From: Bacteroidales bacterium | GTDB taxonomy: Bacteria; Bacteroidota; Bacteroidia; Bacteroidales; F082 | NCBI GenBank assembly: GCA_017616735.1 | Contig: JAFZXP010000009.1 | Span: 55,114 to 119,113, forward strand | Length of the DNA: 64,000 nt | Reading direction: 5' to 3' | Part shown: positions 1-64,000 of the stretch, piece by piece | How the letters are laid out: every line of letters starts with the position of its first letter | Numbering within the stretch: the stretch's first letter is position 1 | Translations under genes and position numbers: made by a program | Notes under the pieces: model-generated | The model's input: only the letters and a program-made list of their open reading frames with translations | Database searches by the model: none | What the model was told of the DNA's origin: nothing

Positions 1-135
1 GCTGCTGTATATCCTATATACAAATGGAGTAAACATATTAATAATAAAGCCAAGGCAATTGAGGTTTCACCAGTTGTTGGCATTGCTACAAATACTGACA
101 ATATATATGGCATAAGTATAACTGCTAATTTTTAA
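1..135 (+). CDS. C-terminal end of an outer-membrane beta-barrel-like protein (partial)
   Basis: An open frame runs from the window edge to a TAA at 133-135 and gives the last 44 residues of a protein. The chain ends in alternating hydrophobic residues and a terminal phenylalanine (YGISITANF), the pattern of the C-terminal beta-signal read by the BAM machinery. It stops two bases before the first CHAT gene, so it is probably part of the same transcription unit. The N-terminus is outside the window and the family cannot be named. Confidence 0.55.
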   Translation, partial: AAVYPIYKWSKHINNKAKAIEVSPVVGIATNTDNIYGISITANF

Positions 136-137
136 TC

Positions 138-2396
138 ATGAAGCGAATTGTTTTTACCATATTGTGTGTTGTATTTGCCGCAAGTTTATTCTCACAAAAC
201 AGAAGGCATCTTGTTGTTGATTATGCTAACGACTCGGTTATATATTACCGAGATAAAATTATAAATAGAATAGCCAACAACGACACGGTAGACATTAGTG
301 AAGATCTGAACAAGATAGTAGCATTATATTATGATTATTATTCTTGGGGAAGTAAAGAATTTAACGAAAGCATTTTATGGTGTGCCATGATGAGTCTGGA
401 ATGGGGTGACAATTGGGGAGCATACAGATTGATGAAAGGCAGTTGTGAACTTTTTGCGCAATACGGTAATGGCCCTTTCGAAGGAAGAGATACAATCAAC
501 GAAATTTTATATCTAGATTTACAATCCAGACTTCATTACAATGGTAACGCATTTAAACCAGCTATAAAGTATTCCAGACGCTCATCCGACTTAAAACGTT
601 TGTATTTTGGAGAAGACAGTGAGGTTTATTTGAAATCGCTGCTCGATTTGTCGAAGCTTTATACCGAGAGGCTCAACCACAAGATGTCGCAGCGGTATCA
701 CAATTTGGGATATCAGTCTTATGTTAAGATGATTAAGCGTGAGTTCTGCGAGATGAGCGAGTCGGAACGAACTTTATACTGGGAGTCGGTTAAAGAATAT
801 ATCGATAAAACCATTCTGATCGCACACAAGTCGGCGGGCATGCGCGAAGGCAAAAATTTAGACTCCTTGGCATCGGCGGCATACAACGCGTTGTTGCTTT
901 CGAAAGGACTTCTGCTTAATACAACAATTGGATTTGAAAACTACATAATAGAAAGCGGTAACACCGAAGCCATATTTAATCTGATGTACAGGAAGTCGTT
1001 GGTCGATAAGGAAGCGCCTCAGCAAGTCATCGATTCAATCGACTATGTGATTTTGAATGCATTGAAAGCCAACGGACAAGGTTTCGATATACCGCATCTT
1101 TCTATCGGATGGAAAAATGTCAGCCGAAAATTGGCGGATGACGATTTGGCGATTGAGTTTTACAAAACAACCGAAGGGGAATATGGTGCTATACTTGTCA
1201 AACGCAATTGGAAGGCGCCGAAAATCATTCCGATGAAAGAGTTTATTTATAATGGGTTTTTGAATGGGGTCCCGTTGGATAAAGTCTTAAGAAACTGTTC
1301 GTTTGAAAGCTTCTCGAAAGATGATGCCCAGCAGTTGTGGAAACTCAGCCAAGCTGTTTGGACCGACAAAATAATCAAGTATTTTCCAACTACCGAAACA
1401 GGACGTGTTTATTTCGCGGCTGACGGAGAGTTGCTTGTGACTGGCATAGAGTATCTGCCTTTTATCAGGCCTCGGTATGATGGCGAAAAGGTTGTTGCAT
1501 ATTATTCCATATCTGATCTGTTTAATGTTTACCGCCTCACATCAACTCGTGAGCTGGCAACCGACAAGTCGTTGTTAACAGATTACAAAGCAGCCGTTTA
1601 TGGAGGCCTGGCATACAATATGGGTACTGAAGAGTTGATTGCTGACAACAAAAAATACTCGCAAAACGGTGAGGAATCTCTGCTTTATGCCTACAACAGC
1701 CACGAAAGGTCTTTGCGTGAAGCAGCCGAGCCGATACCAGAACTTGACGGCACCAGAAGGGAAGCTGATAGCATTATCGGCATAATCAGCCAATCAGAGC
1801 AACATGAATACGACATCAAACCTTATCTTGGAAAAGACGGCACTGAGGCTTCGTTTAAGGCGTTAAGTGGTAATAATCAAAGACTTATACATGTAGGAAC
1901 ACATGGCTTTTTCTACGATGCGACCGATACGATACAAGCACAATCGCTGCAATTGGGCGACAATCCTCTGTCGCATTGTGGATTGCTATTTGCAGGAGCC
2001 AACAACAAATGGTATGGCGATTATATTCCAAAAGGAGTTGACGATGGTTTTTTGACGGCTTTGGAGATATCATCGCTCGATTTACGCGGACTTGACTTGG
2101 TTGTGCTTAGCGCCTGCGAAACCGGCAAGGGCTACATAACCAGCGACGGCGTGTTCGGTTTGCAGCGAGGTTTCAAAATGGCCAGTGCCAACGCCATTCT
2201 GATGTCGCTGTGGAAGGTGGACGACGATGCCACATGTATGTTGATGACAGAGTTTTATAGAAACTGGATAGGCTGCCAAATGACCAAACATGATGCCCTT
2301 GAGGTTGCCAAACAGACTGTCCGTTCGCATAAAGAAAAAGGGTGGGACAAACCCAAATACTGGGCTGCATTTATTTTACTTGACGGATTGGATTAA
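138..2396 (+). CDS. Exported CHAT-domain (caspase-like) protease
   Basis: This 752-residue protein starts with a type I signal peptide (hydrophobic core about residues 4-18, ending LFSQ). A helical middle of probable degenerate TPR type follows, and then a C-terminal CHAT domain. The caspase-like dyad is visible: H589 in HVGTHGFF and C660 in VVLSACETGKG. CHAT proteins are usually cytoplasmic cysteine proteases, many of them in programmed-death or conflict systems (separase/gasdermin-protease relatives). An exported one is unusual. It is the first complete gene of a cluster whose spacings are 11 bases or overlaps, and a second CHAT gene lies at 6410. The substrate is unknown; the adjacent membrane and secreted proteins are candidates. 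Confidence 0.85.
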   Translation: MKRIVFTILCVVFAASLFSQNRRHLVVDYANDSVIYYRDKIINRIANNDTVDISEDLNKIVALYYDYYSWGSKEFNESILWCAMMSLEWGDNWGAYRLMKGSCELFAQYGNGPFEGRDTINEILYLDLQSRLHYNGNAFKPAIKYSRRSSDLKRLYFGEDSEVYLKSLLDLSKLYTERLNHKMSQRYHNLGYQSYVKMIKREFCEMSESERTLYWESVKEYIDKTILIAHKSAGMREGKNLDSLASAAYNALLLSKGLLLNTTIGFENYIIESGNTEAIFNLMYRKSLVDKEAPQQVIDSIDYVILNALKANGQGFDIPHLSIGWKNVSRKLADDDLAIEFYKTTEGEYGAILVKRNWKAPKIIPMKEFIYNGFLNGVPLDKVLRNCSFESFSKDDAQQLWKLSQAVWTDKIIKYFPTTETGRVYFAADGELLVTGIEYLPFIRPRYDGEKVVAYYSISDLFNVYRLTSTRELATDKSLLTDYKAAVYGGLAYNMGTEELIADNKKYSQNGEESLLYAYNSHERSLREAAEPIPELDGTRREADSIIGIISQSEQHEYDIKPYLGKDGTEASFKALSGNNQRLIHVGTHGFFYDATDTIQAQSLQLGDNPLSHCGLLFAGANNKWYGDYIPKGVDDGFLTALEISSLDLRGLDLVVLSACETGKGYITSDGVFGLQRGFKMASANAILMSLWKVDDDATCMLMTEFYRNWIGCQMTKHDALEVAKQTVRSHKEKGWDKPKYWAAFILLDGLD

Positions 2397-2407
2397 AATA
2401 TCAAACG

Positions 2408-3901
2408 ATGGAAAAAGAAATATTGATAATCGGCACACATCCCATAAGGGATAGTATCATTAAGCAATACGAAGGGGCAGGCTGCCGTGTCGAATTGCAT
2501 GCCAGTTTCGGCGATGTGTGCCGTGGCAAGGAATATCATGAGTTGTGTGTGGTTACCGACGAGGCGGTTGGCGACAAGGATGTGTTGGAATCGCTGGCGC
2601 TGATAGCCGCAGATTATCCGGCGACAGCTGAAGGCGTCGCTAAGCCGGTATGCCATCTGCTGCTGCACAACAATATCACCCTCAACTTGATGCGGATGGT
2701 CGATTTGTACCCCGAGATTCAGCATAAGTTTGAGCTTTACGCCTTTACCATCGAAGACCAATGGGCCAAGAATATTTTGTTCACCCATGCTCTGGATAGG
2801 GAAAAAATTGATGAAAAATCGAACAAAACGGTGCATTTGGTGATAGCCGGCTATAGCGAGTTGAGCGAAAGCCTGGCCATTCACACGGCTTTGACGATGC
2901 ATTTCCCAAACTACGAGCGAAACCACACTTTGCGCACTCGCATTACAATAGTTGACCGTAACATTTCAACGCCCAAAAATGCGTTTACACAACGCCACGC
3001 TCAACTTTTCGACAACTCATATTATCGCTCGCTCGACCTTTCCCAGCGTTGCGTCACCCAATATCACGAGCCTCGGTATGCCGGCAGTCGCGAGGATTTT
3101 GTTGATGTGGAATGGGAATTTGTAGAAGCCGATTTTTTCGACTCGGTTCTGCAGCAAAAAATAGAGATGTGGGCTGAGAGTGACGACCAATTGCTAACCA
3201 TAGCGCTCTGTGATTCCAATGCCGATGTCAATTTTGACCGTGCTTTCACCCTGCCTGATGCAGTGTATAGCAACGAGGTGCCTGTGTTTGTGAATCTAAA
3301 GCAAGCCGGGTTGCTCGACGAGGTTAGAAAAAACGGAAAGTTCAAGAATCTGGTTCCAGTTGGGATGTATGACTGCGGTTACGACATCAGTTTGCCGCTG
3401 CTTCAGATGGCTAAACGTTTGAACTATTGCTACAACTGCAGCTACGGCAAGAAAGAAATTCCAACTGACATGCCTGCTGCTGAGGTTGAAAAGATGTGGA
3501 GTGGTGTAGGTTCATTCAGCATCCGATATTCAAACATATACAATGTGATGACTATCTCCACCAAGATGCGTATTCTTGGTCACAAAGAAGGCGACTGGGA
3601 CAAATATTATGCTTTGACCAAGGCCGAAATAGAACAAATAGCCGCTGTGGAACACAACCGTTGGAGTGTGGAACGCCTGATTATGGGATTCCGCCCGCCG
3701 ACTGATACCGAACGTGACGAGATAAAACATAACATCGACGACTTGAAAGACAGATACAAAAAACAGAAAGTACACTACGATCTCTGCTCATACCGCGAAC
3801 TAAAGGAAGACAAGACCGGACAAAACGTGCAAGTCTACGATTACGACCTCGTCGCATGTATACCGCTGATTGCCCAATCATATAAAGAGACAAAAAGATG
3901 A
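2408..3901 (+). CDS. Rossmann-fold (TrkA-N-like) plus RyR-domain protein
   Basis: This 497-residue soluble protein has no signal peptide. The N-terminus (IIGTHPIRDSI) and a second segment near residue 145 (HLVIAGYSELSESLAI) look like nucleotide-binding Rossmann units. The C-terminus (about residues 415-490) matches the RyR domain pattern: an AAVEHNRWSVERLIMGF helix, then a later KVHYDLCSYREL segment. Prokaryotic RyR domains are known in predicted signalling and conflict operons, with an inferred ligand-binding role. It overlaps the following FHA-trypsin gene by four bases, so co-translation is likely. Inference: it is the cytoplasmic sensor or regulator of the protease cluster. Confidence 0.7.
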   Translation: MEKEILIIGTHPIRDSIIKQYEGAGCRVELHASFGDVCRGKEYHELCVVTDEAVGDKDVLESLALIAADYPATAEGVAKPVCHLLLHNNITLNLMRMVDLYPEIQHKFELYAFTIEDQWAKNILFTHALDREKIDEKSNKTVHLVIAGYSELSESLAIHTALTMHFPNYERNHTLRTRITIVDRNISTPKNAFTQRHAQLFDNSYYRSLDLSQRCVTQYHEPRYAGSREDFVDVEWEFVEADFFDSVLQQKIEMWAESDDQLLTIALCDSNADVNFDRAFTLPDAVYSNEVPVFVNLKQAGLLDEVRKNGKFKNLVPVGMYDCGYDISLPLLQMAKRLNYCYNCSYGKKEIPTDMPAAEVEKMWSGVGSFSIRYSNIYNVMTISTKMRILGHKEGDWDKYYALTKAEIEQIAAVEHNRWSVERLIMGFRPPTDTERDEIKHNIDDLKDRYKKQKVHYDLCSYRELKEDKTGQNVQVYDYDLVACIPLIAQSYKETKR

Positions 3902-5214
3902 AAAAATATTATTCTTTGCAAAGTGCCGGGCGTCAGTTGCTCAATGCCGACAACCCGTTGCGTATCGGACAGACCGACTACTGCGAGATGAAACTGCCCA
4001 ACAGCAGCCAGTATGAAGATGCCGAAATAGCTGTGATTGAGCCTTGCGGCGACAATAGTGGCTGGAAGTTGGTCAGATTATCGCCTTACAAAGAACACGA
4101 GGTCCGCGTTAACGGTGTTGCTATAGATTATGTGCATTTCCTGCAAGACGGCGACCGTATAGCCATCGAAGGACAAAAACACGATATACTGTTTAGGATA
4201 CACTACGATGGATTATACACGTCAAATGGCATAGTGATGGCCGCCAAAAACAAAGCCAGCCGCCCGCTGATGATGTGGATGTTGCTGCTGACAGCGGTGA
4301 TTGCGGTGTTTGCAATCCGTTATTATTACACCCGACCAATAACTCCTGCTATGATGGACAAGGCCAGACAGTCGGTTTATCAGATTAGGGTTGACAGTGT
4401 CAAATTACTTTCATACAACGAAGGCAAGACAACGGTTTTGGGCGCTTGTGCCTGGAATACTGCCGGCTTGGCTTTCCTGACTGCCGACTCGCTGTTTGTA
4501 ACCGCCCGTCATTGCATCGAGCCCTGGCTTAATGTAAACGATACCGTGAGTATGGATATGGATAGTGGAACAATGCCACTTCCGGTACGATGGGCCTTGA
4601 TGGCCGAGACCGCTAACCAATGCGACACCGGTGAAAAGCTCGAAGTGGTCAGCGTTTGCTCGGTTTACCAGATGCAGCCGGATTACATGTTTTTGTTCAG
4701 AGTTGAGTCGTCAGACTTTGTGATGGACAAATCGCGCGACCAAATTGTGGAATACGGCGACTACAACCACCAGTATTTATGGCGTAGCATTTCATGGCGT
4801 CCGCGGCGTGTCGACATGATGATGGGCGACATTGCTTTTATGCGTGTAACCTCCGACATGCCTCTTAACCCCAAAGGCACTATCCGTCTGGCTGGTAAAA
4901 AGGAGTTCAGCCGCCTGACCGGACTGTCGAAAACCGTCATCTCAGCTATGGGTTGCCCCAAGGTGGGTGTGGGCAAAGCCGAGATGGAGTATTCGGAAGG
5001 CGTGCTCAAAAAGAAGATACAGCTTGACGCTGACGGCTATCCTGAATATGTGATTTCGCATGACGGTGGCATATTGCAAGGCTACTCGGGCAGTCCGGTG
5101 TTGACAAAGATTGGATTCAAATGGTATGCTATTGGAGTGGTTTCGGTGACCGACAAATATGTGAAAACCAGGTTTTATGCCGTACCAGTAACCGAAATTG
5201 AAAAACAAAGATGA
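3898..5214 (+). CDS. FHA domain - TM - trypsin-like serine protease
   Basis: This 438-residue protein has three parts. Residues 1-105 look like an FHA fold (LRIGQTDYCEMKLP near the N-terminus, then RVNGVAI and LQDGDRIAI), which would bind phosphothreonine peptides in the cytoplasm. A single TM helix at about 120-142 is preceded by positive charges (KNKASR), which places the rest in the periplasm. The remainder is a chymotrypsin-fold protease with a complete triad: H205 (TARHC), D311 (GDIAF) and S397 (GYSGSPV). Overlaps of four bases on both sides couple it to the RyR and pseudokinase genes. This one-chain coupling of an inside phospho-reader to an outside protease suggests signal-controlled proteolysis. 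Confidence 0.85.
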   Translation: MKKYYSLQSAGRQLLNADNPLRIGQTDYCEMKLPNSSQYEDAEIAVIEPCGDNSGWKLVRLSPYKEHEVRVNGVAIDYVHFLQDGDRIAIEGQKHDILFRIHYDGLYTSNGIVMAAKNKASRPLMMWMLLLTAVIAVFAIRYYYTRPITPAMMDKARQSVYQIRVDSVKLLSYNEGKTTVLGACAWNTAGLAFLTADSLFVTARHCIEPWLNVNDTVSMDMDSGTMPLPVRWALMAETANQCDTGEKLEVVSVCSVYQMQPDYMFLFRVESSDFVMDKSRDQIVEYGDYNHQYLWRSISWRPRRVDMMMGDIAFMRVTSDMPLNPKGTIRLAGKKEFSRLTGLSKTVISAMGCPKVGVGKAEMEYSEGVLKKKIQLDADGYPEYVISHDGGILQGYSGSPVLTKIGFKWYAIGVVSVTDKYVKTRFYAVPVTEIEKQR

Positions 5215-6413
5215 TGGACCACGTATTATATGCAGCAGACCTTGCCGGACATTGCAACGAACTGACGGCATGGCGAATTATCAAGCAGGTGAGCGGACAA
5301 CTGATGTCGCATAGTACGATGCCGGTAAGTCCTTTCAATATTAAAATTAACGAAGACGGCAGTTTTGCTTTGGTTGAAAACGCAGAAGCTGTGGTCGATA
5401 CTTTCATGGCTCCGGAGGCAACCAAGGCCGCCCCGACCGAAGCCGGTCAGGTGTGGTCGTTGGCAGCATCGGTGTTCTATGCGGTAATGGGCTGCCAGGT
5501 GATGAACGGTCGGGGCGGCCGCGCTCAACATGCCGCTTCAAAGGTTCCTTATATGCGCAGCGAGTTGCCACAGTTGAGCGAGTTGGTGCAAAAATGCCTC
5601 AACTACCAGCCCGGGCAACGTCCGACCATGCTTGAGGTGAACCAGACAGCTGCTGCGCAATTGCAGCGTTGCGAGGACTTGGTCAGACGCGGTCCTAAAT
5701 TGCGGCAAAACAGCGTCTCACGAAACATGTCGGTGCCAAGTGGTGACAATTGTCAGTTCTGGCCCGAGGCTTTTGTGTTGATGTTGTTGTTTTTCTCGCT
5801 GGGTTTTACAACCATGGCTCAAACATCGGGCGACAATGAACTGCAGCGGTTGATAAGCGTGGTCTGCTCAATGCGTCAATCCGATGAGCAGTCGCGTGAA
5901 AAAGCATGGAACGCCGCTGCACATATTCTGGAAAACGACAAACAATGGACCATAATGGACGAGGTGACGCCTCATCCCAACGAATGCCGGATTACAGACC
6001 GCAGCCTGCAATGGTTTGCGCTCAACCGCATGCTGTCGCGGCAGATGGGCTATGAGGTGAATCAGGTTAGGGGTGATTTCAACAATGGCGAAGACCCGGA
6101 TTTCAACTATTCGCTTATCGAACGCAGTGTCAAAGCCAACGCCACGGTAAGTTACGAACTCAAATCGCGTGAAGGTGAGCAGATTTTTGTGGTGATACCT
6201 TATGATGCCCAAGCCGCCTCTTTAGAAACTGCGCTGTATCGTGGCGATACTTTGCTGGCCCAGGGAATCCGACATGATGACGGCAACATCTACCTTATTG
6301 CCGACCGTGACAGTCACGTTGTCATGAACGATGTCCTGAAGCTGGTGATAACCAACAAAAGCTCCGCAAACACAGCCATAGTAATAATCAACCACAACAC
6401 CCGCATCAAATGA
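5211..6413 (+). CDS. Degenerate protein-kinase C-lobe - TM - periplasmic domain
   Basis: Residues 1-155 resemble the C-lobe of a Ser/Thr kinase: an APE motif at 67-69, VWSLAASVFYAVMG in place of the DVWSLG helix, and a conserved R137 in QKCLNYQPGQRPT. The N-lobe with the Gly-rich loop and Lys is absent. The catalytic HRD Asp and the DFG Asp are not seen (VEN stands where DFG is expected), so it is very probably inactive. A TM helix at about 184-203 leads to a roughly 200-residue exported region of unknown fold, rich in beta-strand near the end. Four-base overlaps on both sides tie it to the FHA-protease and the second CHAT gene. A scaffold role is inferred. Confidence 0.7.
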   Translation: MMDHVLYAADLAGHCNELTAWRIIKQVSGQLMSHSTMPVSPFNIKINEDGSFALVENAEAVVDTFMAPEATKAAPTEAGQVWSLAASVFYAVMGCQVMNGRGGRAQHAASKVPYMRSELPQLSELVQKCLNYQPGQRPTMLEVNQTAAAQLQRCEDLVRRGPKLRQNSVSRNMSVPSGDNCQFWPEAFVLMLLFFSLGFTTMAQTSGDNELQRLISVVCSMRQSDEQSREKAWNAAAHILENDKQWTIMDEVTPHPNECRITDRSLQWFALNRMLSRQMGYEVNQVRGDFNNGEDPDFNYSLIERSVKANATVSYELKSREGEQIFVVIPYDAQAASLETALYRGDTLLAQGIRHDDGNIYLIADRDSHVVMNDVLKLVITNKSSANTAIVIINHNTRIK

Positions 6414-8545
6414 CAAGACGACTCTCTTTGATATTGCTTTTGTTGGTGCTGCAACCGCTTATGATTGTGGCTCAGGACACCGACAAGCTTTTTGCCGATG
6501 GTAACAACTGTTATGTCAACAGCGGCAACAAGGCTGAGCTGAAGCGTATCATCCAAGAGTATATGGATGCATTAAAAGCCAATCCCGATGAAAGCCTGCA
6601 AAAGCTTCAGCTTTACAAGCTTTTGGGTGACTACTATTATCTTAATTCTGACGAAGATTCAGAATCGTATGCACGGGCGGAGTATTATTTTAAGCAAAGT
6701 TTGGCATTTGCCGAAGATCCGGCGCATTCCAGCTACCAGACCGTCTATCACGACAGGTTTGTGCTGCATCATGAGCTTGCGCAACTTTATTACAAGCAGA
6801 AGTTGTATTCTAAAGCATTTATGGAGATGCAAACAGCTTTCATGCTAGCTTCAAATTATCTTTCACCCTACGATGACCTTGTGCTTGACTTTGCCGGCCA
6901 ACTGGCAATATGCCGTGCCCGCGTGGCCGCGAGCGAAGATGATTTCAAAGAGGCTCTGGATTTGATTGATGATGTGATTGAAAACTATAGGAATGTTGAT
7001 TCTGAACGCTATGGCGAGGCACTGCGTAAAAAAGCCAAAATATTGATGCTTCGGCAGGAATCGGGTTTTGGTTCAGCGGGTGATGCTCTCGACTATTACA
7101 AGCAATACTATCAGATCAAAAAAGCCGATGTACTGAAACGTTTTGCGTGTATGAATGCCGACGACCGGGAGCATTGTTGGATGCTCATGCGTGCTTTTGT
7201 CACTGATTGTTACCGCACCGAGGACACAGACCCGGGATTCTTATACGACGTGACATTATTTGTCAAAGCTTTTCTGCTTGAGTACCAGCTAAATATCAAG
7301 CCTCAACTGTATACGTGGAAAACAATCCGCAACAAGCTTGGTCCGAGCGATTGCGCTATTGAGTTTGTCCAATACGAAAAGTATGGTGCTAAGCAAATGG
7401 GCGCCTTGGTCCTGAAACACCACGGCCAGCCTTGTTTCGTAAAGCTGGGTAGCGTTGACAGTATGATAAACAGCCCTTTGCTTCAAGGTGGAACCGTCGA
7501 AACAGCCATCACGGTTGACAGTCGTCAACTCAAAGACAATCTTTATTCAGATACCGCAATATTTGCAAAAGTGTGGACTCCTGAGTTATTGCAAACTATT
7601 GGCGCAGACACCAAGACCATTTATTTTGCCGCCGACGGCATATTTCACCAGATGGCCATAGAGTATATGCTTACGGGCTATGACACACACCGCCTTACAA
7701 GTACCCGTCAGTTGGCAATGGCGCCAAGTGAAAAGAAAGACCACAATGTCTTAATTGTTGGCGATGTCGATTACAATAATATCGGTGGTGACGATGTCGG
7801 CAGCGTTTATGAGAATGACACTGTAGCTTATCAGTATCTGAAATCTATGAATGTATGGGTTAGCTCACTGCCAGGCACCAAAAATGAAATCGACTCTATT
7901 GTGGTTATGCTTGAAAAGCAAAACGCCACTGTCGAAACTGTCAGCGGCGCCAATGCAACCGAACCCTATGTCACACATATGCTCGGCAAAAGTCAGATAA
8001 TACATATTGCCACACACGGATATTACATCGGGATGATGCCCGCAGGTACCGATTTGCATCCGGCCACCTACGACGAATCGCTTTCGCAAAACGGTCTGAT
8101 TCTGGCTGGGGCCAATACTACCTTGCAAGCCGATGATTTCAACACCTCGCTTTATGACGGAGTGCTGTCGGCACGCGAGCTGTCACAACTCGATTTGTCG
8201 GGTACCGAGCTGGTAGTGCTTTCGGCTTGCCATTCGGGCCAAGGCTACCTTACAGCCGACGGAATTTACGGTATGCAACGCGGACTCAAAAAAGCTGGTG
8301 TCAAAGCCATGATCATAAGCTTGTGGAGTGTCGATGACAAAGCTACAGCCTACCTTATGCAGGCGTTTTACTCTTATCTGAAAACCAACGATATACACAC
8401 AGCCTTTAAACTGGCCCGACAAAAGTTAATGCAGATGCCCGACAATGGTGGAAGGCATTTCGACAAGTCACGTCTGACACGCCGCAAAACAGCCAACCAT
8501 TTCGACCGCCCTCAGTATTACGACGCTTTCATTTTAATCGAATAA
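6410..8545 (+). CDS. Exported TPR-CHAT (caspase-like) protease
   Basis: This 711-residue paralogue of the CHAT protein at 138 has an N-terminal signal peptide (about residues 1-21, ending MIVAQ). TPR-like helical repeats occupy about residues 55-230, and the CHAT domain is C-terminal. The dyad is present: H536 in HIATHGYY and C607 in VVLSACHSGQG. The C-terminal helix with DKATAYLMQAFY matches the other copy (DDATCMLMTEFY). The start codon overlaps the upstream stop by four bases. Two exported CHAT proteases in one operon suggest a cascade or two specificities. No pro-domain cleavage site can be assigned by eye. Confidence 0.85.
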   Translation: MTRRLSLILLLLVLQPLMIVAQDTDKLFADGNNCYVNSGNKAELKRIIQEYMDALKANPDESLQKLQLYKLLGDYYYLNSDEDSESYARAEYYFKQSLAFAEDPAHSSYQTVYHDRFVLHHELAQLYYKQKLYSKAFMEMQTAFMLASNYLSPYDDLVLDFAGQLAICRARVAASEDDFKEALDLIDDVIENYRNVDSERYGEALRKKAKILMLRQESGFGSAGDALDYYKQYYQIKKADVLKRFACMNADDREHCWMLMRAFVTDCYRTEDTDPGFLYDVTLFVKAFLLEYQLNIKPQLYTWKTIRNKLGPSDCAIEFVQYEKYGAKQMGALVLKHHGQPCFVKLGSVDSMINSPLLQGGTVETAITVDSRQLKDNLYSDTAIFAKVWTPELLQTIGADTKTIYFAADGIFHQMAIEYMLTGYDTHRLTSTRQLAMAPSEKKDHNVLIVGDVDYNNIGGDDVGSVYENDTVAYQYLKSMNVWVSSLPGTKNEIDSIVVMLEKQNATVETVSGANATEPYVTHMLGKSQIIHIATHGYYIGMMPAGTDLHPATYDESLSQNGLILAGANTTLQADDFNTSLYDGVLSARELSQLDLSGTELVVLSACHSGQGYLTADGIYGMQRGLKKAGVKAMIISLWSVDDKATAYLMQAFYSYLKTNDIHTAFKLARQKLMQMPDNGGRHFDKSRLTRRKTANHFDRPQYYDAFILIE

Positions 8546-8559
8546 ATACAAATATCATC

Positions 8560-9681
8560 ATGAAAAAAATCTTATCACTATTAACTATCGTATTTGCAGT
8601 GTTGAGCTGTTTTGCTCAAAAAGGACCGATTGTCAGAGACCAAATACAGATGGAAGTCAACACAATAACTGTTGACGAGACCAGACGCATCAACGATTAT
8701 ATCTCAAATCAGAAAAGATCACGTTTTTTGCTCGAAACATGGGGCAAAAACGTTTTGACTTCGGCTGCCAACGGAGTCTCCAATTTGTTGATTACCGAGG
8801 CAATTAAACTTACAAGCATCCGCAAGACCAAAAAGGCCAACTGGAGTAAAATGATTGAAAAAGAATGCAATTATGTTGACAATATAAGTTTTGTCAACAG
8901 CTTGACCGATTTTTATTCCAAAGGCTCTTACGATGGTCCGCTTGATCCGGCCGACATCAATTTCAATGGTTTTACCATCATGGCTCAAAACAATGGCAGG
9001 GAGTTGATGAGATTTTATTCGCATGTAGCCACCGACGAAGCCGGACTTGACAAGATATTCAATCAAAGCAAGTTCGACTTGGTTATCGATTCGTTGTTTT
9101 ACCATCCTTTCAACTGTCATATCCCGAATTTGCGAGCCAACAACATAGTCGTTGACCAAGACAAGCAATATGGCAGAAATATCAGTTTCTCATTTGACGA
9201 ACGAAACAATCTGATGCTCAACATCCGCTTTACCATAATCGCTTCATGGTATAACGAGGCCGTAATGTTGGCCAAGGATGTCGAATTGGGATCATTTAAC
9301 ATTCAGATTCCTATTAGTCAGGAGCGGTTGACCGACAGTGTGTTTGTTTACAAAAGGGGAGTGTCGGCCGACACTTTATCGTTGTCGGGTGACTGTTTCA
9401 TAGTGCCGCGTTCATATATGCCGCTTTCGGGAGGCGTGGCTCATTGGGGCACCGGCCAGTACAATGTCATGATTGAATTTTCGGAGCATTGCGGCATCAC
9501 GGCCGAAGTTAGAGACAATTGGAAACATGATTACCGTCAGCTTAAACGCATGAGTAAAAACAAGGAAACAGGCCAATATTTGCTCAATATCTGCAAACAA
9601 AACGGCAACATTGCCATCAAAGCTGTAATTGAATCCACTTCCAAGTCAGCATTGTCTGATCTTGATAAAAAAGCAAGATGA
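8560..9681 (+). CDS. Secreted protein of unknown function, last gene of the protease cluster
   Basis: This 373-residue protein begins with a signal sequence (MKKILSLLTIVFAVLSCFAQ). The Cys in VLSC could be read as a weak lipobox, but cleavage after FAQ is more typical. I recognise no family. The middle is rich in predicted beta-strand, with a run of aromatic residues, and there are no obvious catalytic motifs. It lies 14 bases after the second CHAT gene and ends seven bases before the convergent mnmA, so it closes the operon. Its position makes it a candidate substrate, effector or inhibitor of the exported proteases; this is inference only. Confidence 0.6.
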   Translation: MKKILSLLTIVFAVLSCFAQKGPIVRDQIQMEVNTITVDETRRINDYISNQKRSRFLLETWGKNVLTSAANGVSNLLITEAIKLTSIRKTKKANWSKMIEKECNYVDNISFVNSLTDFYSKGSYDGPLDPADINFNGFTIMAQNNGRELMRFYSHVATDEAGLDKIFNQSKFDLVIDSLFYHPFNCHIPNLRANNIVVDQDKQYGRNISFSFDERNNLMLNIRFTIIASWYNEAVMLAKDVELGSFNIQIPISQERLTDSVFVYKRGVSADTLSLSGDCFIVPRSYMPLSGGVAHWGTGQYNVMIEFSEHCGITAEVRDNWKHDYRQLKRMSKNKETGQYLLNICKQNGNIAIKAVIESTSKSALSDLDKKAR

Positions 9682-9687
9682 TGAGTT

Positions 9688-10749
9688 TTACTCGATAACT
9701 CCGCTTCCTAGCACCACAGGTTCGGTGGCATGATAAATAGTGCCGAACTGGCCGCTGGCGACGCCGGAAATCATCACGTCGGAGTGAATGACTAAACCGC
9801 GGTCGGTGAGGCTGAGAGTGCCGGTGCGGAATTCGGGCTGGTGACGGATTTTGTAGCGCACTTTTTCGCCTTCAGCGAACTTGATGACAGGGTTCATAGC
9901 CTGAACGTCGACTAGCTCAATAGTGTTGGTGTATTGCGCCTCAGGGTCGTAGCCTTGCGACACGTAAACGATATTGTTTTCGGTATCTTTCTTTACCACA
10001 AACCACGGTCCGCCTCCAAGTCCTAAACCCTTGCGTTGACCGATGGTGTGGAACCAGAATCCCTTGTGACGGCCGAGTTTTTTGCCGGTCTCGAGCTCAA
10101 TGATGTCGCCTTCTTTTTCGCCAACATATTCGCGGATGTAGTCGTTGTAGTTAATCTTTCCCAAGAAGCAAATGCCCTGAGAATCATGGCGTTGAGCGCT
10201 TGGAAGGCCGTATTTTTCAGCCAACTGGCGCACCTCGCTCTTCGGAATTGCGCCCACAGGGAACATAGCCTTTTTCAGCTGCTGATAAGTGATTCGAGCC
10301 AAGAAGTCGGTCTGGTCTTTGAAGGTGTCGACAGCAGTGCCAAGCCATGCAATGCCTTGAGCGTCAATCCATTGCTGAGCGTAATGGCCGGTGGCGATGC
10401 GGTCAAACTGATAGCCGGCCTTTTCCTCGAAAGCACCGAACTTGATAAAGCGGTTGCACATCACATCGGGGTTGGGAGTCAAGCCCTTGCGCACCGAGTC
10501 CATGGTGTAGGCAGCCACTCGGTCGTAATACTCCTTCTGCAGGTCGACGATATCGAACTTGCAGCCGTATTTCTTAGCGATATAAGATGTTATCTCGATG
10601 TCTTCCTCCGACGGGCAGTCCATCAAATCTTCCTTGCCCTCGAGCCCAATTTTGATGTAAAATATATGAGGATCAATGCCTTGCTCCTTCAAGAGAGGCA
10701 CTATCACCGAGCTGTCAACTCCACCCGATACTAACGCTGCAACATTCAT
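9688..10749 (-). CDS. mnmA: tRNA-specific 2-thiouridylase MnmA
   Basis: MnmA transfers sulfur to U34 of tRNA-Lys, -Glu and -Gln in an ATP-dependent reaction. The 353-residue protein has the N-terminal PP-loop (SGGVDSS). One catalytic Cys lies in NPDVMCNRFIKF and the second in GICFLGKINY, and the central GHYAQ segment is present. The length is typical. It lies on the minus strand just downstream of xth (six bases), so the two are probably co-transcribed, and it converges on the protease cluster. A tRNA-Gln gene, one of its substrates, occurs about 8.8 kb away. Confidence 0.95.
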   Translation of the reverse strand: MNVAALVSGGVDSSVIVPLLKEQGIDPHIFYIKIGLEGKEDLMDCPSEEDIEITSYIAKKYGCKFDIVDLQKEYYDRVAAYTMDSVRKGLTPNPDVMCNRFIKFGAFEEKAGYQFDRIATGHYAQQWIDAQGIAWLGTAVDTFKDQTDFLARITYQQLKKAMFPVGAIPKSEVRQLAEKYGLPSAQRHDSQGICFLGKINYNDYIREYVGEKEGDIIELETGKKLGRHKGFWFHTIGQRKGLGLGGGPWFVVKKDTENNIVYVSQGYDPEAQYTNTIELVDVQAMNPVIKFAEGEKVRYKIRHQPEFRTGTLSLTDRGLVIHSDVMISGVASGQFGTIYHATEPVVLGSGVIE

Positions 10750-10755
10750 ACCTTA

Positions 10756-11517
10756 TTATATTAATTCGACGTAAATCGGACAATGGTCGGAGTGCTTGGC
10801 CTCAGGAAATATCGACGCATTGACGATGTTGTCTTTCAAAGTGTCTGTAACTATATGATAATCAATACGCCAGCCTTTATTGTTCTCACGGGCGTTGGCG
10901 CGATAGCTCCACCATGAATAGTGACCGGGGTCTTTGTGCAGGTGACGGTAGCTGTCGATGTAGCCGTCGCTCAGGAAGTCGGTAAACCACTGACGCTCTT
11001 CAGGTAAGAAGCCCGAACTGGTGGCGTTTCTCACAGGGTCGTGAATGTCGATAGCCTCGTGGCAGATGTTGTAATCGCCCGAAAGCACAAGGTTGGGGCG
11101 CTCTTGACGCAACTTGTTGACGTATCCTCTGAAGAAATCAAGCCATTCCATCTTGAAATCCTGACGCTCTTCGCCTGTGGTGCCCGATGGATGGTAAACG
11201 CTCACTACCGACAAATCGCCGAAGTCAGCACGCAGGAAACGGCCCTCGTCGTCGTATTTCTTGTTGTTCATGCCGTAGACCACGTTGTCGGGCTCTATTT
11301 TGCTGAGCAAACCCACTCCGCTGTAGCCTTTTTTCTGTGCCGGAAACCAGTAGCTGTGGTAGCCCATCGCCTCAATCTCCATCACCGGAATCTGATCGGG
11401 TGTCGCCTTCAACTCCTGAAAACACACCACATCCGGCTGAACTTGGTCAATCCACTCCAGTAGGCCCTTAGCAATCGCTGCACGAATACCGTTTACATTA
11501 TAACTGATAATTTTCAT
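10756..11517 (-). CDS. xth: Exodeoxyribonuclease III (AP endonuclease, Xth/ExoA family)
   Basis: This 253-residue protein is a Mg-dependent exonuclease/AP endonuclease of base-excision repair. The motifs run in order: SYNVNGIRAA at the start, CFQELKA with the metal-binding Glu, YSGVGLLSK, LSGDYNICH, and the terminal KHSDHCPI with the catalytic Asp-His. The length agrees with the family. It is transcribed on the minus strand, followed by mnmA after six bases. The upstream region towards the ClC gene contains the repeats at 11523-11732. Confidence 0.95.
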   Translation of the reverse strand: MKIISYNVNGIRAAIAKGLLEWIDQVQPDVVCFQELKATPDQIPVMEIEAMGYHSYWFPAQKKGYSGVGLLSKIEPDNVVYGMNNKKYDDEGRFLRADFGDLSVVSVYHPSGTTGEERQDFKMEWLDFFRGYVNKLRQERPNLVLSGDYNICHEAIDIHDPVRNATSSGFLPEERQWFTDFLSDGYIDSYRHLHKDPGHYSWWSYRANARENNKGWRIDYHIVTDTLKDNIVNASIFPEAKHSDHCPIYVELI

Positions 11518-11522
11518 AAAAT

Positions 11523-11732
11523 TACACTATTAAACTCTTCAACTCTAAACTTGTTCAACTACTCTCAACACTACACTTTAATCATCGACTCCAAACTATG
11601 CAAAAAGCCGCAGGCTAATTTTTTTCCGCTCACGCAATGCCTGCTATTTTTCGCATAGTTTTCCGTCTTTAAAACTTCAATACTTTAACATTTACACTAT
11701 TAAACTCTTCAACTCTAAACTTGTTCAACTAC
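11523..11732. repeat. 40-bp direct repeat pair flanking a palindromic element
   Basis: An identical 40-bp sequence beginning TACACTATTAAACTC occurs at 11523-11562 and 11693-11732, bracketing the hairpin element at 11587-11687. The flanks consist of CTCTAAAC/ACTTTAAA-like units, and a related tract lies at 14281-14341. The copies are far longer than a transposition target duplication, so slippage or recombination of spacer DNA is more likely than insertion. Confidence 0.8.
11587..11687. repeat. Dispersed hairpin element, copy A
   Basis: This 101-bp element has inner inverted ends (AAACTATGC...GCATAGTTT) and a second pairing between GCCGCAGGCTAA and the facing TGCCTGC segment. A near-identical 101-bp copy lies inverted at 17417-17517. 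A third family member at 14179-14281 shares the ends but has a different centre. It is non-coding, intergenic and MITE- or REP-like. Confidence 0.8.
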
Positions 11733-11765
11733 CCTAAACTCTAAACTTTAAACTTTGAACTATTT

Positions 11766-11798
11766 TTTGCAAAATTACTAAAAAAGTTTTTAACTTTG
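11766..11798 (+). promoter_or_regulatory. Bacteroidota-type promoter for the ClC gene
   Basis: A -33 TTTG (11766-11769) is followed after 21 bases by a -7 TAACTTTG (11791-11798), matching the TTTG/TAnnTTTG consensus. The ClC ATG begins at 11804, so the predicted start site falls at or within about two bases of the start codon. The transcript should be leaderless or nearly so. Confidence 0.7.
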
Positions 11799-11803
11799 CC
11801 GCC

Positions 11804-13597
11804 ATGAGTATGAATTTGAAAGAACGAGCAAATAATTTCTTTAAGTCGTTGAATAAGTGGCGGTTGGCCCATTTATCCGACCGACAATTCATGCTTATTC
11901 TGGCTATTCCGACCGGATTTTTGGCTGGATTGTCGGCTGTGATTATCAAGTTCCTGACTCACACAATCCGCGATTTTTTCTTTTACATCCGCACTTTGGA
12001 GAGCCATTTCGACCTGATGTTTTTTGTCTTGCCCGCAATAGGTATATTGCTGACAATCATAGTGATACGCTATGTCATCAGGCGTGATGTCGGACACGGA
12101 ATACCGGGTTTGCTCTATGCCTTGTCGCGCAACAAGGGCATAGTGAAGCCCTACACCACCTTCGCTTCAATCATCACCAGTGCCCTGACGGTGGGTTTTG
12201 GCGGATCGGCCGGATTGGAAGGCCCGTCGGTGTCGACAGGCGGCAGCATAGGCTCCAACATCGGACAGGTGCTCAAACTGAGCCAGAAGCAAATCAACGT
12301 GCTGATTGGCATGGGCGGCGCCTCGGCCTTGGCAGCCATTTTCCAAGCGCCAATCACAGGCGTGATATTTGCCATGGAAGTGTTTATGATAGACATCTCA
12401 ATGACTGCTTTGGTGCCAATAATTGTGTCGGCATTTGTGGCAATTTTGACATCGTATCTGTTTTTGGGCCGTGCCATCGAATATGAAATCACTATAGCTG
12501 AGTCGTTCATACCGTCCAATTCGTTGTATTACGTGGGTTTAGGTCTTGTGGTCGGCTTGGTGTCGGCTTACTTCATGAGGGTTTATTTTGGTGTCGGAAA
12601 ACAGTTCAGCAAATTCTCAAACCCTTGGCTGCGTTTCATTATCGCAGCTTTTGGCCTCGGCGCCTTGATTTTCGTGTTCCCGTCGCTTTACGGCGAGGGT
12701 TACGAAACCATCAACGCCGCGCTTAACGGCAAATCTGATCTCATTCTTTTCAACACTATTTTTGAACCATTCAGCAATAACATCTGGATTGTAATCCTGA
12801 TTTTCGTGGCAATAATCTTGTGCAAGGCATTTGCCACTTCGCTCACATTCGCTGCCGGTGGAGTTGGAGGCACTTTTGCTCCGGCATTGTTCCTTGGTGC
12901 AATGACTGGCATGGTTTATGCATTGGTTGTCAATAATTTAGGAATCGGGAGTCTGGATGTGTCGAAGTTTGCCCTTGTCGGAATGAGCGGCGTTATTGCC
13001 GGCATGCTGCATGCCCCGCTGACAGGTATATTCCTCATCGCTGAAATCACCAACGGCTACTCGCTGATGGTGCCGCTGATGATAGTGTCAGCGCTCTCGC
13101 TGGCTGTGAACCGCATGTTCTTCAAGGAATCGATTTACACCAGAAGTATTGCAGAAAAAGGAGTGAAAGTGTCGTTCAACAAGAACGAAACCATCCTCAA
13201 CATGATGACTTCCGACAATCTTATCGAGACCAACTTCACGACCATCCGTCCCGAGCAAACGCTTGGCGATCTGGTCAAAGTCATAGCTTCTTCAACCAGA
13301 AACATCTTCCCGGTAGTGGCCGAAAACGGCGATTTCGAGGGTCATATCCTCTTCGACGACGTGCGCTCATTCATGTTCGACACCAGCCTTTACGGCACTT
13401 CGGTCGAAGACATCATGGTTTATCCCGAGTACATCATCAATTATGATGAAACCATCGAAAGCATAGTCCAGAAATTTGAGAAATCACACAAATACAACAT
13501 AGTGATTGTCGACCACGGCAAGTATCTTGGCTACATTTCGCGAGCCAATGTTTTCACTGCTTATCAGGCGACGTTGAAGGAGATTTCCGCGGAATAG
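11804..13597 (+). CDS. ClC-family chloride channel/transporter with CBS domains
   Basis: This 597-residue inner-membrane protein has about ten to twelve TM helices followed by a cytoplasmic CBS-domain pair (about residues 455-590). The ClC selectivity motifs are visible: GHGIP (97-101, for GSGIP) and GSAGLEGPSV (134-143), where E139 corresponds to the gating glutamate. A GGVGGTFAPALFLG segment matches the third filter motif. It moves chloride or a similar anion, possibly in exchange for protons. The last 44 bases overlap antisense with the exosortase-like gene, so the two 3' ends are convergent. Confidence 0.92.
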   Translation: MSMNLKERANNFFKSLNKWRLAHLSDRQFMLILAIPTGFLAGLSAVIIKFLTHTIRDFFFYIRTLESHFDLMFFVLPAIGILLTIIVIRYVIRRDVGHGIPGLLYALSRNKGIVKPYTTFASIITSALTVGFGGSAGLEGPSVSTGGSIGSNIGQVLKLSQKQINVLIGMGGASALAAIFQAPITGVIFAMEVFMIDISMTALVPIIVSAFVAILTSYLFLGRAIEYEITIAESFIPSNSLYYVGLGLVVGLVSAYFMRVYFGVGKQFSKFSNPWLRFIIAAFGLGALIFVFPSLYGEGYETINAALNGKSDLILFNTIFEPFSNNIWIVILIFVAIILCKAFATSLTFAAGGVGGTFAPALFLGAMTGMVYALVVNNLGIGSLDVSKFALVGMSGVIAGMLHAPLTGIFLIAEITNGYSLMVPLMIVSALSLAVNRMFFKESIYTRSIAEKGVKVSFNKNETILNMMTSDNLIETNFTTIRPEQTLGDLVKVIASSTRNIFPVVAENGDFEGHILFDDVRSFMFDTSLYGTSVEDIMVYPEYIINYDETIESIVQKFEKSHKYNIVIVDHGKYLGYISRANVFTAYQATLKEISAE

Positions 13598-14168
13598 AAT
13601 GATGAAAATTATCATTCCAAATCACCCACATAAAGAAAATCACCACATAGAACATTATCTTGAAGATAACGTCGTGTGCCAGGGCGAAGTCGTTCGGAAA
13701 AGGCCTTAAAAACAACGCTATTCCGACCACTCGCACCACGTTGGTGAATTCCACTATGACCAGTCCCAGCGGTATGTACCAGGCTTTGTGCTTCCACGGG
13801 CCGGGGAAGATGAGCATCAGGTAGAGCCAGTGCAGCCACTGCTTGAGGCTGGTGCATTCGGGTGCCACAGTCACAGCTGAATAGGTGTCCTGATGGTTGA
13901 GGAACCAAATTGTCTGGTCTTTGGTGAAGAAATCCATGCGGAATACATGTTCCAGCACCCAGGTGCTTTGGTTGAAAAGCAGCTTCGAAGCCCACACAAA
14001 CAGCTTGTCGATGGTACCTTTAATCGGCCAGTAGTCGAGATATTCGTTCCAAACAACATACAGCAAATGAAAGCTGAAAATCAGCACAAAGAACAGCCCC
14101 ACGTCGAAATACGTCTGGTAGCGCTTGTCAGCGTAAAGCTCTTTTATTTTGTCTTTATTAAAATTCAT
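13554..14168 (-). CDS. Exosortase/archaeosortase-family membrane protein
   Basis: This 204-residue protein with about five TM helices carries the exosortase triad: C105 in APECTSL, R146 in NVVRV and H165 in AHD. Exosortases are transpeptidases that recognise C-terminal sorting tags of exported proteins. Archaeosortase-type members are often stand-alone, as here. No PEP-CTERM-like tag is obvious on the neighbouring proteins. The next gene upstream on this strand is a beta-barrel protein. The stop codon lies inside the ClC gene, giving a 44-base antisense overlap. The final 15 or so residues are polar (HHSIPRKSPSTSPDKQ), so the tail may be recently extended. Confidence 0.8.
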   Translation of the reverse strand: MNFNKDKIKELYADKRYQTYFDVGLFFVLIFSFHLLYVVWNEYLDYWPIKGTIDKLFVWASKLLFNQSTWVLEHVFRMDFFTKDQTIWFLNHQDTYSAVTVAPECTSLKQWLHWLYLMLIFPGPWKHKAWYIPLGLVIVEFTNVVRVVGIALFLRPFPNDFALAHDVIFKIMFYVVIFFMWVIWNDNFHHSIPRKSPSTSPDKQ

Positions 14169-14178
14169 ATTATCGTTA

Positions 14179-14281
14179 TGACTTCAAACTATGCAAAGCA
14201 TCACTTCAGGGTGAGCCCTTGAGGTCTCACATTCGTGATTGCTTTGCATAGTTTTCCGTCTTTAAATCATCAATACTTTAT
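14179..14281. repeat. Dispersed hairpin element, copy B (variant centre)
   Basis: The left arm AAACTATGCAAAGCATCAC (14186-14204) pairs with the facing arm at 14235-14253, with one unpaired base. The outer flanks (ACTTCAAAC, and TTTTCCGTCTTTAAA followed by CAATACTTTA) match copies A and C, while the centre differs. It lies in the roughly 175-bp gap between the exosortase-like and beta-barrel genes, next to CTCTAAAC-type spacer DNA. Confidence 0.75.
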
Positions 14282-14343
14282 AACTATCAACTCTAAACTA
14301 TTTCAACTACTCTAAACTCTACACTTTAAACTCTACACTTTTA

Positions 14344-15126
14344 TCATCTGATTTTATATCCTACAGTAAGCAGCACCGACCTTGTTTGTGACACCGCGTC
14401 ATCGTAATTATAATGAATCTGGTCATCGGCATCAACTCCGCTCTCAAGATAAGGGGTCTTCTGCCTGATCAGATCCATAAATCCCAAGCTGAAGCGGGCC
14501 GACACGAAGATGTTGTCGAAGAAATTGAATGTCACACCGCCTAAGGCGTTGATGCTCAGTGGGTCGAATTCGCTATCGCTGTTATAAACCACGCTCTTGT
14601 GGTTGATGCCGCGTTCGGCTTCTTTTATCATTCGGAAGCAGAAGCTGGGCTGCACACCCAGGTCGAGGCTCATCAGTTGGTCGAAGAAGTACACCTTTGC
14701 CATAATCGCGGCACTTACGTTACTCATTTTTGTGCTGGCTTTGTAGCCATAAGTCACATATTCGTCATCTTCGATGTTTTTCTTTCTGACGTTGCCTGTA
14801 AGTTTGTATCCCGACTGATTGTAGAACAGCTCAAGCTGCAGCCCGACTCGGTTACTGGCTTGGTATTCAAACATACCGCCTATCACAAAACCGAAGTTTG
14901 GCGCCACTTTGGCATCGTTGACCGTCAGATACGACACCTCGTAATTGCCTTCTGAAATCATCACGGTGTTCACCTCGCTGTCGTCGTAAAAAAGGTTGTC
15001 GCCTATTTTCATCCAGTTGACGCTTCCTCCCAAGAAAACGCCGTAGTGTAAGCTTTCTTGTGCTAATCCGCTGACACTCAATATAATAACAGCGGCGATA
15101 GTGAATAATATCCTCTTCATATCCAA
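14344..15126 (-). CDS. Outer-membrane beta-barrel protein (PorT-like)
   Basis: This 260-residue protein has a signal peptide (MKRILFTIAAVIILSVSGLAQ). Its amphipathic strands are typical of the eight-stranded PorT/OmpX-like barrels of Bacteroidota, with many aromatic girdle residues (for example RVGLQLELFYNQSGY and FVSARFSLGFMDL). It ends with VLLTVGYKIR, a barrel-like last strand. ATG codons at 15126 and 15120 are both possible; the second gives the more canonical signal peptide start. Its specific role is unknown. It is divergent from the nitrilase gene, with a 71-bp shared upstream region. Confidence 0.75.
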   Translation of the reverse strand: MDMKRILFTIAAVIILSVSGLAQESLHYGVFLGGSVNWMKIGDNLFYDDSEVNTVMISEGNYEVSYLTVNDAKVAPNFGFVIGGMFEYQASNRVGLQLELFYNQSGYKLTGNVRKKNIEDDEYVTYGYKASTKMSNVSAAIMAKVYFFDQLMSLDLGVQPSFCFRMIKEAERGINHKSVVYNSDSEFDPLSINALGGVTFNFFDNIFVSARFSLGFMDLIRQKTPYLESGVDADDQIHYNYDDAVSQTRSVLLTVGYKIR

Positions 15127-15166
15127 AAAAATTTTTTACAAAATTAAGCAAAAATAATAAAAGTAG

Positions 15167-15174
15167 TATATTTG
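15167..15174 (+). promoter_or_regulatory. -7 promoter box upstream of the nitrilase gene
   Basis: TATATTTG matches the TAnnTTTG -7 consensus 24 bases before the ATG at 15198. No clear TTTG -33 box is present at the expected distance (A/T-rich, TTTA only), so the assignment is tentative. Confidence 0.5.
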
Positions 15175-15197
15175 TAAGTTTTTTTAATGAAATTTTT

Positions 15198-15959
15198 ATG
15201 AATCTCAGGGTAACATGTGTGCAGAGTGACATAGTCGCACGCGACCAGCAGGCCAACCGCAGGCATTTCGAAAAGCTCATCAACGGCGTGGCCGACACCG
15301 ATGTCATTGTGCTGCCGGAGACTTTCACTACTGGTTTTCCGGCCGATCCTAATCTGTTTGCGGAGGAGCTGGGTGGACCTACGATGAAGTGGATGGAGAG
15401 GATGGCGAATGAGAAAAATTGCGCGATTTGCGGCACTATTTTGACTAAAGGGGATGGTTTTTACAATACCTTTGTTTGGATGGAACCCAATGGGAAGTTC
15501 TACGTTTACAACAAGAGGCATCTGTTTACCATGGGAGGCGAGATAGGGCTTAATCCAGGTCAGGAGCGTATCACGATCGAGTATAAAGGATGGCGCATCA
15601 GGCCATTCGTGTGCTACGACATGCGTTTTCCGGTGTGGAACCGCAACAGCTTCCGCGATGGCAAGTTCGAGTACGATTTGGCAATTTACACTGCCGAGTG
15701 GCCCGAAAAGAAATCGGAGGTGTGGAACACTTTGTTGCGTGCCAGAGCCATTGAGAATCAGGCGTATATTGTGGGCGTGAATCGTGTCGGAATAGATGAT
15801 AGCGATATAAAATACAAGGGCGAGAGCATGGTGCTGAACATGAAAGGGCGTGTGGTGGCTGAGGCCGCAGAAGGTGAAAACGTGTTCACGGCCGAACTGA
15901 ATAAAGAAGATTTGATAGCATTTAGAGATTATTTCAAAGTATCTGCTGACTGGGATTAA
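15198..15959 (+). CDS. Nitrilase-superfamily amidase (omega-amidase/YafV-like)
   Basis: This 253-residue cytoplasmic hydrolase has the Glu-Lys-Cys triad: E41 in VLPETFTTGF, K106 in VYNKRHLF and C139 in FVCYDMRFPVW. The sequence around the Cys and the NKRHLF motif match the YafV/Nit2 omega-amidase group, which hydrolyses alpha-ketoglutaramate or alpha-ketosuccinamate and so repairs transamination by-products. The length fits the family. It stands alone, with a palindromic repeat immediately downstream. Confidence 0.88.
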   Translation: MNLRVTCVQSDIVARDQQANRRHFEKLINGVADTDVIVLPETFTTGFPADPNLFAEELGGPTMKWMERMANEKNCAICGTILTKGDGFYNTFVWMEPNGKFYVYNKRHLFTMGGEIGLNPGQERITIEYKGWRIRPFVCYDMRFPVWNRNSFRDGKFEYDLAIYTAEWPEKKSEVWNTLLRARAIENQAYIVGVNRVGIDDSDIKYKGESMVLNMKGRVVAEAAEGENVFTAELNKEDLIAFRDYFKVSADWD

Positions 15960-15969
15960 TAATACAACC

Positions 15970-16055
15970 GTCATTTCGACTGAAGCGAAGCGAAATGGAG
16001 AAATCTTTATTGATTGTGGGAGATTCCTCCGCTCCCTGCGGTCGGTCGGAATGAC
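15970..16055. repeat. Palindromic repeat of the GTCATTTCGA...TCGGAATGAC family
   Basis: The arms GTCATTTCGACTGAAGCGAA and TCGGTCGGAATGAC frame inner AGATTTCTCC-like sequence, forming a long imperfect hairpin between the nitrilase and trkA genes. Half-copies of the same family occur inside coding sequence at 18364-18408 and 30737-30770. This kind of GC-rich REP-like element is widespread in Bacteroidota genomes. Confidence 0.8.
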
Positions 16056-16072
16056 GAACAAGAATATAGAAT

Positions 16073-17413
16073 ATGGATATAATAATTGCTGGAGACGGTG
16101 AAGTTGGTCTGCATCTGGCAGAAGCATTGGAGCATAGCGACCATAATATCACCATTGTTGACCCTCACGAGGAGTTGTTGAGGATGATGGAGTCGCATTC
16201 CGACCTCATGACAATTGCCGGTGACTCAACGTCAATCAATGTGTTGCAGAAAGCCAACGTGAAGAAGGCCGACATGGTGATTGCGGTGCTTCACGACGAG
16301 CATATCAACCTGCTTACTGGAATCTTGGCCAAGAAACTCGGTGCCAAACGTGTCATTGCCCGTGTCAACACTATGGAAAACATCCGTCAGGAGGCATGGC
16401 GAATCTACCAGGATCTTGGCATTGACGGCATAGTTTCGCCTGAGGATATAGCAGCTCAGGAAATTGTGTCGCTTTTGAAGCAGACCGGCGCCACTGAGGT
16501 TTACGACTTTGCAGGCGGCAAGCTCGAGATGTACATGATGAAGATTGAGGATAAAGCCGCTATAGTCAACAAGACTCTAGACGAGGTGCAGGATCGCTTC
16601 AAGCACCTCGACTTCAAGCCGGTGGCAGTGCATCGTCGTCAAAACACCTTTATACCCCACGGTGCCGACCGTCTGATGGCGGGCGACATGCTTTATGTGA
16701 TATCCAAGCCTCAAGCCATCAAGGAGCTGATGTCGCTCAGCGGCAAGCAGCGCTACAACATCCGCAACGTGATGATTATCGGCGGAGGCCGAGTGGGACG
16801 TATTACGGCCAAACGTCTTGAGAACGATATGGATATCAAGATTATCGAGGTGGATAAGAATCGCTGCATGGAATTGTCGAATACACTGTCCAACACCTTG
16901 GTGGTCAATGCCGACGCCCGCGATGTCGACATGCTCGAGGAGGAAGGCATCAAGAGCGTTGACGCGTTTATCGCGGTTACAGAAAACACCGAAACCAATA
17001 TTCTAACATGCCTGCAGGCCAAGGCTTACGGTGTAAAGCGCACCATAGCCCTGGTTGAGAATATCGACTATATCGACATATCACAAAACATCGGAATAGA
17101 CACCATTATCAATAAGAAACTCATCGCGGCCAGCTACATAGTGCGCTACACCTTGGGCGACAATGTGTCGACCTTGAAGGTGCTCAGCGGTATCGATGCC
17201 GACATAGTGGAGTTTGTGGTGCCCGACGGATGTCTGGCCACAATGCGGTCGATCAACAGGTTGCATGTGCCCGACGGTGCCATCATAGCAGGCATTATCC
17301 GTGGCGAGCAGAGTCATATCGCAACCGGCGAATTCCAGATTGAGGCCGATGACAGAGTGGTGGTGTTCGCGTTGCCGAATGCGATTAAGGAAGTTGAAAA
17401 GTTATTCAGATAG
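16073..17413 (+). CDS. trkA: Trk potassium-uptake regulatory subunit TrkA
   Basis: This 446-residue peripheral membrane protein contains two tandem RCK units. Each has a Rossmann NAD(H)-binding N-domain (IIAGDGEVGLHLAEAL at the start; IIGGGRVGRITAKRL at about residue 227) followed by an RCK_C domain. It controls the TrkH/TrkG-type channel in response to nucleotides. TrkH is not adjacent, so the partner must be encoded elsewhere. The gene begins 18 bases after the palindromic repeat and ends just before hairpin element C. Confidence 0.93.
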   Translation: MDIIIAGDGEVGLHLAEALEHSDHNITIVDPHEELLRMMESHSDLMTIAGDSTSINVLQKANVKKADMVIAVLHDEHINLLTGILAKKLGAKRVIARVNTMENIRQEAWRIYQDLGIDGIVSPEDIAAQEIVSLLKQTGATEVYDFAGGKLEMYMMKIEDKAAIVNKTLDEVQDRFKHLDFKPVAVHRRQNTFIPHGADRLMAGDMLYVISKPQAIKELMSLSGKQRYNIRNVMIIGGGRVGRITAKRLENDMDIKIIEVDKNRCMELSNTLSNTLVVNADARDVDMLEEEGIKSVDAFIAVTENTETNILTCLQAKAYGVKRTIALVENIDYIDISQNIGIDTIINKKLIAASYIVRYTLGDNVSTLKVLSGIDADIVEFVVPDGCLATMRSINRLHVPDGAIIAGIIRGEQSHIATGEFQIEADDRVVVFALPNAIKEVEKLFR

Positions 17414-17416
17414 TTA

Positions 17417-17517
17417 TAAAGTATTGAAGTTTTAAAGACGGAAAACTATGCGAAAAATAGCAGGCACCAACGTGAGCTGAAAAAATTAGCCTGCGGCTTT
17501 TTGCATAGTTTGGAGTC
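17417..17517. repeat. Dispersed hairpin element, copy C (inverted)
   Basis: This 101-bp copy is the reverse complement of copy A (11587-11687), with a handful of differences in the loop around CACCAACGTGAG. It fills the gap between the trkA stop and the start region of the LTA-synthase-like gene, so the downstream gene's initiation signals lie against the repeat. Confidence 0.85.
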
Positions 17518-17534
17518 ATAAGGTAAAGTTAAAA

Positions 17535-19499
17535 TTGAAGGTGTATAAAAAGATCCCGGTTTTTGTAAAGATAACAGTCAAGCTGTATTTGCTGCTGATT
17601 GCGATTTACACCGCTTTCAGGGTTGCTTTGCTGCTGTTGAATTTGGATAGAGTGGGCGAGACAACCGCTTGGGAAGTGACGCGGGCCTTTGTGATGGGAG
17701 TGCGTTTCGATATAGTCACCATAGGCTTTATCATTGCCATTCCGACCATTATTCTGGTAATTTTCTCATTTTTCGGGCGCAAAAGCCGACTGTTTGAATT
17801 GATTTACACTTGGTTTCTAACCATTTGTTTTACAATTACTTTTGGTATCTGCGCCGCCGATATTCCGTTTTTCGACCAATTTTTCGACCGCTTCAATATA
17901 ACAGCTTTCGAGTGGATGGCCACTGGCGACAGCGCCTTTGTGTTCAAGATGATTTTCGAGGAGCCCACTTACATTCTGATGATGATACCGGTGTTGCTTT
18001 CGGGCTTTGTGTTCTGGCTTTTCGCCAACCGCATTATGAAGCGCTCAACCGACTGGGAGTCAGTTGGATATGTCAGATACAGCATCTACACTCTGCTTTT
18101 GGGCGGATTGATTTTCATTGGAATGCGTGGCCGCTTGAACGAAAAATCGCCAATAATGGTGGGCACAGCTTATTTCGGCAACAACGCCATGCTCAATCAG
18201 CTGGGCCTGAACCCCAATTTCACCCTGGCCCGCAGCTGGCTCGACAGTCTTGACCCTGACAACCAATCGGTTAGGTTTATGCCGGATGAGGAAGCTATAG
18301 CTAATGTGCAGCATTATTTAGGCATCGAAAATCCTGACTCTGATTTTCCGATTGCCCGTGTTGGAGATTTCTCGACTCCACTTCGTTCCGCTCGAAATGA
18401 CGGGGGGTACAACGTTATCGTGGTGATAATGGAAGGCATGAGCTACAACAAAACGGCTCATGGCGGCAACACCGGCAATCTGACACCTTTCCTCGACTCG
18501 CTGATGGATAAGTCGTTGATGTTCAGCAATTGCTACACCAGCGGCACCCACACCTACTGCGGCATCTACACCACTTTTACGTCTTATCCGGTGGTGTTCC
18601 GCAATCATGCTTTGAAGCGTATTCCGGTGCTGCAGTACGATGGCATTGCCGCCACGTTGCAGAGCAAAGGTTATCAGACCGCTTATTTCACCACTCACGA
18701 CAAGGAGTTTGACAATGTGGCAGGATTTCTGAGTCAGAACGGGGTGGAACGCATAATTTCGCAAGCCGATTACCCGGTGGGCGAGGTAAAGACCACCTTG
18801 GGAGTGCCCGACGATTATATGTTCCGCTATGCGATGCCTATATTCGACGAAATGGCGGCAGGCGGAAAGCCTTTCTTCGCGGCCATGATGACAGCCTCCG
18901 ACCACGGGCCGTTCTATATTCCTGAATATTTTGAGCCGCGCAGCACCGAAATTAAATATCAGATTACCGAGTATGCCGACTGGTCGCTGCAGCGTTTCAT
19001 TGAGATGGCATCTGAAAAATCATGGTTCGACAACACTCTCTTCGTGTTTGTGGCCGACCATGGAGCGGCTTTGGACACCGACTATTCCATTCCGCTCAGC
19101 TATTTTCACACTCCGCTGGTGTTTTATATTCCAGGCATGGAGCCGATGGTCGATGAATCAATTGCCAGCCAGATGGATTTGTTCCCCACAGTGATGGGAA
19201 TTTTAGGTGAAAATTATGTCAACAACAGCTTCGGCATCGACCTTTTGAGTGAGCGGCGGCCTTACACCTGCTTTATGGCCGACAACAAATACGGGGTGTT
19301 GGATGGCCAATGGCTGTTCATCAACCAACCCGGCGAAGAGCAAAAAGGATTGTATAAATACCGCGAAAAAGATATAACCAACTATGCCGATGACTATCCC
19401 GAGCTGGCTTCAGAGATGCAAAAATATGGCGAATCGGTGTGGCAAACAGCTGAATATCAATTGGATAAGAAAAAAACAAAATTTTTGTCGCACGAATAA
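17535..19499 (+). CDS. LTA-synthase-like membrane phosphotransferase (sulfatase fold)
   Basis: This 654-residue protein has about five N-terminal TM helices and a C-terminal extracytoplasmic alkaline-phosphatase/sulfatase domain. The metal site begins at VVIMEGMSYNKT, the nucleophile is probably T340 in SGTHTYCGIYTT, and FVADHGAALD supplies later metal ligands. Relatives transfer phosphoglycerol or phosphoethanolamine to envelope glycans. No ATG lies before the first TM; the start is TTG at 17535 or GTG at 17541, both unusual. Residues about 278-291 (FSTPLRSARNDGG region) are encoded by a palindromic repeat at the linker-catalytic domain junction. Confidence 0.85.
   Translation: MKVYKKIPVFVKITVKLYLLLIAIYTAFRVALLLLNLDRVGETTAWEVTRAFVMGVRFDIVTIGFIIAIPTIILVIFSFFGRKSRLFELIYTWFLTICFTITFGICAADIPFFDQFFDRFNITAFEWMATGDSAFVFKMIFEEPTYILMMIPVLLSGFVFWLFANRIMKRSTDWESVGYVRYSIYTLLLGGLIFIGMRGRLNEKSPIMVGTAYFGNNAMLNQLGLNPNFTLARSWLDSLDPDNQSVRFMPDEEAIANVQHYLGIENPDSDFPIARVGDFSTPLRSARNDGGYNVIVVIMEGMSYNKTAHGGNTGNLTPFLDSLMDKSLMFSNCYTSGTHTYCGIYTTFTSYPVVFRNHALKRIPVLQYDGIAATLQSKGYQTAYFTTHDKEFDNVAGFLSQNGVERIISQADYPVGEVKTTLGVPDDYMFRYAMPIFDEMAAGGKPFFAAMMTASDHGPFYIPEYFEPRSTEIKYQITEYADWSLQRFIEMASEKSWFDNTLFVFVADHGAALDTDYSIPLSYFHTPLVFYIPGMEPMVDESIASQMDLFPTVMGILGENYVNNSFGIDLLSERRPYTCFMADNKYGVLDGQWLFINQPGEEQKGLYKYREKDITNYADDYPELASEMQKYGESVWQTAEYQLDKKKTKFLSHE
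18364..18408. repeat. Palindromic-repeat half-copy inside the LTA-synthase-like gene
   Basis: The stretch GAGATTTCTCGACTCCACTT followed by CGTTCCGCTCGAAATGACGG matches the repeat family of 15970-16055 in reverse orientation. It is translated in frame as residues about 278-291, directly before the first metal-binding strand (YNVIVVIMEG), and leaves the frame open. Confidence 0.8.
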
Positions 19500-19517
19500 A
19501 AAATATATGTAATTTTG
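19484..19517 (+). promoter_or_regulatory. Promoter of the tRNA-Gln gene
   Basis: TTTG (19484-19487) and TAATTTTG (19510-19517) are separated by 22 bases, fitting the Bacteroidota -33/-7 consensus. The tRNA begins at 19528. The -33 box lies within the last codons of the preceding gene. Confidence 0.65.
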
Positions 19518-19527
19518 CGGTCGGAAT

Positions 19528-19600
19528 TGCCCAATGGTGTAATTGGCAACACGACTGACTCTGGATCAGTAAAGTCTAGGTTCGAACCCTGGTTGGGCAA
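19528..19600 (+). tRNA. tRNA-Gln (anticodon CTG)
   Basis: The cloverleaf folds by eye. The acceptor TGCCCAA pairs with TTGGGCA, the D stem is GTGT/ACAC, and the anticodon stem ACTGA/TCAGT carries the loop CTCTGGA (anticodon CTG). The T stem CTAGG/CCTGG carries the loop TTCGAAC. The discriminator is A and CCA is not encoded. It reads CAG codons. It sits at the left edge of the capsule locus. Confidence 0.93.
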
Positions 19601-19610
19601 CAAGGTGAAA

Positions 19611-19642
19611 TTGAGGTATTGAAAAATATCTCAATTTTTTTT
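19611..19642 (+). terminator. Rho-independent terminator after tRNA-Gln
   Basis: The stem TTGAGGTAT (19611-19619) pairs with ATATCTCAA (19626-19634), with one G-T wobble. Eight T residues follow at 19635-19642. Confidence 0.8.
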
Positions 19643-19675
19643 ATAAATTTATGTAAAACCTATTTCAATAAATAT

Positions 19676-19850
19676 TATCTTTGCAATTGACTATTTTTCG
19701 CTTAGTGTAGTCGGTAAATTATAGCCAAAGATGAGCGAAAAATCCCATTAATAATTTGTAAACGATTGAAATCCAGCTAGTTACATGGTTTTCGATGACC
19801 CCGAGATACGCTCGGTACAATAGGTGTGCCCCTAAATAAAGCAGTGATTT
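19676..19850 (+). promoter_or_regulatory. Capsule-locus promoter and structured 5' leader
   Basis: TATCTTTG at 19676-19683 fits the -7 consensus; the -33 box is weak (TTTA). The predicted transcript has about 160 bases of leader. It contains a perfect 10-bp inverted repeat (ATTTTTCGCT at 19693-19702, AGCGAAAAAT at 19734-19743) and a short hairpin CCGAG-ATACG-CTCGG at 19801-19815. Long leaders that are acted on by the locus-encoded UpxY protein are known from Bacteroides capsule operons. A small invertible segment is a less likely reading, because the repeats are short and close together. Confidence 0.6.
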
Positions 19851-20438
19851 ATGGATAAATTGGATAGTGATGTTGTGGCTTGGTACGTGATGAGGGTTAC
19901 ATATCAGCGTGAATTATCGGCTGCCGAGCTGCTCAACGAGATGGGAATTGAGAACTATATCCCTACCGTAAGGATCAAGATTCGTAACGAAAAAGGGGTG
20001 GCCACCGGTTGGAAGACCGAGCCACTGGTGCACAACTACATCTTCATCCACGAGTCGTACAGCCGTATCTACGAGATAAAGCACGGTAAACTTGAGCATC
20101 TGCGCTTTATGATGGAGAAAGATAGCAAGACGGGTCGTGAATGTCCACAGTATGTGCCCGACAAGCAGATGCAGGATTTCATCAAGGTGGTGCGTACAAG
20201 CGGCATGAAACCTGTCAGTCCGGATATCGATTTGCGTAAAGGCGACCGCGTCCGCGTGGTGATGGGGCCTTTCGAAGGAGTTGAGGGTACATTCATCCGC
20301 ATGCCAAACCGTCACGAAAAACGCGTCATCATCAAGATCGAAGGCATAGCAGCCGTGGCGACAGTGGTTTTGAAAGCCTCGGATGTGGAGAAGTTGGAAT
20401 CTAAAAAAGAAGAAAAACATAAAGAATATCATATATGA
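19851..20438 (+). CDS. NusG-like capsule transcription antiterminator (UpxY type)
   Basis: This 195-residue protein starts with an NGN domain ([32 protein letters not shown]). It ends with a KOW domain (about residues 120-170, with [18 protein letters not shown]). Locus-specific NusG paralogues of this type let RNA polymerase read through long Bacteroidota capsule operons by acting on the leader. As the first gene after a structured leader, overlapping ugd by four bases, it fits that role. The second-gene repressor UpxZ found in Bacteroides fragilis loci is absent. The charged tail ([10 protein letters not shown]) is an oddity. Confidence 0.88.
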
Positions 20439-21739
20439 AAATCTCAGTAGCAGGAACAGGATACGTAGGCTTATCAATAGCTACTTTATTGGCTCAGCAT
20501 AACGATGTCACAGCAGTGGACGTCGTCCCAGCTCGCGTTGACCTGGTGAACAACAAGAAGTCTCCCATTCAGGACGACTATATCGAGGATTACCTTGCCA
20601 ATAAGCCATTGAGCCTGAAGGCTACTCTTGACCAGGAAGCTGGTTACCGCGATGCTGAGTTTGTAGTCATTGCTGCTCCTACCAACTATGATAGCCAGAA
20701 GAACTTCTTCGATACCTCCGCTGTTGAAGCCGTTATCGATGCAGTGCTCAAGGTGAATCCTGATGCTGTGATGGTGATTAAATCGACCATTCCGGTTGGT
20801 TATACTCGCGGTCTTTATGTGAAATACCAGAAAAAAGGCGTCAAGAAGTTCAACCTGCTGTTCTCGCCAGAGTTCTTAAGAGAGAGCAAGGCTCTTTACG
20901 ATAACCTCTACCCAAGCCGTATCATCGTGGGTATCCCAAAGATGATGAAAGGTGATGAGTATCAGGAGGAAAACGAGGCTATCAAGGCTTTGACTGATAT
21001 TAACTGGCTGACAGAAAAAGCTCATATCTTTGCCAAGCTTCTCCAAGAGGCTGCCATTAAGACAGATGTCCCTACCTTGTTCATCGGAATGAAAGAAGCT
21101 GAGGCTGTGAAGCTGTTCGCTAACACATATCTTGCGTTAAGAGTTAGCTATTTCAACGAACTGGATACTTATGCTGAGATGAAAGGTCTCGACACCCAAG
21201 CCATTATCGATGGCATCGGTCTCGACCCACGTATCGGTTCGCACTATAACAACCCGAGCTTTGGCTATGGCGGCTACTGTCTCCCGAAGGATACCAAGCA
21301 GCTGCTGGCCAACTACGAGGACGTGCCTCAGAACATGATGACGGCAATCGTTGAATCTAACCGCACTCGTAAGGACTTCATTGCCGACCAAGTGCTGAAG
21401 ATGGCTGGTTATTATGCTTATTCCACCAACAACCAGTATGGTGCTGAGCATCAAACCCCAACCATCGGAGTATATCGTTTGACAATGAAATCTAACTCTG
21501 ACAACTTCCGTCAATCGGCCATTCAAGGCGTGATGAAGCGTATCAAAGCCAAAGGCGCTCAAGTGATTATTTACGAACCGACCCTAGAAGACGGCAGCAC
21601 ATTCTTTGGTTCGTTGGTAGTAAACGACCTCGCCAAGTTCAAGGAGCAAAGTCAAGCGATTATCGCTAACAGATATGATAGCTGCTTGGATGATGTGAAG
21701 GAAAAGGTTTATACGAGAGATATTTTTAAGAGGGATTAG
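20435..21739 (+). CDS. ugd: UDP-glucose 6-dehydrogenase
   Basis: This enzyme oxidises UDP-glucose to UDP-glucuronate with 2 NAD+. The 434-residue protein begins with the NAD motif [12 protein letters not shown] and has the catalytic Cys C282 in [11 protein letters not shown]. It also has the [11 protein letters not shown] substrate segment typical of the short Ugd class. It is longer than E. coli Ugd (388), with extra residues around 345-375 and at the tail. It overlaps the antiterminator gene by four bases. Its product feeds the UDP-GlcA 4-epimerase at 30361. Confidence 0.92.
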
Positions 21740-21741
21740 CA

Positions 21742-22656
21742 ATGAAAGGCATTGTGTTAGCAGGCGGTTCAGGAACACGTCTTTACCCTATCACAAAAGG
21801 TGTTAGCAAGCAACTGCTCCCGATTTACGACAAGCCAATGGTTTATTATCCGATAAGCGTGTTGATGCTTGCCGGCATACGCGATATCCTTATCATCTCT
21901 ACGCCTTTCGATTTGCCAGGTTTCAAGCGCCTTTTGGGTGATGGAAGCGACTATGGCGTGCATTTTGAGTATGCCGAGCAGCCTTCTCCTGATGGCTTGG
22001 CGCAAGCATTTATTATAGGTGAGAAATTTATAGGCAACGATAGTGCTTGTTTGGTTTTAGGCGATAATATCTTTCACGGAAGCGGCTTGACAAAGATGCT
22101 CAAGGAGGCGGTGAGAGAGGCTGAAGAGAATAAGAAGGCCACCGTTTTCGGTTACTGGGTCAGCGATCCTGAAAGATACGGTGTTGCCGAATTCGACCTG
22201 AACGGCAACTGCCTGTCAATAGAGGAAAAACCAAAGAATCCGAAGAGCAACTATGCGGTGGTGGGCCTCTATTTCTATCCCAACAAGGTGGTTGAAGTGG
22301 CAAAAAATATAAAACCTTCTGCAAGAGGTGAGTTAGAAATCACCACGGTGAACCAGCGCTTCCTGGAAGATGGCGAACTTAAAGTACAAGTCTTCGGTCG
22401 TGGTTTCGCTTGGCTGGACACCGGCACTCACGATTCATTAAGTGAGGCTTCAACATTTGTTGAGGTTATCGAAAAGCGCCAGGGTTTGAAGATAGCTTGT
22501 CTCGAGGGCATCGCCTATCGCAACGGCTGGATTTCGGAAGAAAAGATGAGAGAACTTGCCCAGCCGATGCTGAAAAACCAGTACGGACAATACTTGCTGA
22601 AGGTCATCGACGAGATGAAGAATGAAATCAATTCGGAGACGTTTAGAATTAATTAA
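21742..22656 (+). CDS. rmlA: Glucose-1-phosphate thymidylyltransferase RmlA
   Basis: The enzyme makes dTDP-glucose from dTTP and glucose-1-phosphate. The 304-residue protein has the [16 protein letters not shown] signature, [11 protein letters not shown] and the [11 protein letters not shown] metal-binding segment. The length and sequence match the short RmlA form. It lies two bases after ugd. No rmlB or rmlC is in the window, and the only RmlD-like reductase (51256) is paired with a UDP-GlcNAc dehydratase, so the rest of the dTDP-sugar pathway must be elsewhere. Confidence 0.93.
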
Positions 22657-22675
22657 CAATTAAAACAATATACTT

Positions 22676-23215
22676 ATGAATCTGAAAGGAACAAAAACAG
22701 AAAAGAATCTCATGGAGGCCTTCGCAGGCGAATCAATGGCACGCAATAAATACACATATTTTGCCTCCAAGGCCAAGAAAGACGGTTATGTTCAGATCTC
22801 CAAGATTTTTGAAGAGACAGCTGCCAACGAGCAGGAACATGCCAAGATTTGGTTTAAGTATTTGCACGATGGCGAGGTGCCGGGCACTGAGGCTAACCTG
22901 AAAGCCGCTGCTGAAGGCGAGAACTTTGAGTGGACTGATATGTACGCTCGCATGGCAAAAGAGGCTCGTGAGGAAGGTTTCACCGAGATCGCCCGTAAGT
23001 TTGAGATGGTGGCAGCAATCGAGAAAGAGCATGAGGAACGTTACCGCAAACTCTTGAATAACATCGAGGAAGGCATCGTTTTCTCTCGTGATGGCGATAG
23101 AATCTGGAAGTGCTCCAACTGCGGTCACATCGTTATCGGAAAGAAAGCCCCTCAGATTTGCCCGGTTTGCAACCATCCGCAAGCCTATTTCGAATTGAAT
23201 GCGGAGAATTATTAA
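22676..23215 (+). CDS. rbr: Rubrerythrin
   Basis: This is a 179-residue peroxide-reducing diiron protein of anaerobes. An N-terminal ferritin-like domain carries the iron ligands in [18 protein letters not shown]-like (NEQEHAKIW) and KEHEERY segments. A C-terminal rubredoxin-like domain has CSNCG and CPVCN pairs. The length is below the classical 190, but all motifs are present. It sits inside the capsule locus, 19 bases after rmlA, an unusual place for an oxidative-stress gene. It may be carried along as cargo. Confidence 0.92.
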
Positions 23216-23254
23216 AACTTAGAATAAAAGGAATATTAAATAAATATAAAGATT

Positions 23255-23764
23255 ATGAAAAACCTCCTAACCTTATTAATTATGTGTCTCTGCATTTTCA
23301 CTGGCTGCAACGCCCAAACCAAGGTTGATAATTCAGTATCAGGCAATTTACAGCTTGACAAATACCTTGGCGATTGGTACGAGATTGCCCGTTTCGACCA
23401 TAAATTTGAGCGTGGAATTCAATTCTGCAAAGCAAATTACTCATTGCGTGAAGACGGCAAGGTGGCTGTTTTGAACACTGGTATTAAAGATGGCAAACCA
23501 AGCGAAGCTAAAGGTAAGGCTAAGTTTACTGATAATCCAAGAATTTTGAGAGTTTCGTTCTTTGGACCATTCTATGGTGACTACCGCATAATGCTCTTAG
23601 ACGAAGATTATCAATGGGTTTTGGTTGGTGGTAGTGATGAAAGTTATCTGTGGATTTTGGCAAGAACGCCAAAGATTTCAGATGAAGTGAAGGAGACGAT
23701 TTTATTTGAAGCTACAAGAAGAGGATATGATGTCGGGAAGTTGATTTGGGTGGAGCAGGAATAA
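23255..23764 (+). CDS. blc: Bacterial lipocalin (Blc-like) lipoprotein, copy 1
   Basis: This 169-residue protein has a lipoprotein signal with the lipobox-like FTGC (Cys about 18). The lipocalin signature GDWYEIARFDHKFERG is followed by an eight-stranded barrel sequence and the late YLWILARTP motif. Blc proteins bind lipids or lysophospholipids at the outer membrane. A second copy at 39751 differs at about 11 of 169 residues, and a short relic lies at 27391. Copy 1 is separated from its usual partner (the 259-residue TM protein) by inserted defence-like genes. Confidence 0.9.
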   Translation: MKNLLTLLIMCLCIFTGCNAQTKVDNSVSGNLQLDKYLGDWYEIARFDHKFERGIQFCKANYSLREDGKVAVLNTGIKDGKPSEAKGKAKFTDNPRILRVSFFGPFYGDYRIMLLDEDYQWVLVGGSDESYLWILARTPKISDEVKETILFEATRRGYDVGKLIWVEQE

Positions 23765-23803
23765 AACAAAATATTTACATATACAGATATAAAATCAAAA
23801 AAA

Positions 23804-24994
23804 ATGTCATCTATCAGAATTAAAAATATAGGTCCAATTAAAGATACTGGTAATGTGTCTTTGACCCATGTTATACTTATCATTGGTGAGCAAAGCTCTG
23901 GTAAAAGCACTTTTATGAAGATATTGTGCTATTGCCGTTGGTTTGAAAAGAAGGTAATGATAGGTGACTATAAAAATCTGGAATATTTCTCTATAGGCGA
24001 TTTTTTGCAGCCGCTAATCTCATTCCACAGATTGACAGCCGCTTATTTCAGCGATTCTTCTCTTATCGAGTATCATGGTGAGGCCTTAAATATTGTTATA
24101 AAGGGTTTAAAGAGCATTAGTCTCAGTGTTACTGAACAGTTCGAAAAAGTTCGCCACAATACTAAGCTAAGCTATCTGCCTGCTGAGCGAAATCTTCTGT
24201 CTGTTATACCTGAGCTCGATGCTAAATACCGTTCATCCACGTTCGACGTGATGTTCAACTCGGTTATCGAATTCAATGAGGCCAACGTAATGTTCAGCGA
24301 GAAGAAACCACTCAAGCTCTCCATCCTCAAAGGCATGGAATACTATCATGAAGGTCATGCCGACTATGTGCGCTTCGACGAACATCATGCACCGATAACG
24401 CTTGAATATATGTCGAGTGGTGTGCAATCCACTGTGCCGGTGTCACTCATGTCCAAATACCTTTGTGAGGTAACGGGAGCACCTTCAAAGCGTACACCAC
24501 AGACTGCAAAGGGTGGCTTCAGTTCCGATTTTAGCAGTGATTTTGAGCGCGACAGGCTGAGTTACTACAATTATCCACAGCTTTTTGTTGAGGAGCCCGA
24601 ACAACATCTGTTCCCGCAAGCTCAAGCTAATTTGATTGAGGAAATACTTTTCAATCAGTTGCAAGCTTTTCAGAAAACAAATCAAATGGGCTATGTCTTT
24701 ATGACAACCCATAGCCCTTATGTATTGTCTGTTATAAATATTTTCCTCTTGGCTGGCAAACTCAAGGGAATGGGCACCCTCAGCGATAAGGTGGAAAAAA
24801 TTACCAACGTAGCCATCGCACCCAACGACATGTCAATCTATTCTATTGAAAACGGCAAGTTTGTCTCCCGTATGGATAGCGACACAGGCATGATTGGCGG
24901 CAACTATCTCGATTCGGTTTCAGAGGTGATGTCAGGCAGGTTCAATGAGCTCTATCGGTTGTATGCAAGCGAGTATCTTAAATTAAACCAGTAG
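23804..24994 (+). CDS. OLD/ABC-type AAA ATPase of a two-gene module, copy 1
   Basis: This 396-residue ATPase has Walker A GEQSSGKST (28-36) and a YLPAERN motif. An ABC-like signature SSGVQST is followed by Walker B LFVEEPE (E263-E264) and an H-loop TTHSPY (H303). There is no C-terminal TOPRIM domain, so it is not a full OLD nuclease. It is followed after three bases by a PD-(D/E)XK-like gene, and the same arrangement recurs at 28404-30226. ATPases of this class drive several phage-defence systems (for example Septu and PARIS), but the partner here differs from theirs. The function is inferred to be conflict-related. Confidence 0.8.
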   Translation: MSSIRIKNIGPIKDTGNVSLTHVILIIGEQSSGKSTFMKILCYCRWFEKKVMIGDYKNLEYFSIGDFLQPLISFHRLTAAYFSDSSLIEYHGEALNIVIKGLKSISLSVTEQFEKVRHNTKLSYLPAERNLLSVIPELDAKYRSSTFDVMFNSVIEFNEANVMFSEKKPLKLSILKGMEYYHEGHADYVRFDEHHAPITLEYMSSGVQSTVPVSLMSKYLCEVTGAPSKRTPQTAKGGFSSDFSSDFERDRLSYYNYPQLFVEEPEQHLFPQAQANLIEEILFNQLQAFQKTNQMGYVFMTTHSPYVLSVINIFLLAGKLKGMGTLSDKVEKITNVAIAPNDMSIYSIENGKFVSRMDSDTGMIGGNYLDSVSEVMSGRFNELYRLYASEYLKLNQ

Positions 24995-24997
24995 TTT

Positions 24998-25522
24998 ATG
25001 GCATCGCGCAATCAGATAATAAATACCCTTAGGACTGCTTATGCACACGTTGACAACTTCCTTTTGCATTCGTCAAAAGGCGAGCATGTGATAGATGTGC
25101 CAACATTTTCCACCGATAATGCTGTTCCTGGTTTTGATGTGGAGAATCCGACTAACAAGATGTTTTCTTTGCTCCAGATTGACAAAAAGATGATGACGTC
25201 GAATATAGATAACATAGGTCAATGCGATGGCGCCATTATTAGTGACGACGAGATTAGTTTCTTGGAATTCAAAACCAATGCAACCACTAATAAATTGAAT
25301 AAGGAATGTGGTAAAGCAGAGTCTCAGATATTCATGACCGCCATGCGGATGAATTGGGCATTACGCAGGGTAAATCAGGATTTCATGTCGTTAGCAAAGA
25401 TTGACGGTTATGTTTGCTTTAATACATACCCTAAAGGCGGAGCTAACTATCAGAATCGTCAAATACGATTCCTTCAAAGAACAGGAATAGAGCTGTTCTA
25501 TAGTAACGAAAAGACGTTATAA
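24998..25522 (+). CDS. PD-(D/E)XK-like nuclease partner of the ATPase, copy 1
   Basis: This 174-residue protein carries a D-x12-E-x-K arrangement: D77 in QCDGAI, then E90 and K92 in FLEFKTNA. A following helix contains KAESQI, the position where PD-(D/E)XK enzymes often place a Gln. The protein at 29630 has the same spacing (D96, E109, K111) and a shared C-terminal FL-RTG-L-F pattern. I know no named family. The ATPase neighbour and active-site geometry suggest a nuclease effector. Confidence 0.65.
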   Translation: MASRNQIINTLRTAYAHVDNFLLHSSKGEHVIDVPTFSTDNAVPGFDVENPTNKMFSLLQIDKKMMTSNIDNIGQCDGAIISDDEISFLEFKTNATTNKLNKECGKAESQIFMTAMRMNWALRRVNQDFMSLAKIDGYVCFNTYPKGGANYQNRQIRFLQRTGIELFYSNEKTL

Positions 25523-25676
25523 AAAAAACCATTATTGCGGCTCATGGTTGTAAACGCATAATACTTTTTGTATTTTGTATGTATAGAAGTAACACTAACG
25601 TTAAATCCAGATAGTAATTAAGAACTGATTTTTGGAATAAGACTGAAATGGAGTTGTAAAATAATAGTGTTTAAGT

Positions 25677-26897
25677 ATGTTAGAGGATTTTCAAAAGAAT
25701 AATAACGCAGTTTCAATTGAGGAAAAAGGTGATATTGTTGTTGTTTCAAATGCCTGGGAAGATAATTCTTTAGATCTTCATGTTCCTATAGATAATGTAA
25801 ATCAGTTAGAAGATTTAGTATTTTATAAGGAATTTGCTGCTATTTACTTTAGATCAACGAGAATTTTCGAATTTATTTTCGGTATGGTTCAAAAAGATAG
25901 TGAGTTAATAGGAAGGAGTTTTAAATTTACATTCAAAGGGAACCAATATCGTGCTGAATATAAAAAACCATCCAATGTTTTTGAAACTATTGCTAAATCT
26001 TTTGTCAAAAAGAATAATGAAAGCATTTCAGATCACAGAAATTTAAAAGATTTCAAGTGGTATTATGATCATATAGCCTCTGGTAAAGACAAAAATATTA
26101 TAGATCAACTAGAACCACTTAATTTCTTTATACAAGGAGATAGCTTGTCGTCATTAACCATTAATGAATTGATATCGCTTTTTAAGCATTTCAATTTCTA
26201 TATGAATTACTATGATAGAGGTACACCTTACATCGTAATATTTGATGAGGATAAAACATATACAAATGATGCGCATAATAATCCAAAGTTGGTTTTTCCA
26301 GAAGAAATCAATGCTTGTCAGATAGACGTTACTTTATTAGACCTCTTTCAAACAGCGAAGACAAGTAGTAGTGTTCGTTTAAAATATTTGTTCTATTATC
26401 AGATACTAGAATATTGTTCGTATTACTATTTGAAGGATGATTTAAGGCATAAATTAAAGATGATTATTAAACAGCCAGATTTGGTTAGTAATTCTGATAA
26501 GTATGTTCAAAAATTGATCGATGAATTAAAAGATTCGATAAAGAATGATCGCGACGAGCTGCAAATGGAGAGACTTATTAGTTCATATTGTGATTATGCT
26601 AAAATAAAGAATGAATTACTTGCTAATTGCGATCATTTTACTAAAGATTTGCAATTCGATGGAGGATTCGTGTTGAAAAAACTATTTAATAACATAGAAG
26701 CGATTAACAATCCTCAGCCTGATATTATGAAGTCAATCAGGGAAAGAATTGATAAACTGCGTAACGTAATGGTACATGTGAGAGAAAGTAGAGAGAATAA
26801 AGTTATTCTTCCAACAAGACATAATTCCGATTTATTGACACCTTACATGTATTTAATTCGCCGTATTGCAGAAGTGGTGGCATACAGTCATGAATAA
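25677..26897 (+). CDS. HEPN-motif protein (putative RNase effector)
   Basis: This 406-residue protein has no signal peptide. The C-terminal helix pair carries KLRNVMVHVRES, giving the R-x4-H HEPN motif at R362-N363...H367 that is typical of HEPN ribonucleases in toxin and defence systems. The first 250 residues are not recognised. The gene is notably A/T-rich with A/T-ending codons compared with its neighbours, a sign of transfer. It is separated by 154 bases from the ATPase/nuclease pair and may be independent. An ApeA-like single-gene system is one possibility. Confidence 0.6.
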   Translation: MLEDFQKNNNAVSIEEKGDIVVVSNAWEDNSLDLHVPIDNVNQLEDLVFYKEFAAIYFRSTRIFEFIFGMVQKDSELIGRSFKFTFKGNQYRAEYKKPSNVFETIAKSFVKKNNESISDHRNLKDFKWYYDHIASGKDKNIIDQLEPLNFFIQGDSLSSLTINELISLFKHFNFYMNYYDRGTPYIVIFDEDKTYTNDAHNNPKLVFPEEINACQIDVTLLDLFQTAKTSSSVRLKYLFYYQILEYCSYYYLKDDLRHKLKMIIKQPDLVSNSDKYVQKLIDELKDSIKNDRDELQMERLISSYCDYAKIKNELLANCDHFTKDLQFDGGFVLKKLFNNIEAINNPQPDIMKSIRERIDKLRNVMVHVRESRENKVILPTRHNSDLLTPYMYLIRRIAEVVAYSHE

Positions 26898-26917
26898 TAA
26901 GGTATAAATGTTATAAT

Positions 26918-27373
26918 ATGATCTTCGACCACCTCTCCAATATACTCATATACAAAGGTATTTCACCAGATATCTCTGCAGCCTTAACCTACCTGCACCA
27001 GCTATCACCTGACATCGCCCCAGACACCTACCAACTCTCTCCTCGGGTCAAAGCCATCGTATCTGAGTATGAGACTAAGGTGAAAAATGAGGTTGGCTAT
27101 GAGGCGCATAGAAAGAACATTGACATACAATATCTTTTGAAAGGCGAGGAGCGTATTGCGTGTTTGCCTATAGAGAAACTGAAAGAGACAACGCCATACA
27201 GCGAAGAAAAAGATGCAGCTTTCTATACAGCAAGCATACAACCTCAGGAGATGACAATTGGTGGCGGATATTTTGCGATATTCTTTCCGCAGGATGGTCA
27301 TATGCCGCAGTTGAGTGTGAGTGAGCCGATGATGGTGAAGAAGGTGGTGGTGAAAGTGGAAATAATTAAATAA
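26918..27373 (+). CDS. YhcH/YjgK/YiaL-family protein (cupin-like sugar enzyme)
   Basis: This 151-residue protein of the EbgC/YhcH family has the HRKNIDIQYLL and FFPQDGHMPQL motifs that carry the metal-ligand His and Asp residues. Members include the sialic-acid anomerase NanQ and the beta-galactosidase subunit EbgC, so sugar anomerisation is the likely role. A 12-codon relic identical in pattern to its C-terminus lies at 30306, showing that a second copy once stood before the UDP-GlcA epimerase. Confidence 0.85.
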   Translation: MIFDHLSNILIYKGISPDISAALTYLHQLSPDIAPDTYQLSPRVKAIVSEYETKVKNEVGYEAHRKNIDIQYLLKGEERIACLPIEKLKETTPYSEEKDAAFYTASIQPQEMTIGGGYFAIFFPQDGHMPQLSVSEPMMVKKVVVKVEIIK

Positions 27374-27390
27374 CGAAATATATTGTACAA

Positions 27391-27434
27391 TACAGCTTGC
27401 GTGAAGATGGCAAGGTGGGCGGTGTTGAACACTT
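27391..27434 (+). pseudogene. Relic of a lipocalin gene
   Basis: About 44 bases match the lipocalin region encoding YSLREDGKVAVLNT (compare 23449-23490), with a small indel and a TCA/AGC serine-codon difference. Nothing else of the gene remains. It lies exactly where the intact lipocalin stands relative to the TM protein in the second locus (39751/40329). Confidence 0.7.
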
Positions 27435-27528
27435 GAAGTTAACTTTAACAGCGTGGATGAAGCGATGAGGTGTTTGAAGGCTGTCACGCTGTGATGTGGT
27501 TTGATAGATTATCAGGAGGTGAATGGAA

Positions 27529-28308
27529 ATGAGTAAGGATTCTGGAAAGAGCTTTTGGGAAGGTTTTGGAGGAACAATCCTTATTACTATAGTTACAACT
27601 GTGCTAACAACCGTTGTGACATTGTTTGTAACCAAGGCTATTCACTTTATCTCTCCCGAAGAGAACAGGGTTATAATTAGTGATACTTTGCGAATTGTGG
27701 AGGCTGGTTCTTCTCAGAATAGGGATGATTCCCTTATGTATAATGCGATAACAGAATTGAATAGAACAATACGGGAAATCGTTCCGAAGAACAATAACAT
27801 AAGGATTGTTTTACCTGAATCTGTGATTCCATCAAGTAATAGATTTGTGGCGGAGGAAGTTTCTTCATCTGTAAATACAATCGATAATAGTACGTTAATT
27901 ACCTCCGATCAGGGGAAAGTAATTGCTGGTTCATCTTCTGAAAATAGAGTTGTTGATAAAAAAGGCTTTTATAAAAAAGGATATAGTATAAGTGATGGTG
28001 GCTCTTTCTTTGAATTGAAGTCTATTCCAAAGGCCGATGATCATCCATTGGTTTTTGAAATCAGATTGCTACAATCATCTGATTTTTTAAGCCATATATA
28101 TCTGACAATTTGCGCTACAAATGAAAAAGGCGAGTTATATCAATACTTTGGTCAGACATATGATGTCAGGGATGGCCTGAATAGAATACAGATAGCGAAC
28201 AATCTTCGGAAAGGGAAGAACCGTGTAGAGATTGGCGTTTTCATGAAGTCTGATGAGGGAAAGGATTTCCCAACGTTTTATAGAAATATTTTTACTATAA
28301 CAAAGTAG
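27529..28308 (+). CDS. Single-TM anchored protein of unknown function, copy 1
   Basis: This protein of about 259 residues has one TM helix at about 17-38 (ILITIVTTVLTTVVTLFV). A polar Ser/Asn-rich linker follows, then a C-terminal beta-rich domain of about 110 residues (GFYKKGYSISDGGSFFEL onwards). A strong AGGAGGT site at 27514-27520 lies eight bases before the ATG at 27529 and only two before the ATG at 27523, so the later start is preferred. The paralogue at 40329 has the same site. About 30-35 residues differ between copies, mostly in the linker. The family is not recognised. Confidence 0.7.
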   Translation: MSKDSGKSFWEGFGGTILITIVTTVLTTVVTLFVTKAIHFISPEENRVIISDTLRIVEAGSSQNRDDSLMYNAITELNRTIREIVPKNNNIRIVLPESVIPSSNRFVAEEVSSSVNTIDNSTLITSDQGKVIAGSSSENRVVDKKGFYKKGYSISDGGSFFELKSIPKADDHPLVFEIRLLQSSDFLSHIYLTICATNEKGELYQYFGQTYDVRDGLNRIQIANNLRKGKNRVEIGVFMKSDEGKDFPTFYRNIFTITK

Positions 28309-28403
28309 TTTACAGCACTATTATTGTATGCAAGTAAAGAATTGTGGAAATAGTTGATAGCGTGAAATGATAATTGTTTAACAATAGAGTTTTATAAGGG
28401 AAT

Positions 28404-29618
28404 ATGAGGAAGTTGACAATTAAGAATTTTGGCCCTGTCTTAAATGCGGAGTTGGAACTCAAGGCCGTTAACCTGCTTATTGGTGAGCAGTCTATCGGTA
28501 AGAGTACAATTGCGAAGTTGATAACCATCATGACGGATATCTTCTCATTATGTATGATTATTCGTACTGGTCATATTGGATGGATTGATCAATTGAAGAA
28601 TTATGGATTGGATATCTATAGTAAGGATGATTATAGTGTTCAGTATGAGTGGGTTGAGAAAGATCTGCACCTCATCCTTACAATAACTAAGGAGCATGTA
28701 CAAACTTCTTTTACTCAGGGGACAACAATCATAACTGATCCAGATACAATCTCAAAGCTGCTTTTCGGGTTAAAACCTATTTATCATCAAGAGCAGTATG
28801 TGAATCAAATAAAAGCAGCGGTGGAAAATACTGATGGAAAAGAACCCAAAGAGTTAATATCTTCACTACGACAGTTAGTTTTTAACTCCATCTATATCCC
28901 TGCAGAAAGGAGTTTTTTCTCTTTCTTCAACAAAGCACTGCCGGCTCTTAACCTTGTTAGGGAATCAATTCCTCAGAATCTTCTCCGATTCGCCCTTGAC
29001 TATCAAAACGCAAAGTCTGCATATAGCAAGTACGATTCTACACTCTTGAATGTTTCGTACGAATACGATGGCTCTGACGATTATTTCACTGATCATACAA
29101 GTAGTCAAAGATACCATCTATCCTATGCATCATCAGGAATTCAGTCAACAATGCCACTATTGTTGGTACTCCAGTATGCAGTCAATAAAAGGGAGTATTC
29201 TTCTTTTGTAATCGAGGAACCTGAGACGAACCTGTTTCCTGATAAGCAGGTCGCACTTTTAAGACATATTCTAAAGACGGTCAACAGCGATGGACGAACT
29301 TTGACGATAACTACTCATAGTCCGTATCTGCTCTCTGCCCTGAATAATTCCCTGTTTGCCGGTTTGATGTTGAAGCAATATGGTGAGGGAATAAAAGAAG
29401 ATATTTCTAAAGTCTTTGATAAAGATTGTTTCCTGACACCTGAAGAGTGCTCAGTCTATTCGTTAGGCGAATCCGTGAATGGTGAAGGCGTGTATTGCAA
29501 GTCAGTTGTTGATCTTGAGACGGGCATGATTGATAGCAATGCTTTGGATGGTGTATCTTTGTTGTTAAGTGAAGAATTCAACAAACTGGAAGATGTACTC
29601 CTGGCTAACAATAAGTAG
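28404..29618 (+). CDS. OLD/ABC-type AAA ATPase of a two-gene module, copy 2
   Basis: This 404-residue paralogue of the ATPase at 23804 has Walker A GEQSIGKST (27-35), YIPAERS, the signature SSGIQST, Walker B FVIEEPE and the H-loop TTHSPYLLS. The C-terminal extension again contains a CSVYSLGE / TGMIDSN pattern matching the first copy's MSIYSIEN / TGMIGGN. Overall divergence between the copies is high away from the motifs, so this is not a recent tandem duplication. It is followed after 11 bases by its own PD-(D/E)XK-like partner. Confidence 0.8.
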   Translation: MRKLTIKNFGPVLNAELELKAVNLLIGEQSIGKSTIAKLITIMTDIFSLCMIIRTGHIGWIDQLKNYGLDIYSKDDYSVQYEWVEKDLHLILTITKEHVQTSFTQGTTIITDPDTISKLLFGLKPIYHQEQYVNQIKAAVENTDGKEPKELISSLRQLVFNSIYIPAERSFFSFFNKALPALNLVRESIPQNLLRFALDYQNAKSAYSKYDSTLLNVSYEYDGSDDYFTDHTSSQRYHLSYASSGIQSTMPLLLVLQYAVNKREYSSFVIEEPETNLFPDKQVALLRHILKTVNSDGRTLTITTHSPYLLSALNNSLFAGLMLKQYGEGIKEDISKVFDKDCFLTPEECSVYSLGESVNGEGVYCKSVVDLETGMIDSNALDGVSLLLSEEFNKLEDVLLANNK

Positions 29619-29629
29619 AACAGAGGGTT

Positions 29630-30226
29630 ATGGATTTTGAGGCGATAAACCGTTTGCGACTAAAAGAGGCCTTCGGTGAATTTGAATTGTTCCAGCGCAT
29701 ATCTAAGGATGGAGATTGGTTGGATAAACTGTTTGAATGTGATACCAGGGGACAGTTGTTCGTATATGATGATGCTGAAGCGGGTCATGTAGTTTATGTG
29801 AATGACACGAAAGGTCTTGGACGTGACAAGGTTTTCGGATTGGTGAATAAAAACCATAAAGATGTCTTCTTGTGGCATATTGATGGTGTAATATATGAGA
29901 AGACCTCCAAATGCGATTGTGCCGTCATCACTACCGATGAGATGGAGTTCATTGAGTTTAAGACCAATGCGTCTAACAGTTCACAAGAAGCCATCTTCGA
30001 TAACTATCATAAGGCAAGTGAGCAGTTGCAGAAAATAGTAAAGGATGTCAAGGAACGTTGTTCTAAAGTGGGTGTGACACTTACTTCCGTCATCCCTGTC
30101 GAAGCCCATGCGGTGTTCAACCCTACGGTTCCGTCAGACAGTGCAATGAAGAAGAACATCTCCGCTAAGTTCCTTGTCCGGACCGGGGTGAAACTCAGTT
30201 TTGATAATATAAAGGAACTGAAGTAA
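29630..30226 (+). CDS. PD-(D/E)XK-like nuclease partner of the ATPase, copy 2
   Basis: This 198-residue protein has D96 in KCDCAVI and E109/K111 in FIEFKTNA, with the same D-x12-E-x-K spacing as copy 1. A KASEQLQ helix follows, and a C-terminal FLVRTGVKLSFD matches the first copy's ending. The N-terminal 80 residues differ from copy 1 (two short sheets with several Asp). The conserved core and variable N-terminus suggest an effector with different recognition. The function is inferred. Confidence 0.65.
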   Translation: MDFEAINRLRLKEAFGEFELFQRISKDGDWLDKLFECDTRGQLFVYDDAEAGHVVYVNDTKGLGRDKVFGLVNKNHKDVFLWHIDGVIYEKTSKCDCAVITTDEMEFIEFKTNASNSSQEAIFDNYHKASEQLQKIVKDVKERCSKVGVTLTSVIPVEAHAVFNPTVPSDSAMKKNISAKFLVRTGVKLSFDNIKELK

Positions 30227-30305
30227 ACGAACACTAAATCCATAAATAAACAGAGTAAGTTCAGCTCTCCTCTCGTTGATTCGAGAGAAAGATAAAGGTT
30301 CGTAG

Positions 30306-30341
30306 ATGGTAAAGAAGGTTGTGGTGAAAGTGGAAATATAA
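30306..30341 (+). pseudogene. Relic of a YhcH/YiaL-family gene (C-terminus)
   Basis: Twelve codons, ATG to TAA, read MVKKVVVKVEI, matching the last residues of the intact gene at 26918-27373 (MVKKVVVKVEIIK). It marks an old copy removed by recombination between the defence-like module and the epimerase gene. Confidence 0.7.
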
Positions 30342-30360
30342 TAGAAAAGTTTTATTCATT

Positions 30361-31440
30361 ATGAAAACCATACTTGTTACTGGCAGTGCAGGCTTCATTG
30401 GGGCAAACCTTGTGAAGCGCCTGTTCAAAGATATGAAGGAGGGCACCATTGTGGGTGTTGATAATCTCAACAACTATTATGATGTTTCTCTGAAGGAATA
30501 TCGGCTACGCGAGCTTGGAGAGCTGAAGCCGGCAAACATTAACTATACCTTTGTTAAAGGTAGCATTGCTGACAAGCCTCTTGTGGATAGTCTCTTTGCT
30601 GAGCATAAGTTTGATATTGTAGTGAATTTGGCTGCACAGGCGGGTGTGCGCTACTCTATAGATAATCCCGATGTCTATATCGAAAGCAATATCATCGGAT
30701 TCTACAACATTCTCGAAGCCTGCCGGCACTCTTACGATGTCATTTCGAGCGAAGTCGAGAAATCTCAATACCAAGGAGTTCAGCACCTGGTGTATGCCAG
30801 CAGCAGTAGCGTGTATGGTGGCAACAAGAAAGTGCCGTTTAGCACAGATGACAGAGTGGACAATCCCGTGTCATTATACGCAGCAACAAAGAAGAGCAAC
30901 GAGCTGATGGCACATTGCTATAGTAAGCTCTATAACATACCGAGTACCGGATTGAGGTTCTTCACCGTTTATGGTCCCGCAGGGCGACCTGATATGGCTT
31001 ACTTCGGCTTCACCAACAAGCTGTTGAAAGGCGATACCATCCAGATATACAACTACGGCAACTGTCGTAGGGATTTCACTTACGTGGATGACATTGTCGA
31101 GGGCATCGTCCGAGTGATGGCTAAGGCACCGGAAAAACGTAATGGAGAAGATGGACTCCCAATTCCTCCATATGCTGTATATAATATAGGTGGTGGACAG
31201 CCGGAGAACCTACTCGACTTTGTTCAGACCTTGCAAGAAGAACTACTTCGTGCAGGTGTATTGCCAAAGGATTACGATTTTGAGGCTCACAAGCAACTCG
31301 TCCCAATGCAGCCGGGTGATGTGCCGACTACGTATGCCGATGCCACTGCATTAGAACGTGACTTTGGGTTTACGCCAAAGATAACGCTGAGAGAGGGATT
31401 GAGAAAGTTTGCAGAGTGGTATAAAGAGTATTATGGATAG
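30361..31440 (+). CDS. UDP-glucuronate 4-epimerase-like enzyme
   Basis: This 359-residue extended SDR protein interconverts UDP-GlcA and UDP-GalA by family. It has the NAD motif TGSAGFIGANL, the VDNLNNYYD segment typical of the glucuronate class, VYASSSSVYGG and the catalytic Tyr-Lys in SLYAATKKSN. It is about 10-14 residues longer than usual. The extra segment at residues 126-139 (DVISSEVEKSQYQG) is encoded by a palindromic repeat inserted in frame between EACRHS and the VQHLVYASSS strand. It works downstream of ugd. Confidence 0.88.
   Translation: MKTILVTGSAGFIGANLVKRLFKDMKEGTIVGVDNLNNYYDVSLKEYRLRELGELKPANINYTFVKGSIADKPLVDSLFAEHKFDIVVNLAAQAGVRYSIDNPDVYIESNIIGFYNILEACRHSYDVISSEVEKSQYQGVQHLVYASSSSVYGGNKKVPFSTDDRVDNPVSLYAATKKSNELMAHCYSKLYNIPSTGLRFFTVYGPAGRPDMAYFGFTNKLLKGDTIQIYNYGNCRRDFTYVDDIVEGIVRVMAKAPEKRNGEDGLPIPPYAVYNIGGGQPENLLDFVQTLQEELLRAGVLPKDYDFEAHKQLVPMQPGDVPTTYADATALERDFGFTPKITLREGLRKFAEWYKEYYG
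30737..30770. repeat. Palindromic-repeat half-copy inside the epimerase gene
   Basis: GATGTCATTTCGAGCGAAG followed by TCGAGAAATCTCAATA matches the left arm of the element at 15970-16055. It is read in frame and adds roughly a dozen residues, at a surface-loop position just before the catalytic Ser strand. Confidence 0.8.
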
Positions 31441-31519
31441 GTTGAAGAGTAGGAGTACCTTTGGAGGAACCCCGTGAAACGGGTTGAAGAAAAGAAAGAT
31501 ACTACACGAGTTATTTATA

Positions 31520-33436
31520 ATGATGGAAACGGAGAATATACTATATCCTTCTTTATTTGAAGAAGATTTTATTACCCGTTCACTTGGTTCTATAGTGAAT
31601 CAGCCCGATGTGGCTTTAACTGAACTGGTAGCCAATGCATGGGATGCTGGTGCGTCGCATGTTAGAATCTTCATACCTGATAAGAAGGCTGAAGTGTTGT
31701 ATATAGAGGACGATGGTGTTGGAATGAATGAAGATGAATTCCAAAACCACTGGATGAAACTGCGTTATAACCGCTTGAAGAATCAGGGTCGATACGTTGT
31801 GTTTCCTGAAGGTGTGACCGGAAAAAGGACGGCCTTTGGTCGCAATGGTGTGGGTAGGCACGGTCTCTTCTGTTTTGCAGATGAATACAAGGTGATTACT
31901 AGTAAAGACGGGAAGAAATTGACCTTTCAGGTAAAAGCCAATGTAGAGCAGAATCCGATTGCTGCCACCAAAGAAAATGAAGAAGCCTGCGACACTCATG
32001 GAACTCGACTAGAGGTGTTTGTGGATAGGAGCCTACCCAATGTGGATAAAATCCGGGAAATCATTTCTGCACGCTTTCTTCATGACCCACAGTTTGAGAT
32101 TGAGGTTAATCATTTTAAACTGAATTTGGATGAACTGTCCGGCAGTGTTGAGCCTACAGAAATTGATGTGGAAGGGACAGAGATTCACCTGACCGCATAT
32201 TTCATTGATACGACCAAGTCTAGCCGTAAAAGCATCTTCCAAGGCATTGCCTTCTGGCAGAGCAACCGCCTCGTTGGGGAACCTAACTGGTCGCTGGGTA
32301 AGAATATGATTCTTGACGGTCGAACAGCACTTGCAAAGCGCTACACCTTCATCATCAAGACTGATGATATGGCTGAATTGGTGAAGGAAGACTGGAGCGG
32401 GTTCAAGAAGGACGATAAAGTTGAAAAGGTATATGAAGCGGTCGAGAGGTATGTAGATGAATGCATTGATGCTGTTTCAACTGCAACTATACAGACAGTA
32501 ACAGATAATCTTGACCCTGCGGTCAAGAAGTCACTTCAGGACGTGAACCCTCTGGTTCGCAAAGAAGTAGAGGAGGTAATTAAAGAAATCGTGGTTTCCA
32601 CACCCAAAGTGAAGCAGGAATCTGTAAATCTGGCCGTCAAGACCTTAGTTAACGTGGAGAAATCCAAAAACGGTAAAGCCCTTTTGGAAAAGCTTTCCAA
32701 TATGAAACTCGACGATTTGGACGGGCTGAATGATCTTCTTGACAAATGGACAGTTGGTGATGCACTGGAAGTATTGAACGAGATTGACCGTCGTTTGGCC
32801 GTCATTGTGGCCATCCGCAAACTCGCAGGAGACAACACGACTGATGAACTCCACGTGCTTCATCCGATGATAGCAGAGTCTCGCTGGCTTTTTGGACCGG
32901 AATATGAGTCCTCAGAGTATATCTTCAACAGACAGATGAGAACTGCTGTATCGCAAGTGTTTGGTGAAGACAAGTTCCAGCGTATTGATATAAACGAAAA
33001 GAAGCGTCCCGATCTTGTCATTATGCCCGACAGCACAATTGGTGTCACCGGACTAGAAGAAATCCCCGAAGAGACAAGCATTGTGAGAGTGCGTCATTTG
33101 CTACTGATTGAGCTGAAAAAAGGAGCATTTGAAATAAAGCGGAAAGAGAAGGATCAGGCAATGGGCTATATCGAGGATTTAGTAAAATCTACAGCCTTGG
33201 GGGGTAATTGTCGTGTGACGGGGTTTGTTGTAGGTGATAAGATTGCGGATAATCTAAGCAACAGTTATGACGTTAAAGAAAATGAAACAATACTTGGAAC
33301 TCTTCATGTAGTTACCTATTCCCAACTGGTAGATACAGCGGAACGTAGGATGTTCGGTTTAAGAAAAGTACTTGCTGATAGGTACGATGATGTACCGGGA
33401 ATGGATTTGTATAATCAAGTGCGGCTTTCGTTATAA
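31520..33436 (+). CDS. GHKL (Hsp90/MORC-like) ATPase fused to a PD-(D/E)XK-like domain
   Basis: The N-terminus holds a Bergerat ATP site: ELVANAWDAGA (N box), IEDDGVGM (G1) and FGRNGVGRHGLF (G2). A long helical middle leads to a C-terminal region with HPMIAESRWLFGPEYE, KRPDLVIM and LLLIELKKG, resembling the DUF4263/Shedu nuclease core. The frame opens at a TTG (31484), but ATG at 31520 or 31523 is more likely, giving about 638 residues. It is the first of three tightly spaced genes. GHKL-nuclease fusions are known in prokaryotic conflict loci; a DNA-targeting defence role is inferred. Confidence 0.75.
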   Translation: MMETENILYPSLFEEDFITRSLGSIVNQPDVALTELVANAWDAGASHVRIFIPDKKAEVLYIEDDGVGMNEDEFQNHWMKLRYNRLKNQGRYVVFPEGVTGKRTAFGRNGVGRHGLFCFADEYKVITSKDGKKLTFQVKANVEQNPIAATKENEEACDTHGTRLEVFVDRSLPNVDKIREIISARFLHDPQFEIEVNHFKLNLDELSGSVEPTEIDVEGTEIHLTAYFIDTTKSSRKSIFQGIAFWQSNRLVGEPNWSLGKNMILDGRTALAKRYTFIIKTDDMAELVKEDWSGFKKDDKVEKVYEAVERYVDECIDAVSTATIQTVTDNLDPAVKKSLQDVNPLVRKEVEEVIKEIVVSTPKVKQESVNLAVKTLVNVEKSKNGKALLEKLSNMKLDDLDGLNDLLDKWTVGDALEVLNEIDRRLAVIVAIRKLAGDNTTDELHVLHPMIAESRWLFGPEYESSEYIFNRQMRTAVSQVFGEDKFQRIDINEKKRPDLVIMPDSTIGVTGLEEIPEETSIVRVRHLLLIELKKGAFEIKRKEKDQAMGYIEDLVKSTALGGNCRVTGFVVGDKIADNLSNSYDVKENETILGTLHVVTYSQLVDTAERRMFGLRKVLADRYDDVPGMDLYNQVRLSL

Positions 33437-33448
33437 TTTGGGGATACT

Positions 33449-34885
33449 ATGCGGACAATATATACACCATCAACTATAGACAAGGCAACTGAGGAGAAGT
33501 TGTGGAAGGATGCGGTCATTGTGTTTGATACGTGTGCATTACTTGATTTCTATTATATGTCAGCTGCTCATCAGGAAGTGATGGCCGACATTTTGAAATA
33601 CCTTTCACCAAGGATATGGTTGCCGGCACAGGTGGTTTATGAATATTACAAGAACCGTGAAAGTGTGATACTAAAACCCATCTCTGAGAATTATCGCGAT
33701 AAGGAGCTTCAAGGAAATCACTTTGTCGATGATCTGAAGTCATTCATTGCCAACTGGGAAAGAGAATACTACCATCCGTTTATCTCTGCTGAAAGTCTTA
33801 AGAGTATAAAAGAAGCTCTGATTGTTATTGAACCTAAGATAGACGAGATTAAGACAACGGTTTCAAAAGAGTACCAAGCCAAGAGAAATGAGATAAAAGG
33901 GATCAAGGATAAAGATGCCATTGAGAAAGCCGTCAGTGTACTTTCAAAAGGTAAACCGTTTGCCTATTCCGAGGTGATGGCAATCTGCAAGGAAGGAGCA
34001 TTCCGTTACTCGAATCAGATACCTCCCGGATATAAAGATGCTGAAACAAAAGAAGGCATCAGACAATATGGTGACTTTATTATTTGGAAAGAGCTTCTGC
34101 AATATGCCCGACAGCAAAAGTGTGATGTCATTTTTGTTACCAATGATGCCAAGCCCGACTGGTCGATGGTTTGCGAGGATAAGCCCGAAAGAAAAGACGA
34201 CTGCGCAGAGGGCGTTAAGGATATTCAGAAAGACGAAAAGAAATCCAAGAAGAGAGAGGAGAATCCTCTACCTGAGGAATTGGGAAACCCACGCCGTGAA
34301 CTTCTGGCAGAGTTTGAAGAGGAAACAGGTCAATCAATTTGGTTCTATAGCACGTCATCTTTCATATCCAAACTTGAAAAGACCTACCAGCCCAAGCAGC
34401 AAGAAATAGCTTTCTTTGGCCAGTTAGGAATTGTACGAGACGTTCTCGCTCGTTTGGAACGTGAGCGGAAGATTCGTCAACGCTATACTGGCGATGCTAT
34501 TCTGATTCGTTGTGACAAGTGCGGAGAATTGTTCTCATTTGATGCCGGCGAAATGAATTTTGAATGGGAAGGAGGCGTTGTTGATGACAGAGGTATGGGA
34601 TATGAAATGGAGTATGATTCACAAGAAACCTGCGAATGTCCTAATTGTCAAAGCCAGATAGACCTTACACTTCGAGTATGGGAGTATCCGATGGGTGCAT
34701 TCAATTATCAAGATATAGAGATTGAAGGAGGGGAAATAGATACCCCGATCAATCTGGAACCGTACATTGATTTGCAGGATTATGACACTTGTGATCGTTG
34801 TGGAGAACGTGCGGTGGTGAATTCTTACGGGTTATGTGATCAGTGCGAAGAAGAGTTTAAGCGATTTGTTAACTCAGACGACTAA
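33449..34885 (+). CDS. PIN-like nuclease with C-terminal zinc ribbons
   Basis: This 478-residue protein has an N-terminal PIN-like domain (DUF4935/PIN_8 type). D27 lies in VIVFDTCALLDF, E65 in VVYEYYKNRE, and a late acidic pair in FVTNDAKPDW, fitting a metal-dependent RNase site. A charged KKSKKREE linker follows. Two zinc-ribbon-like units close the protein: CDKCGE with CECPNC, and CDRCGE with CDQCEE. It starts 12 bases after the GHKL-nuclease gene and 14 bases before the next gene, indicating one operon. Its role as an RNA-cleaving effector is inferred. Confidence 0.75.
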   Translation: MRTIYTPSTIDKATEEKLWKDAVIVFDTCALLDFYYMSAAHQEVMADILKYLSPRIWLPAQVVYEYYKNRESVILKPISENYRDKELQGNHFVDDLKSFIANWEREYYHPFISAESLKSIKEALIVIEPKIDEIKTTVSKEYQAKRNEIKGIKDKDAIEKAVSVLSKGKPFAYSEVMAICKEGAFRYSNQIPPGYKDAETKEGIRQYGDFIIWKELLQYARQQKCDVIFVTNDAKPDWSMVCEDKPERKDDCAEGVKDIQKDEKKSKKREENPLPEELGNPRRELLAEFEEETGQSIWFYSTSSFISKLEKTYQPKQQEIAFFGQLGIVRDVLARLERERKIRQRYTGDAILIRCDKCGELFSFDAGEMNFEWEGGVVDDRGMGYEMEYDSQETCECPNCQSQIDLTLRVWEYPMGAFNYQDIEIEGGEIDTPINLEPYIDLQDYDTCDRCGERAVVNSYGLCDQCEEEFKRFVNSDD

Positions 34886-34899
34886 AAGGAGAGAAGGGT

Positions 34900-36015
34900 A
34901 TGAGCAAAAAGGTACTGTTGACTGATGAGGAACAGCGAAAGGAACTGATTGCGCAATTGGATGAAGAGTTGGCATCAAGACGTGAGAATGTATTAGAGCG
35001 CGCAAGCGAATTGCTTGGTTTTAATGTTGCTATTTCTTCTTTGCATGGCAAGATAGGTGGCAAGAACAATACCTTTACAGACTGTGTAAACGACACTTTT
35101 ATCAACTTTCAGGAGTTCTATAGTGTGTGGCTCAATGAGTTTAACAATCGCTGTGAGAGGAATGGAGTAAAACTCCATGAGGGGGGATCTCTTTCAGATT
35201 TACTGACATTGTTCTCTGATAAAGACATCAAGGAATACACTGAGTTGTTTTTGGAACGAAACTTTATCAAAAACTACCTTGCACGTGTTCGAAACAAACC
35301 TGAAGAATCCTTGTGGAAGATATGGTTCGGGAACGACGTTGTATTTGGCCTGTTCATTGCTCCTGCTATTTGTCCTGACAGGAGCATACGAATTGATAGG
35401 AGCGAAATAAGACGAGCAAGCTATAACTATTGGACAATAGGTCATATTATGTATACAGGCTTGTATGACCCAGAAGATGACTCATTCTACCGTTTCTCTG
35501 ATGTAGAAGAGTTTCTCAAACTGTACCAAAAGATATTGAAGCGACTTTCAAAATCACCATACGAAAAAGAAGTGTATGCCCGATATATTGATTATTTACT
35601 CAACTCAAAAGATATTTTGTCTGAGCCATTCTTGATACCGGAGTTTAGGTATGAGGGTCTGGAAAAGAAGTGCAAGTACAGGGTGGACTTCACAGTTCTG
35701 AACCCATATACATTCAAGTTCGTTGGATTTGAACTGAGCCCCTCCTCATCCCATATGAGCGTAAGTGGTATCAAGGACAAGAAACAAACGGAAGTGAATG
35801 AAGAACTGAAGGAGAAATGGGAAAAAGAAATGCACAAGCGTAATGAGTATTTGGAGCGTTATGGCGTGACGCTTGTCACTTTTACCGATAGTGATCTTCA
35901 GGATATTGACAAATGTTTTTCTGTAATTAGCCATGTATTGAGTGAGCGTGCAGAACAGGTTAATGATATCAAGAAGGAAGAGAATAGATTGGAACGACTT
36001 ATAGCAAACGGATAA
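34900..36015 (+). CDS. Unknown protein, third gene of the GHKL-PIN module
   Basis: This 371-residue soluble protein is not recognised. A segment near residue 250-290 (KYRVDFTVLNPYTFKFVGFE) has the strand-turn-strand shape of a nuclease core with Asp and Glu, but the usual Lys is replaced (FELSPSS), so nuclease activity is doubtful. N- and C-terminal helices are highly charged. An AAGGAG-like site lies upstream of the ATG. Its tight linkage with the ATPase/nuclease and PIN genes suggests a shared complex. GC-rich non-coding DNA follows. Confidence 0.55.
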   Translation: MSKKVLLTDEEQRKELIAQLDEELASRRENVLERASELLGFNVAISSLHGKIGGKNNTFTDCVNDTFINFQEFYSVWLNEFNNRCERNGVKLHEGGSLSDLLTLFSDKDIKEYTELFLERNFIKNYLARVRNKPEESLWKIWFGNDVVFGLFIAPAICPDRSIRIDRSEIRRASYNYWTIGHIMYTGLYDPEDDSFYRFSDVEEFLKLYQKILKRLSKSPYEKEVYARYIDYLLNSKDILSEPFLIPEFRYEGLEKKCKYRVDFTVLNPYTFKFVGFELSPSSSHMSVSGIKDKKQTEVNEELKEKWEKEMHKRNEYLERYGVTLVTFTDSDLQDIDKCFSVISHVLSERAEQVNDIKKEENRLERLIANG

Positions 36016-36180
36016 TCATACGGTTCCCGCTCTTATGCGCTAGCGGAGCCGCGATAGGGCAGAAAGGACTTCCGCACAGCCTGAATGCCCCAGATATAAA
36101 TGGCAGATCAGCCCGCGGGTCTCTCAAAAATGGTTCAATATCCAGCGGGTTTTGCCTTCTTTTTGAAATAAAAATAAAAC
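36016..36180 (+). other. GC-rich intergenic segment at the end of the defence-like cargo
   Basis: This stretch contains several GC-rich palindromic pieces, for example CCCGCGGG near 36113, and GCGGGTTTTGCCTTCTTTTT near its end, which could act as a terminator. Its composition differs from the A/T-rich spacers elsewhere. No ORF or known RNA is evident. It may be the 3' end of the inserted module or a structured RNA. Confidence 0.4.
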
Positions 36181-37194
36181 ATGAATATACTTGTTACCGG
36201 AGGAGCCGGTTTTATTGGCTCCCACACATTGGTAGAACTTTATAAGGCGGGACATACTGCTGTAGTAGTTGACAATTTAAGCAATAGTAATCCGATAGCT
36301 CTCAAACGCATTGCTGAGATTATTGGTATACCAGAAATTTCTTTCTATCAAGTTGATATTCGTGATAGAGAAGGCCTTGAAAAGGTCTTTGCTGCCCATA
36401 AACTGGATGCTTGTATTCATTTTGCAGGCCTTAAGGCTGTTGGTGAGAGTGTGGAGAAACCATGGGAGTATTATGATAACAACATCGGCGGAACCTTAAC
36501 ACTTGTTGACGTAATGCGTAAGCATAACTGTAAGAACATCATCTTTAGTTCAAGCGCAACGGTGTACGGCGACCCTGCTGAGATTCCTATTACAGAAAAC
36601 TGCCCCAAGGGACAATGCACCAATCCTTATGGATGGACTAAGAGTATGTTGGAGCAGGTGTTAATGGATATGCAGAAAGCTGATCCGAAATGGGATGTCG
36701 TTTTGCTACGTTATTTCAACCCTGTTGGAGCACACCCTAGTGGTAAGATAGGCGAAAACCCTAATGGGATTCCCAATAACCTGATGCCATATATTACCCA
36801 AGTTGCAGTTGGAAAACGTAAGGAATTGGGTGTGTTTGGTAATGACTACCCTACACATGATGGAACAGGCGTAAGAGACTATATCCATGTTTGTGACCTT
36901 GCTGATGCTCATGTTTGTGCTCTTAAAGCTATAGAAAAGCATTGTGGAATAGGGATTTATAATGTCGGCACGGGTAATGGCTACAGCGTTTTGGATATGG
37001 TTAAGGCATTTATTCGTGTAAATGGTGTAGATGTTCCATATAGCATCAAGCCTCGTCGAGCTGGTGATATTGCCGCTTGTTATTGTAATCCAGCAAAAGC
37101 AAAAGTTGAACTTGGATGGGAAGCACAATATGGGATTGACGAGATGGTTCGCGATAGTTGGAATTGGCAAAAGAACAATCCAGAAGGATATTAA
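36181..37194 (+). CDS. galE: UDP-glucose 4-epimerase GalE
   Basis: GalE interconverts UDP-glucose and UDP-galactose (or the N-acetyl forms). The 337-residue protein has [11 protein letters not shown] for [11 protein letters not shown], the [11 protein letters not shown] strand, catalytic Tyr-Lys in [11 protein letters not shown] and YFNPVGAH, all diagnostic of GalE. The length is canonical. It is the first sugar gene after the GHKL-PIN cargo, preceded by the GC-rich segment, so it may have lost direct translational coupling to the upstream capsule genes. Confidence 0.93.
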
Positions 37195-37293
37195 AAGTAT
37201 TCTGTGCTAAACTTTAATATTGCAAGTTCGCAATGTTCTGGTTAGTATTACATAAAGAAAATAGAAGATAGTTCTAATAGTCGATTAGATAAT

Positions 37294-38469
37294 ATGAAAA
37301 AAGTTATGCTTGTCTTCGGAACTCGTCCCGAAGCGATTAAAATGTGCCCATTAGTAAAAGAGTTCCAGAAATATTCGAAGGAGTTTGAAACAATAGTTTG
37401 CGTCACTGGACAGCATAGAGAGATGCTGGATCAGGTGCTGACTATCTTTGACGTGAAGCCGGATTACGACCTCAATATCATGAAGCAGGGGCAGGATCTC
37501 TATGATGTGACCGCACGCGTGCTGACGGGTATGAGGGATGTGTTCGCCCAGTGCAAGCCGGATGTGGTGCTGGTGCATGGTGATACCACAACCAGTACGG
37601 CTGCCGCTCTGGCTGCATTCTATCAGCAGATTCCTGTGGGACATGTTGAGGCAGGATTGCGTACACATAATATATATAGTCCTTGGCCGGAGGAGATGAA
37701 TAGGCAGATAACAGGTAGGATTTCAGAATATAATTTTGCTCCAACACCACTTTCTGAGAGTAATCTTAAGGAAGAAAAAGCATGGGGTAAGATTTATGTC
37801 ACTGGCAATACCGTGATAGATGCGTTGCATATGGTGGTGGATAAGTTGAAAAGCGACAAGAATCTTGCAAATGAGCAGATCAAGATTCTTGCTGATGCTG
37901 GATATGAAATGACAAGACTTGATAATGGTAAAAAACTGGTATTAATTACTGGACATCGTCGCGAGAACTTTGGAGAGGGATTTATCAGCATGGTGACCGC
38001 CATGAAAGACCTCTCAGAAAAATATCCTGATGTCGATTTCGTGTATCCTATGCACCTAAACCCCAATGTCCGAAAGCCTATTCATGAGGTATTCGGTGAG
38101 GACCTAACGGTGTACAAGAACTTCTTCTTCATTGAGCCGCTGCAATATCTGGAATTTGTGTATCTGATGGAAAAATCGACAGTTGTTCTTACCGACTCTG
38201 GCGGTATTCAGGAAGAAGCTCCTGGTCTTGGAAAGCCAGTACTTGTGATGCGTGACACTACCGAGCGTCCCGAGGCGTTGAAGAGCGGTACGGTGCATTT
38301 GGTAGGAACCAACCACGACCTGATTGTGAGCGAGGTATCGACCCTGCTGGATGATCCCGCAGCCTACGAACGCATGAGCAAGGCGGTGAATCCATACGGT
38401 GATGGCAAAGCCTGCGACCGTATTGTGAGAGCACTCAATGGCGAAACCGTGGATAGATACGAAGTATAA
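37294..38469 (+). CDS. wecB: UDP-GlcNAc 2-epimerase (non-hydrolysing) WecB
   Basis: This enzyme forms UDP-ManNAc from UDP-GlcNAc. The 391-residue protein has the GT-B-like epimerase motifs: FGTRPEAIKMCPL at the start, VHGDTTTS, GHVEAGLRT, GHRRENFGEG and DSGGIQEEAPGLGKPVLVMR. The length is typical. Its gene is followed by wecC, giving UDP-ManNAcA. A small hairpin (ATTGC/GCAAT) lies in the 99-bp gap upstream. An alternative role as 2-epimerase for UDP-L-RhaNAc (see 50147-52122) cannot be excluded. Confidence 0.93.
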   Translation: MKKVMLVFGTRPEAIKMCPLVKEFQKYSKEFETIVCVTGQHREMLDQVLTIFDVKPDYDLNIMKQGQDLYDVTARVLTGMRDVFAQCKPDVVLVHGDTTTSTAAALAAFYQQIPVGHVEAGLRTHNIYSPWPEEMNRQITGRISEYNFAPTPLSESNLKEEKAWGKIYVTGNTVIDALHMVVDKLKSDKNLANEQIKILADAGYEMTRLDNGKKLVLITGHRRENFGEGFISMVTAMKDLSEKYPDVDFVYPMHLNPNVRKPIHEVFGEDLTVYKNFFFIEPLQYLEFVYLMEKSTVVLTDSGGIQEEAPGLGKPVLVMRDTTERPEALKSGTVHLVGTNHDLIVSEVSTLLDDPAAYERMSKAVNPYGDGKACDRIVRALNGETVDRYEV

Positions 38470-38500
38470 CAAGAGAATAGATAATATAACATACATCAAT

Positions 38501-39724
38501 ATGATTAACGTAATTGGACTGGGCTACATTGGACTGCCCACAGCATTGATGATGGCTTCACATGGTGTGGAGGTCATTGGAACAGACTATAACAAGGAAC
38601 TCGTGGCTACTTTGAATGCTGGTAAAACCACTTTTAAAGAAGATGGTTTGGATGAGTTATTCCAAGCAGCTTTGGCAAAAGGCATAAAGTTTACCACAGA
38701 ATATCAGAAGACTGATATGTACATTGTGAGTGTACCTACTCCATACGACAAATTTTCAAAGAAAGTGGATGCCTGCTACGTGGTTGCAGCGGTTAAGGAA
38801 GTTATGAAGGTATGTCCGAAAGGCGCAACAGTGGTTGTGGAATCGACTGTTTCACCAGGTACAATGGACAAGTTCGTACGTCCAGTCGTGGAGGCTAACG
38901 GCTTTAAGATTGGCGTAGATATTAATCTTGTTCATGCTCCAGAAAGAATTATTCCAGGCAACATGGTATATGAATTACTCCACAACAATCGTACTATCGG
39001 TGCTGACAATCGTGAAATTGGAGAGAAAGTCAAGAAATACTATGCCTCGTTCTGCCAAGGAGAGATAGTTGTTACCGACATCCGCACTGCTGAGATGACA
39101 AAAGTTGTGGAGAATACATATCGTGCTGTGAATATCGCTTTTGCCAACGAGCTGAGCCGTATTTGCCGTCACGATAACATGGATGTGTATGAGATTATCC
39201 GCATCTGCAATATGCACCCACGTGTTAATATCCTTCAGCCAGGTCCGGGTGTTGGTGGCCACTGCATCTCTGTCGACCCATGGTTCCTCGTCGGTGATTA
39301 TCCACAGTTGGCAAAGGTTATTGATGAATCTATGAAAACAAACGACAGCCAACCTGTTTTTGTTCTTGAGCGCATATATGAGATTATGAAAGAACACAAT
39401 ATCACTGATAACCGTCGTGTTGGCTTGTATGGTATTACATATAAGGAGAATGTGGATGATATCCGTGAAAGCCCCACTCTCCAGATGTTGGATATTCAGG
39501 AGCGCCACTTGGCCCGTCCGCTGAAGACTTTTGATCCCTTCTTCACTCAGAAGGAGATTGTGAAGAACCAGATTCTGGACTTCGACCAGTTCCTCAATGA
39601 GGTGGATATGGTGGTGATTATGGTGAAGCATGATCATATTAAGCAGAACTGGGATAAACTGAAGGGTAAGGTGATTTTGGATTGCCACAATATTTGCCCG
39701 CTTGAGGGGGTGTATCATATATAA
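38501..39724 (+). CDS. wecC: UDP-N-acetyl-D-mannosamine dehydrogenase WecC
   Basis: The enzyme makes UDP-ManNAcA from UDP-ManNAc with 2 NAD+. The protein is 407 residues from the ATG at 38501; an earlier in-frame ATG at 38438 would overlap wecB by 32 bases and add an unlikely leader. It starts VIGLGYIGLPTALMMA, has HAPERIIPG, and the catalytic Cys is C255 in GVGGHCISVDPWF, a WecC-type signature. It pairs with wecB immediately upstream. Confidence 0.92.
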   Translation: MINVIGLGYIGLPTALMMASHGVEVIGTDYNKELVATLNAGKTTFKEDGLDELFQAALAKGIKFTTEYQKTDMYIVSVPTPYDKFSKKVDACYVVAAVKEVMKVCPKGATVVVESTVSPGTMDKFVRPVVEANGFKIGVDINLVHAPERIIPGNMVYELLHNNRTIGADNREIGEKVKKYYASFCQGEIVVTDIRTAEMTKVVENTYRAVNIAFANELSRICRHDNMDVYEIIRICNMHPRVNILQPGPGVGGHCISVDPWFLVGDYPQLAKVIDESMKTNDSQPVFVLERIYEIMKEHNITDNRRVGLYGITYKENVDDIRESPTLQMLDIQERHLARPLKTFDPFFTQKEIVKNQILDFDQFLNEVDMVVIMVKHDHIKQNWDKLKGKVILDCHNICPLEGVYHI

Positions 39725-39750
39725 GAATTTAAACAAACAATATAAAGATT

Positions 39751-40260
39751 ATGAAAAAATTATTAACCCTATTGATTATGTGCTTCTGCTTTTTCACTGG
39801 CTGCAAAGCCCAGACCAAGGTAGACAATTCAGTCTCTGGCGATTTGAATCTTGACAAATATCTTGGCACTTGGTATGAGATAGCCCGCTTTGACCATAAA
39901 TTTGAGCGTGGCATCCAATTCTGCAAAGCAAATTATTCTTTGCGTGAAGACGGCAAAGTTGCGGTTTTGAACACTGGCATCAAAGACGGCAAACCGAGTG
40001 AAGCCAGAGGCAAAGCAAAGTTTACTGATACTCCAAGAATTCTGAGAGTTTCGTTCTTTGGTCCATTCTATGGTGACTATCGCATAATGCTCTTAGACGA
40101 AGATTATCAATGGGTTTTAGTTGGCGGCAGTGATGAAAGTTATTTGTGGATATTAGCAAGAACGCCGAAAATTTCAGATGAAGTGAAGGAGACGATTTTG
40201 AATGAGGTAACGAGAAGAGGATATGATGTTGGGAAGTTGATTTGGGTGGAGCAGGAATAA
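39751..40260 (+). CDS. blc: Bacterial lipocalin (Blc-like) lipoprotein, copy 2
   Basis: This 169-residue near-duplicate of the lipocalin at 23255 has the signature GTWYEIARFDHKFERG and lipobox-like FTGC. Most differences fall in the signal peptide and the first mature residues, the rest of the barrel being almost identical. It is followed after about 70 bases by the TM protein at 40329, which appears to be the ancestral arrangement. The two genes form a unit that has been copied within the locus. Confidence 0.9.
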   Translation: MKKLLTLLIMCFCFFTGCKAQTKVDNSVSGDLNLDKYLGTWYEIARFDHKFERGIQFCKANYSLREDGKVAVLNTGIKDGKPSEARGKAKFTDTPRILRVSFFGPFYGDYRIMLLDEDYQWVLVGGSDESYLWILARTPKISDEVKETILNEVTRRGYDVGKLIWVEQE

Positions 40261-40328
40261 AACAGCGTGGATGATGAAGGCTGTCACGTTGTGATGTGGT
40301 TTGATAGATTGTCGGGAGGTGAATGGAA

Positions 40329-41108
40329 ATGAGTAAGGATTCTGAAAAGAGTTTTTGGAAAGGTTTTGGAGGGACCGTCCTTATTACTATAGTTACAACT
40401 GTGCTAACAACCGTTGTGACATTATTTGTAACCAAGGCTATTCACATTATCTCTCCAGAGGAGAATAGGGTTATAATTAGTGATACTTTGCGAATTGTAG
40501 AAGCCGGTACTCCCCAGAATAGGGATGATTCTCTGATGTATAATGCGATAACAGAATTGAATAAAACAATACGTGAAATCGTTCCGAAGAATAATAATAT
40601 AAGGATTGTTTTACCGGAATCTACGACTCAATCAAGTAATAGATTTGTGGTGGAGGAAGTTCCTTCATCAGTAAATACAATTGATAGTAGTACATTGATT
40701 AACTCCAATCAGGGAAGAGTAATTGGTAGCTCATCTTATGGTAATAGGGTTGTTGAGAAAAAAGGTTTTTATAAAAAAGGATATACTATCAGTGATGGTG
40801 GCTCTTTCTTTGAATTGAAGACTATTCCAAAAGCCGATGATCATCCATTGGTTTTTGAAATCAGATTGCTACAACCATCTGATTTATTAAGCCATATATA
40901 TCTGACAATTTGCGCTACAAATGAAAAAGGTGAGTTATATCAATACTTTGGTCAGACATATGATGTCAGGAATGGCGTGAATAGAATACAGATAGCGAAC
41001 AATCTTCGGAAGGGGAAGAACCGTGTTGAGATTGGCGTTTTCATGAAGTCTGACGAGGGGAAGGATTTCTCAACGTTTTATAGAAATCTTATTACTTTAA
41101 TAAAGTAG
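40329..41108 (+). CDS. Single-TM anchored protein of unknown function, copy 2
   Basis: This paralogue of the protein at 27529 has the same topology: a TM helix at about 17-38, a polar linker, and a C-terminal beta-rich domain (about 87% identity by eye). A GGGAGGT site precedes the ATG at 40329 by eight bases; an ATG at 40323 is the alternative. Upstream, the leader AACAGCGTGGATGA...GATGTGGTTTGATAGATT is shared with copy 1. Its pairing with lipocalin suggests an envelope role; the family is unknown. Confidence 0.7.
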   Translation: MSKDSEKSFWKGFGGTVLITIVTTVLTTVVTLFVTKAIHIISPEENRVIISDTLRIVEAGTPQNRDDSLMYNAITELNKTIREIVPKNNNIRIVLPESTTQSSNRFVVEEVPSSVNTIDSSTLINSNQGRVIGSSSYGNRVVEKKGFYKKGYTISDGGSFFELKTIPKADDHPLVFEIRLLQPSDLLSHIYLTICATNEKGELYQYFGQTYDVRNGVNRIQIANNLRKGKNRVEIGVFMKSDEGKDFSTFYRNLITLIK

Positions 41109-41323
41109 TACATAACACGATTATTGTCTGACATCTTTCTTTAATAACAAACGGAAGTAACTTGTTTTCATTATGCCTACCATCTTTCAACACCAATACA
41201 TAGCCAACTGGCATGACAACTTTGTGGACTACATTGGAAGCATACCCGATATGGTGTTAACAAGCACCAATATTTGAGATAACAGTGATGATGAAGACGC
41301 AGGAGAGATAAAAAACAAAGAAT
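41109..41323 (+). other. Intergenic region with a 34-codon orphan frame
   Basis: The first 20 or so bases resemble those after copy 1 (28309 onwards). A short ATG-TGA frame at 41173-41277 (begins MPTIFQHQYIANW) looks like the start of a protein cut short. No family is recognised, and it is probably a gene fragment. Confidence 0.4.
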
Positions 41324-41686
41324 ATGGAAATAACATTATATGAACGTGATGGGCGCCCTGTAGCCTATATTGCTGATGATGCTGAGCATTCTATCTATAC
41401 GTGGGATGGACATGCTGTGTGTTATATCCTTGATGACAAAATCTATGGATGGAAAGGACATCATATAGGATGGTTCCATCAGGGGATAGTATATGATGTT
41501 AATGGATACAGAGTTGGCTACACAAAGCAAACATGCCCCTTGGTAACGTATGTAGAACCTGTAAAGTGTGTAAAATATGTGAAGTACGTAAAGAATGTAC
41601 GAAACGTACCATACGTGCGCCCGGTGTTTTCTACAGCACAAGCATCTATCTCTCTTGCTGACTTTGTTCGTCAAGATGCAATGTAA
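41324..41686 (+). CDS. 4-fold beta-flower-domain protein
   Basis: This 120-residue protein shows four short repeats of strand-Gly-strand type, each with an aromatic and Gly core: LYERDGRPVAYI, IYTWDGHAVCYI, IYGWKGHHIGWF and VYDVNGYRVGYT. This is the pattern of the 4-fold beta-flower fold. A C-terminal tail contains VKYVKYVKNVRNVPYV, a tandem V-K/R-Y/N repeat of likely slippage origin. The role of this fold is unclear; it occurs as a small stand-alone protein in Bacteroidota. It is flanked by gene fragments on both sides. Confidence 0.7.
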   Translation: MEITLYERDGRPVAYIADDAEHSIYTWDGHAVCYILDDKIYGWKGHHIGWFHQGIVYDVNGYRVGYTKQTCPLVTYVEPVKCVKYVKYVKNVRNVPYVRPVFSTAQASISLADFVRQDAM

Positions 41687-41825
41687 GTTGGATTATTAAA
41701 AGTCACTATTTTAACCATAACGATGTCATACATCAACTCAAATGATTTATCTGCTCCCCGTGCGGTGCATGGAATAAGCGAGCAGCAATGGTAGGACACA
41801 CCGATGATGGCTTTTTTTTGAGTAA
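41687..41825 (+). other. Spacer with a 23-codon frame
   Basis: An ATG-TAG frame at 41723-41794 (begins MSYINSNDLSAPRAV) is too short to support as a gene and probably a fragment. Nothing else is recognised in this spacer. Confidence 0.3.
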
Positions 41826-41990
41826 TACAAAAATGGTGGTGACGCTAATAATGAATATGTAGTAGAGGAAGCAGGAAAGGCTTCAGGCCGCTTGCTCTAT
41901 CAACTGTTATATGATGATAAACGTGAATTCGAAACCCGGGTAGAGTACACGAGGATGTACAAATGGACAGGTGAAGAAGATAATGGATAA
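41826..41990 (+). pseudogene. C-terminal fragment of an unrecognised gene
   Basis: A 54-codon open frame without a start codon (contains GKASGRLLYQLLYDDKREFE) ends in TAA at 41988-41990. Its coding-like composition and lack of an initiation codon suggest the surviving 3' end of a deleted gene. Confidence 0.45.
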
Positions 41991-42009
41991 TTGATTATAA
42001 AACGACAAT

Positions 42010-42984
42010 ATGACATACAAAGAATTACATTTTCCCAAGGATAGTTTGTTCTTGGTGACTGGTGGTGCTGGATTTATTGGCTCGAACCTTTGTGAGGCTA
42101 TACTAAATATGGGGCACATGGTAAGATGCCTTGATGACTTGAGTACAGGTAAGCAGGCAAATGTAGATTTGCTTGCAGGCAATCCAAACTACGAGTTTAT
42201 CAAAGGTGATATCAAAGACCTTGATACGTGTATGAAGGCTTGTGAAAGTGTAGATTATGTCCTCAATGAAGCTGCCTGGGGTAGTGTGCCTCGCTCTATT
42301 GAAATGCCACTATTCTATTGCGCCAACAACATTCAGGGAACGTTGAACATGATGGAAGCTGCACGACAGAATGGTGTAAAAACATTTGTGTATGCATCCA
42401 GCTCTTCCGTTTATGGTGACGAAGCTCATCTGCCCAAGAAAGAAGGTGTTGAGGGTAATCTTCTTAGCCCTTATGCACTCACCAAACGTGCCGACGAAGA
42501 GTGGGCAAAGCAATATAGCAGGCATTATGGTCTCAAGACCATTGGCCTTCGCTACTTCAATGTATTTGGCCGTCGCCAAGATCCTCACGGAGCATACGCT
42601 GCCGTGATTCCCAAGTTCATAAAACAATTGTTGAACGATGAACGTCCTACGATTAATGGAGACGGAAAACAAAGCCGTGACTTTACTTATGTTGAGAATG
42701 TAATTGAAGCCAATCTCAAGGCTTGCTTGGCTCCGGATGAGGCCAGTGGAGAAGCTTTCAATGTGGCATACGGTGGTCGTGAATATCTGATTGATATTTA
42801 CTATGACTTGACCAAGGCTTTAGGCAAGAATATAGAACCTCATTTTGGCCCGGACCGTGTCGGTGACATCAAGCATAGCAATGCAGACATTTCTAAGGCA
42901 AAACAACTCTTGGGCTATGATCCTCAATATGATTTTGCAAAAGGTCTTGCCGAAGCTATTGAATGGTACAAAGTAAATTTATAA
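42010..42984 (+). CDS. tviC: UDP-N-acetylhexosamine(uronate) 4-epimerase (WbpP/TviC-like)
   Basis: This 324-residue extended SDR protein has [29 protein letters not shown] (the class marker in place of AxxxSVxxS), VYASSSSVYGD, catalytic SPYALTKRADE and GLRYFNVFGRRQDP. This matches WbpP/TviC 4-epimerases, which act on UDP-GlcNAc or UDP-GlcNAcA. It is followed after 15 bases by a TviB-like dehydrogenase, so the pair probably makes UDP-GalNAcA. The N-terminal extension MTYKELHFPKDS is typical of the group. Confidence 0.87.
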   Translation: MTYKELHFPKDSLFLVTGGAGFIGSNLCEAILNMGHMVRCLDDLSTGKQANVDLLAGNPNYEFIKGDIKDLDTCMKACESVDYVLNEAAWGSVPRSIEMPLFYCANNIQGTLNMMEAARQNGVKTFVYASSSSVYGDEAHLPKKEGVEGNLLSPYALTKRADEEWAKQYSRHYGLKTIGLRYFNVFGRRQDPHGAYAAVIPKFIKQLLNDERPTINGDGKQSRDFTYVENVIEANLKACLAPDEASGEAFNVAYGGREYLIDIYYDLTKALGKNIEPHFGPDRVGDIKHSNADISKAKQLLGYDPQYDFAKGLAEAIEWYKVNL

Positions 42985-42999
42985 AGAATAATAACAAAT

Positions 43000-44268
43000 A
43001 TGAAAGATACTAAGATTTGTGTAATCGGTTTAGGTTACGTTGGCCTGCCCCTGGCTCGCCTGTTTTCAACAAAGTACCCCACAGTGGGTTTTGATATGAA
43101 CCAGAAGCGTTGTGACGCACTGATGGCTGGCCACGATGCTACACTTGAGGTTGCGGATGACATTCTTCAGGATGCTATTAAGAATCATGGATTCATCTGT
43201 ACTAGTGATATTGAGAAGATTAAGGACTGCAACTTCTACATTGTGGCCGTTCCGACACCTGTGGATGCAGACAACAATCCCGATCTGACTCCTCTCGTTG
43301 GTGCATCTACAACAGTTGGTAAAGTAATCAACGAGGGTGATGTGGTGGTTTATGAATCCACAGTTTATCCTGGCGTAACTGAGGATGAATGTATTCCTGT
43401 TGTTGAGAAGGTTTCCGGCCTCAAGATGAACGTTGACTTCTATGGTGGTTACAGCCCTGAGCGCATCAACCCGGGTGACAAGCAGCATACCGTAGAGCAT
43501 ATCAAGAAAGTGACCTCTGGTTCTACTCCCGAGATTGGTAAATATGTCAACGATGTTTATAGTTCTGTTATTACTGCCGGTACTCACCTTGCACCTACCA
43601 TTAAGGTTGCAGAAGCTGCCAAGGTTATTGAGAACAGCCAGCGTGACATCAACATTGCTTTCGTAAACGAGCTCTCCAAGATCTTCAACAAGATGGGTAT
43701 TGATACCCTCGATGTGTTGGAAGCTGCTGGTACCAAGTGGAACTTCCTTCCTTTCCGTCCCGGTCTGGTCGGAGGCCACTGCATTGGTGTTGATCCTTAT
43801 TATCTGGCACAGTGCGCACAACGTCACGGCTACAACCCTGAGATTATTCTTGCTGGACGCCGTATGAACGATGGTATGGGTGAGTATGTCGCTACGGAGA
43901 CCATCAAGTTGATGCTGAAGAAGGGTATACAGGTGCTGAATAGCAATATCATCATTCTTGGCTTCACCTTCAAGGAGAACTGCCCGGACGTGCGCAACAC
44001 TAAGGTGATTGATATCTACAAGTCTTTGAAGGAGTATAACCTCAATATTACCGTTTACGATCCTTGGGCAAATCCTGCCATTGTGGAACATGAGTACGGT
44101 ATCAAGGTGGTGAACGATCTTCCGATTCAGAAGTTTGATGCTGCTATCGCTGCCGTTGCTCATAAGAAGTTTGATGGATTGGATGTGCCTGCTCTGTTAA
44201 AAGAGAAACACGTTATCTTCGATGTAAAATGTACGCTTGATAGAGCAATCGTGGACGGTAGACTATAG
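43000..44268 (+). CDS. tviB: UDP-N-acetylhexosamine 6-dehydrogenase (TviB/WbpA-like)
   Basis: This 422-residue nucleotide-sugar dehydrogenase begins KICVIGLGYVGLPLARLF. It has YGGYSPERINPGD and the catalytic C261 in GLVGGHCIGVDPYYL, the signature of TviB/WbpO-type enzymes that oxidise UDP-GlcNAc or UDP-GalNAc. It is the third nucleotide-sugar dehydrogenase of the locus (with ugd and wecC), each of a different subclass. It is coupled to the 4-epimerase upstream. Confidence 0.9.
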   Translation: MKDTKICVIGLGYVGLPLARLFSTKYPTVGFDMNQKRCDALMAGHDATLEVADDILQDAIKNHGFICTSDIEKIKDCNFYIVAVPTPVDADNNPDLTPLVGASTTVGKVINEGDVVVYESTVYPGVTEDECIPVVEKVSGLKMNVDFYGGYSPERINPGDKQHTVEHIKKVTSGSTPEIGKYVNDVYSSVITAGTHLAPTIKVAEAAKVIENSQRDINIAFVNELSKIFNKMGIDTLDVLEAAGTKWNFLPFRPGLVGGHCIGVDPYYLAQCAQRHGYNPEIILAGRRMNDGMGEYVATETIKLMLKKGIQVLNSNIIILGFTFKENCPDVRNTKVIDIYKSLKEYNLNITVYDPWANPAIVEHEYGIKVVNDLPIQKFDAAIAAVAHKKFDGLDVPALLKEKHVIFDVKCTLDRAIVDGRL

Positions 44269-44305
44269 TTTTTTTAGTGATTACTTGTTTATAACATAAT
44301 AAAGG

Positions 44306-45301
44306 ATGAAATTATATTTATCAAAGATAATTCCAAAGAATCTTTTGTCTTATAGAAGGAGATTGCTTTCATGGAAGAAGCTTAAAGAGTATTATTTGCA
44401 AGATGCAAAAAGATTCTTTAAAGCTACGTATGGAAGCAACGAACAAGAGACGAAGATAGGTCTATTGACGATGGCCGTTCATTCTATTGAAAAAGGTTTT
44501 ACAATGCCTGATTTTCGTTATGGTTTTGGATATAAGAAATTAGAAAAGTATTTGCCAGAATGTATTGCATATGTTAAACAATATGGGATTGAAGACGTAC
44601 AAATCCAACACATAGCTCAAACGATTTCTGATTACAAAACCATTCATGATGAGGCAGGTTATGCATTGCCTGAAGATATTGCTAAAAACATCGATCGATT
44701 TCTAAATCTTTTTAATGGTATCAGTTCTAAATCGATACAGATAGATTGTACTTCAGATTCGTTTTTCTATAATAGGGAAGCTCCTTTTCCATCCTTTTCT
44801 AATAGTCGTCACAGTTGTAGATATTATACAGGTGATACTGTGCCTATGAAGGGTATTATAGATTCAGTAAAATTGGCTCAAAATGCACCATCAGCTTGCA
44901 ATCGTCAGCCCGTGAGATTATATATAGTATCTGACAAGAAAAAGATTCAAGATGTTATTTCTATTCAAAAAGGAAACCGTGGATTTGGTCAAGTTGTTGA
45001 TAAATTAATAGTTGTATGCAGTTATTTAGGATGCTATTTGCCTCAGGAGAGGAATTGTGCATTTATTGATGGAGGCATTTTTACAATGAATTTAGCATAC
45101 GCATTACATTATAATTCAATAGGAGCTTGTATATTAAATTGGTGTGTGGATAGTGATAGTGATAATGAGATTCGTAGAATTATCCCAATAAGAGATTCTG
45201 AGACTGTATGTTGCTTACTATCATGTGGTATGGTTCCTGATAAATTTAAGGTGTGTCGTAGTGAGAAAAAACTAGAAGAACAAATAGTTACAATCATATA
45301 A
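44306..45301 (+). CDS. Nitroreductase-family protein of polysaccharide clusters
   Basis: This 331-residue protein has an N-terminal helical region and a C-terminal nitroreductase/FMN-binding domain (SNSRHSCRYYTGDTVP and AQNAPSACNRQPVRLY). Such proteins often accompany polysaccharide pyruvyltransferases in exopolysaccharide loci, as here, where one follows after seven bases. The substrate is unknown. The FMN-contact Arg/Ser pattern is present, so redox activity is plausible. From here codon use is more A/T-rich than in the sugar-nucleotide genes. Confidence 0.78.
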   Translation: MKLYLSKIIPKNLLSYRRRLLSWKKLKEYYLQDAKRFFKATYGSNEQETKIGLLTMAVHSIEKGFTMPDFRYGFGYKKLEKYLPECIAYVKQYGIEDVQIQHIAQTISDYKTIHDEAGYALPEDIAKNIDRFLNLFNGISSKSIQIDCTSDSFFYNREAPFPSFSNSRHSCRYYTGDTVPMKGIIDSVKLAQNAPSACNRQPVRLYIVSDKKKIQDVISIQKGNRGFGQVVDKLIVVCSYLGCYLPQERNCAFIDGGIFTMNLAYALHYNSIGACILNWCVDSDSDNEIRRIIPIRDSETVCCLLSCGMVPDKFKVCRSEKKLEEQIVTII

Positions 45302-45308
45302 TTTTAAT

Positions 45309-46367
45309 ATGGCAAATGTTCTTTTATTAACCCGTCATTTCAATGATAATTGTGGCACTGTATATCAAGCATACGCCACATGTGAAATATTAAAGCAGTG
45401 CGGACATAACGTTACCGTATTGAATTTGACTGATAGGAATTACGGCAAAGAATTATGTCAGATAAAGGGTTTCCTTCAGATTCCTTCAAAAATAAAATTC
45501 GCCTTATTTAGAAAGCGTTTTTTAAGTAATTTAACACAATCATTTTCTAAACTAGCAGATTATCATATACCGGAAGCGGACTATATTATTGTAGGAAGTG
45601 ATCAAGTCTGGAATAAAGCAGTTACTAAATCTTTGTTTTACGATTATTTTTTAGTCGCTGTTCCTGATACATATAAGAGAATCTCCTTGTCTTCAAGTTT
45701 CGCTACTGATTACTGGGAGGCTAATGAAAATGACACCGCAATAGTATCGAAAGCTCTTAATAAATTCAAAGCTATTTCCGTGAGGGAGGAAACTGGTGTG
45801 GCAATTTGTAACGAAACATTTGGAATTGAAGCTGCACATCTTGTAGATCCTACACTAGCTCTTGGTGATTTCTCTCCTTTTATTAATAATAAAATCAAAG
45901 AAAAGAATGAGGTCCTTTTTTACTCGTTTAAAAGTGAAGGATATGCGAAAGGAATAGTAGATTATATTTGTAAACAGACAGGTGCAAAAGCTAGACGTGT
46001 AGGGGTTGTTAATAGAAAAGACAGACATAAGTATTTATCAACACACCCCTTCTTTATGGGGCCTAAAGATTGGTTGAACTATATTGCACACTCAAGATGT
46101 GTAGTTACAGATTCCTTTCATGGGATAGTTTTCAGTCTTCTTAATCATAGACAATTTGTGGCCGTTATGGCACATAAAGAGCGGTTTAGCCGCATAGAAT
46201 CGTTATTGACCCTTCTAGGGTTGAAAAACAGAATAGCTTTAAGCTATGAGGAATTTGTGGAAGATTATGATGCTTATATGTCTCCTATAGAATATTCAGA
46301 GGTCGACAAAAAACTTTCAGAGCAGAGACGTTTGTTTTTTGCTTTTGTAAAAAGAAACGTTATTTAA
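45309..46367 (+). CDS. Polysaccharide pyruvyltransferase
   Basis: This 352-residue protein of the CsaB/WcaK superfamily transfers pyruvate from PEP to a sugar hydroxyl to form a ketal. It shows NDNCGTVYQAYATCEIL, DYIIVGSDQVWNKAV and VVTDSFHGIVFSLL, the conserved motifs. A pyruvyl group would add negative charge to the capsule. It ends with a one-base overlap on the flippase gene (TAATG). Confidence 0.88.
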   Translation: MANVLLLTRHFNDNCGTVYQAYATCEILKQCGHNVTVLNLTDRNYGKELCQIKGFLQIPSKIKFALFRKRFLSNLTQSFSKLADYHIPEADYIIVGSDQVWNKAVTKSLFYDYFLVAVPDTYKRISLSSSFATDYWEANENDTAIVSKALNKFKAISVREETGVAICNETFGIEAAHLVDPTLALGDFSPFINNKIKEKNEVLFYSFKSEGYAKGIVDYICKQTGAKARRVGVVNRKDRHKYLSTHPFFMGPKDWLNYIAHSRCVVTDSFHGIVFSLLNHRQFVAVMAHKERFSRIESLLTLLGLKNRIALSYEEFVEDYDAYMSPIEYSEVDKKLSEQRRLFFAFVKRNVI

Positions 46368-47845
46368 TGAAAGATATAAAACAATCAAATACTGGTAAGG
46401 CAATCAAGGGAATGTCTTCTCAGACCATCGTCACCTTAGTTTTGGGAGTGGCCGAGGTTATTGGTTTTTCCGTGATGTCTCGATTGCTGACAAAGGAAGA
46501 TTTTGGTTATTATGCAGCAATTACGGCAGTAACTATGATTTTTCAAAGTTTTTCCGAAACAGGAATAGGTTCTGCTTTAATACAAAAGAAAAACCCAGAT
46601 TCACATTATGTAAATAATGCCTTTACCCTCAGTTTGATTGTAGGCCTCTTTTTGTCCCTTCTGCTATGTGTGTTGTCACGTCCATTATCTATTGCTGTTG
46701 TTGATACTCCCAAAATGACATTTCCATTGATCTTGATGTCAATTACGATACTTGGTCATTGTTTGGTGTCTGTCAATATCAGCATTATGTATAAGCGCTT
46801 AGAATTCTTAAAAGTAGGGTTGATTAATCTAATCGCTTTTATGGTCTCGATAACAGTAGAGATATTGTTGGCTCTTAGAGGGTTCGGTTATTATGCGATA
46901 ATTGCAAGAGCAACATTGGTAACCATTGTAACTCTAATTCTATCTTATTTTTATGCACACACAGGGTTTAGACTCGAACTAGACAAACAGTCCTTTAAGG
47001 ATATTTTCGGTTTTAGTGGATGGTTGATGGCAAGTTCAGTTGTTCGTAACCTTTCACAACAGGTGGACAAATTAATGATGACGAGATTGCTTTCCGTCGA
47101 AGCACTAGGTGCTTATAATCGTCCTAAGGAGTTCATCACTAAAATTGCCGGTAAACTAAATGGAATATTTGATACAGCATTATTCCCTGTATTATCTGAT
47201 GTTCAAGATAACAAACAAAGCTTACAAAATGCTTTGAGTAAGTCACTATATTATTTGAATATATTTGGAATGGTAATAGGCACTTCTTTTATATTTAATA
47301 GTGAGCTTGTTATTCGGATTTTCTTTGGTCAAGAGTGGCTGTCATTAAAATTGCTTGTTCAGATTTTTTCATTTTATCTCATTTTAAATGTTGATGGCAG
47401 ATTAATGGATTGTTTTATACGCAGCATAGGAAAGACGAAAGCTCAGTTTTATTTTCGTGTTGTACAGTTGTTGATAACCGTAGCTGGTTTGGCGATTGGT
47501 GCTCAATGGGGTATGCACGGTGTTGCGGTAGCTGTAATAGCTGCTAATTTTATAATGGTGATAATAAAACTATTTTATGTGTCAAGTTTTATAGGATTTA
47601 ACCGAAATGATGCTATAAAAACAATTTTGTCGTCATGGCAATTCATCCTGATACTTATACCTGCCTATATTGCCACTCAGCTTATGCTCCCTAATACAAT
47701 TATAGGGAACTGTATTCAAGCGGGAGTATATGTTATCCTTGTGGGATTATTGTTTTTTGCTTTTCCTATTATGGTCGGGAAAAGGTACAAGAATGAGATA
47801 TATTATAAGATGATAGACGTGGTTCGCAAGAAAATATTTAAGTAA
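46367..47845 (+). CDS. wzx: Polysaccharide flippase (Wzx/WzxC-like, MOP superfamily)
   Basis: This 492-residue inner-membrane protein has about 12-14 TM helices and an N-terminal KGMSSQTIVTLVLGVAEVIGF segment typical of the WzxC/Polysacc_synt_3 group. It flips undecaprenyl-linked repeat units to the periplasm. LVSVNISIMYKRLEFLKVG and QVDKLMMTRLLSVEALGAYN match conserved loops. The next gene is the putative polymerase, so repeat-unit (Wzy-dependent) assembly is likely. Confidence 0.9.
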   Translation: MKDIKQSNTGKAIKGMSSQTIVTLVLGVAEVIGFSVMSRLLTKEDFGYYAAITAVTMIFQSFSETGIGSALIQKKNPDSHYVNNAFTLSLIVGLFLSLLLCVLSRPLSIAVVDTPKMTFPLILMSITILGHCLVSVNISIMYKRLEFLKVGLINLIAFMVSITVEILLALRGFGYYAIIARATLVTIVTLILSYFYAHTGFRLELDKQSFKDIFGFSGWLMASSVVRNLSQQVDKLMMTRLLSVEALGAYNRPKEFITKIAGKLNGIFDTALFPVLSDVQDNKQSLQNALSKSLYYLNIFGMVIGTSFIFNSELVIRIFFGQEWLSLKLLVQIFSFYLILNVDGRLMDCFIRSIGKTKAQFYFRVVQLLITVAGLAIGAQWGMHGVAVAVIAANFIMVIIKLFYVSSFIGFNRNDAIKTILSSWQFILILIPAYIATQLMLPNTIIGNCIQAGVYVILVGLLFFAFPIMVGKRYKNEIYYKMIDVVRKKIFK

Positions 47846-47851
47846 TATATT

Positions 47852-49051
47852 ATGGTTGTGGCTATACAGAATAAACGCTCCGTGGGCAATATAATCTTAT
47901 TAACTGTAGTGATTGAGATACTGCAACCACTTTTTTCGGTATGGAATCTTCCTCATTCTCTAATGGTATATCTTCGTTTTTTTAGTGCTGTGTTTTCTTT
48001 GTTCTATGTTGTTGCTGTTGATTCAAAGCGTGTCTTCTCAAAACCGGCTTTATTTTATACATTATGGGCGGCTTATGTATTCATCAGAAGTCTACTATTA
48101 GGATATGGCGGGTACCAATCTCCTGTACAAATGTTTTTGACTTTTGGGCCATCATACATTGTTTTCATTGTATGTTTTTATTCATTTTATAAAGATGAAG
48201 ATAAAGCCTTGAAATGGATAATTGCGGCATTATATATCTTTGTCGTTTTTGGGTTCTTCAGTACTAGAGGTGGTGTTTCGGGTGGAGTGGCCGACGATGA
48301 AAGGCTTGGTGGAGAACTCATTAATGCAAATGCATTGGGTATTAGAGCATCGCTAATAGTTTTCTATATAACTATTCTTTTTGTTCGATCTAGAATAAAG
48401 TTTCCATCATATATTGCACTATTGATAATCCCAATACTCACAGTGCTTCTTTCCGGTTCACGAACTGCCTTTGCGATAGTGTTCTTTGTTGCGTTGTATT
48501 TTGTATTTGTTGGTAATGAGAAAAAGAATGTCTGGTTGTGGAGATCTTTTGCCCTTATCCTTGGTGGTTTTGCTGTTATGTTTGTATTGAAAAACACTGC
48601 AATGGGAGAAAGAATATTGGATGTTTCTTCACAAGCTGAAGAATTTGGATTATATACTGGAACTATTTGGGATGTGTTTGGTGATAGAGGATATCAGTAT
48701 TTTACTGCCATTCCTGTGATTCAAGAGAATTATATATTTGGTATAGGGATGGGCAGTTACCTTGATACTGTTCCAGGTGCGATAACAGTTTTGCATTCAG
48801 AATATTTAATTCAATTACTGGAACTGGGTGGTATAGCTTTCGTTTTATATTATTCTTTATATATATCTATTTCTAAAGGTTTAATAATAACTAGACGTGA
48901 AGTTTCTCCCTATTGGAAATCTCTGAGTACATTATGCCTCTTATTTATGTTGGCAATGCTCTTTACATGTTTTGTGACAAGAGTTTCTTATTATGGAATG
49001 TATTCATGTGGTTTGGCATATATGGCTTATTGCGGTTATCAAAATAAATAA
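47852..49051 (+). CDS. wzy: O-antigen polymerase/ligase-like protein (Wzy)
   Basis: This 399-residue protein has about ten TM helices with a long periplasmic loop (about residues 255-315). A conserved SGSRTAF-type motif (LLSGSRTAFAIVFFV) and a HSEYLIQLLELGG motif are both typical of O-antigen ligase/polymerase (Wzy_C/O-ag_pol) proteins. It follows the flippase after six bases and precedes a glycosyltransferase after two. It is the only polymerase candidate in the window. Confidence 0.82.
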   Translation: MVVAIQNKRSVGNIILLTVVIEILQPLFSVWNLPHSLMVYLRFFSAVFSLFYVVAVDSKRVFSKPALFYTLWAAYVFIRSLLLGYGGYQSPVQMFLTFGPSYIVFIVCFYSFYKDEDKALKWIIAALYIFVVFGFFSTRGGVSGGVADDERLGGELINANALGIRASLIVFYITILFVRSRIKFPSYIALLIIPILTVLLSGSRTAFAIVFFVALYFVFVGNEKKNVWLWRSFALILGGFAVMFVLKNTAMGERILDVSSQAEEFGLYTGTIWDVFGDRGYQYFTAIPVIQENYIFGIGMGSYLDTVPGAITVLHSEYLIQLLELGGIAFVLYYSLYISISKGLIITRREVSPYWKSLSTLCLLFMLAMLFTCFVTRVSYYGMYSCGLAYMAYCGYQNK

Positions 49052-49053
49052 AT

Positions 49054-50145
49054 ATGAAGATTGTATTTTGCAATAATGATTTAAAACTTGGTGGCGCTCA
49101 ACGACGTCTATCTCAATTAATAATAGGTTTAGACAAATACCAAGATTGCGAGGTGTATGTTTTTTTAACAGATAGAGACATTGCATTTAAAGAGGTTCTA
49201 AATACCAAAGCAAAGTTTTTCTATTTGAATAAAAATGTGAAAAAGTATACATTTTTCATAGAGTTTAGAAACTTGTTGAAAGAGATAAACCCAGATATTG
49301 TACACTGTTGGTCTCTTCATCAAGCGTATTACCTAAATATTCTCGCACCCTTTTCAAGTTTTAAATATATTTGTGGCACCATCACATCTTCTCACAAACT
49401 TTCATATAAAACCTCTCAATTCTATATTGAAAGATTGTCCTTCTGGTTAAGTGATGTTATTGTTTCCAATTCCCACTCAGGGCTTAAGGCAAAACAAACT
49501 CCAGATAAGAAATCAAGAGTAATATACAATGGATATGATTTTTCTCGTCAACATAACCTTAGGGCTGAAGATGATCTTAGAAGGGAGTTGGGCCTTGCTA
49601 ATCAAGCGATTGTTAGTATGGCATCGCGAGTGTCACCTCAGAAGGATATAGAAATGCTAGTGAGAGTTGCATCTCGTTTGGGCGACAATGGGAAAAATAT
49701 TGTTATACTGATGTTGGGAGACGGTCCTCAGTTAGAATATTATCGAAGATTCGTTAAAGATAAGTCAATTCCAAACATTATTTTTCTTGGTTATCGGAAT
49801 GATGTTGAAAGTATTATTCATATTTCCACATTATGCATTCTTTGCTCAAAGTATGAAGAGGGGGTCTCTAATTCTATTATGGAATCACTTGCCGATGGTA
49901 AGCCTGTGATAGCAACTGAAGGAGGGGGAACTAATGAAATTGTTTTTTCAGGAGAAAATGGTTTTTTGGTAAAACCGGGAGATGATGAGTCAATGGCTCA
50001 AAAAATAGAATACCTAATTGATAATCCAGAAGAATGCAATCAAATGGGACGACGTGCGATAGAGATAATAAACAAAAAGTTCCTATTGTCTCACATGGTG
50101 GAGGAGTATATTAAGTTGTATAATGAGTTAATTAATAATCAATAA
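49054..50145 (+). CDS. Glycosyltransferase family 4
   Basis: This 363-residue GT-B retaining glycosyltransferase has an N-terminal acceptor domain starting NDLKLGGAQRRLSQLIIGL (the G-GG-R loop of GT4). The C-terminal donor domain has SRVSPQKDIEMLVR, MLGDGPQLEYYR, and the EEGVSNSIMESLADGKPVI motif with the E-x7-E donor-binding residues. It is tightly spaced on both sides within the assembly block. Donor and acceptor are not predictable. Confidence 0.9.
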   Translation: MKIVFCNNDLKLGGAQRRLSQLIIGLDKYQDCEVYVFLTDRDIAFKEVLNTKAKFFYLNKNVKKYTFFIEFRNLLKEINPDIVHCWSLHQAYYLNILAPFSSFKYICGTITSSHKLSYKTSQFYIERLSFWLSDVIVSNSHSGLKAKQTPDKKSRVIYNGYDFSRQHNLRAEDDLRRELGLANQAIVSMASRVSPQKDIEMLVRVASRLGDNGKNIVILMLGDGPQLEYYRRFVKDKSIPNIIFLGYRNDVESIIHISTLCILCSKYEEGVSNSIMESLADGKPVIATEGGGTNEIVFSGENGFLVKPGDDESMAQKIEYLIDNPEECNQMGRRAIEIINKKFLLSHMVEEYIKLYNELINNQ

Positions 50146-50146
50146 T

Positions 50147-51238
50147 ATGTCAATATTTAAAGACAAGACCCTCCTGATTACTGGAGGAACAGGCAGCTTC
50201 GGCAACATGGTTCTGAAGCGTTTTCTTGACAGTGATATTAAGGAGATTCGTATCTTCAGTCGTGATGAGAAAAAGCAAGATGACATGCGTCATCACCTGC
50301 AAGAACGTTATCCTGAGCAGGCCGGGAAGGTGAAGTTCTACATTGGTGATGTGCGTAACCGTCAAAGCATAGATATCGCTATGCGTGGAGGTGTGGATTA
50401 CATATTCTCTGCTGCTGCATTGAAGCAGGTGCCAAGTTGTGAATTCTTTCCTATGCAGGCTGTTGAGACCAATATTATTGGTACCAACAATGTACTCGAG
50501 TCTGCAATTGCTCACGGAGTGAAGAACATTGTGGTGCTTTCAACTGACAAGGCAGCATACCCTGTAAATGCAATGGGTATCAGCAAGGCTATGATGGAGA
50601 AGGTGGCAACCGCTAAAGCACGGCAACTTGGCGACAATGCTCAAACCACTATCTGCTGCACCCGCTACGGTAATGTGATGGCTAGTCGTGGTTCTGTGAT
50701 TCCTCTTTGGGTTGATCAAATGGAACAGGGCAAGCCTATAACCATTACTGACCCGAACATGAGTCGCTTTATGATGACGCTCAACGATGCTGTTGATTTG
50801 GTTATCTATGCCTTTGAGCATGGTCATAATGGTGACCTCTTCGTTCAGAAAGCTCCTGCGGCCACTCTTGATGTGCTGGCAGAGGCATTGAAACAGACCT
50901 ACGCTAAGATTGATCCTAAGTATGGAGAGACTGAGGTTAAGGTTATTGGTACTCGTCATGGCGAGAAACTATACGAAACTCTGGTGACACGTGAGGAAAT
51001 GGCACGAGCTATTGATATGGGCAACTATTACCGTATTCCTTGCGATGCACGCGATTTGAACTATGATAAGGTGGAAGGTGGAAATCCTGAAATTGACAAG
51101 ATGGAAGAGTACCATAGTCACAACACTAAACGTTTGACTGTTGAGGAAATGAAAGAGTTGCTTCTTAAACTTACCTTCATTCGTGAAGACCTTGGATTAC
51201 AGCCTCGTGTTCACGCTAAAGAAATACGTTCTGAATAA
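50147..51238 (+). CDS. fnlA: UDP-GlcNAc 4,6-dehydratase/5-epimerase (FnlA/CapE/WbjB-like)
   Basis: This 363-residue protein has LLITGGTGSFGNMVLKRFL, IFSRDEKKQDDMRH and VLSTDKAAYPVNAMGISK (catalytic Lys near the M-x-x-x-K of this family). The C-terminus has the NPEIDKMEEYHSHNTKRL segment diagnostic of FnlA/CapE rather than of FlaA1/PseB. It converts UDP-GlcNAc to UDP-2-acetamido-2,6-dideoxy-beta-L-arabino-4-hexulose, the branch point to L-FucNAc, L-RhaNAc and L-QuiNAc. The reductase follows after 17 bases. Confidence 0.9.
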   Translation: MSIFKDKTLLITGGTGSFGNMVLKRFLDSDIKEIRIFSRDEKKQDDMRHHLQERYPEQAGKVKFYIGDVRNRQSIDIAMRGGVDYIFSAAALKQVPSCEFFPMQAVETNIIGTNNVLESAIAHGVKNIVVLSTDKAAYPVNAMGISKAMMEKVATAKARQLGDNAQTTICCTRYGNVMASRGSVIPLWVDQMEQGKPITITDPNMSRFMMTLNDAVDLVIYAFEHGHNGDLFVQKAPAATLDVLAEALKQTYAKIDPKYGETEVKVIGTRHGEKLYETLVTREEMARAIDMGNYYRIPCDARDLNYDKVEGGNPEIDKMEEYHSHNTKRLTVEEMKELLLKLTFIREDLGLQPRVHAKEIRSE

Positions 51239-51255
51239 TTAAATCGAAAAGCTAT

Positions 51256-52122
51256 ATGAAATTCTTTATATGTGGTTGCAATGGTATGGCAGGTCATACC
51301 ATCAGCCTATACCTTCAGGAGCAAGGTCATGAAGTCTACGGCTTTGACCTTCAAGAGAGCAAATTAATCAAGAGTTTTGCCGGCAATGCTTTTGATACAG
51401 AAACAATAGCAAGAGTTATCAAGGAAGGCAAGTATGATACTGTTATTAACTGCATTGGCGTACTGAACCAGTTTGCAGAGAATAATCATGCGTTGGCAGC
51501 TTTCCTGAACAGCTACTTTCCTCATTTCCTGGCCAAGACTACAGAGGGCACAGATACCCAGGTGATTCACATGACCACTGATTGCGTGTTTTCAGGCAAG
51601 AAGGGTAGGTATACCGAACACGACCTTCGTGATGGCGAAACCTTCTACGACCGTAGTAAGGCACTTGGTGAACTAGATGACGAGAAGAATCTATCCCTGA
51701 GAAATTCCATCGTAGGAGCAGACATTAATCCTAAGGGTATTGGACTTTTGAACTGGTTTATGAATAACACTACTGGAGAAAACCCGGTAGTGAACGGTTA
51801 TACCAAGGCCATGTGGACTGGCCAGTGTACCTATCAGTTGGCAAAGACCATGGAAGCTGCCGCTAAAGAACGTGCTCATGGTTTGGTGAATGCCGTTCCG
51901 GATACGGATATCTCCAAATATGAACTTCTGAAAATGTTCAACAAGTATCTCCGTGGAGGTCGTGTTCAGATTAATCCAGTGGAGGGCGTGAATGCAGACA
52001 AGAGCCTGAAGCGTACCAATTGGGATTTCAACTACCGTATTCCCGATTACGAGCAGATGGTAGCTGAAATGGCAGAGTGGATTTATAAACATAAGGATTT
52101 ATATCCTCATTATAACCTGTAG
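51256..52122 (+). CDS. RmlD-like 4-ketoreductase of the UDP-L-RhaNAc branch (WbvR-like)
   Basis: This 288-residue short SDR protein has FICGCNGMAGHTISLYLQ, NCIGVLNQFAENNHA, MTTDCVFSGKKGRYTEHD and catalytic YDRSKALGE, an RmlD-type architecture. It lacks the C-terminal cupin domain that makes FnlB/CapF about 370 residues and 3-epimerising. The likely product is therefore UDP-L-RhaNAc, which a 2-epimerase (the WecB homologue or another enzyme) could convert to UDP-L-QuiNAc. Family assignment is firm; the product is inferred. Confidence 0.8.
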   Translation: MKFFICGCNGMAGHTISLYLQEQGHEVYGFDLQESKLIKSFAGNAFDTETIARVIKEGKYDTVINCIGVLNQFAENNHALAAFLNSYFPHFLAKTTEGTDTQVIHMTTDCVFSGKKGRYTEHDLRDGETFYDRSKALGELDDEKNLSLRNSIVGADINPKGIGLLNWFMNNTTGENPVVNGYTKAMWTGQCTYQLAKTMEAAAKERAHGLVNAVPDTDISKYELLKMFNKYLRGGRVQINPVEGVNADKSLKRTNWDFNYRIPDYEQMVAEMAEWIYKHKDLYPHYNL

Positions 52123-52125
52123 TAT

Positions 52126-53220
52126 ATGAGTTATCTGGTTAGCGTTGTAGTGCCTACCAAAAACAGGTACAAGTATCTAAAGTATCTGATAAAGCTTATA
52201 GATAATTTTCAGTTGCCGGAGTTGGAACTTGTCATTCAGGATAACTCGGACGATAATGCAGAAATGCTTGATTATCTCAAAGGATTTGATAATCCATGTA
52301 TCAAGTACTTTTATAGCTCAGACAAGTTAACCATGTCCGGTAATGCTGAGCGTGGTATTATGAATGCCTCTGGTGAGTATGTTTGCTATATCGGAGATGA
52401 TGATGGTGTTTGCAGGAATATCGTGAGCTGTGTAAGATGGATGAAGGAGAAAGAGCTTAAAGTGGCTGTAAGTGGGGCTGCTTGGTTTGTATGGGGAGGA
52501 AAGATCCGAATTTATCATGTTAAGAGTAGAATGATAGAAATTCTTAATTCTGAGAAAAAAAGAAAAGAATTAGCGAGAAAAGGCATGGTACTCAATAAGA
52601 CAATGCCAAATATCTATCAATCTATTGTTGAACGGCAATTATTGATAGATTTGTATAAGAAGCATGGGACTTTGTTTCCGAGTGTTCCACCAGATATAGC
52701 AGGTTCTTTAGTAATGTCTTATGCCGTAAAGGAGTATGCGAGTTTTAACTTTCCTGTTATAATTATTGGCTCTTCAGCGATGACGGGCGGAGGTGTTGTT
52801 AAAAGAGGCGGAGTGCTGCCATTGGAAGATGTGCCCTTCATTTCACAAAAAGACATTGAAATATGGGACAAACGAGTTCCTCCTTTATGGTGTGGTAATT
52901 ATGCATGGCTTAATTCTGCCATAAAAACATTGGAGTTTTTAAATCATCAGGAATTAATTAAAGATATTGATTTCGAGTACGGTTTAGCCGGAGCTATAGT
53001 ACACAGACCGAAGAAAAAAGAACTGTGGCGACTTTCATTCAAGTTTGCTAGGCGTAAAGTCTATTTTTGTTTTATATTGACTCTTCGGTTTATTAACTAC
53101 TGGATAGAGAAGATAAGTTTTAATATTGGTTTTAATACAAAGAATTCTTTCGGAAAAAAAGACATTATTGAAGCCGAAACATTTTTTATCGAGAATTATA
53201 ACGGACCATCATTCCAATAA
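52126..53220 (+). CDS. Glycosyltransferase family 2
   Basis: This 364-residue GT-A inverting glycosyltransferase has VSVVVPTKNRYKYLKYLI, the nucleotide-binding IQDNSDD and the metal-binding IGDDDGV. Later segments (WCGNYAWL) and a hydrophobic stretch near 300-325 may contact the membrane. The C-terminus is unusually polar. It is the second glycosyltransferase of the assembly block and starts three bases after the reductase stop. Confidence 0.88.
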   Translation: MSYLVSVVVPTKNRYKYLKYLIKLIDNFQLPELELVIQDNSDDNAEMLDYLKGFDNPCIKYFYSSDKLTMSGNAERGIMNASGEYVCYIGDDDGVCRNIVSCVRWMKEKELKVAVSGAAWFVWGGKIRIYHVKSRMIEILNSEKKRKELARKGMVLNKTMPNIYQSIVERQLLIDLYKKHGTLFPSVPPDIAGSLVMSYAVKEYASFNFPVIIIGSSAMTGGGVVKRGGVLPLEDVPFISQKDIEIWDKRVPPLWCGNYAWLNSAIKTLEFLNHQELIKDIDFEYGLAGAIVHRPKKKELWRLSFKFARRKVYFCFILTLRFINYWIEKISFNIGFNTKNSFGKKDIIEAETFFIENYNGPSFQ

Positions 53221-53236
53221 TCTAAATGATTTTAAT

Positions 53237-54130
53237 ATGGCACAGTGGATAAAAAAAGTATTGTACGGCCACTATTTCTTTAAGGCCCTATACACAATTA
53301 GTCCCAAGATGGGGGCAAGTTATATTTTTCGCAAGTTCTTTCACAGAAGCATAGATTGGAAGAACCCTAAAAATTTGCAGGAGAAAACTTATTGGCTTTT
53401 ATATAACACGAATACAGATTTATGGACTCGTTGTGCGGACAAATATAGAGTCAGAGAGTTTGTCAAAGAAAAAGGTCTTGAGCCTTTATTAACTGGGTTA
53501 TATGGTCATTGGGAAAATGTCGATGATATCGACTTTACTTCTTTACCTAATCAGTTTGTCCTGAAGGCGAATAATGGTTGTCATTCTGTAATGGTCGTCA
53601 AAAATAAGAACAAGGCAGATCTTGATGGTATTAAAAAAGAAATAAAGTCATGGTTTAAGTATCCTTATGGTTATATGGGTTCTCAAAAACACTATTTGCG
53701 AATAAAACCATGTATTGTGGCTGAGCAATTGCTTGAGGAGAAAGGTGCGTATAAACAATTATCACCACATTCTCTAGTTGATTACAAGATTTGGTGTTTT
53801 AACGGAAAGGCAGAATGCATTCTTGTTGTATTTGATCGTGCGCCAGGCTTTACCCAACAAGCCATCTACGACTTGAATTGGAAGAATATATCTTCTTCTG
53901 TCTTTGCAGCAGATTACTATAAAGAAGATTTGCCAAAACCCGAGAACCTTGAACAGATGATTAAATATGCTGAGGCCCTGTCTGCCGGAATTCCAGAGGT
54001 TCGTGTGGATTTCTACAATATTGAAGGAAAGATATATTTTGGTGAAATGACTTTCACAGCCGGTTATGGAGATCTTACAGATAGCTATTATGAGTATTTG
54101 GGCAGTAAGGTCGTGTTGCCGAAGATATAG
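53237..54130 (+). CDS. TupA-like ATP-grasp protein
   Basis: This protein of about 297 residues matches the ATP-grasp family typified by TupA (teichuronopeptide biosynthesis). It has QFVLKANNGCHSVMVV, PCIVAEQLLEE, DYKIWCFNG and EVRVDFYNIEGKIYFGEMTF, the nucleotide and Mg-binding strands. The family forms amide bonds between amino acids and glycan carboxyls. A start at 53126 would overlap the preceding gene by 95 bases; ATG 53237 is preferred. With opine dehydrogenase and ornithine genes next, it is the likely ligase for an amino-acid substituent. Confidence 0.83.
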   Translation: MAQWIKKVLYGHYFFKALYTISPKMGASYIFRKFFHRSIDWKNPKNLQEKTYWLLYNTNTDLWTRCADKYRVREFVKEKGLEPLLTGLYGHWENVDDIDFTSLPNQFVLKANNGCHSVMVVKNKNKADLDGIKKEIKSWFKYPYGYMGSQKHYLRIKPCIVAEQLLEEKGAYKQLSPHSLVDYKIWCFNGKAECILVVFDRAPGFTQQAIYDLNWKNISSSVFAADYYKEDLPKPENLEQMIKYAEALSAGIPEVRVDFYNIEGKIYFGEMTFTAGYGDLTDSYYEYLGSKVVLPKI

Positions 54131-54155
54131 TAAATATAATTAATACAAAGATAAA

Positions 54156-55358
54156 ATGAAGAAATTAGTCGTTTGTGGTGGCGGTAGCAGCGCCCACACC
54201 CTGATTCCCTTTTTGAAGGATTCTATTTTTGAGGTGTCTATGTACACTTCTCGCCCCGATCAGTGGGCAAAAACCATAGATTTGGAGTGGCATGATCCAT
54301 CAGGGAAAGTGCTCGGTCGCTATAGTGGTGCAATTGCTAAAGCTTCGTCAGAGCCTAAAGAACTTTTCCCAGATGCGGACTATGTGGTTTTTTGTATGCC
54401 CGTCCATAAGTATCGTGTATGTTTACATCAGATAGCTCCTTATCTTAATAAGGAGAAAACTGTTTTCCTTGGAACTGTATATGGCCAAGGTGGTTGGAAT
54501 TGGATGGTTGATGAAGTTAAGCAAGAGTTTAAGCTGGATAATGTTGTGACCTTTGCCTTTGGTCTCATCCCATGGATTTGCCGTATTATTAAATATGGAC
54601 ACGTAGGTGTTACATACGGCTGTAAAGCCGCCAATTATGCTGCTTGCTATCCGAAACAATATTTCAAGCAGATTGACGAAGAATTGCTTGAACACATCTG
54701 CTATAAATGGTTTGGCAAAGGCAAAGTGGAGCATGCTGATAATTTTCTGTCATTAACCCTTTCCGTCGACAATCAAATCATCCATACTTCTCGGTGCCTG
54801 GGTTTGTATAAAGTATATGGCCGCACATGGGAGAACAAGGAAGATGTCCCTTGGTTCTACAAAGATTATGATGATGTCTCTGCTAATCTGTTAGCAGCAC
54901 TTGATGACGACTACACTAAGATACGAGAAGCTATCATTAGTATGCATCCAGAGAAGGACTATCGTTACATGCTTGATTATCTTGCTTTGGAGCGTTTCTC
55001 CTACAAGTCTCAGAATACAGATATTAAGGAGTCGTTTGTGACATCGCAAACGCTGGTTTCAATTGGTACTCCAGTGATTCAGAATACAGAAGGGTTATGG
55101 GAGGTGGATCGTAATCACCGTTTCTTCTTGGATGATATATACTATGGAAATTGTATTGCCAAATGGATGGCAGAGCAACTGAGTATAGAAACCCCTACAA
55201 TTGATGAAATTCTTCATTGGGCACAGCTGGTAAGAGGAGAGAAGATTATTTCTGATGAAAACCGTCTTATTACTGATAGTCCAGACCTGAAGGTTCCTTT
55301 GAAATGCGGCATCCCAAGTGTATATGGTTTTGAATCCATCGAGGACTGCATTGATTAA
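54156..55358 (+). CDS. Opine (octopine/nopaline-type) dehydrogenase
   Basis: This 400-residue protein starts with a Rossmann motif VVCGGGSSAHTLI (G8-G10). The octopine/nopaline-dehydrogenase C-terminal domain carries the HPEKDYRYMLDYLALERFSY segment, with the conserved His/Asp region around residue 258. The family reductively condenses an amino acid (often Arg, Orn or Lys) with a 2-keto acid using NAD(P)H. It is followed by genes for ornithine synthesis and preceded by a TupA-like ligase. The predicted substrate is ornithine with pyruvate or 2-oxoglutarate, which is an inference from context. Confidence 0.8.
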   Translation: MKKLVVCGGGSSAHTLIPFLKDSIFEVSMYTSRPDQWAKTIDLEWHDPSGKVLGRYSGAIAKASSEPKELFPDADYVVFCMPVHKYRVCLHQIAPYLNKEKTVFLGTVYGQGGWNWMVDEVKQEFKLDNVVTFAFGLIPWICRIIKYGHVGVTYGCKAANYAACYPKQYFKQIDEELLEHICYKWFGKGKVEHADNFLSLTLSVDNQIIHTSRCLGLYKVYGRTWENKEDVPWFYKDYDDVSANLLAALDDDYTKIREAIISMHPEKDYRYMLDYLALERFSYKSQNTDIKESFVTSQTLVSIGTPVIQNTEGLWEVDRNHRFFLDDIYYGNCIAKWMAEQLSIETPTIDEILHWAQLVRGEKIISDENRLITDSPDLKVPLKCGIPSVYGFESIEDCID

Positions 55359-55403
55359 TCGAAAATCAATCACGTAATATAATAATCTGAAAAACACACC
55401 TAG

Positions 55404-55412
55404 AAAGGAGGT
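55404..55412 (+). promoter_or_regulatory. Strong Shine-Dalgarno-like site without an adjacent ATG
   Basis: AAAGGAGGT lies 45 bases upstream of the argC ATG, too far to serve it, and no ATG/GTG/TTG follows at 5-12 bases. Such perfect sites are rare in Bacteroidota and could be a leftover from a Firmicutes-type donor of the arg block. Confidence 0.4.
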
Positions 55413-55457
55413 ATCGCAATAATACTTAAATAGAGGCAATTAATATTATACGTTGTA

Positions 55458-56501
55458 ATGATAAAAGTTGGAATAATAGGCTCGACAGGTTATGCGGGCA
55501 GTGAATTGGTGAGGTTGCTGCTTCAACGCAGCGATGTGAAGATTGAGTGGTATGGCTCTCATAGCTATATTGGGAAGAAATACGCAGATGTGTATAGAAA
55601 TTTCTTCCAGCTGGTAGATGCAGAATGCTTAGATGATAACTTGGAAGCACTGGTAGAACAAGTAGACGTGGTTTTCACGGCCACTCCACAAGGTCTTTGT
55701 GCAGCACTTGTTTCAGAGGATGTGCTGAAGAAGATAAAAGTAATCGACTTGAGTGCGGATTTCCGCATTAAGGATGTTTCTGTTTATGAGAAATGGTACG
55801 GAATAGAACATAAATCCCCTCAGTTTATCGCTGAAGCGGTTTATGGTTTGTGTGAGATTAACCGTGAGGCTGTGAAGAAAGCAAGATTAGTTGCCAATCC
55901 TGGTTGTTATCCTACTTGTTCTACACTCTCTATCCAGCCTGTTTTGAAAGCAGGACTAATTGATCCCAAGAGCATTATCATTGATGCAAAGTCAGGAACA
56001 TCAGGGGCAGGTAGAGGCGCTAAAGTAGATAATCTTTATTGCGAGGTTAATGAAAGCATTAAAGCATATGGAGTGACTGTCCATCGTCACACCCCGGAGA
56101 TTGAAGAGCAACTGAGTTATATAGCAGGGAAAGAAGTTCTGATTAACTTCACTCCTCATTTGGTACCTATGAATAGAGGTATCTTGATTACAGCATATGC
56201 TAACTTATTAAAGCCTGTCACATATGAGGAAGTGAAGAAACTTTATGATGATTGTTATGAGGGTGAAAGATTCGTAAGGGTTCTAGACAAGAATATATGC
56301 CCAGAGACCAGAAATGTTCATGGTAGCAACTATGTGGATGTTAACTTCAGGATTGATGAGCGTACCAACCGCATCATAATGATGGGTGCGATGGATAATC
56401 TTGTAAAGGGTGCAGCCGGTCAGGCTATCCAAAATATGAACCTGATGTTTGGTTTACCTGAGGAAACTGGCCTTCTTCAAGTACCGATGTTCCCTTGTTA
56501 A
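55458..56501 (+). CDS. argC: N-acetyl-gamma-glutamyl-phosphate reductase ArgC
   Basis: ArgC reduces N-acetylglutamyl phosphate to the semialdehyde with NADPH. The 347-residue protein begins VGIIGSTGYAGSELVRLLL, has TPQGLC, the catalytic C150 in VANPGCYPT, SGTSGAGRGAK and VHRHTPEIEEQL, all ArgC markers. It opens a five-gene ornithine block within the capsule locus, 99 bases after the opine dehydrogenase. Confidence 0.95.
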   Translation: MIKVGIIGSTGYAGSELVRLLLQRSDVKIEWYGSHSYIGKKYADVYRNFFQLVDAECLDDNLEALVEQVDVVFTATPQGLCAALVSEDVLKKIKVIDLSADFRIKDVSVYEKWYGIEHKSPQFIAEAVYGLCEINREAVKKARLVANPGCYPTCSTLSIQPVLKAGLIDPKSIIIDAKSGTSGAGRGAKVDNLYCEVNESIKAYGVTVHRHTPEIEEQLSYIAGKEVLINFTPHLVPMNRGILITAYANLLKPVTYEEVKKLYDDCYEGERFVRVLDKNICPETRNVHGSNYVDVNFRIDERTNRIIMMGAMDNLVKGAAGQAIQNMNLMFGLPEETGLLQVPMFPC

Positions 56502-56514
56502 TTGATTTGTGCAG

Positions 56515-56961
56515 ATGGAGTTAAGAACGATGACCCCTTGCGACTATGATAGGGTATATGCACTCTGGAAAAGCATCAAGGGATTTGGTATCAGAAAAGT
56601 TGATGATTCGAGAGAAGGCGTTGAAGCCTTCCTGAAAAGAAATCCAACAACTAGTGTGGTTGCAGAAAAGGATGGCGAAATAGTAGGGGCGATTCTTTGT
56701 GGCCATGATGGTAGATACGGCTATATGTATCACGTCTGTGTACAGGAAGAATATCGCCGCCAGGGAATTGGTAAAGATATGGTTGTTTTCTGTATGAGGG
56801 CTTTAAAAGAAGAGCATATCAATAAGATTGCTCTGATTGCTTTCATAACCAATGATGCTGGTAATGCTTTTTGGCACCAGATAGGCTGGAAGCCCCGCGC
56901 AGACTTGAACTACTATGATTTTACCCTCAACGAAGAGAATATAATAGCATTTAACGAATAA
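56515..56961 (+). CDS. GNAT-family N-acetyltransferase in the ornithine block
   Basis: This protein of about 148 residues has the acetyl-CoA motif YRRQGIGKDMVVFCM and a C-terminal WKPRADLNYYDF. A GTG at 56509 is an alternative start; ATG 56515 fits the family better. It lies between argC and argJ with a one-base overlap onto argJ (TAATG). It may supply N-acetylglutamate (an ArgA-like role) to prime the cycle, or acylate the final amino substituent; sequence alone cannot tell. Confidence 0.8.
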   Translation: MELRTMTPCDYDRVYALWKSIKGFGIRKVDDSREGVEAFLKRNPTTSVVAEKDGEIVGAILCGHDGRYGYMYHVCVQEEYRRQGIGKDMVVFCMRALKEEHINKIALIAFITNDAGNAFWHQIGWKPRADLNYYDFTLNEENIIAFNE

Positions 56962-58184
56962 TGAAACAAATTGAAGGTGGCATAACAGCTGCAAAAGGTT
57001 TTGAGGCAGCGGGTGTCAATGCTGGTATCAAATACAAGAATCGCAACGATATGGCTATTATCTATAGTGAAAAGCCATGTGTCGCTGCGGGAGTGTTTAC
57101 GACTAATATTGTAAAGGCAGCACCTGTCCTATGGGATAGGTACTTGATTGATCATTTTGATGATATGCATGCCGTTATCATCAATGCTGGCATAGCCAAT
57201 GCTTGCACAGGTGAGGAAGGTATGGGTTATTGCAAGCAAACCTCAGAAGTCGCTGGAAAGATTCTGAATATTGATTCTAATAGTGTGGCTGTTGCTTCAA
57301 CTGGTGTCATAGGAATGCAATTACCTATAGATAGAATTATCAATGGTATTTCCTTATTAAAGGAAGCCAAGGGTGATTCTTTGGAGCATGGACATATGGC
57401 TGCACAGTCTATTATGACAACCGACACCAAACCAAAAGAAATTGCTTTCAAGTTCGAGGTAGGTGGCAAAACGGCAATCATTGGTGGCATGTGTAAAGGT
57501 TCCGGAATGATACACCCCAATATGTGTACCATGCTTTGTTTTATTACTACAGATGTTGCAATTAAGAAGTCTCTATTGGCTGAAGCACTCAGCAATGATG
57601 TGGTTGATACATTTAACATGGTGTCTGTAGATGGAGATACCTCCACCAATGACACAGTGCTTGTAATGGCAAATGGAGAAGCCGGTAACGCCATAATTGA
57701 GAATAAAGGTTCAGATTATGATGTGTTTTGCAGAGCCCTTCATGCGGTAATGGAGGGTATTTCAAAAATGATTGCCGGTGATGGAGAAGGTTGTACGTGC
57801 TTATTTGAATGCAAAGTGGTAAATGCGAACACTAAAGAAAACGCAAGAACCCTTGCTAAGAGTGTTATCACTTCTAACTTGACGAAGGCCGCCATATTTG
57901 GACATGATGCCAACTGGGGTAGAATTCTTTGTGCGCTAGGGTACTCTGGAGTTAATTTTGATCCTTATAAGGTGGATATCTTCTTTGAAAGTAAAGCTGG
58001 TAAACTCAAGATAGTTGAGAACGGCATCAGTACTGGTTATAGCGAAGAAAAAGCCACAGAGATTCTTTCACAGGAGTATGTAACAGCTCTGTGTGATATG
58101 AAAGATGGAGCAGAAGAAGCCACAGCCTGGGGCTGTGACTTAACATACGAATACGTGAAGATTAACGGAGATTATAGATCATAG
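56961..58184 (+). CDS. argJ: Glutamate N-acetyltransferase / ornithine acetyltransferase ArgJ
   Basis: ArgJ recycles the acetyl group from N-acetylornithine to glutamate, releasing ornithine. The 407-residue precursor is self-cleaved before the nucleophile Thr. T190 lies in GSGMIHPNMCTML, where the usual Ala is Cys. VDGDTSTNDTVLVMANG and FGHDANWGRI are further markers. Bacteroidota generally use a succinylated, ArgJ-independent route, so this gene points to transfer. It shares a one-base overlap with the GNAT gene. Confidence 0.93.
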   Translation: MKQIEGGITAAKGFEAAGVNAGIKYKNRNDMAIIYSEKPCVAAGVFTTNIVKAAPVLWDRYLIDHFDDMHAVIINAGIANACTGEEGMGYCKQTSEVAGKILNIDSNSVAVASTGVIGMQLPIDRIINGISLLKEAKGDSLEHGHMAAQSIMTTDTKPKEIAFKFEVGGKTAIIGGMCKGSGMIHPNMCTMLCFITTDVAIKKSLLAEALSNDVVDTFNMVSVDGDTSTNDTVLVMANGEAGNAIIENKGSDYDVFCRALHAVMEGISKMIAGDGEGCTCLFECKVVNANTKENARTLAKSVITSNLTKAAIFGHDANWGRILCALGYSGVNFDPYKVDIFFESKAGKLKIVENGISTGYSEEKATEILSQEYVTALCDMKDGAEEATAWGCDLTYEYVKINGDYRS

Positions 58185-58205
58185 AAAACGAAAGGGCAAT
58201 TAGGT

Positions 58206-59093
58206 ATGTATGAGGAACTTATAAAGAAGGCAGAAGTGCTGATAGAGGCATTGCCTTACATTGAAAGATTCAATCGTAAAGTAGTCATTATTAAGTATGG
58301 TGGAAGTGCCATGCTGGATGAAAACTTGCAAAAGCAAGTAATTCAGGATGCCGTTCTGCTTAAGTTGGTAGGATTCAAGCCAATTATCGTCCATGGAGGC
58401 GGTAAGGAAATCAGTAAGTGGGTTGAAAAAGCAGGAATGGAGGCTCGTTTTGTTAATGGACTCCGTGTAACTGATGAACCAACCATGGAGATTGCTGAAA
58501 TGGTGCTTAATAGAGTGAATAAGACTCTTGTAAAAATGATTGAGCAATTAGGTGTTCATAGTATTGGTATCAGTGGTAAAGACGGAGGAATGCTTCATGT
58601 TCATAAAAAACTGTCTAGGGGCGAAGATATTGGTCTTGTAGGAGATATTGATAGGGTTAATCCTAAGATACTCAACGATCTTATTTCTAATGATTACCTT
58701 CCGGTTGTTTGTCCTGTGGGATATGACGACAACTTTGACACTTACAATATCAATGCAGATGATGCGGCCTGTGCTATTGCTAAGGCTATGAAGGTAGAAA
58801 AGTTAGCGTTCCTTTCAGATGTGCCAGGTGTTTATAGAGATCCAAGCGACCCGACATCTTTGATATATGAGCTTCCATATGATGAGTTGACGACACTCAT
58901 TGAAAGTGGAGCTATTACTGGAGGTATGTTACCAAAATTGAAGAGCTGTAAAGATGCGATTGATAATGGTGTATCTCGTGTGCATATTATGGACGGCCGT
59001 GTTCCTCATTGTGTGTTACTCGAAATCTTTACGAATCAAGGTATTGGAACAGCTATTTTGAGTAAGAACAGTGAACGCTATTATAAAGGATAA
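58206..59093 (+). CDS. argB: Acetylglutamate kinase ArgB
   Basis: ArgB phosphorylates N-acetylglutamate. The 295-residue amino-acid-kinase-fold protein has [37 protein letters not shown] and [15 protein letters not shown], matching the ArgB signature. Its length with the N-terminal helix ([19 protein letters not shown]) resembles arginine-regulated hexameric ArgB. The argD start follows after four bases. Confidence 0.94.
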
Positions 59094-59097
59094 AGCA

Positions 59098-60276
59098 ATG
59101 ACAAAGTCAGAACAAATCATACAGGCTGCAGATTCCGCCTATTTGTCTATATATCGTAGATTTCCGGTGGTTTTTGATCACGGAGATGGCGTATATCTAT
59201 ACGATGTTGAAGGAAAGAAGTATCTGGATTTTGGTGCAGGTATTGCCGTTATGGGATTAGGTTATGGCCATAAGCGTTATAACGAGGCACTAAAAAAACA
59301 GATAGACAAACTCATTCATACTTCTAATCTGTTCTATCACGAGCCTGGGGCAGAAGCCGCACAGAAGCTACGTGATGCATCAGGTTTAAATCATGTGTTC
59401 TTTACAAACAGTGGTACGGAGGCTGTTGAAGGTGCATTGAAACTTGCCAAAAAGCACGCAAATCAGGCTGGAAAGAATGACTATGACATCATTGCAATGA
59501 AGCATAGTTTCCATGGCCGTTCTCTAGGCGCTCTTAGTGTGACAGGAAATGACCATTATCAAGAGCCATTCAGACCTCTGATTCAGAATATCAAGTTTGC
59601 GGACTATAATGATTTGAAGAGCGTAGAGGCGCTCGTTTCTGATAATACTTCAGCTGTGATTATGGAAACTATTCAAGGCGAAGGCGGTATTTATCCTGCA
59701 ACTGAAGAGTTCTTGAATGGCGTTCGTGCGCTTTGTGACAAACATAATGCACTCCTTATTCTAGATGAGATTCAGTGTGGTATGGGAAGGTCTGGTTATA
59801 TGTTTGCCTTCCAAAAATATGATATCGAGCCTGATATTTTACTCTGCGCAAAAGCCCTCGGTTGTGGCGTTCCTGTGGGGGCATTCGTTTGCAACGACAA
59901 GGCGGCTTCTATGACCTATGGAGATCACGGTACTACATACGGAGGTAATCCTTTAGTCTGTGCAGCAGTGAGCGAGGTGTTTGATATTTTCAAGGAAGAG
60001 AAGATTGTTGAACATGTCAAGGAAGTCGGCGAATACCTTTGGAATAAACTTGAAGAACTGAAGTCCAAGTACGACTGCATTGTTGACCATAGAGGAAGAG
60101 GATTGATACAGGGCCTTGAGTTTAGTTTTGAACCGAAGGACCTGGTACGAAAGTGTTTGGATGGCGGACTGGTGGTGATTGCTGCAGAGAATAAAACTGT
60201 TCGTTTTGTGCCACCTCTTGTGATCAATTATGGTGATGTGGACGAGATGGTTGAGATGTTAGTCAGTCTATTATAA
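59098..60276 (+). CDS. argD: Acetylornithine aminotransferase ArgD
   Basis: ArgD is a PLP enzyme forming N-acetylornithine. The protein is 392 residues from ATG 59098; an upstream in-frame ATG at 59071 lies inside argB and is unlikely. It has FTNSGTEAVEGALKLA, HSFHGRSLGAL, LILDEIQCGMGR, PLP Lys K252 in LCAKALGCGVPVGAF and HGTTYGGNPL. It completes the route from acetylglutamate to ornithine with argC, argJ and argB. No argF, argG or argH is in the window, so ornithine rather than arginine looks like the end product. Confidence 0.94.
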   Translation: MTKSEQIIQAADSAYLSIYRRFPVVFDHGDGVYLYDVEGKKYLDFGAGIAVMGLGYGHKRYNEALKKQIDKLIHTSNLFYHEPGAEAAQKLRDASGLNHVFFTNSGTEAVEGALKLAKKHANQAGKNDYDIIAMKHSFHGRSLGALSVTGNDHYQEPFRPLIQNIKFADYNDLKSVEALVSDNTSAVIMETIQGEGGIYPATEEFLNGVRALCDKHNALLILDEIQCGMGRSGYMFAFQKYDIEPDILLCAKALGCGVPVGAFVCNDKAASMTYGDHGTTYGGNPLVCAAVSEVFDIFKEEKIVEHVKEVGEYLWNKLEELKSKYDCIVDHRGRGLIQGLEFSFEPKDLVRKCLDGGLVVIAAENKTVRFVPPLVINYGDVDEMVEMLVSLL

Positions 60277-60296
60277 CATTATTCAAATACATTGAG

Positions 60297-61412
60297 ATGT
60301 TGAAGATGCCGAATATTGTTTTTATTGCACCTCAATTACAGCAACCACGTGTTATAAGGAGGATTGCAACGGTTTATAATGAAGGTTATCCTATCAAAGT
60401 ATATGGCTTTGATTCGGGAATATTCAGCGAGAACTTGAAGTCCATCAGTTTTCCTGTAACGGAAATTATCAAGCGGGACAAGAAGGATAGCAAACTGAAA
60501 AAATCGCTGTGCTTTATCAAAACGCTCCGAAGGATAAAGAAAGAAAACAGCACGGAAGACATCTTTTATATCTTTAGTGCTGAGATGGGCAACTTCTCGT
60601 GGGTGCTGCGAAACAGGAAAACCATATATGAAGAAGCAGACATACTTGGTGCGTATTTCAAGAAAGAGACGTTAAGAAAACTATTCCGTTGGATAGACAG
60701 GGGTACTATTCATCGATCTCTGCTTACCGTCTTTACATCGGAGGGTTTTGTCGATTATACATTTGGAGAGGACAACCGTCCCGAGAATGTCTTGGTTATT
60801 CCAAACAAGTTGAATAGCCGTTTTTTCAATGCAAATCGGAAGGTGGAGGTCAGCAAGTCGCAAACGGACATAAACCATCTAAAGTTCGGATTTGTTGGGA
60901 TTATCAGGTACCCCAATACAATCATTCGTTTTGCCGAGGTGATTGGGCGTGAATTCCCGCAACATGAGTTCCACTTCTTCGGCACACCCGATGTGGCATC
61001 ATACGTAGATAAAGTGAAAATGATGCCTAATGTGTTTCTGCATGGCCCTTTTGTAAACCCCGTGGAGCTCCCGACTATATATCAGCAGATAGATATTGTT
61101 GTTTCCTGTTACGATACATCCTCTTGGAATGTACGAGTTGCCGAGCCAAATAAATTATACGAAGCAGTGTTCTTTGAACGTCCGATAGTGGTGAGCAAAG
61201 ATACCTTCCTGGCCAAACAGGTAGAACGATATAATGCTGGTTATTCCATAAAGGCTAATGATGACCAAAGTATTATTGATTTTGTGAAAGGAATTGATTC
61301 TAATGATTTGGCGAGATTCCAAGACGCTGAAAGCAAAGTACATTGGGAAGGATTGATTGATGATACGAAACCATTCTTAGAGAGAATCAAACAGATTGTA
61401 AGATCGAAATAA
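60297..61412 (+). CDS. Glycosyltransferase (GT4-like)
   Basis: This 371-residue GT-B-type protein has an N-terminal acceptor domain (NIVFIAPQLQQPRVIRR). The donor domain contains FGFVGIIRYPNTIIRFAEVI, the FFGTPDV strand and NVRVAEPNKLYEAVFFERPIV, where the E-x7-E region contacts the sugar nucleotide. ATG 60297 and 60306 are both possible. It is the third glycosyltransferase and overlaps the beta-helix lipoprotein gene by one base. Confidence 0.82.
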   Translation: MLKMPNIVFIAPQLQQPRVIRRIATVYNEGYPIKVYGFDSGIFSENLKSISFPVTEIIKRDKKDSKLKKSLCFIKTLRRIKKENSTEDIFYIFSAEMGNFSWVLRNRKTIYEEADILGAYFKKETLRKLFRWIDRGTIHRSLLTVFTSEGFVDYTFGEDNRPENVLVIPNKLNSRFFNANRKVEVSKSQTDINHLKFGFVGIIRYPNTIIRFAEVIGREFPQHEFHFFGTPDVASYVDKVKMMPNVFLHGPFVNPVELPTIYQQIDIVVSCYDTSSWNVRVAEPNKLYEAVFFERPIVVSKDTFLAKQVERYNAGYSIKANDDQSIIDFVKGIDSNDLARFQDAESKVHWEGLIDDTKPFLERIKQIVRSK

Positions 61413-63028
61413 TGAGTAAAAAGTCATCACTATTTGTCTGGTCTAACATATTCGCTTTTTGTGGTATAGCTCTTCTTGTTGTCTCATGTAGCGTATGCAG
61501 GCAGCATAAGGAGGGATGTGTTTCTCCGTTAGATTATGGGTTGAAGAAAGCACGGACGGGCGAGGAACGGTATGAAGTGCTTTACAAAGTACATTCGGAA
61601 GCATTACGTCTGGGGAAGGCTGTGGATTATTCGGGAATAAAGAAGATAGATCTCGTGATACCTAAAGGGGCGAAGAGCATACCTTTGGGAGAAAGGACAG
61701 ACTTCAAGGGGGTGACTATAACTGTAATCAATAATTCCAAGACATTATTCCTATTTGAATACACAGCTGCGATGCTACCTATATCTGTTAAAGCATCAGA
61801 GGTGGATAATCAAATCTATTCCGAACAGTCTTTAAAAAGAGGATTGTATTTGTTGTCCATAAAAGACGAGAAGCCTTGGGTAGAGAACCGAGAGGGTTAT
61901 AGTTATGGCGCGACCAGAAAAGACATCATACTTGTTGAGAACGGGAAAGGGTTGGACAGCCCCTGCTCGCCATATAACAACGTATATTCGAACCCCACTT
62001 TTTTATATCGTTCGGTAACTGGAAAAGAGAAGTGTTTTGAGAATGTTGTTTTTCAACGACTTCCAGGATCGACATACATTACCAAACTGGTAAAGATCTC
62101 CAATGAGAATTGCACCAAGGTGGAGAACGTTTCCGTAATCACACCTGCAGGTGCTCTGAATGGTGACCAGGCTATTTGTATCAATAATTGTACAAATGTA
62201 CTGCTAAAGAATATAAATATCGAAGGAACCTACTCGACAAAAGATAAGTTTGGATATGGTATCTCGATGGACAATGTATGGGACGTTACATGCGAGAATA
62301 TAATAGCAAGAACAGAATGGGGCGTTTTTGGGACGAACAACACGCATAAAGTTCATCTAAAAGGCTGCAATGTAAACCGCTTTGATATCCATTGCTACGG
62401 GAAAGATGTGCTTTGTGAAGACTGCTCCTTCAGCGGAACAGGAGGGGTCTATTCATCTGTGTTCGGAACAATAGATTACAGGCGTTGTACATTCGATGAT
62501 GCTTGCCCCTATATCAACAGGCCTGATTATAATGCTTATGTGCCATTCAGACTTGTATTGAAGGAGTGCATAATAAATGCTACAGCACGTCAACCATTCA
62601 TTGTGAATCTCCGCAAATGGAATGAAGATATCAACGCTCGTGCTGAACTAAAGGTTAAGTGTTGGCCTGATATAGTTATTGAGAACTTGACAGTAAACAT
62701 TTCAGAGGGGATGAATGTATTTGAGCTGTTCCGGGTGCCAAGAGAGTATAGTTATAAACGCCCAGTTGCCAATATTTCATCTATTGCCATCAAAGGTTTG
62801 GGGTTTAAATATTCACCAAATGCGTCCCTTGTTGTTTTTAAGCTTTCCTCTTCTGAAATAACATTGGCAAACCCTCTTGAATGTACGCTCAAAGACATTC
62901 ATTTGGTTCCAGAGAGCGACATCCCTATTGTCAAGAGTACAGGGAAGCAAAGGCCTGAGAATAGATTGATTGTTAACATGAAAGGACCAAGTGGCGTGCC
63001 TATCAAAGTACCAAAGATATTGAATTAA
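61412..63028 (+). CDS. Beta-helix lipoprotein (possible polysaccharide lyase/hydrolase)
   Basis: This 538-residue protein has a lipoprotein signal (LLVVSC at about 22-27). A right-handed parallel beta-helix is seen as repeated Asn/Gly/Cys turns such as CINNCTNVLLKNINIEGT, DVTCENIIARTEWGVFGTNN and VHLKGCNVNRFDIHCYG. Pectate-lyase-like folds of this kind act on acidic polysaccharides and often trim or modify the capsule encoded beside them. Catalytic residues cannot be assigned by eye. It overlaps the preceding gene by one base. Confidence 0.78.
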   Translation: MSKKSSLFVWSNIFAFCGIALLVVSCSVCRQHKEGCVSPLDYGLKKARTGEERYEVLYKVHSEALRLGKAVDYSGIKKIDLVIPKGAKSIPLGERTDFKGVTITVINNSKTLFLFEYTAAMLPISVKASEVDNQIYSEQSLKRGLYLLSIKDEKPWVENREGYSYGATRKDIILVENGKGLDSPCSPYNNVYSNPTFLYRSVTGKEKCFENVVFQRLPGSTYITKLVKISNENCTKVENVSVITPAGALNGDQAICINNCTNVLLKNINIEGTYSTKDKFGYGISMDNVWDVTCENIIARTEWGVFGTNNTHKVHLKGCNVNRFDIHCYGKDVLCEDCSFSGTGGVYSSVFGTIDYRRCTFDDACPYINRPDYNAYVPFRLVLKECIINATARQPFIVNLRKWNEDINARAELKVKCWPDIVIENLTVNISEGMNVFELFRVPREYSYKRPVANISSIAIKGLGFKYSPNASLVVFKLSSSEITLANPLECTLKDIHLVPESDIPIVKSTGKQRPENRLIVNMKGPSGVPIKVPKILN

Positions 63029-63047
63029 CAATTAGCCAAATATAAAA

Positions 63048-63572
63048 ATGAAGGGATTAAATAATATTGTTTTTTTTGCAAGCAACGAAGGTGGGCATTT
63101 TGCACAGTTGATGGCACTTCACGAGTTGTTTGATAAGTATGAAACAGTCATCGTGACAGATAACGAAAGGGCGAACAAAGGAATACCGGCATTGCAAAAT
63201 GTGAAGGCAATAGAGTTTGCCATGTCGTTTGCTCGTAGACGTGGAGAGCTAAAGAAGAGAGGGGAGAAAAATATGACCCATGCGAGTTATCTTCCTGCCT
63301 ATTGGGGCCTGTTTAAGGAGTGTAATGCTATTTGGAAGAAGTACCGTCCAAAAGTGATTGTATCCACGGGTAGTAATATTGCCTTCCCATTAGCATATAT
63401 CGCCAAACTGTATGGTTCCAAGATGGTGTATATAGAAACCCGTGCTAAGGTGTATAACAAGACTATCACTGGTAAACTAATTGGCTGGATTTGTGACAAG
63501 GTTATTGTGCAATGGCCAGAGATGGTAGATGTATATAAGGGTAAGGCTGATTATTACGGAACTTTAGTATAA
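63048..63572 (+). CDS. Alg14-like glycosyltransferase subunit (PssD)
   Basis: This 174-residue protein begins IVFFASNEGGHFAQLMAL, the glycine-rich motif of Alg14/PssD. It has the YRPKVIVSTGSNIAFPLAYIA segment and a C-terminal WICDKVIVQWPEM. Members anchor an Alg13/PssE catalytic partner to the membrane to make one GT-B enzyme. The partner is the next gene, after 10 bases with an AAGGAG site. Confidence 0.88.
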   Translation: MKGLNNIVFFASNEGGHFAQLMALHELFDKYETVIVTDNERANKGIPALQNVKAIEFAMSFARRRGELKKRGEKNMTHASYLPAYWGLFKECNAIWKKYRPKVIVSTGSNIAFPLAYIAKLYGSKMVYIETRAKVYNKTITGKLIGWICDKVIVQWPEMVDVYKGKADYYGTLV

Positions 63573-63582
63573 GGAGAAGGAT

Positions 63583-64000
63583 ATGATATTTGTTACAGTA
63601 GGAACACAACCAAATGGCTTCCTCCGTTGTCTGAAAGAGGTGGAGCAGCTGATAGATAAATATGACATCAAAGAAGAGGTCGTAGCCCAAATAGGAAATA
63701 CTGACTTTCAAACTGATAAGTTCAAGACCATTCCTTTTACTGGTGAGAATGAGTTTAAGGAGTATATCGCCAAGGCATCAGTAGTTATTACTCATGCTGG
63801 AAGTGGTGCTATCTTCAACTCAATTAAGGCTGGTAAGAAGGTTATCGCAATGGCGCGTTTGCATGACTTCAACGAGATGGCAGATAATCACCAGACAGAG
63901 TTGGTGAAAAAGCTCGCTGATGGTGGATATATCATAGACGGAACGTATTCTTTGATTGATGCATGGCCTAAACTGGAAGGCTTTGTGCCTCGGGAAAACG
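63583..64000 (+). CDS. Alg13-like glycosyltransferase catalytic subunit (PssE), partial
   Basis: The first 139 residues are in the window and the gene runs off the right edge. The start MIFVTVGTQPNGFLR and the donor-site ITHAGSGAIFNSIKAGKKVI with ARLHDFNEMADNHQTEL identify the Alg13/PssE half of a split GT-B enzyme. It works with the Alg14-like protein just upstream. Confidence 0.88.
   Translation, partial: MIFVTVGTQPNGFLRCLKEVEQLIDKYDIKEEVVAQIGNTDFQTDKFKTIPFTGENEFKEYIAKASVVITHAGSGAIFNSIKAGKKVIAMARLHDFNEMADNHQTELVKKLADGGYIIDGTYSLIDAWPKLEGFVPREN

Follow-up and report, generated by a model that had tools for sequence, protein, structure and literature searches.

The stretch of DNA analysed here (the window) comprises 64,000 nucleotides of contig JAFZXP010000009.1 from the Bacteroidales assembly GCA_017616735.1. 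Its first 9,681 positions hold the end of one gene and six complete open reading frames, which were confirmed as listed in the preliminary description (138-2396, 2408-3901, 3898-5214, 5211-6413, 6410-8545 and 8560-9681). Of the four-base overlaps also described there, three of the five junctions bear them (3898/3901, 5211/5214 and 6410/6413) and the other two do not. Export and transmembrane (TM) calls were made with purpose-made hydropathy rules rather than a trained predictor. The features are as follows:

1..135, plus strand: 3' end of the gene for a 151-aa protein that looks exported (remainder in stretch L005), in a repeat unit of small exported protein plus CHAT
138..2396, plus strand: CHAT-C, a CHAT protein of 752 aa predicted to be exported, H589/C660 (PF12770, 4.6e-43; signal-like N-terminus), the third of the island's four CHATs
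2408..3901, plus strand: RyR protein (R), 497 aa, no TM segment, C-terminal RyR-like domain with H416, W419, H456 and D478
3898..5214, plus strand: degenerate FHA, TM segment (124-142) and trypsin, 438 aa, triad H205, D311 and S397 (Trypsin_2, 9.3e-5, below cut-off)
5211..6413, plus strand: kinase C-lobe (~1-180), hydrophobic stretch (187-205) and exported domain, 400 aa, assigned from Pfam, relatives' gene layout and hydropathy
6410..8545, plus strand: CHAT-D, a CHAT protein of 711 aa predicted to be exported, H536/C607 (PF12770, 1.5e-42; signal-like N-terminus), adjoining the conserved core
8560..9681, plus strand: C6, exported-looking, 373 aa, hydrophobic start, recurring beside CHAT in cassettes
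9688..10749, minus strand: right border gene, which we take to be mnmA; outside the system, and adjoining an EF-G-like gene in congeners with near-empty sites

The gene ending at position 135 had been read as encoding a barrel protein; its 151-aa product has a signal-like start, a 156-aa homologue carries two extra hydrophobic segments, and neither is demonstrably a barrel. C6 gave no Pfam match under E 0.02 and none in PADLOC or NCBIfam. A 28.1-kb island of ~25 genes, starting ~18 kb upstream of the window, has these six genes as its 3' portion; a unit confined to the window was ruled out, as the island continues upstream of position 1. Its flanking genes are presumably EF-G and mnmA, and the slot between them is near-empty at 10 of 24 congener loci, drawn from 94 genomes with mnmA (20 mainly by closeness and four previously fetched) and leaving aside the mnmA loci L200, L205-L209 and L211, where the EF-G-like gene is absent from the stretch. 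In three relatives the slot holds an exported-exported-TIR-MscS-RyR series, and in two it holds TIR proteins and a 2-TM/RCK/RyR protein. This exchangeable island occurs in some gut Bacteroidales.

Across Bacteroidales, the gene order RyR, FHA-TM-trypsin, kinase C-lobe recurs as a cassette. The RyR gene lies directly upstream of the FHA-trypsin gene in 24/24 evaluable loci and the kinase part directly downstream in 24/25, with a CHAT gene within the same locus in 22/22; L089 lacks upstream sequence, the kinase gene of L075 was not resolved by the ORF picker, and the contigs of L072, L076 and L078 end early downstream. Identity between FHA-trypsin proteins is 29-53%, so the objection that the preliminary description had raised against itself, a neighbourhood confined to close relatives, does not apply. 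Carriers, judged by record title, include Prevotella, Muribaculaceae, Bacteroidaceae and Paludibacteraceae, among others. One of them, Prevotella sp. tf2-5 (L084), has a record that carries no metagenome-assembly label and is therefore presumably cultured. Among 16 other named cassettes with RyR, several on short contigs, a TIR or SIR2-like profile match was found in only seven (L079-L082 and L086-L088). PADLOC returned weak generic matches to the core proteins (RT-Protease, LmuA, PD-T4-6; best 4.7e-4).

The FHA-trypsin protein of the window scores 23.6 bits against a Trypsin_2 cut-off of 27.6. The full triad predicted from sequence is borne out by an alignment (omitting L072, L075 and L089) in which H205, D311 and S397 are invariant in 25/25 homologues. 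The FHA assignment held in part: Pfam calls no such domain in the window protein, but the region aligns with the canonical-looking FHA proteins of L090-L092, with the binding residues lost. The GR-motif Arg and SxxH His, which we assume to act in phosphothreonine binding, are missing at the aligned positions in 22/22 cassette proteins and kept in L090-L092. One TM segment separates FHA from trypsin, and in 20 of 25 proteins the flank towards FHA carries more positive charge.

The downstream protein had been described as a pseudokinase; the absence of HRD and DFG stands, but the 400-aa product is a C-lobe fused to an exported domain. In its kinase-like part, the one stretch of PF00069 that is matched is the end (1.3e-4, under the cut-off). 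Several relatives encode the exported domain as a gene of its own (~207 aa), and because these carry the two parts apart we regard the 400-aa protein as two genes fused. By predicted topology, such fused kinase-membrane-207-aa proteins have the kinase and 207-aa parts on opposite faces of a membrane. The window protein has only the C-lobe, as do 20 of 22 cassettes on the tree; L076 and L078 have an intact kinase (PF00069, 3.1e-32 in L078), which rules out that the kinase part had always been a C-lobe. This intact pair nests with weak support among the C-lobe-only rows, and a constraint grouping those 20 rows, as expected from a single loss of the N-lobe, was not rejected (p-AU 0.175). The kinase/207-aa fusion requires at least five changes on the tree and was therefore not used as a clade mark. 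With both the FHA binding residues and the kinase residues lost, action by phosphorylation is not sustained.

CHAT-C and CHAT-D have intact His/Cys as originally noted (PF12770 at 148.2 and 146.4 bits, cut-off 24), and these two residues are invariant across the four island CHATs, two of which, at L005:6062-8299 and L005:15954-18134, share 58% and 60% identity with CHAT-C. The suggestion that the peptidases face the periplasm is supported, as a prediction, by signal-like N-termini in 12/12 CHATs of the own locus and the congener loci and in 13/14 other cassette CHATs. The companion statement that CHATs are normally cytoplasmic was not supported, given export-like N-termini in 16 of 20 CHATs sampled from other Bacteroidota genomes, a set drawn from the best-scoring loci and so biased to high scores, and export of CHATs was accordingly rejected as the surprising feature of the locus. 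Two of the four misses (L144 and L147) have a hydrophobic start but no K/R as the rule demands. For the 20 sampled CHATs all start codons within the first 90 codons were tried, and for the cassette CHATs and two control sets every M, V or L; the controls were positive in 1/23 RyR proteins and 1/25 FHA-trypsin proteins. Of 48 other window ORFs, 12 were positive, with only the first start tried, so that this figure is not strictly comparable.

Of 198 Bacteroidota genomes, 101 have CHAT, frequently in an exported form, so CHAT is not tied to such islands. This would suit a role in envelope stress or niche regulation rather than immunity, whereby the periplasmic proteases would serve surface protein turnover or gut competition and the TIR and RyR proteins would be metabolic NAD sensors, as would the many exported-looking island proteins without a Pfam family and the ruminant gut sample named in 12 of 27 record titles. 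We nevertheless consider such a role quite improbable given the patchy presence of the full-length RyR protein (9/173 same-family genomes, own included), the near-empty sites of the slot, and the company of TIR genes and of genes that purpose-made profiles mark as SIR2-like and STAND-WD40-like.

The open reading frame of the proposed Rossmann-RyR protein was upheld, whereas its RyR identity was not recovered by Pfam at the C-terminus, where PF02026 gave no match at E up to 1, and a profile bridge is consequently needed. Among 23 members, PF02026 returned a single chance-level row, at residues 96-154 of the window protein (E 0.075). The protein is a relative of 2-TM/RCK/RyR-type proteins, minus their N-terminal TM part. 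Canonical RyR matches the profile of that family at E 5.2e-7 (best of 30 shuffles, 0.033), one bridge protein, G079, passes the PF02026 cut-off (32.5 vs 27.4 bits), and the window domain matches the family at 5.1e-26. Compared directly with canonical RyR, the window domain reached only 0.035, and shuffles (0.019) and an unrelated control profile (MscS, 0.0067) did no worse. RyR identity is hence directly supported for the 2-TM/RCK/RyR family only, and the window domain, predicted to be RyR-like, is joined through that family by the profile bridge. H416, W419, H456 and D478 are invariant in 23/23 RyR proteins. A PDB profile search with the RyR protein gave two chance-level rows, and plasmid and phage searches gave no match.

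The island also encodes TIR proteins, with two TIR_2 matches (2e-13 and 1.7e-11) that carry a Glu, presumably the catalytic residue, in DDWVRREV and DDWVREEI. In each of the nine genomes that encode a full-length RyR protein (own plus eight congeners), the fetched locus contains a TIR_2 match; these loci account for 16 of the 32 TIR_2 matches in the nine genomes. A second RyR-type protein is encoded beside an MscS pore. MscS lies directly upstream of the small RyR-type protein in 15/15 fetched loci, among which L180-L183 are near-copies of one another, and in seven more (22/22), a count leaving out small-RyR matches at G075:C1 and G099 (broken copy); a TIR was seen in only 7 of the 15 stretches. 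Other RyR-type proteins carry their own 2-TM/RCK part instead of an MscS partner, and some of these occupy the island slot. MscS-RyR pairs and RyR-FHA-kinase cassettes are also found separately, and G094 has the RyR gene without FHA-trypsin, as would be expected if the protease cassette and the TIR/RyR/MscS module were independent and merely shared a hot spot, with no cross-talk. We hold this to be very unlikely, since the RyR protein sits within the protease cassette in every evaluable locus, the MscS partner has a C-terminal domain related to its own (E 1.1e-19), and the TIR is constant in the own and congener loci.

Signalling could also run from the outside in, with exported TPR-like proteins, CHAT, the 207-aa domain and trypsin sensing phage adsorption or envelope damage from the periplasm and periplasmic proteolysis switching on cytoplasmic TIR/RyR, so that the cell is killed by NAD loss or channel opening. 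Both island TIR proteins have a TM segment and one ends in an FGE-type domain (PF03781, 1.3e-16), a plausible periplasmic sensor, and five smaller loci (L172, L175, L177, L178 and L186; L184 is similar) combine exported proteins, TIR, MscS and RyR with no protease. Against this direction, wherever a cassette could be evaluated the RyR protein is encoded next to the proteases, an arrangement more in keeping with RyR controlling the protease than with the reverse, and we regard an outside-in signal as unlikely.

The reading that we favour, tentatively and at somewhat less than even confidence, is that of a membrane-spanning signalling island, in which the predicted domains would pass a TIR signal through RyR and a membrane pair to periplasmic trypsin and on to CHAT. 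It is plausible that an intracellular signal gates the system, the candidate being a TIR-made ADPR signal read by RyR; the cascade, its direction and any role in defence are what we infer from these arrangements. On infection or stress, cytoplasmic TIR domains, mostly TM-anchored, would convert NAD+ to an ADPR-type signal, which the soluble RyR protein would bind in a putative H/W/H/D pocket. The RyR protein would then dock onto the degenerate FHA and the kinase C-lobe, which would now be docking surfaces only, tied across the inner membrane to periplasmic parts (trypsin and the 207-aa domain, respectively). The resulting change may free or activate the periplasmic trypsin, which would in turn activate the exported CHAT proteases to attack envelope proteins. 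In response to the same signal, the island's other RyR-type protein would open the MscS pore next to it, and the infected cell would probably stop growing or die. A broader proposal, which we consider possible but doubtful, is a new form of TIR immunity in which RyR proteins would receive ADPR signals made by TIRs and switch interchangeable outputs, namely an MscS pore, an own 2-TM/RCK part, or a trans-membrane trypsin/CHAT relay with decayed kinase/FHA docking. On this proposal, the cADPR-RyR link discussed for animals would have an ancient role.

Rousset et al. are said to have described, in Science in 2025, a Thoeris type that links TIR to a caspase-like protease. The island resembles it in encoding TIRs beside caspase-clan (CHAT) proteases and in the NAD-derived signal proposed, but differs in that the receiver would be a separate RyR protein, the proteases would lie beyond the inner membrane, and a trypsin, a degenerate FHA and a kinase C-lobe are interposed. 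NCBIfam Thoeris type III scores of 28.3 and 36.5 bits fall far below the cut-off of 220, PADLOC ThsB1 matches the TIR part only (1.1e-6), and no SLOG or macro Pfam match was found among the 20 of ~25 island proteins scanned. The homologous FHA-TM-trypsin proteins of L090 (Odoribacter laneus), L091 and L092 keep the triad, with profile matches of 7e-18 (L090) and 4e-17 (L091) over the trypsin part and 8e-11 (L092) over the FHA part. Unlike the cassette proteins, their FHA keeps GR and SRRH, the kinases encoded nearby retain an N-lobe, and neither an RyR nor a CHAT gene was seen in the fetched stretch.

The phage RyR-domain proteins termed RyDEP are presented as anti-defence glycosidases and sponges, with four ligand-binding residues (H-x-x-W, H, D) that align with the invariant cassette residues (PMC13232231, bioRxiv 2026). 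The island RyR-type domains differ in following Rossmann/RCK-like parts, at the C-terminus, and in having TIRs and effectors encoded alongside, and would on that account be signal receivers. Multi-gene loci of NTP-dependent ternary and STAND conflict systems have an overlapping vocabulary of trypsin, caspase, TIR, FGS, FHA and kinase domains (PMC7159879, PMC8195603); no MoxR or vWA match was found among the 20 of ~25 island proteins scanned. The term RyR is absent from both papers, and CHAT and signal peptide are absent from PMC7159879. In the nuclease-protease pairs of defence systems, a trypsin-like protease also activates a partner protein (PMC12799240), but the 20 island proteins scanned gave no MBL-type nuclease match, and the island trypsin is predicted to be periplasmic and tied to an FHA-like domain. 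No description of the present system was found among the open-licence literature matches listed.

If correct, the favoured reading would describe a bacterial immune relay running across the inner membrane, with envelope proteolysis as its mode of action and RyR proteins as receivers of an ADPR-type signal. On that view, the phage RyR proteins published in 2026 would be components captured from the host or imitating those of the host. A culture of L084, if real, would make the question testable. The cassette and its living relatives illustrate, in addition, a route by which phosphorylation could be lost while the kinase and its FHA partner persist.

The window (G000:C52:55114-119113, within the Bacteroidales genome G000) begins inside a gene array that continues upstream of it, into the stretch fetched as L005. 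From the EF-G-like gene to mnmA this array forms an island of 28,105 bases and ~25 genes, carried on a single strand throughout, with border genes that we take to be EF-G on the left and mnmA on the right. All four CHAT matches and both TIR_2 matches found in G000, which is 80% complete, fall within the island. Its 3' end bears the six complete genes of the preliminary description, confirmed at their window positions.

Features of the island, in 5' to 3' order on one strand
L005:1699-3513, first after the EF-G-like gene: presumed HTH/HipA-like pair, opening the island
After this pair: TIR-TM protein (PF13676, 2e-13)
Between the first TIR-TM protein and CHAT-A: small exported-looking proteins
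Upstream of the MscS-type protein: CHAT-A
After CHAT-A: MscS-type protein (PF00924, 6.7e-9)
After the MscS-type protein: small RyR-type protein
After the small RyR-type protein: TIR-TM-FGE protein (TIR, 1.7e-11; PF03781, 1.3e-16)
After the TIR-TM-FGE protein: further exported-looking proteins, then CHAT-B
Window 138..2396: CHAT-C
Window 2408..3901: RyR protein
Window 3898..5214: FHA-TM-trypsin protein
Window 5211..6413: kinase C-lobe fusion
Window 6410..8545: CHAT-D
Window 8560..9681: C6

The island contains three copies of a three-gene unit (exported 225-246 aa, exported 151-157 aa, CHAT), at L005:4916-8299, L005:14748-18134, and L005:18842 to window 2396. The window also holds duplicated gene families of 169 aa (23255-23764 and 39751-40260) and 261 aa (27523-28308 and 40323-41108), and two similar two-gene units (23804-25522 and 28404-30226), which may be a duplicated defence pair; in each, a gene for an ATPase-like protein of 396-404 aa precedes one encoding 174-198 aa.

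The EF-G/mnmA slot was inspected in 24 congener loci with mnmA, out of 94 genomes with this gene, and its state could be assigned as near-empty in ten and filled in seven. In the near-empty slots 52 to 814 bases separate the EF-G-like gene from mnmA, the longer gaps containing one 184-aa gene. Filled slots carry an exported-exported-TIR-MscS-RyR series (G139, G124, G074), TIR proteins with a 2-TM/RCK/RyR protein (G049, G076), or TIR and exported proteins with no RyR seen (G141, G135); for G074 and G076 the mnmA side alone was in view. Counting G000, our own profiles found a TIR gene in 8/8 filled slots and an RyR-type gene in 6/8. The eight further congeners that carry the RyR protein probably have their cassettes elsewhere, since mnmA is on a different contig from the RyR protein in seven and was looked for and not found in the eighth (G138).

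The protease cassette, comprising the RyR, FHA-TM-trypsin, kinase and CHAT genes, is conserved. A pattern scan of the genome collection with the FHA-trypsin profile as query returned at least 27 loci, seven being contigs already seen in congeners, with record titles including Prevotella sp. tf2-5, Muribaculaceae, Bacteroidaceae and Paludibacteraceae. Gene maps place RyR immediately 5' of FHA-trypsin in 24/24 loci with that side present, and the kinase part immediately 3' in 24/25; all 22 loci with enough sequence also carry a CHAT gene, which lies on the opposite side of the core in G075, G115 and G068. With G000 counted, the full-length RyR protein occurs in 9/173 same-family genomes and FHA-trypsin in 8/173 (plus one weak match), and an even draw of the order gave FHA-trypsin in four of 393 genomes, two of these matches being weak. 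Beside the G095 cassette, L055:11986-20000 holds what is presumably a type I restriction-modification set.

A Pfam scan of the window RyR protein gave no RyR match at its C-terminus, and the assignment passes through a bridge family, RCK-type proteins in which all nine members examined have two or more hydrophobic stretches at the N-terminus. Profile comparison of the window C-terminus with that of the bridge family gave 5.1e-26, and of the bridge family with canonical RyR 5.2e-7 (best of 30 shuffles 0.033); the direct comparison of the window with canonical RyR gave 0.035, while the best shuffle reached 0.019 and an unrelated MscS profile 0.0067. The bridge protein of G079 exceeds the PF02026 cut-off. 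Residues H416, W419, H456 and D478, invariant in 23/23 RyR proteins, align in register with H75, W78, H100 and D117 of the phage RyR-domain proteins (RyDEP; PMC13232231). In L062, a stand-alone 94-aa canonical RyR gene (12931-13215; PF02026, 5.6e-36) overlaps a 2-TM/RCK/RyR-type gene (10880-12934) by four bases.

A TIR_2 match lies in the RyR-protein locus in all nine genomes with the full-length protein, and these loci hold 16 of their 32 TIR_2 matches. An MscS gene precedes the small RyR-type protein in 15/15 loci fetched for it (four being near-copies), with TIR in seven of these stretches, and the same order recurs in seven more (G000, G120, G094, G095, G075, L079, G045). The H456 equivalent is His in 20/22 small proteins; G000 has Tyr and G095 has Ser at this position. 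Exported-looking proteins starting AQTQQGYVKTKGR or similar stand in tandem beside TIR genes (L046-L047, L056-L061), up to six per locus (G068).

The envelope-level arrangement proposed in the preliminary description survives. A hydrophobic stretch separates FHA from trypsin in 25/25 proteins, with one extra weak stretch in L078; the FHA side is more positive in 20, equal in three and less so in two. Cassette CHATs have signal-like N-termini in 12/12 and 13/14 (two sets), compared with controls of 1/23 RyR proteins, 1/25 FHA-trypsin proteins and, under a slightly different rule, 12/48 other window ORFs. The same description had set these CHATs against a cytoplasmic norm, a contrast that did not hold: the signal rule is positive in 16/20 CHATs from other Bacteroidota genomes, and an exported CHAT is therefore ordinary in this phylum.

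Distant FHA-TM-trypsin relatives (L090 from Odoribacter laneus, L091, L092) keep the GR and SRRH motifs, which we take to be phosphothreonine contacts, and adjoin kinases with N-lobes; no RyR or CHAT gene was seen in the fetched stretches. These canonical-looking FHA-TM-trypsin and Ser/Thr kinase loci (L090:6167-18494, L091:6861-15801, L092:832-7266), of which L090 and L092 include a presumably PP2C-like gene, may represent a relative of the cassette's ancestor. The GR/SRRH residues are gone in 22/22 aligned cassette proteins. In L076 and L078 the gene after FHA-trypsin encodes a kinase that retains the Gly loop, the Lys, the catalytic Asp and DxG (L078: PF00069, 3.1e-32), and the C-lobe alone remains in the other 20 cassettes of the tree; the intact pair nests among these, and a single loss was not rejected (p-AU 0.175). 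The window, G075 and ten other loci (L080-L089) encode the C-lobe and an exported domain as one fused protein; the two are separate in the remaining loci showing both. The signal in the cassette is probably something other than phosphorylation.

The reading that fits best is that TIR proteins are the writers, and RyR proteins the readers, of an ADPR signal. The RyR readers would have three outputs, namely the MscS pore, the 2-TM/RCK part and a protease relay. For the relay we infer each link: the cytoplasmic RyR protein would act on the decayed FHA and kinase parts, and these would pass the signal across the membrane to trypsin and then to the exported CHAT.
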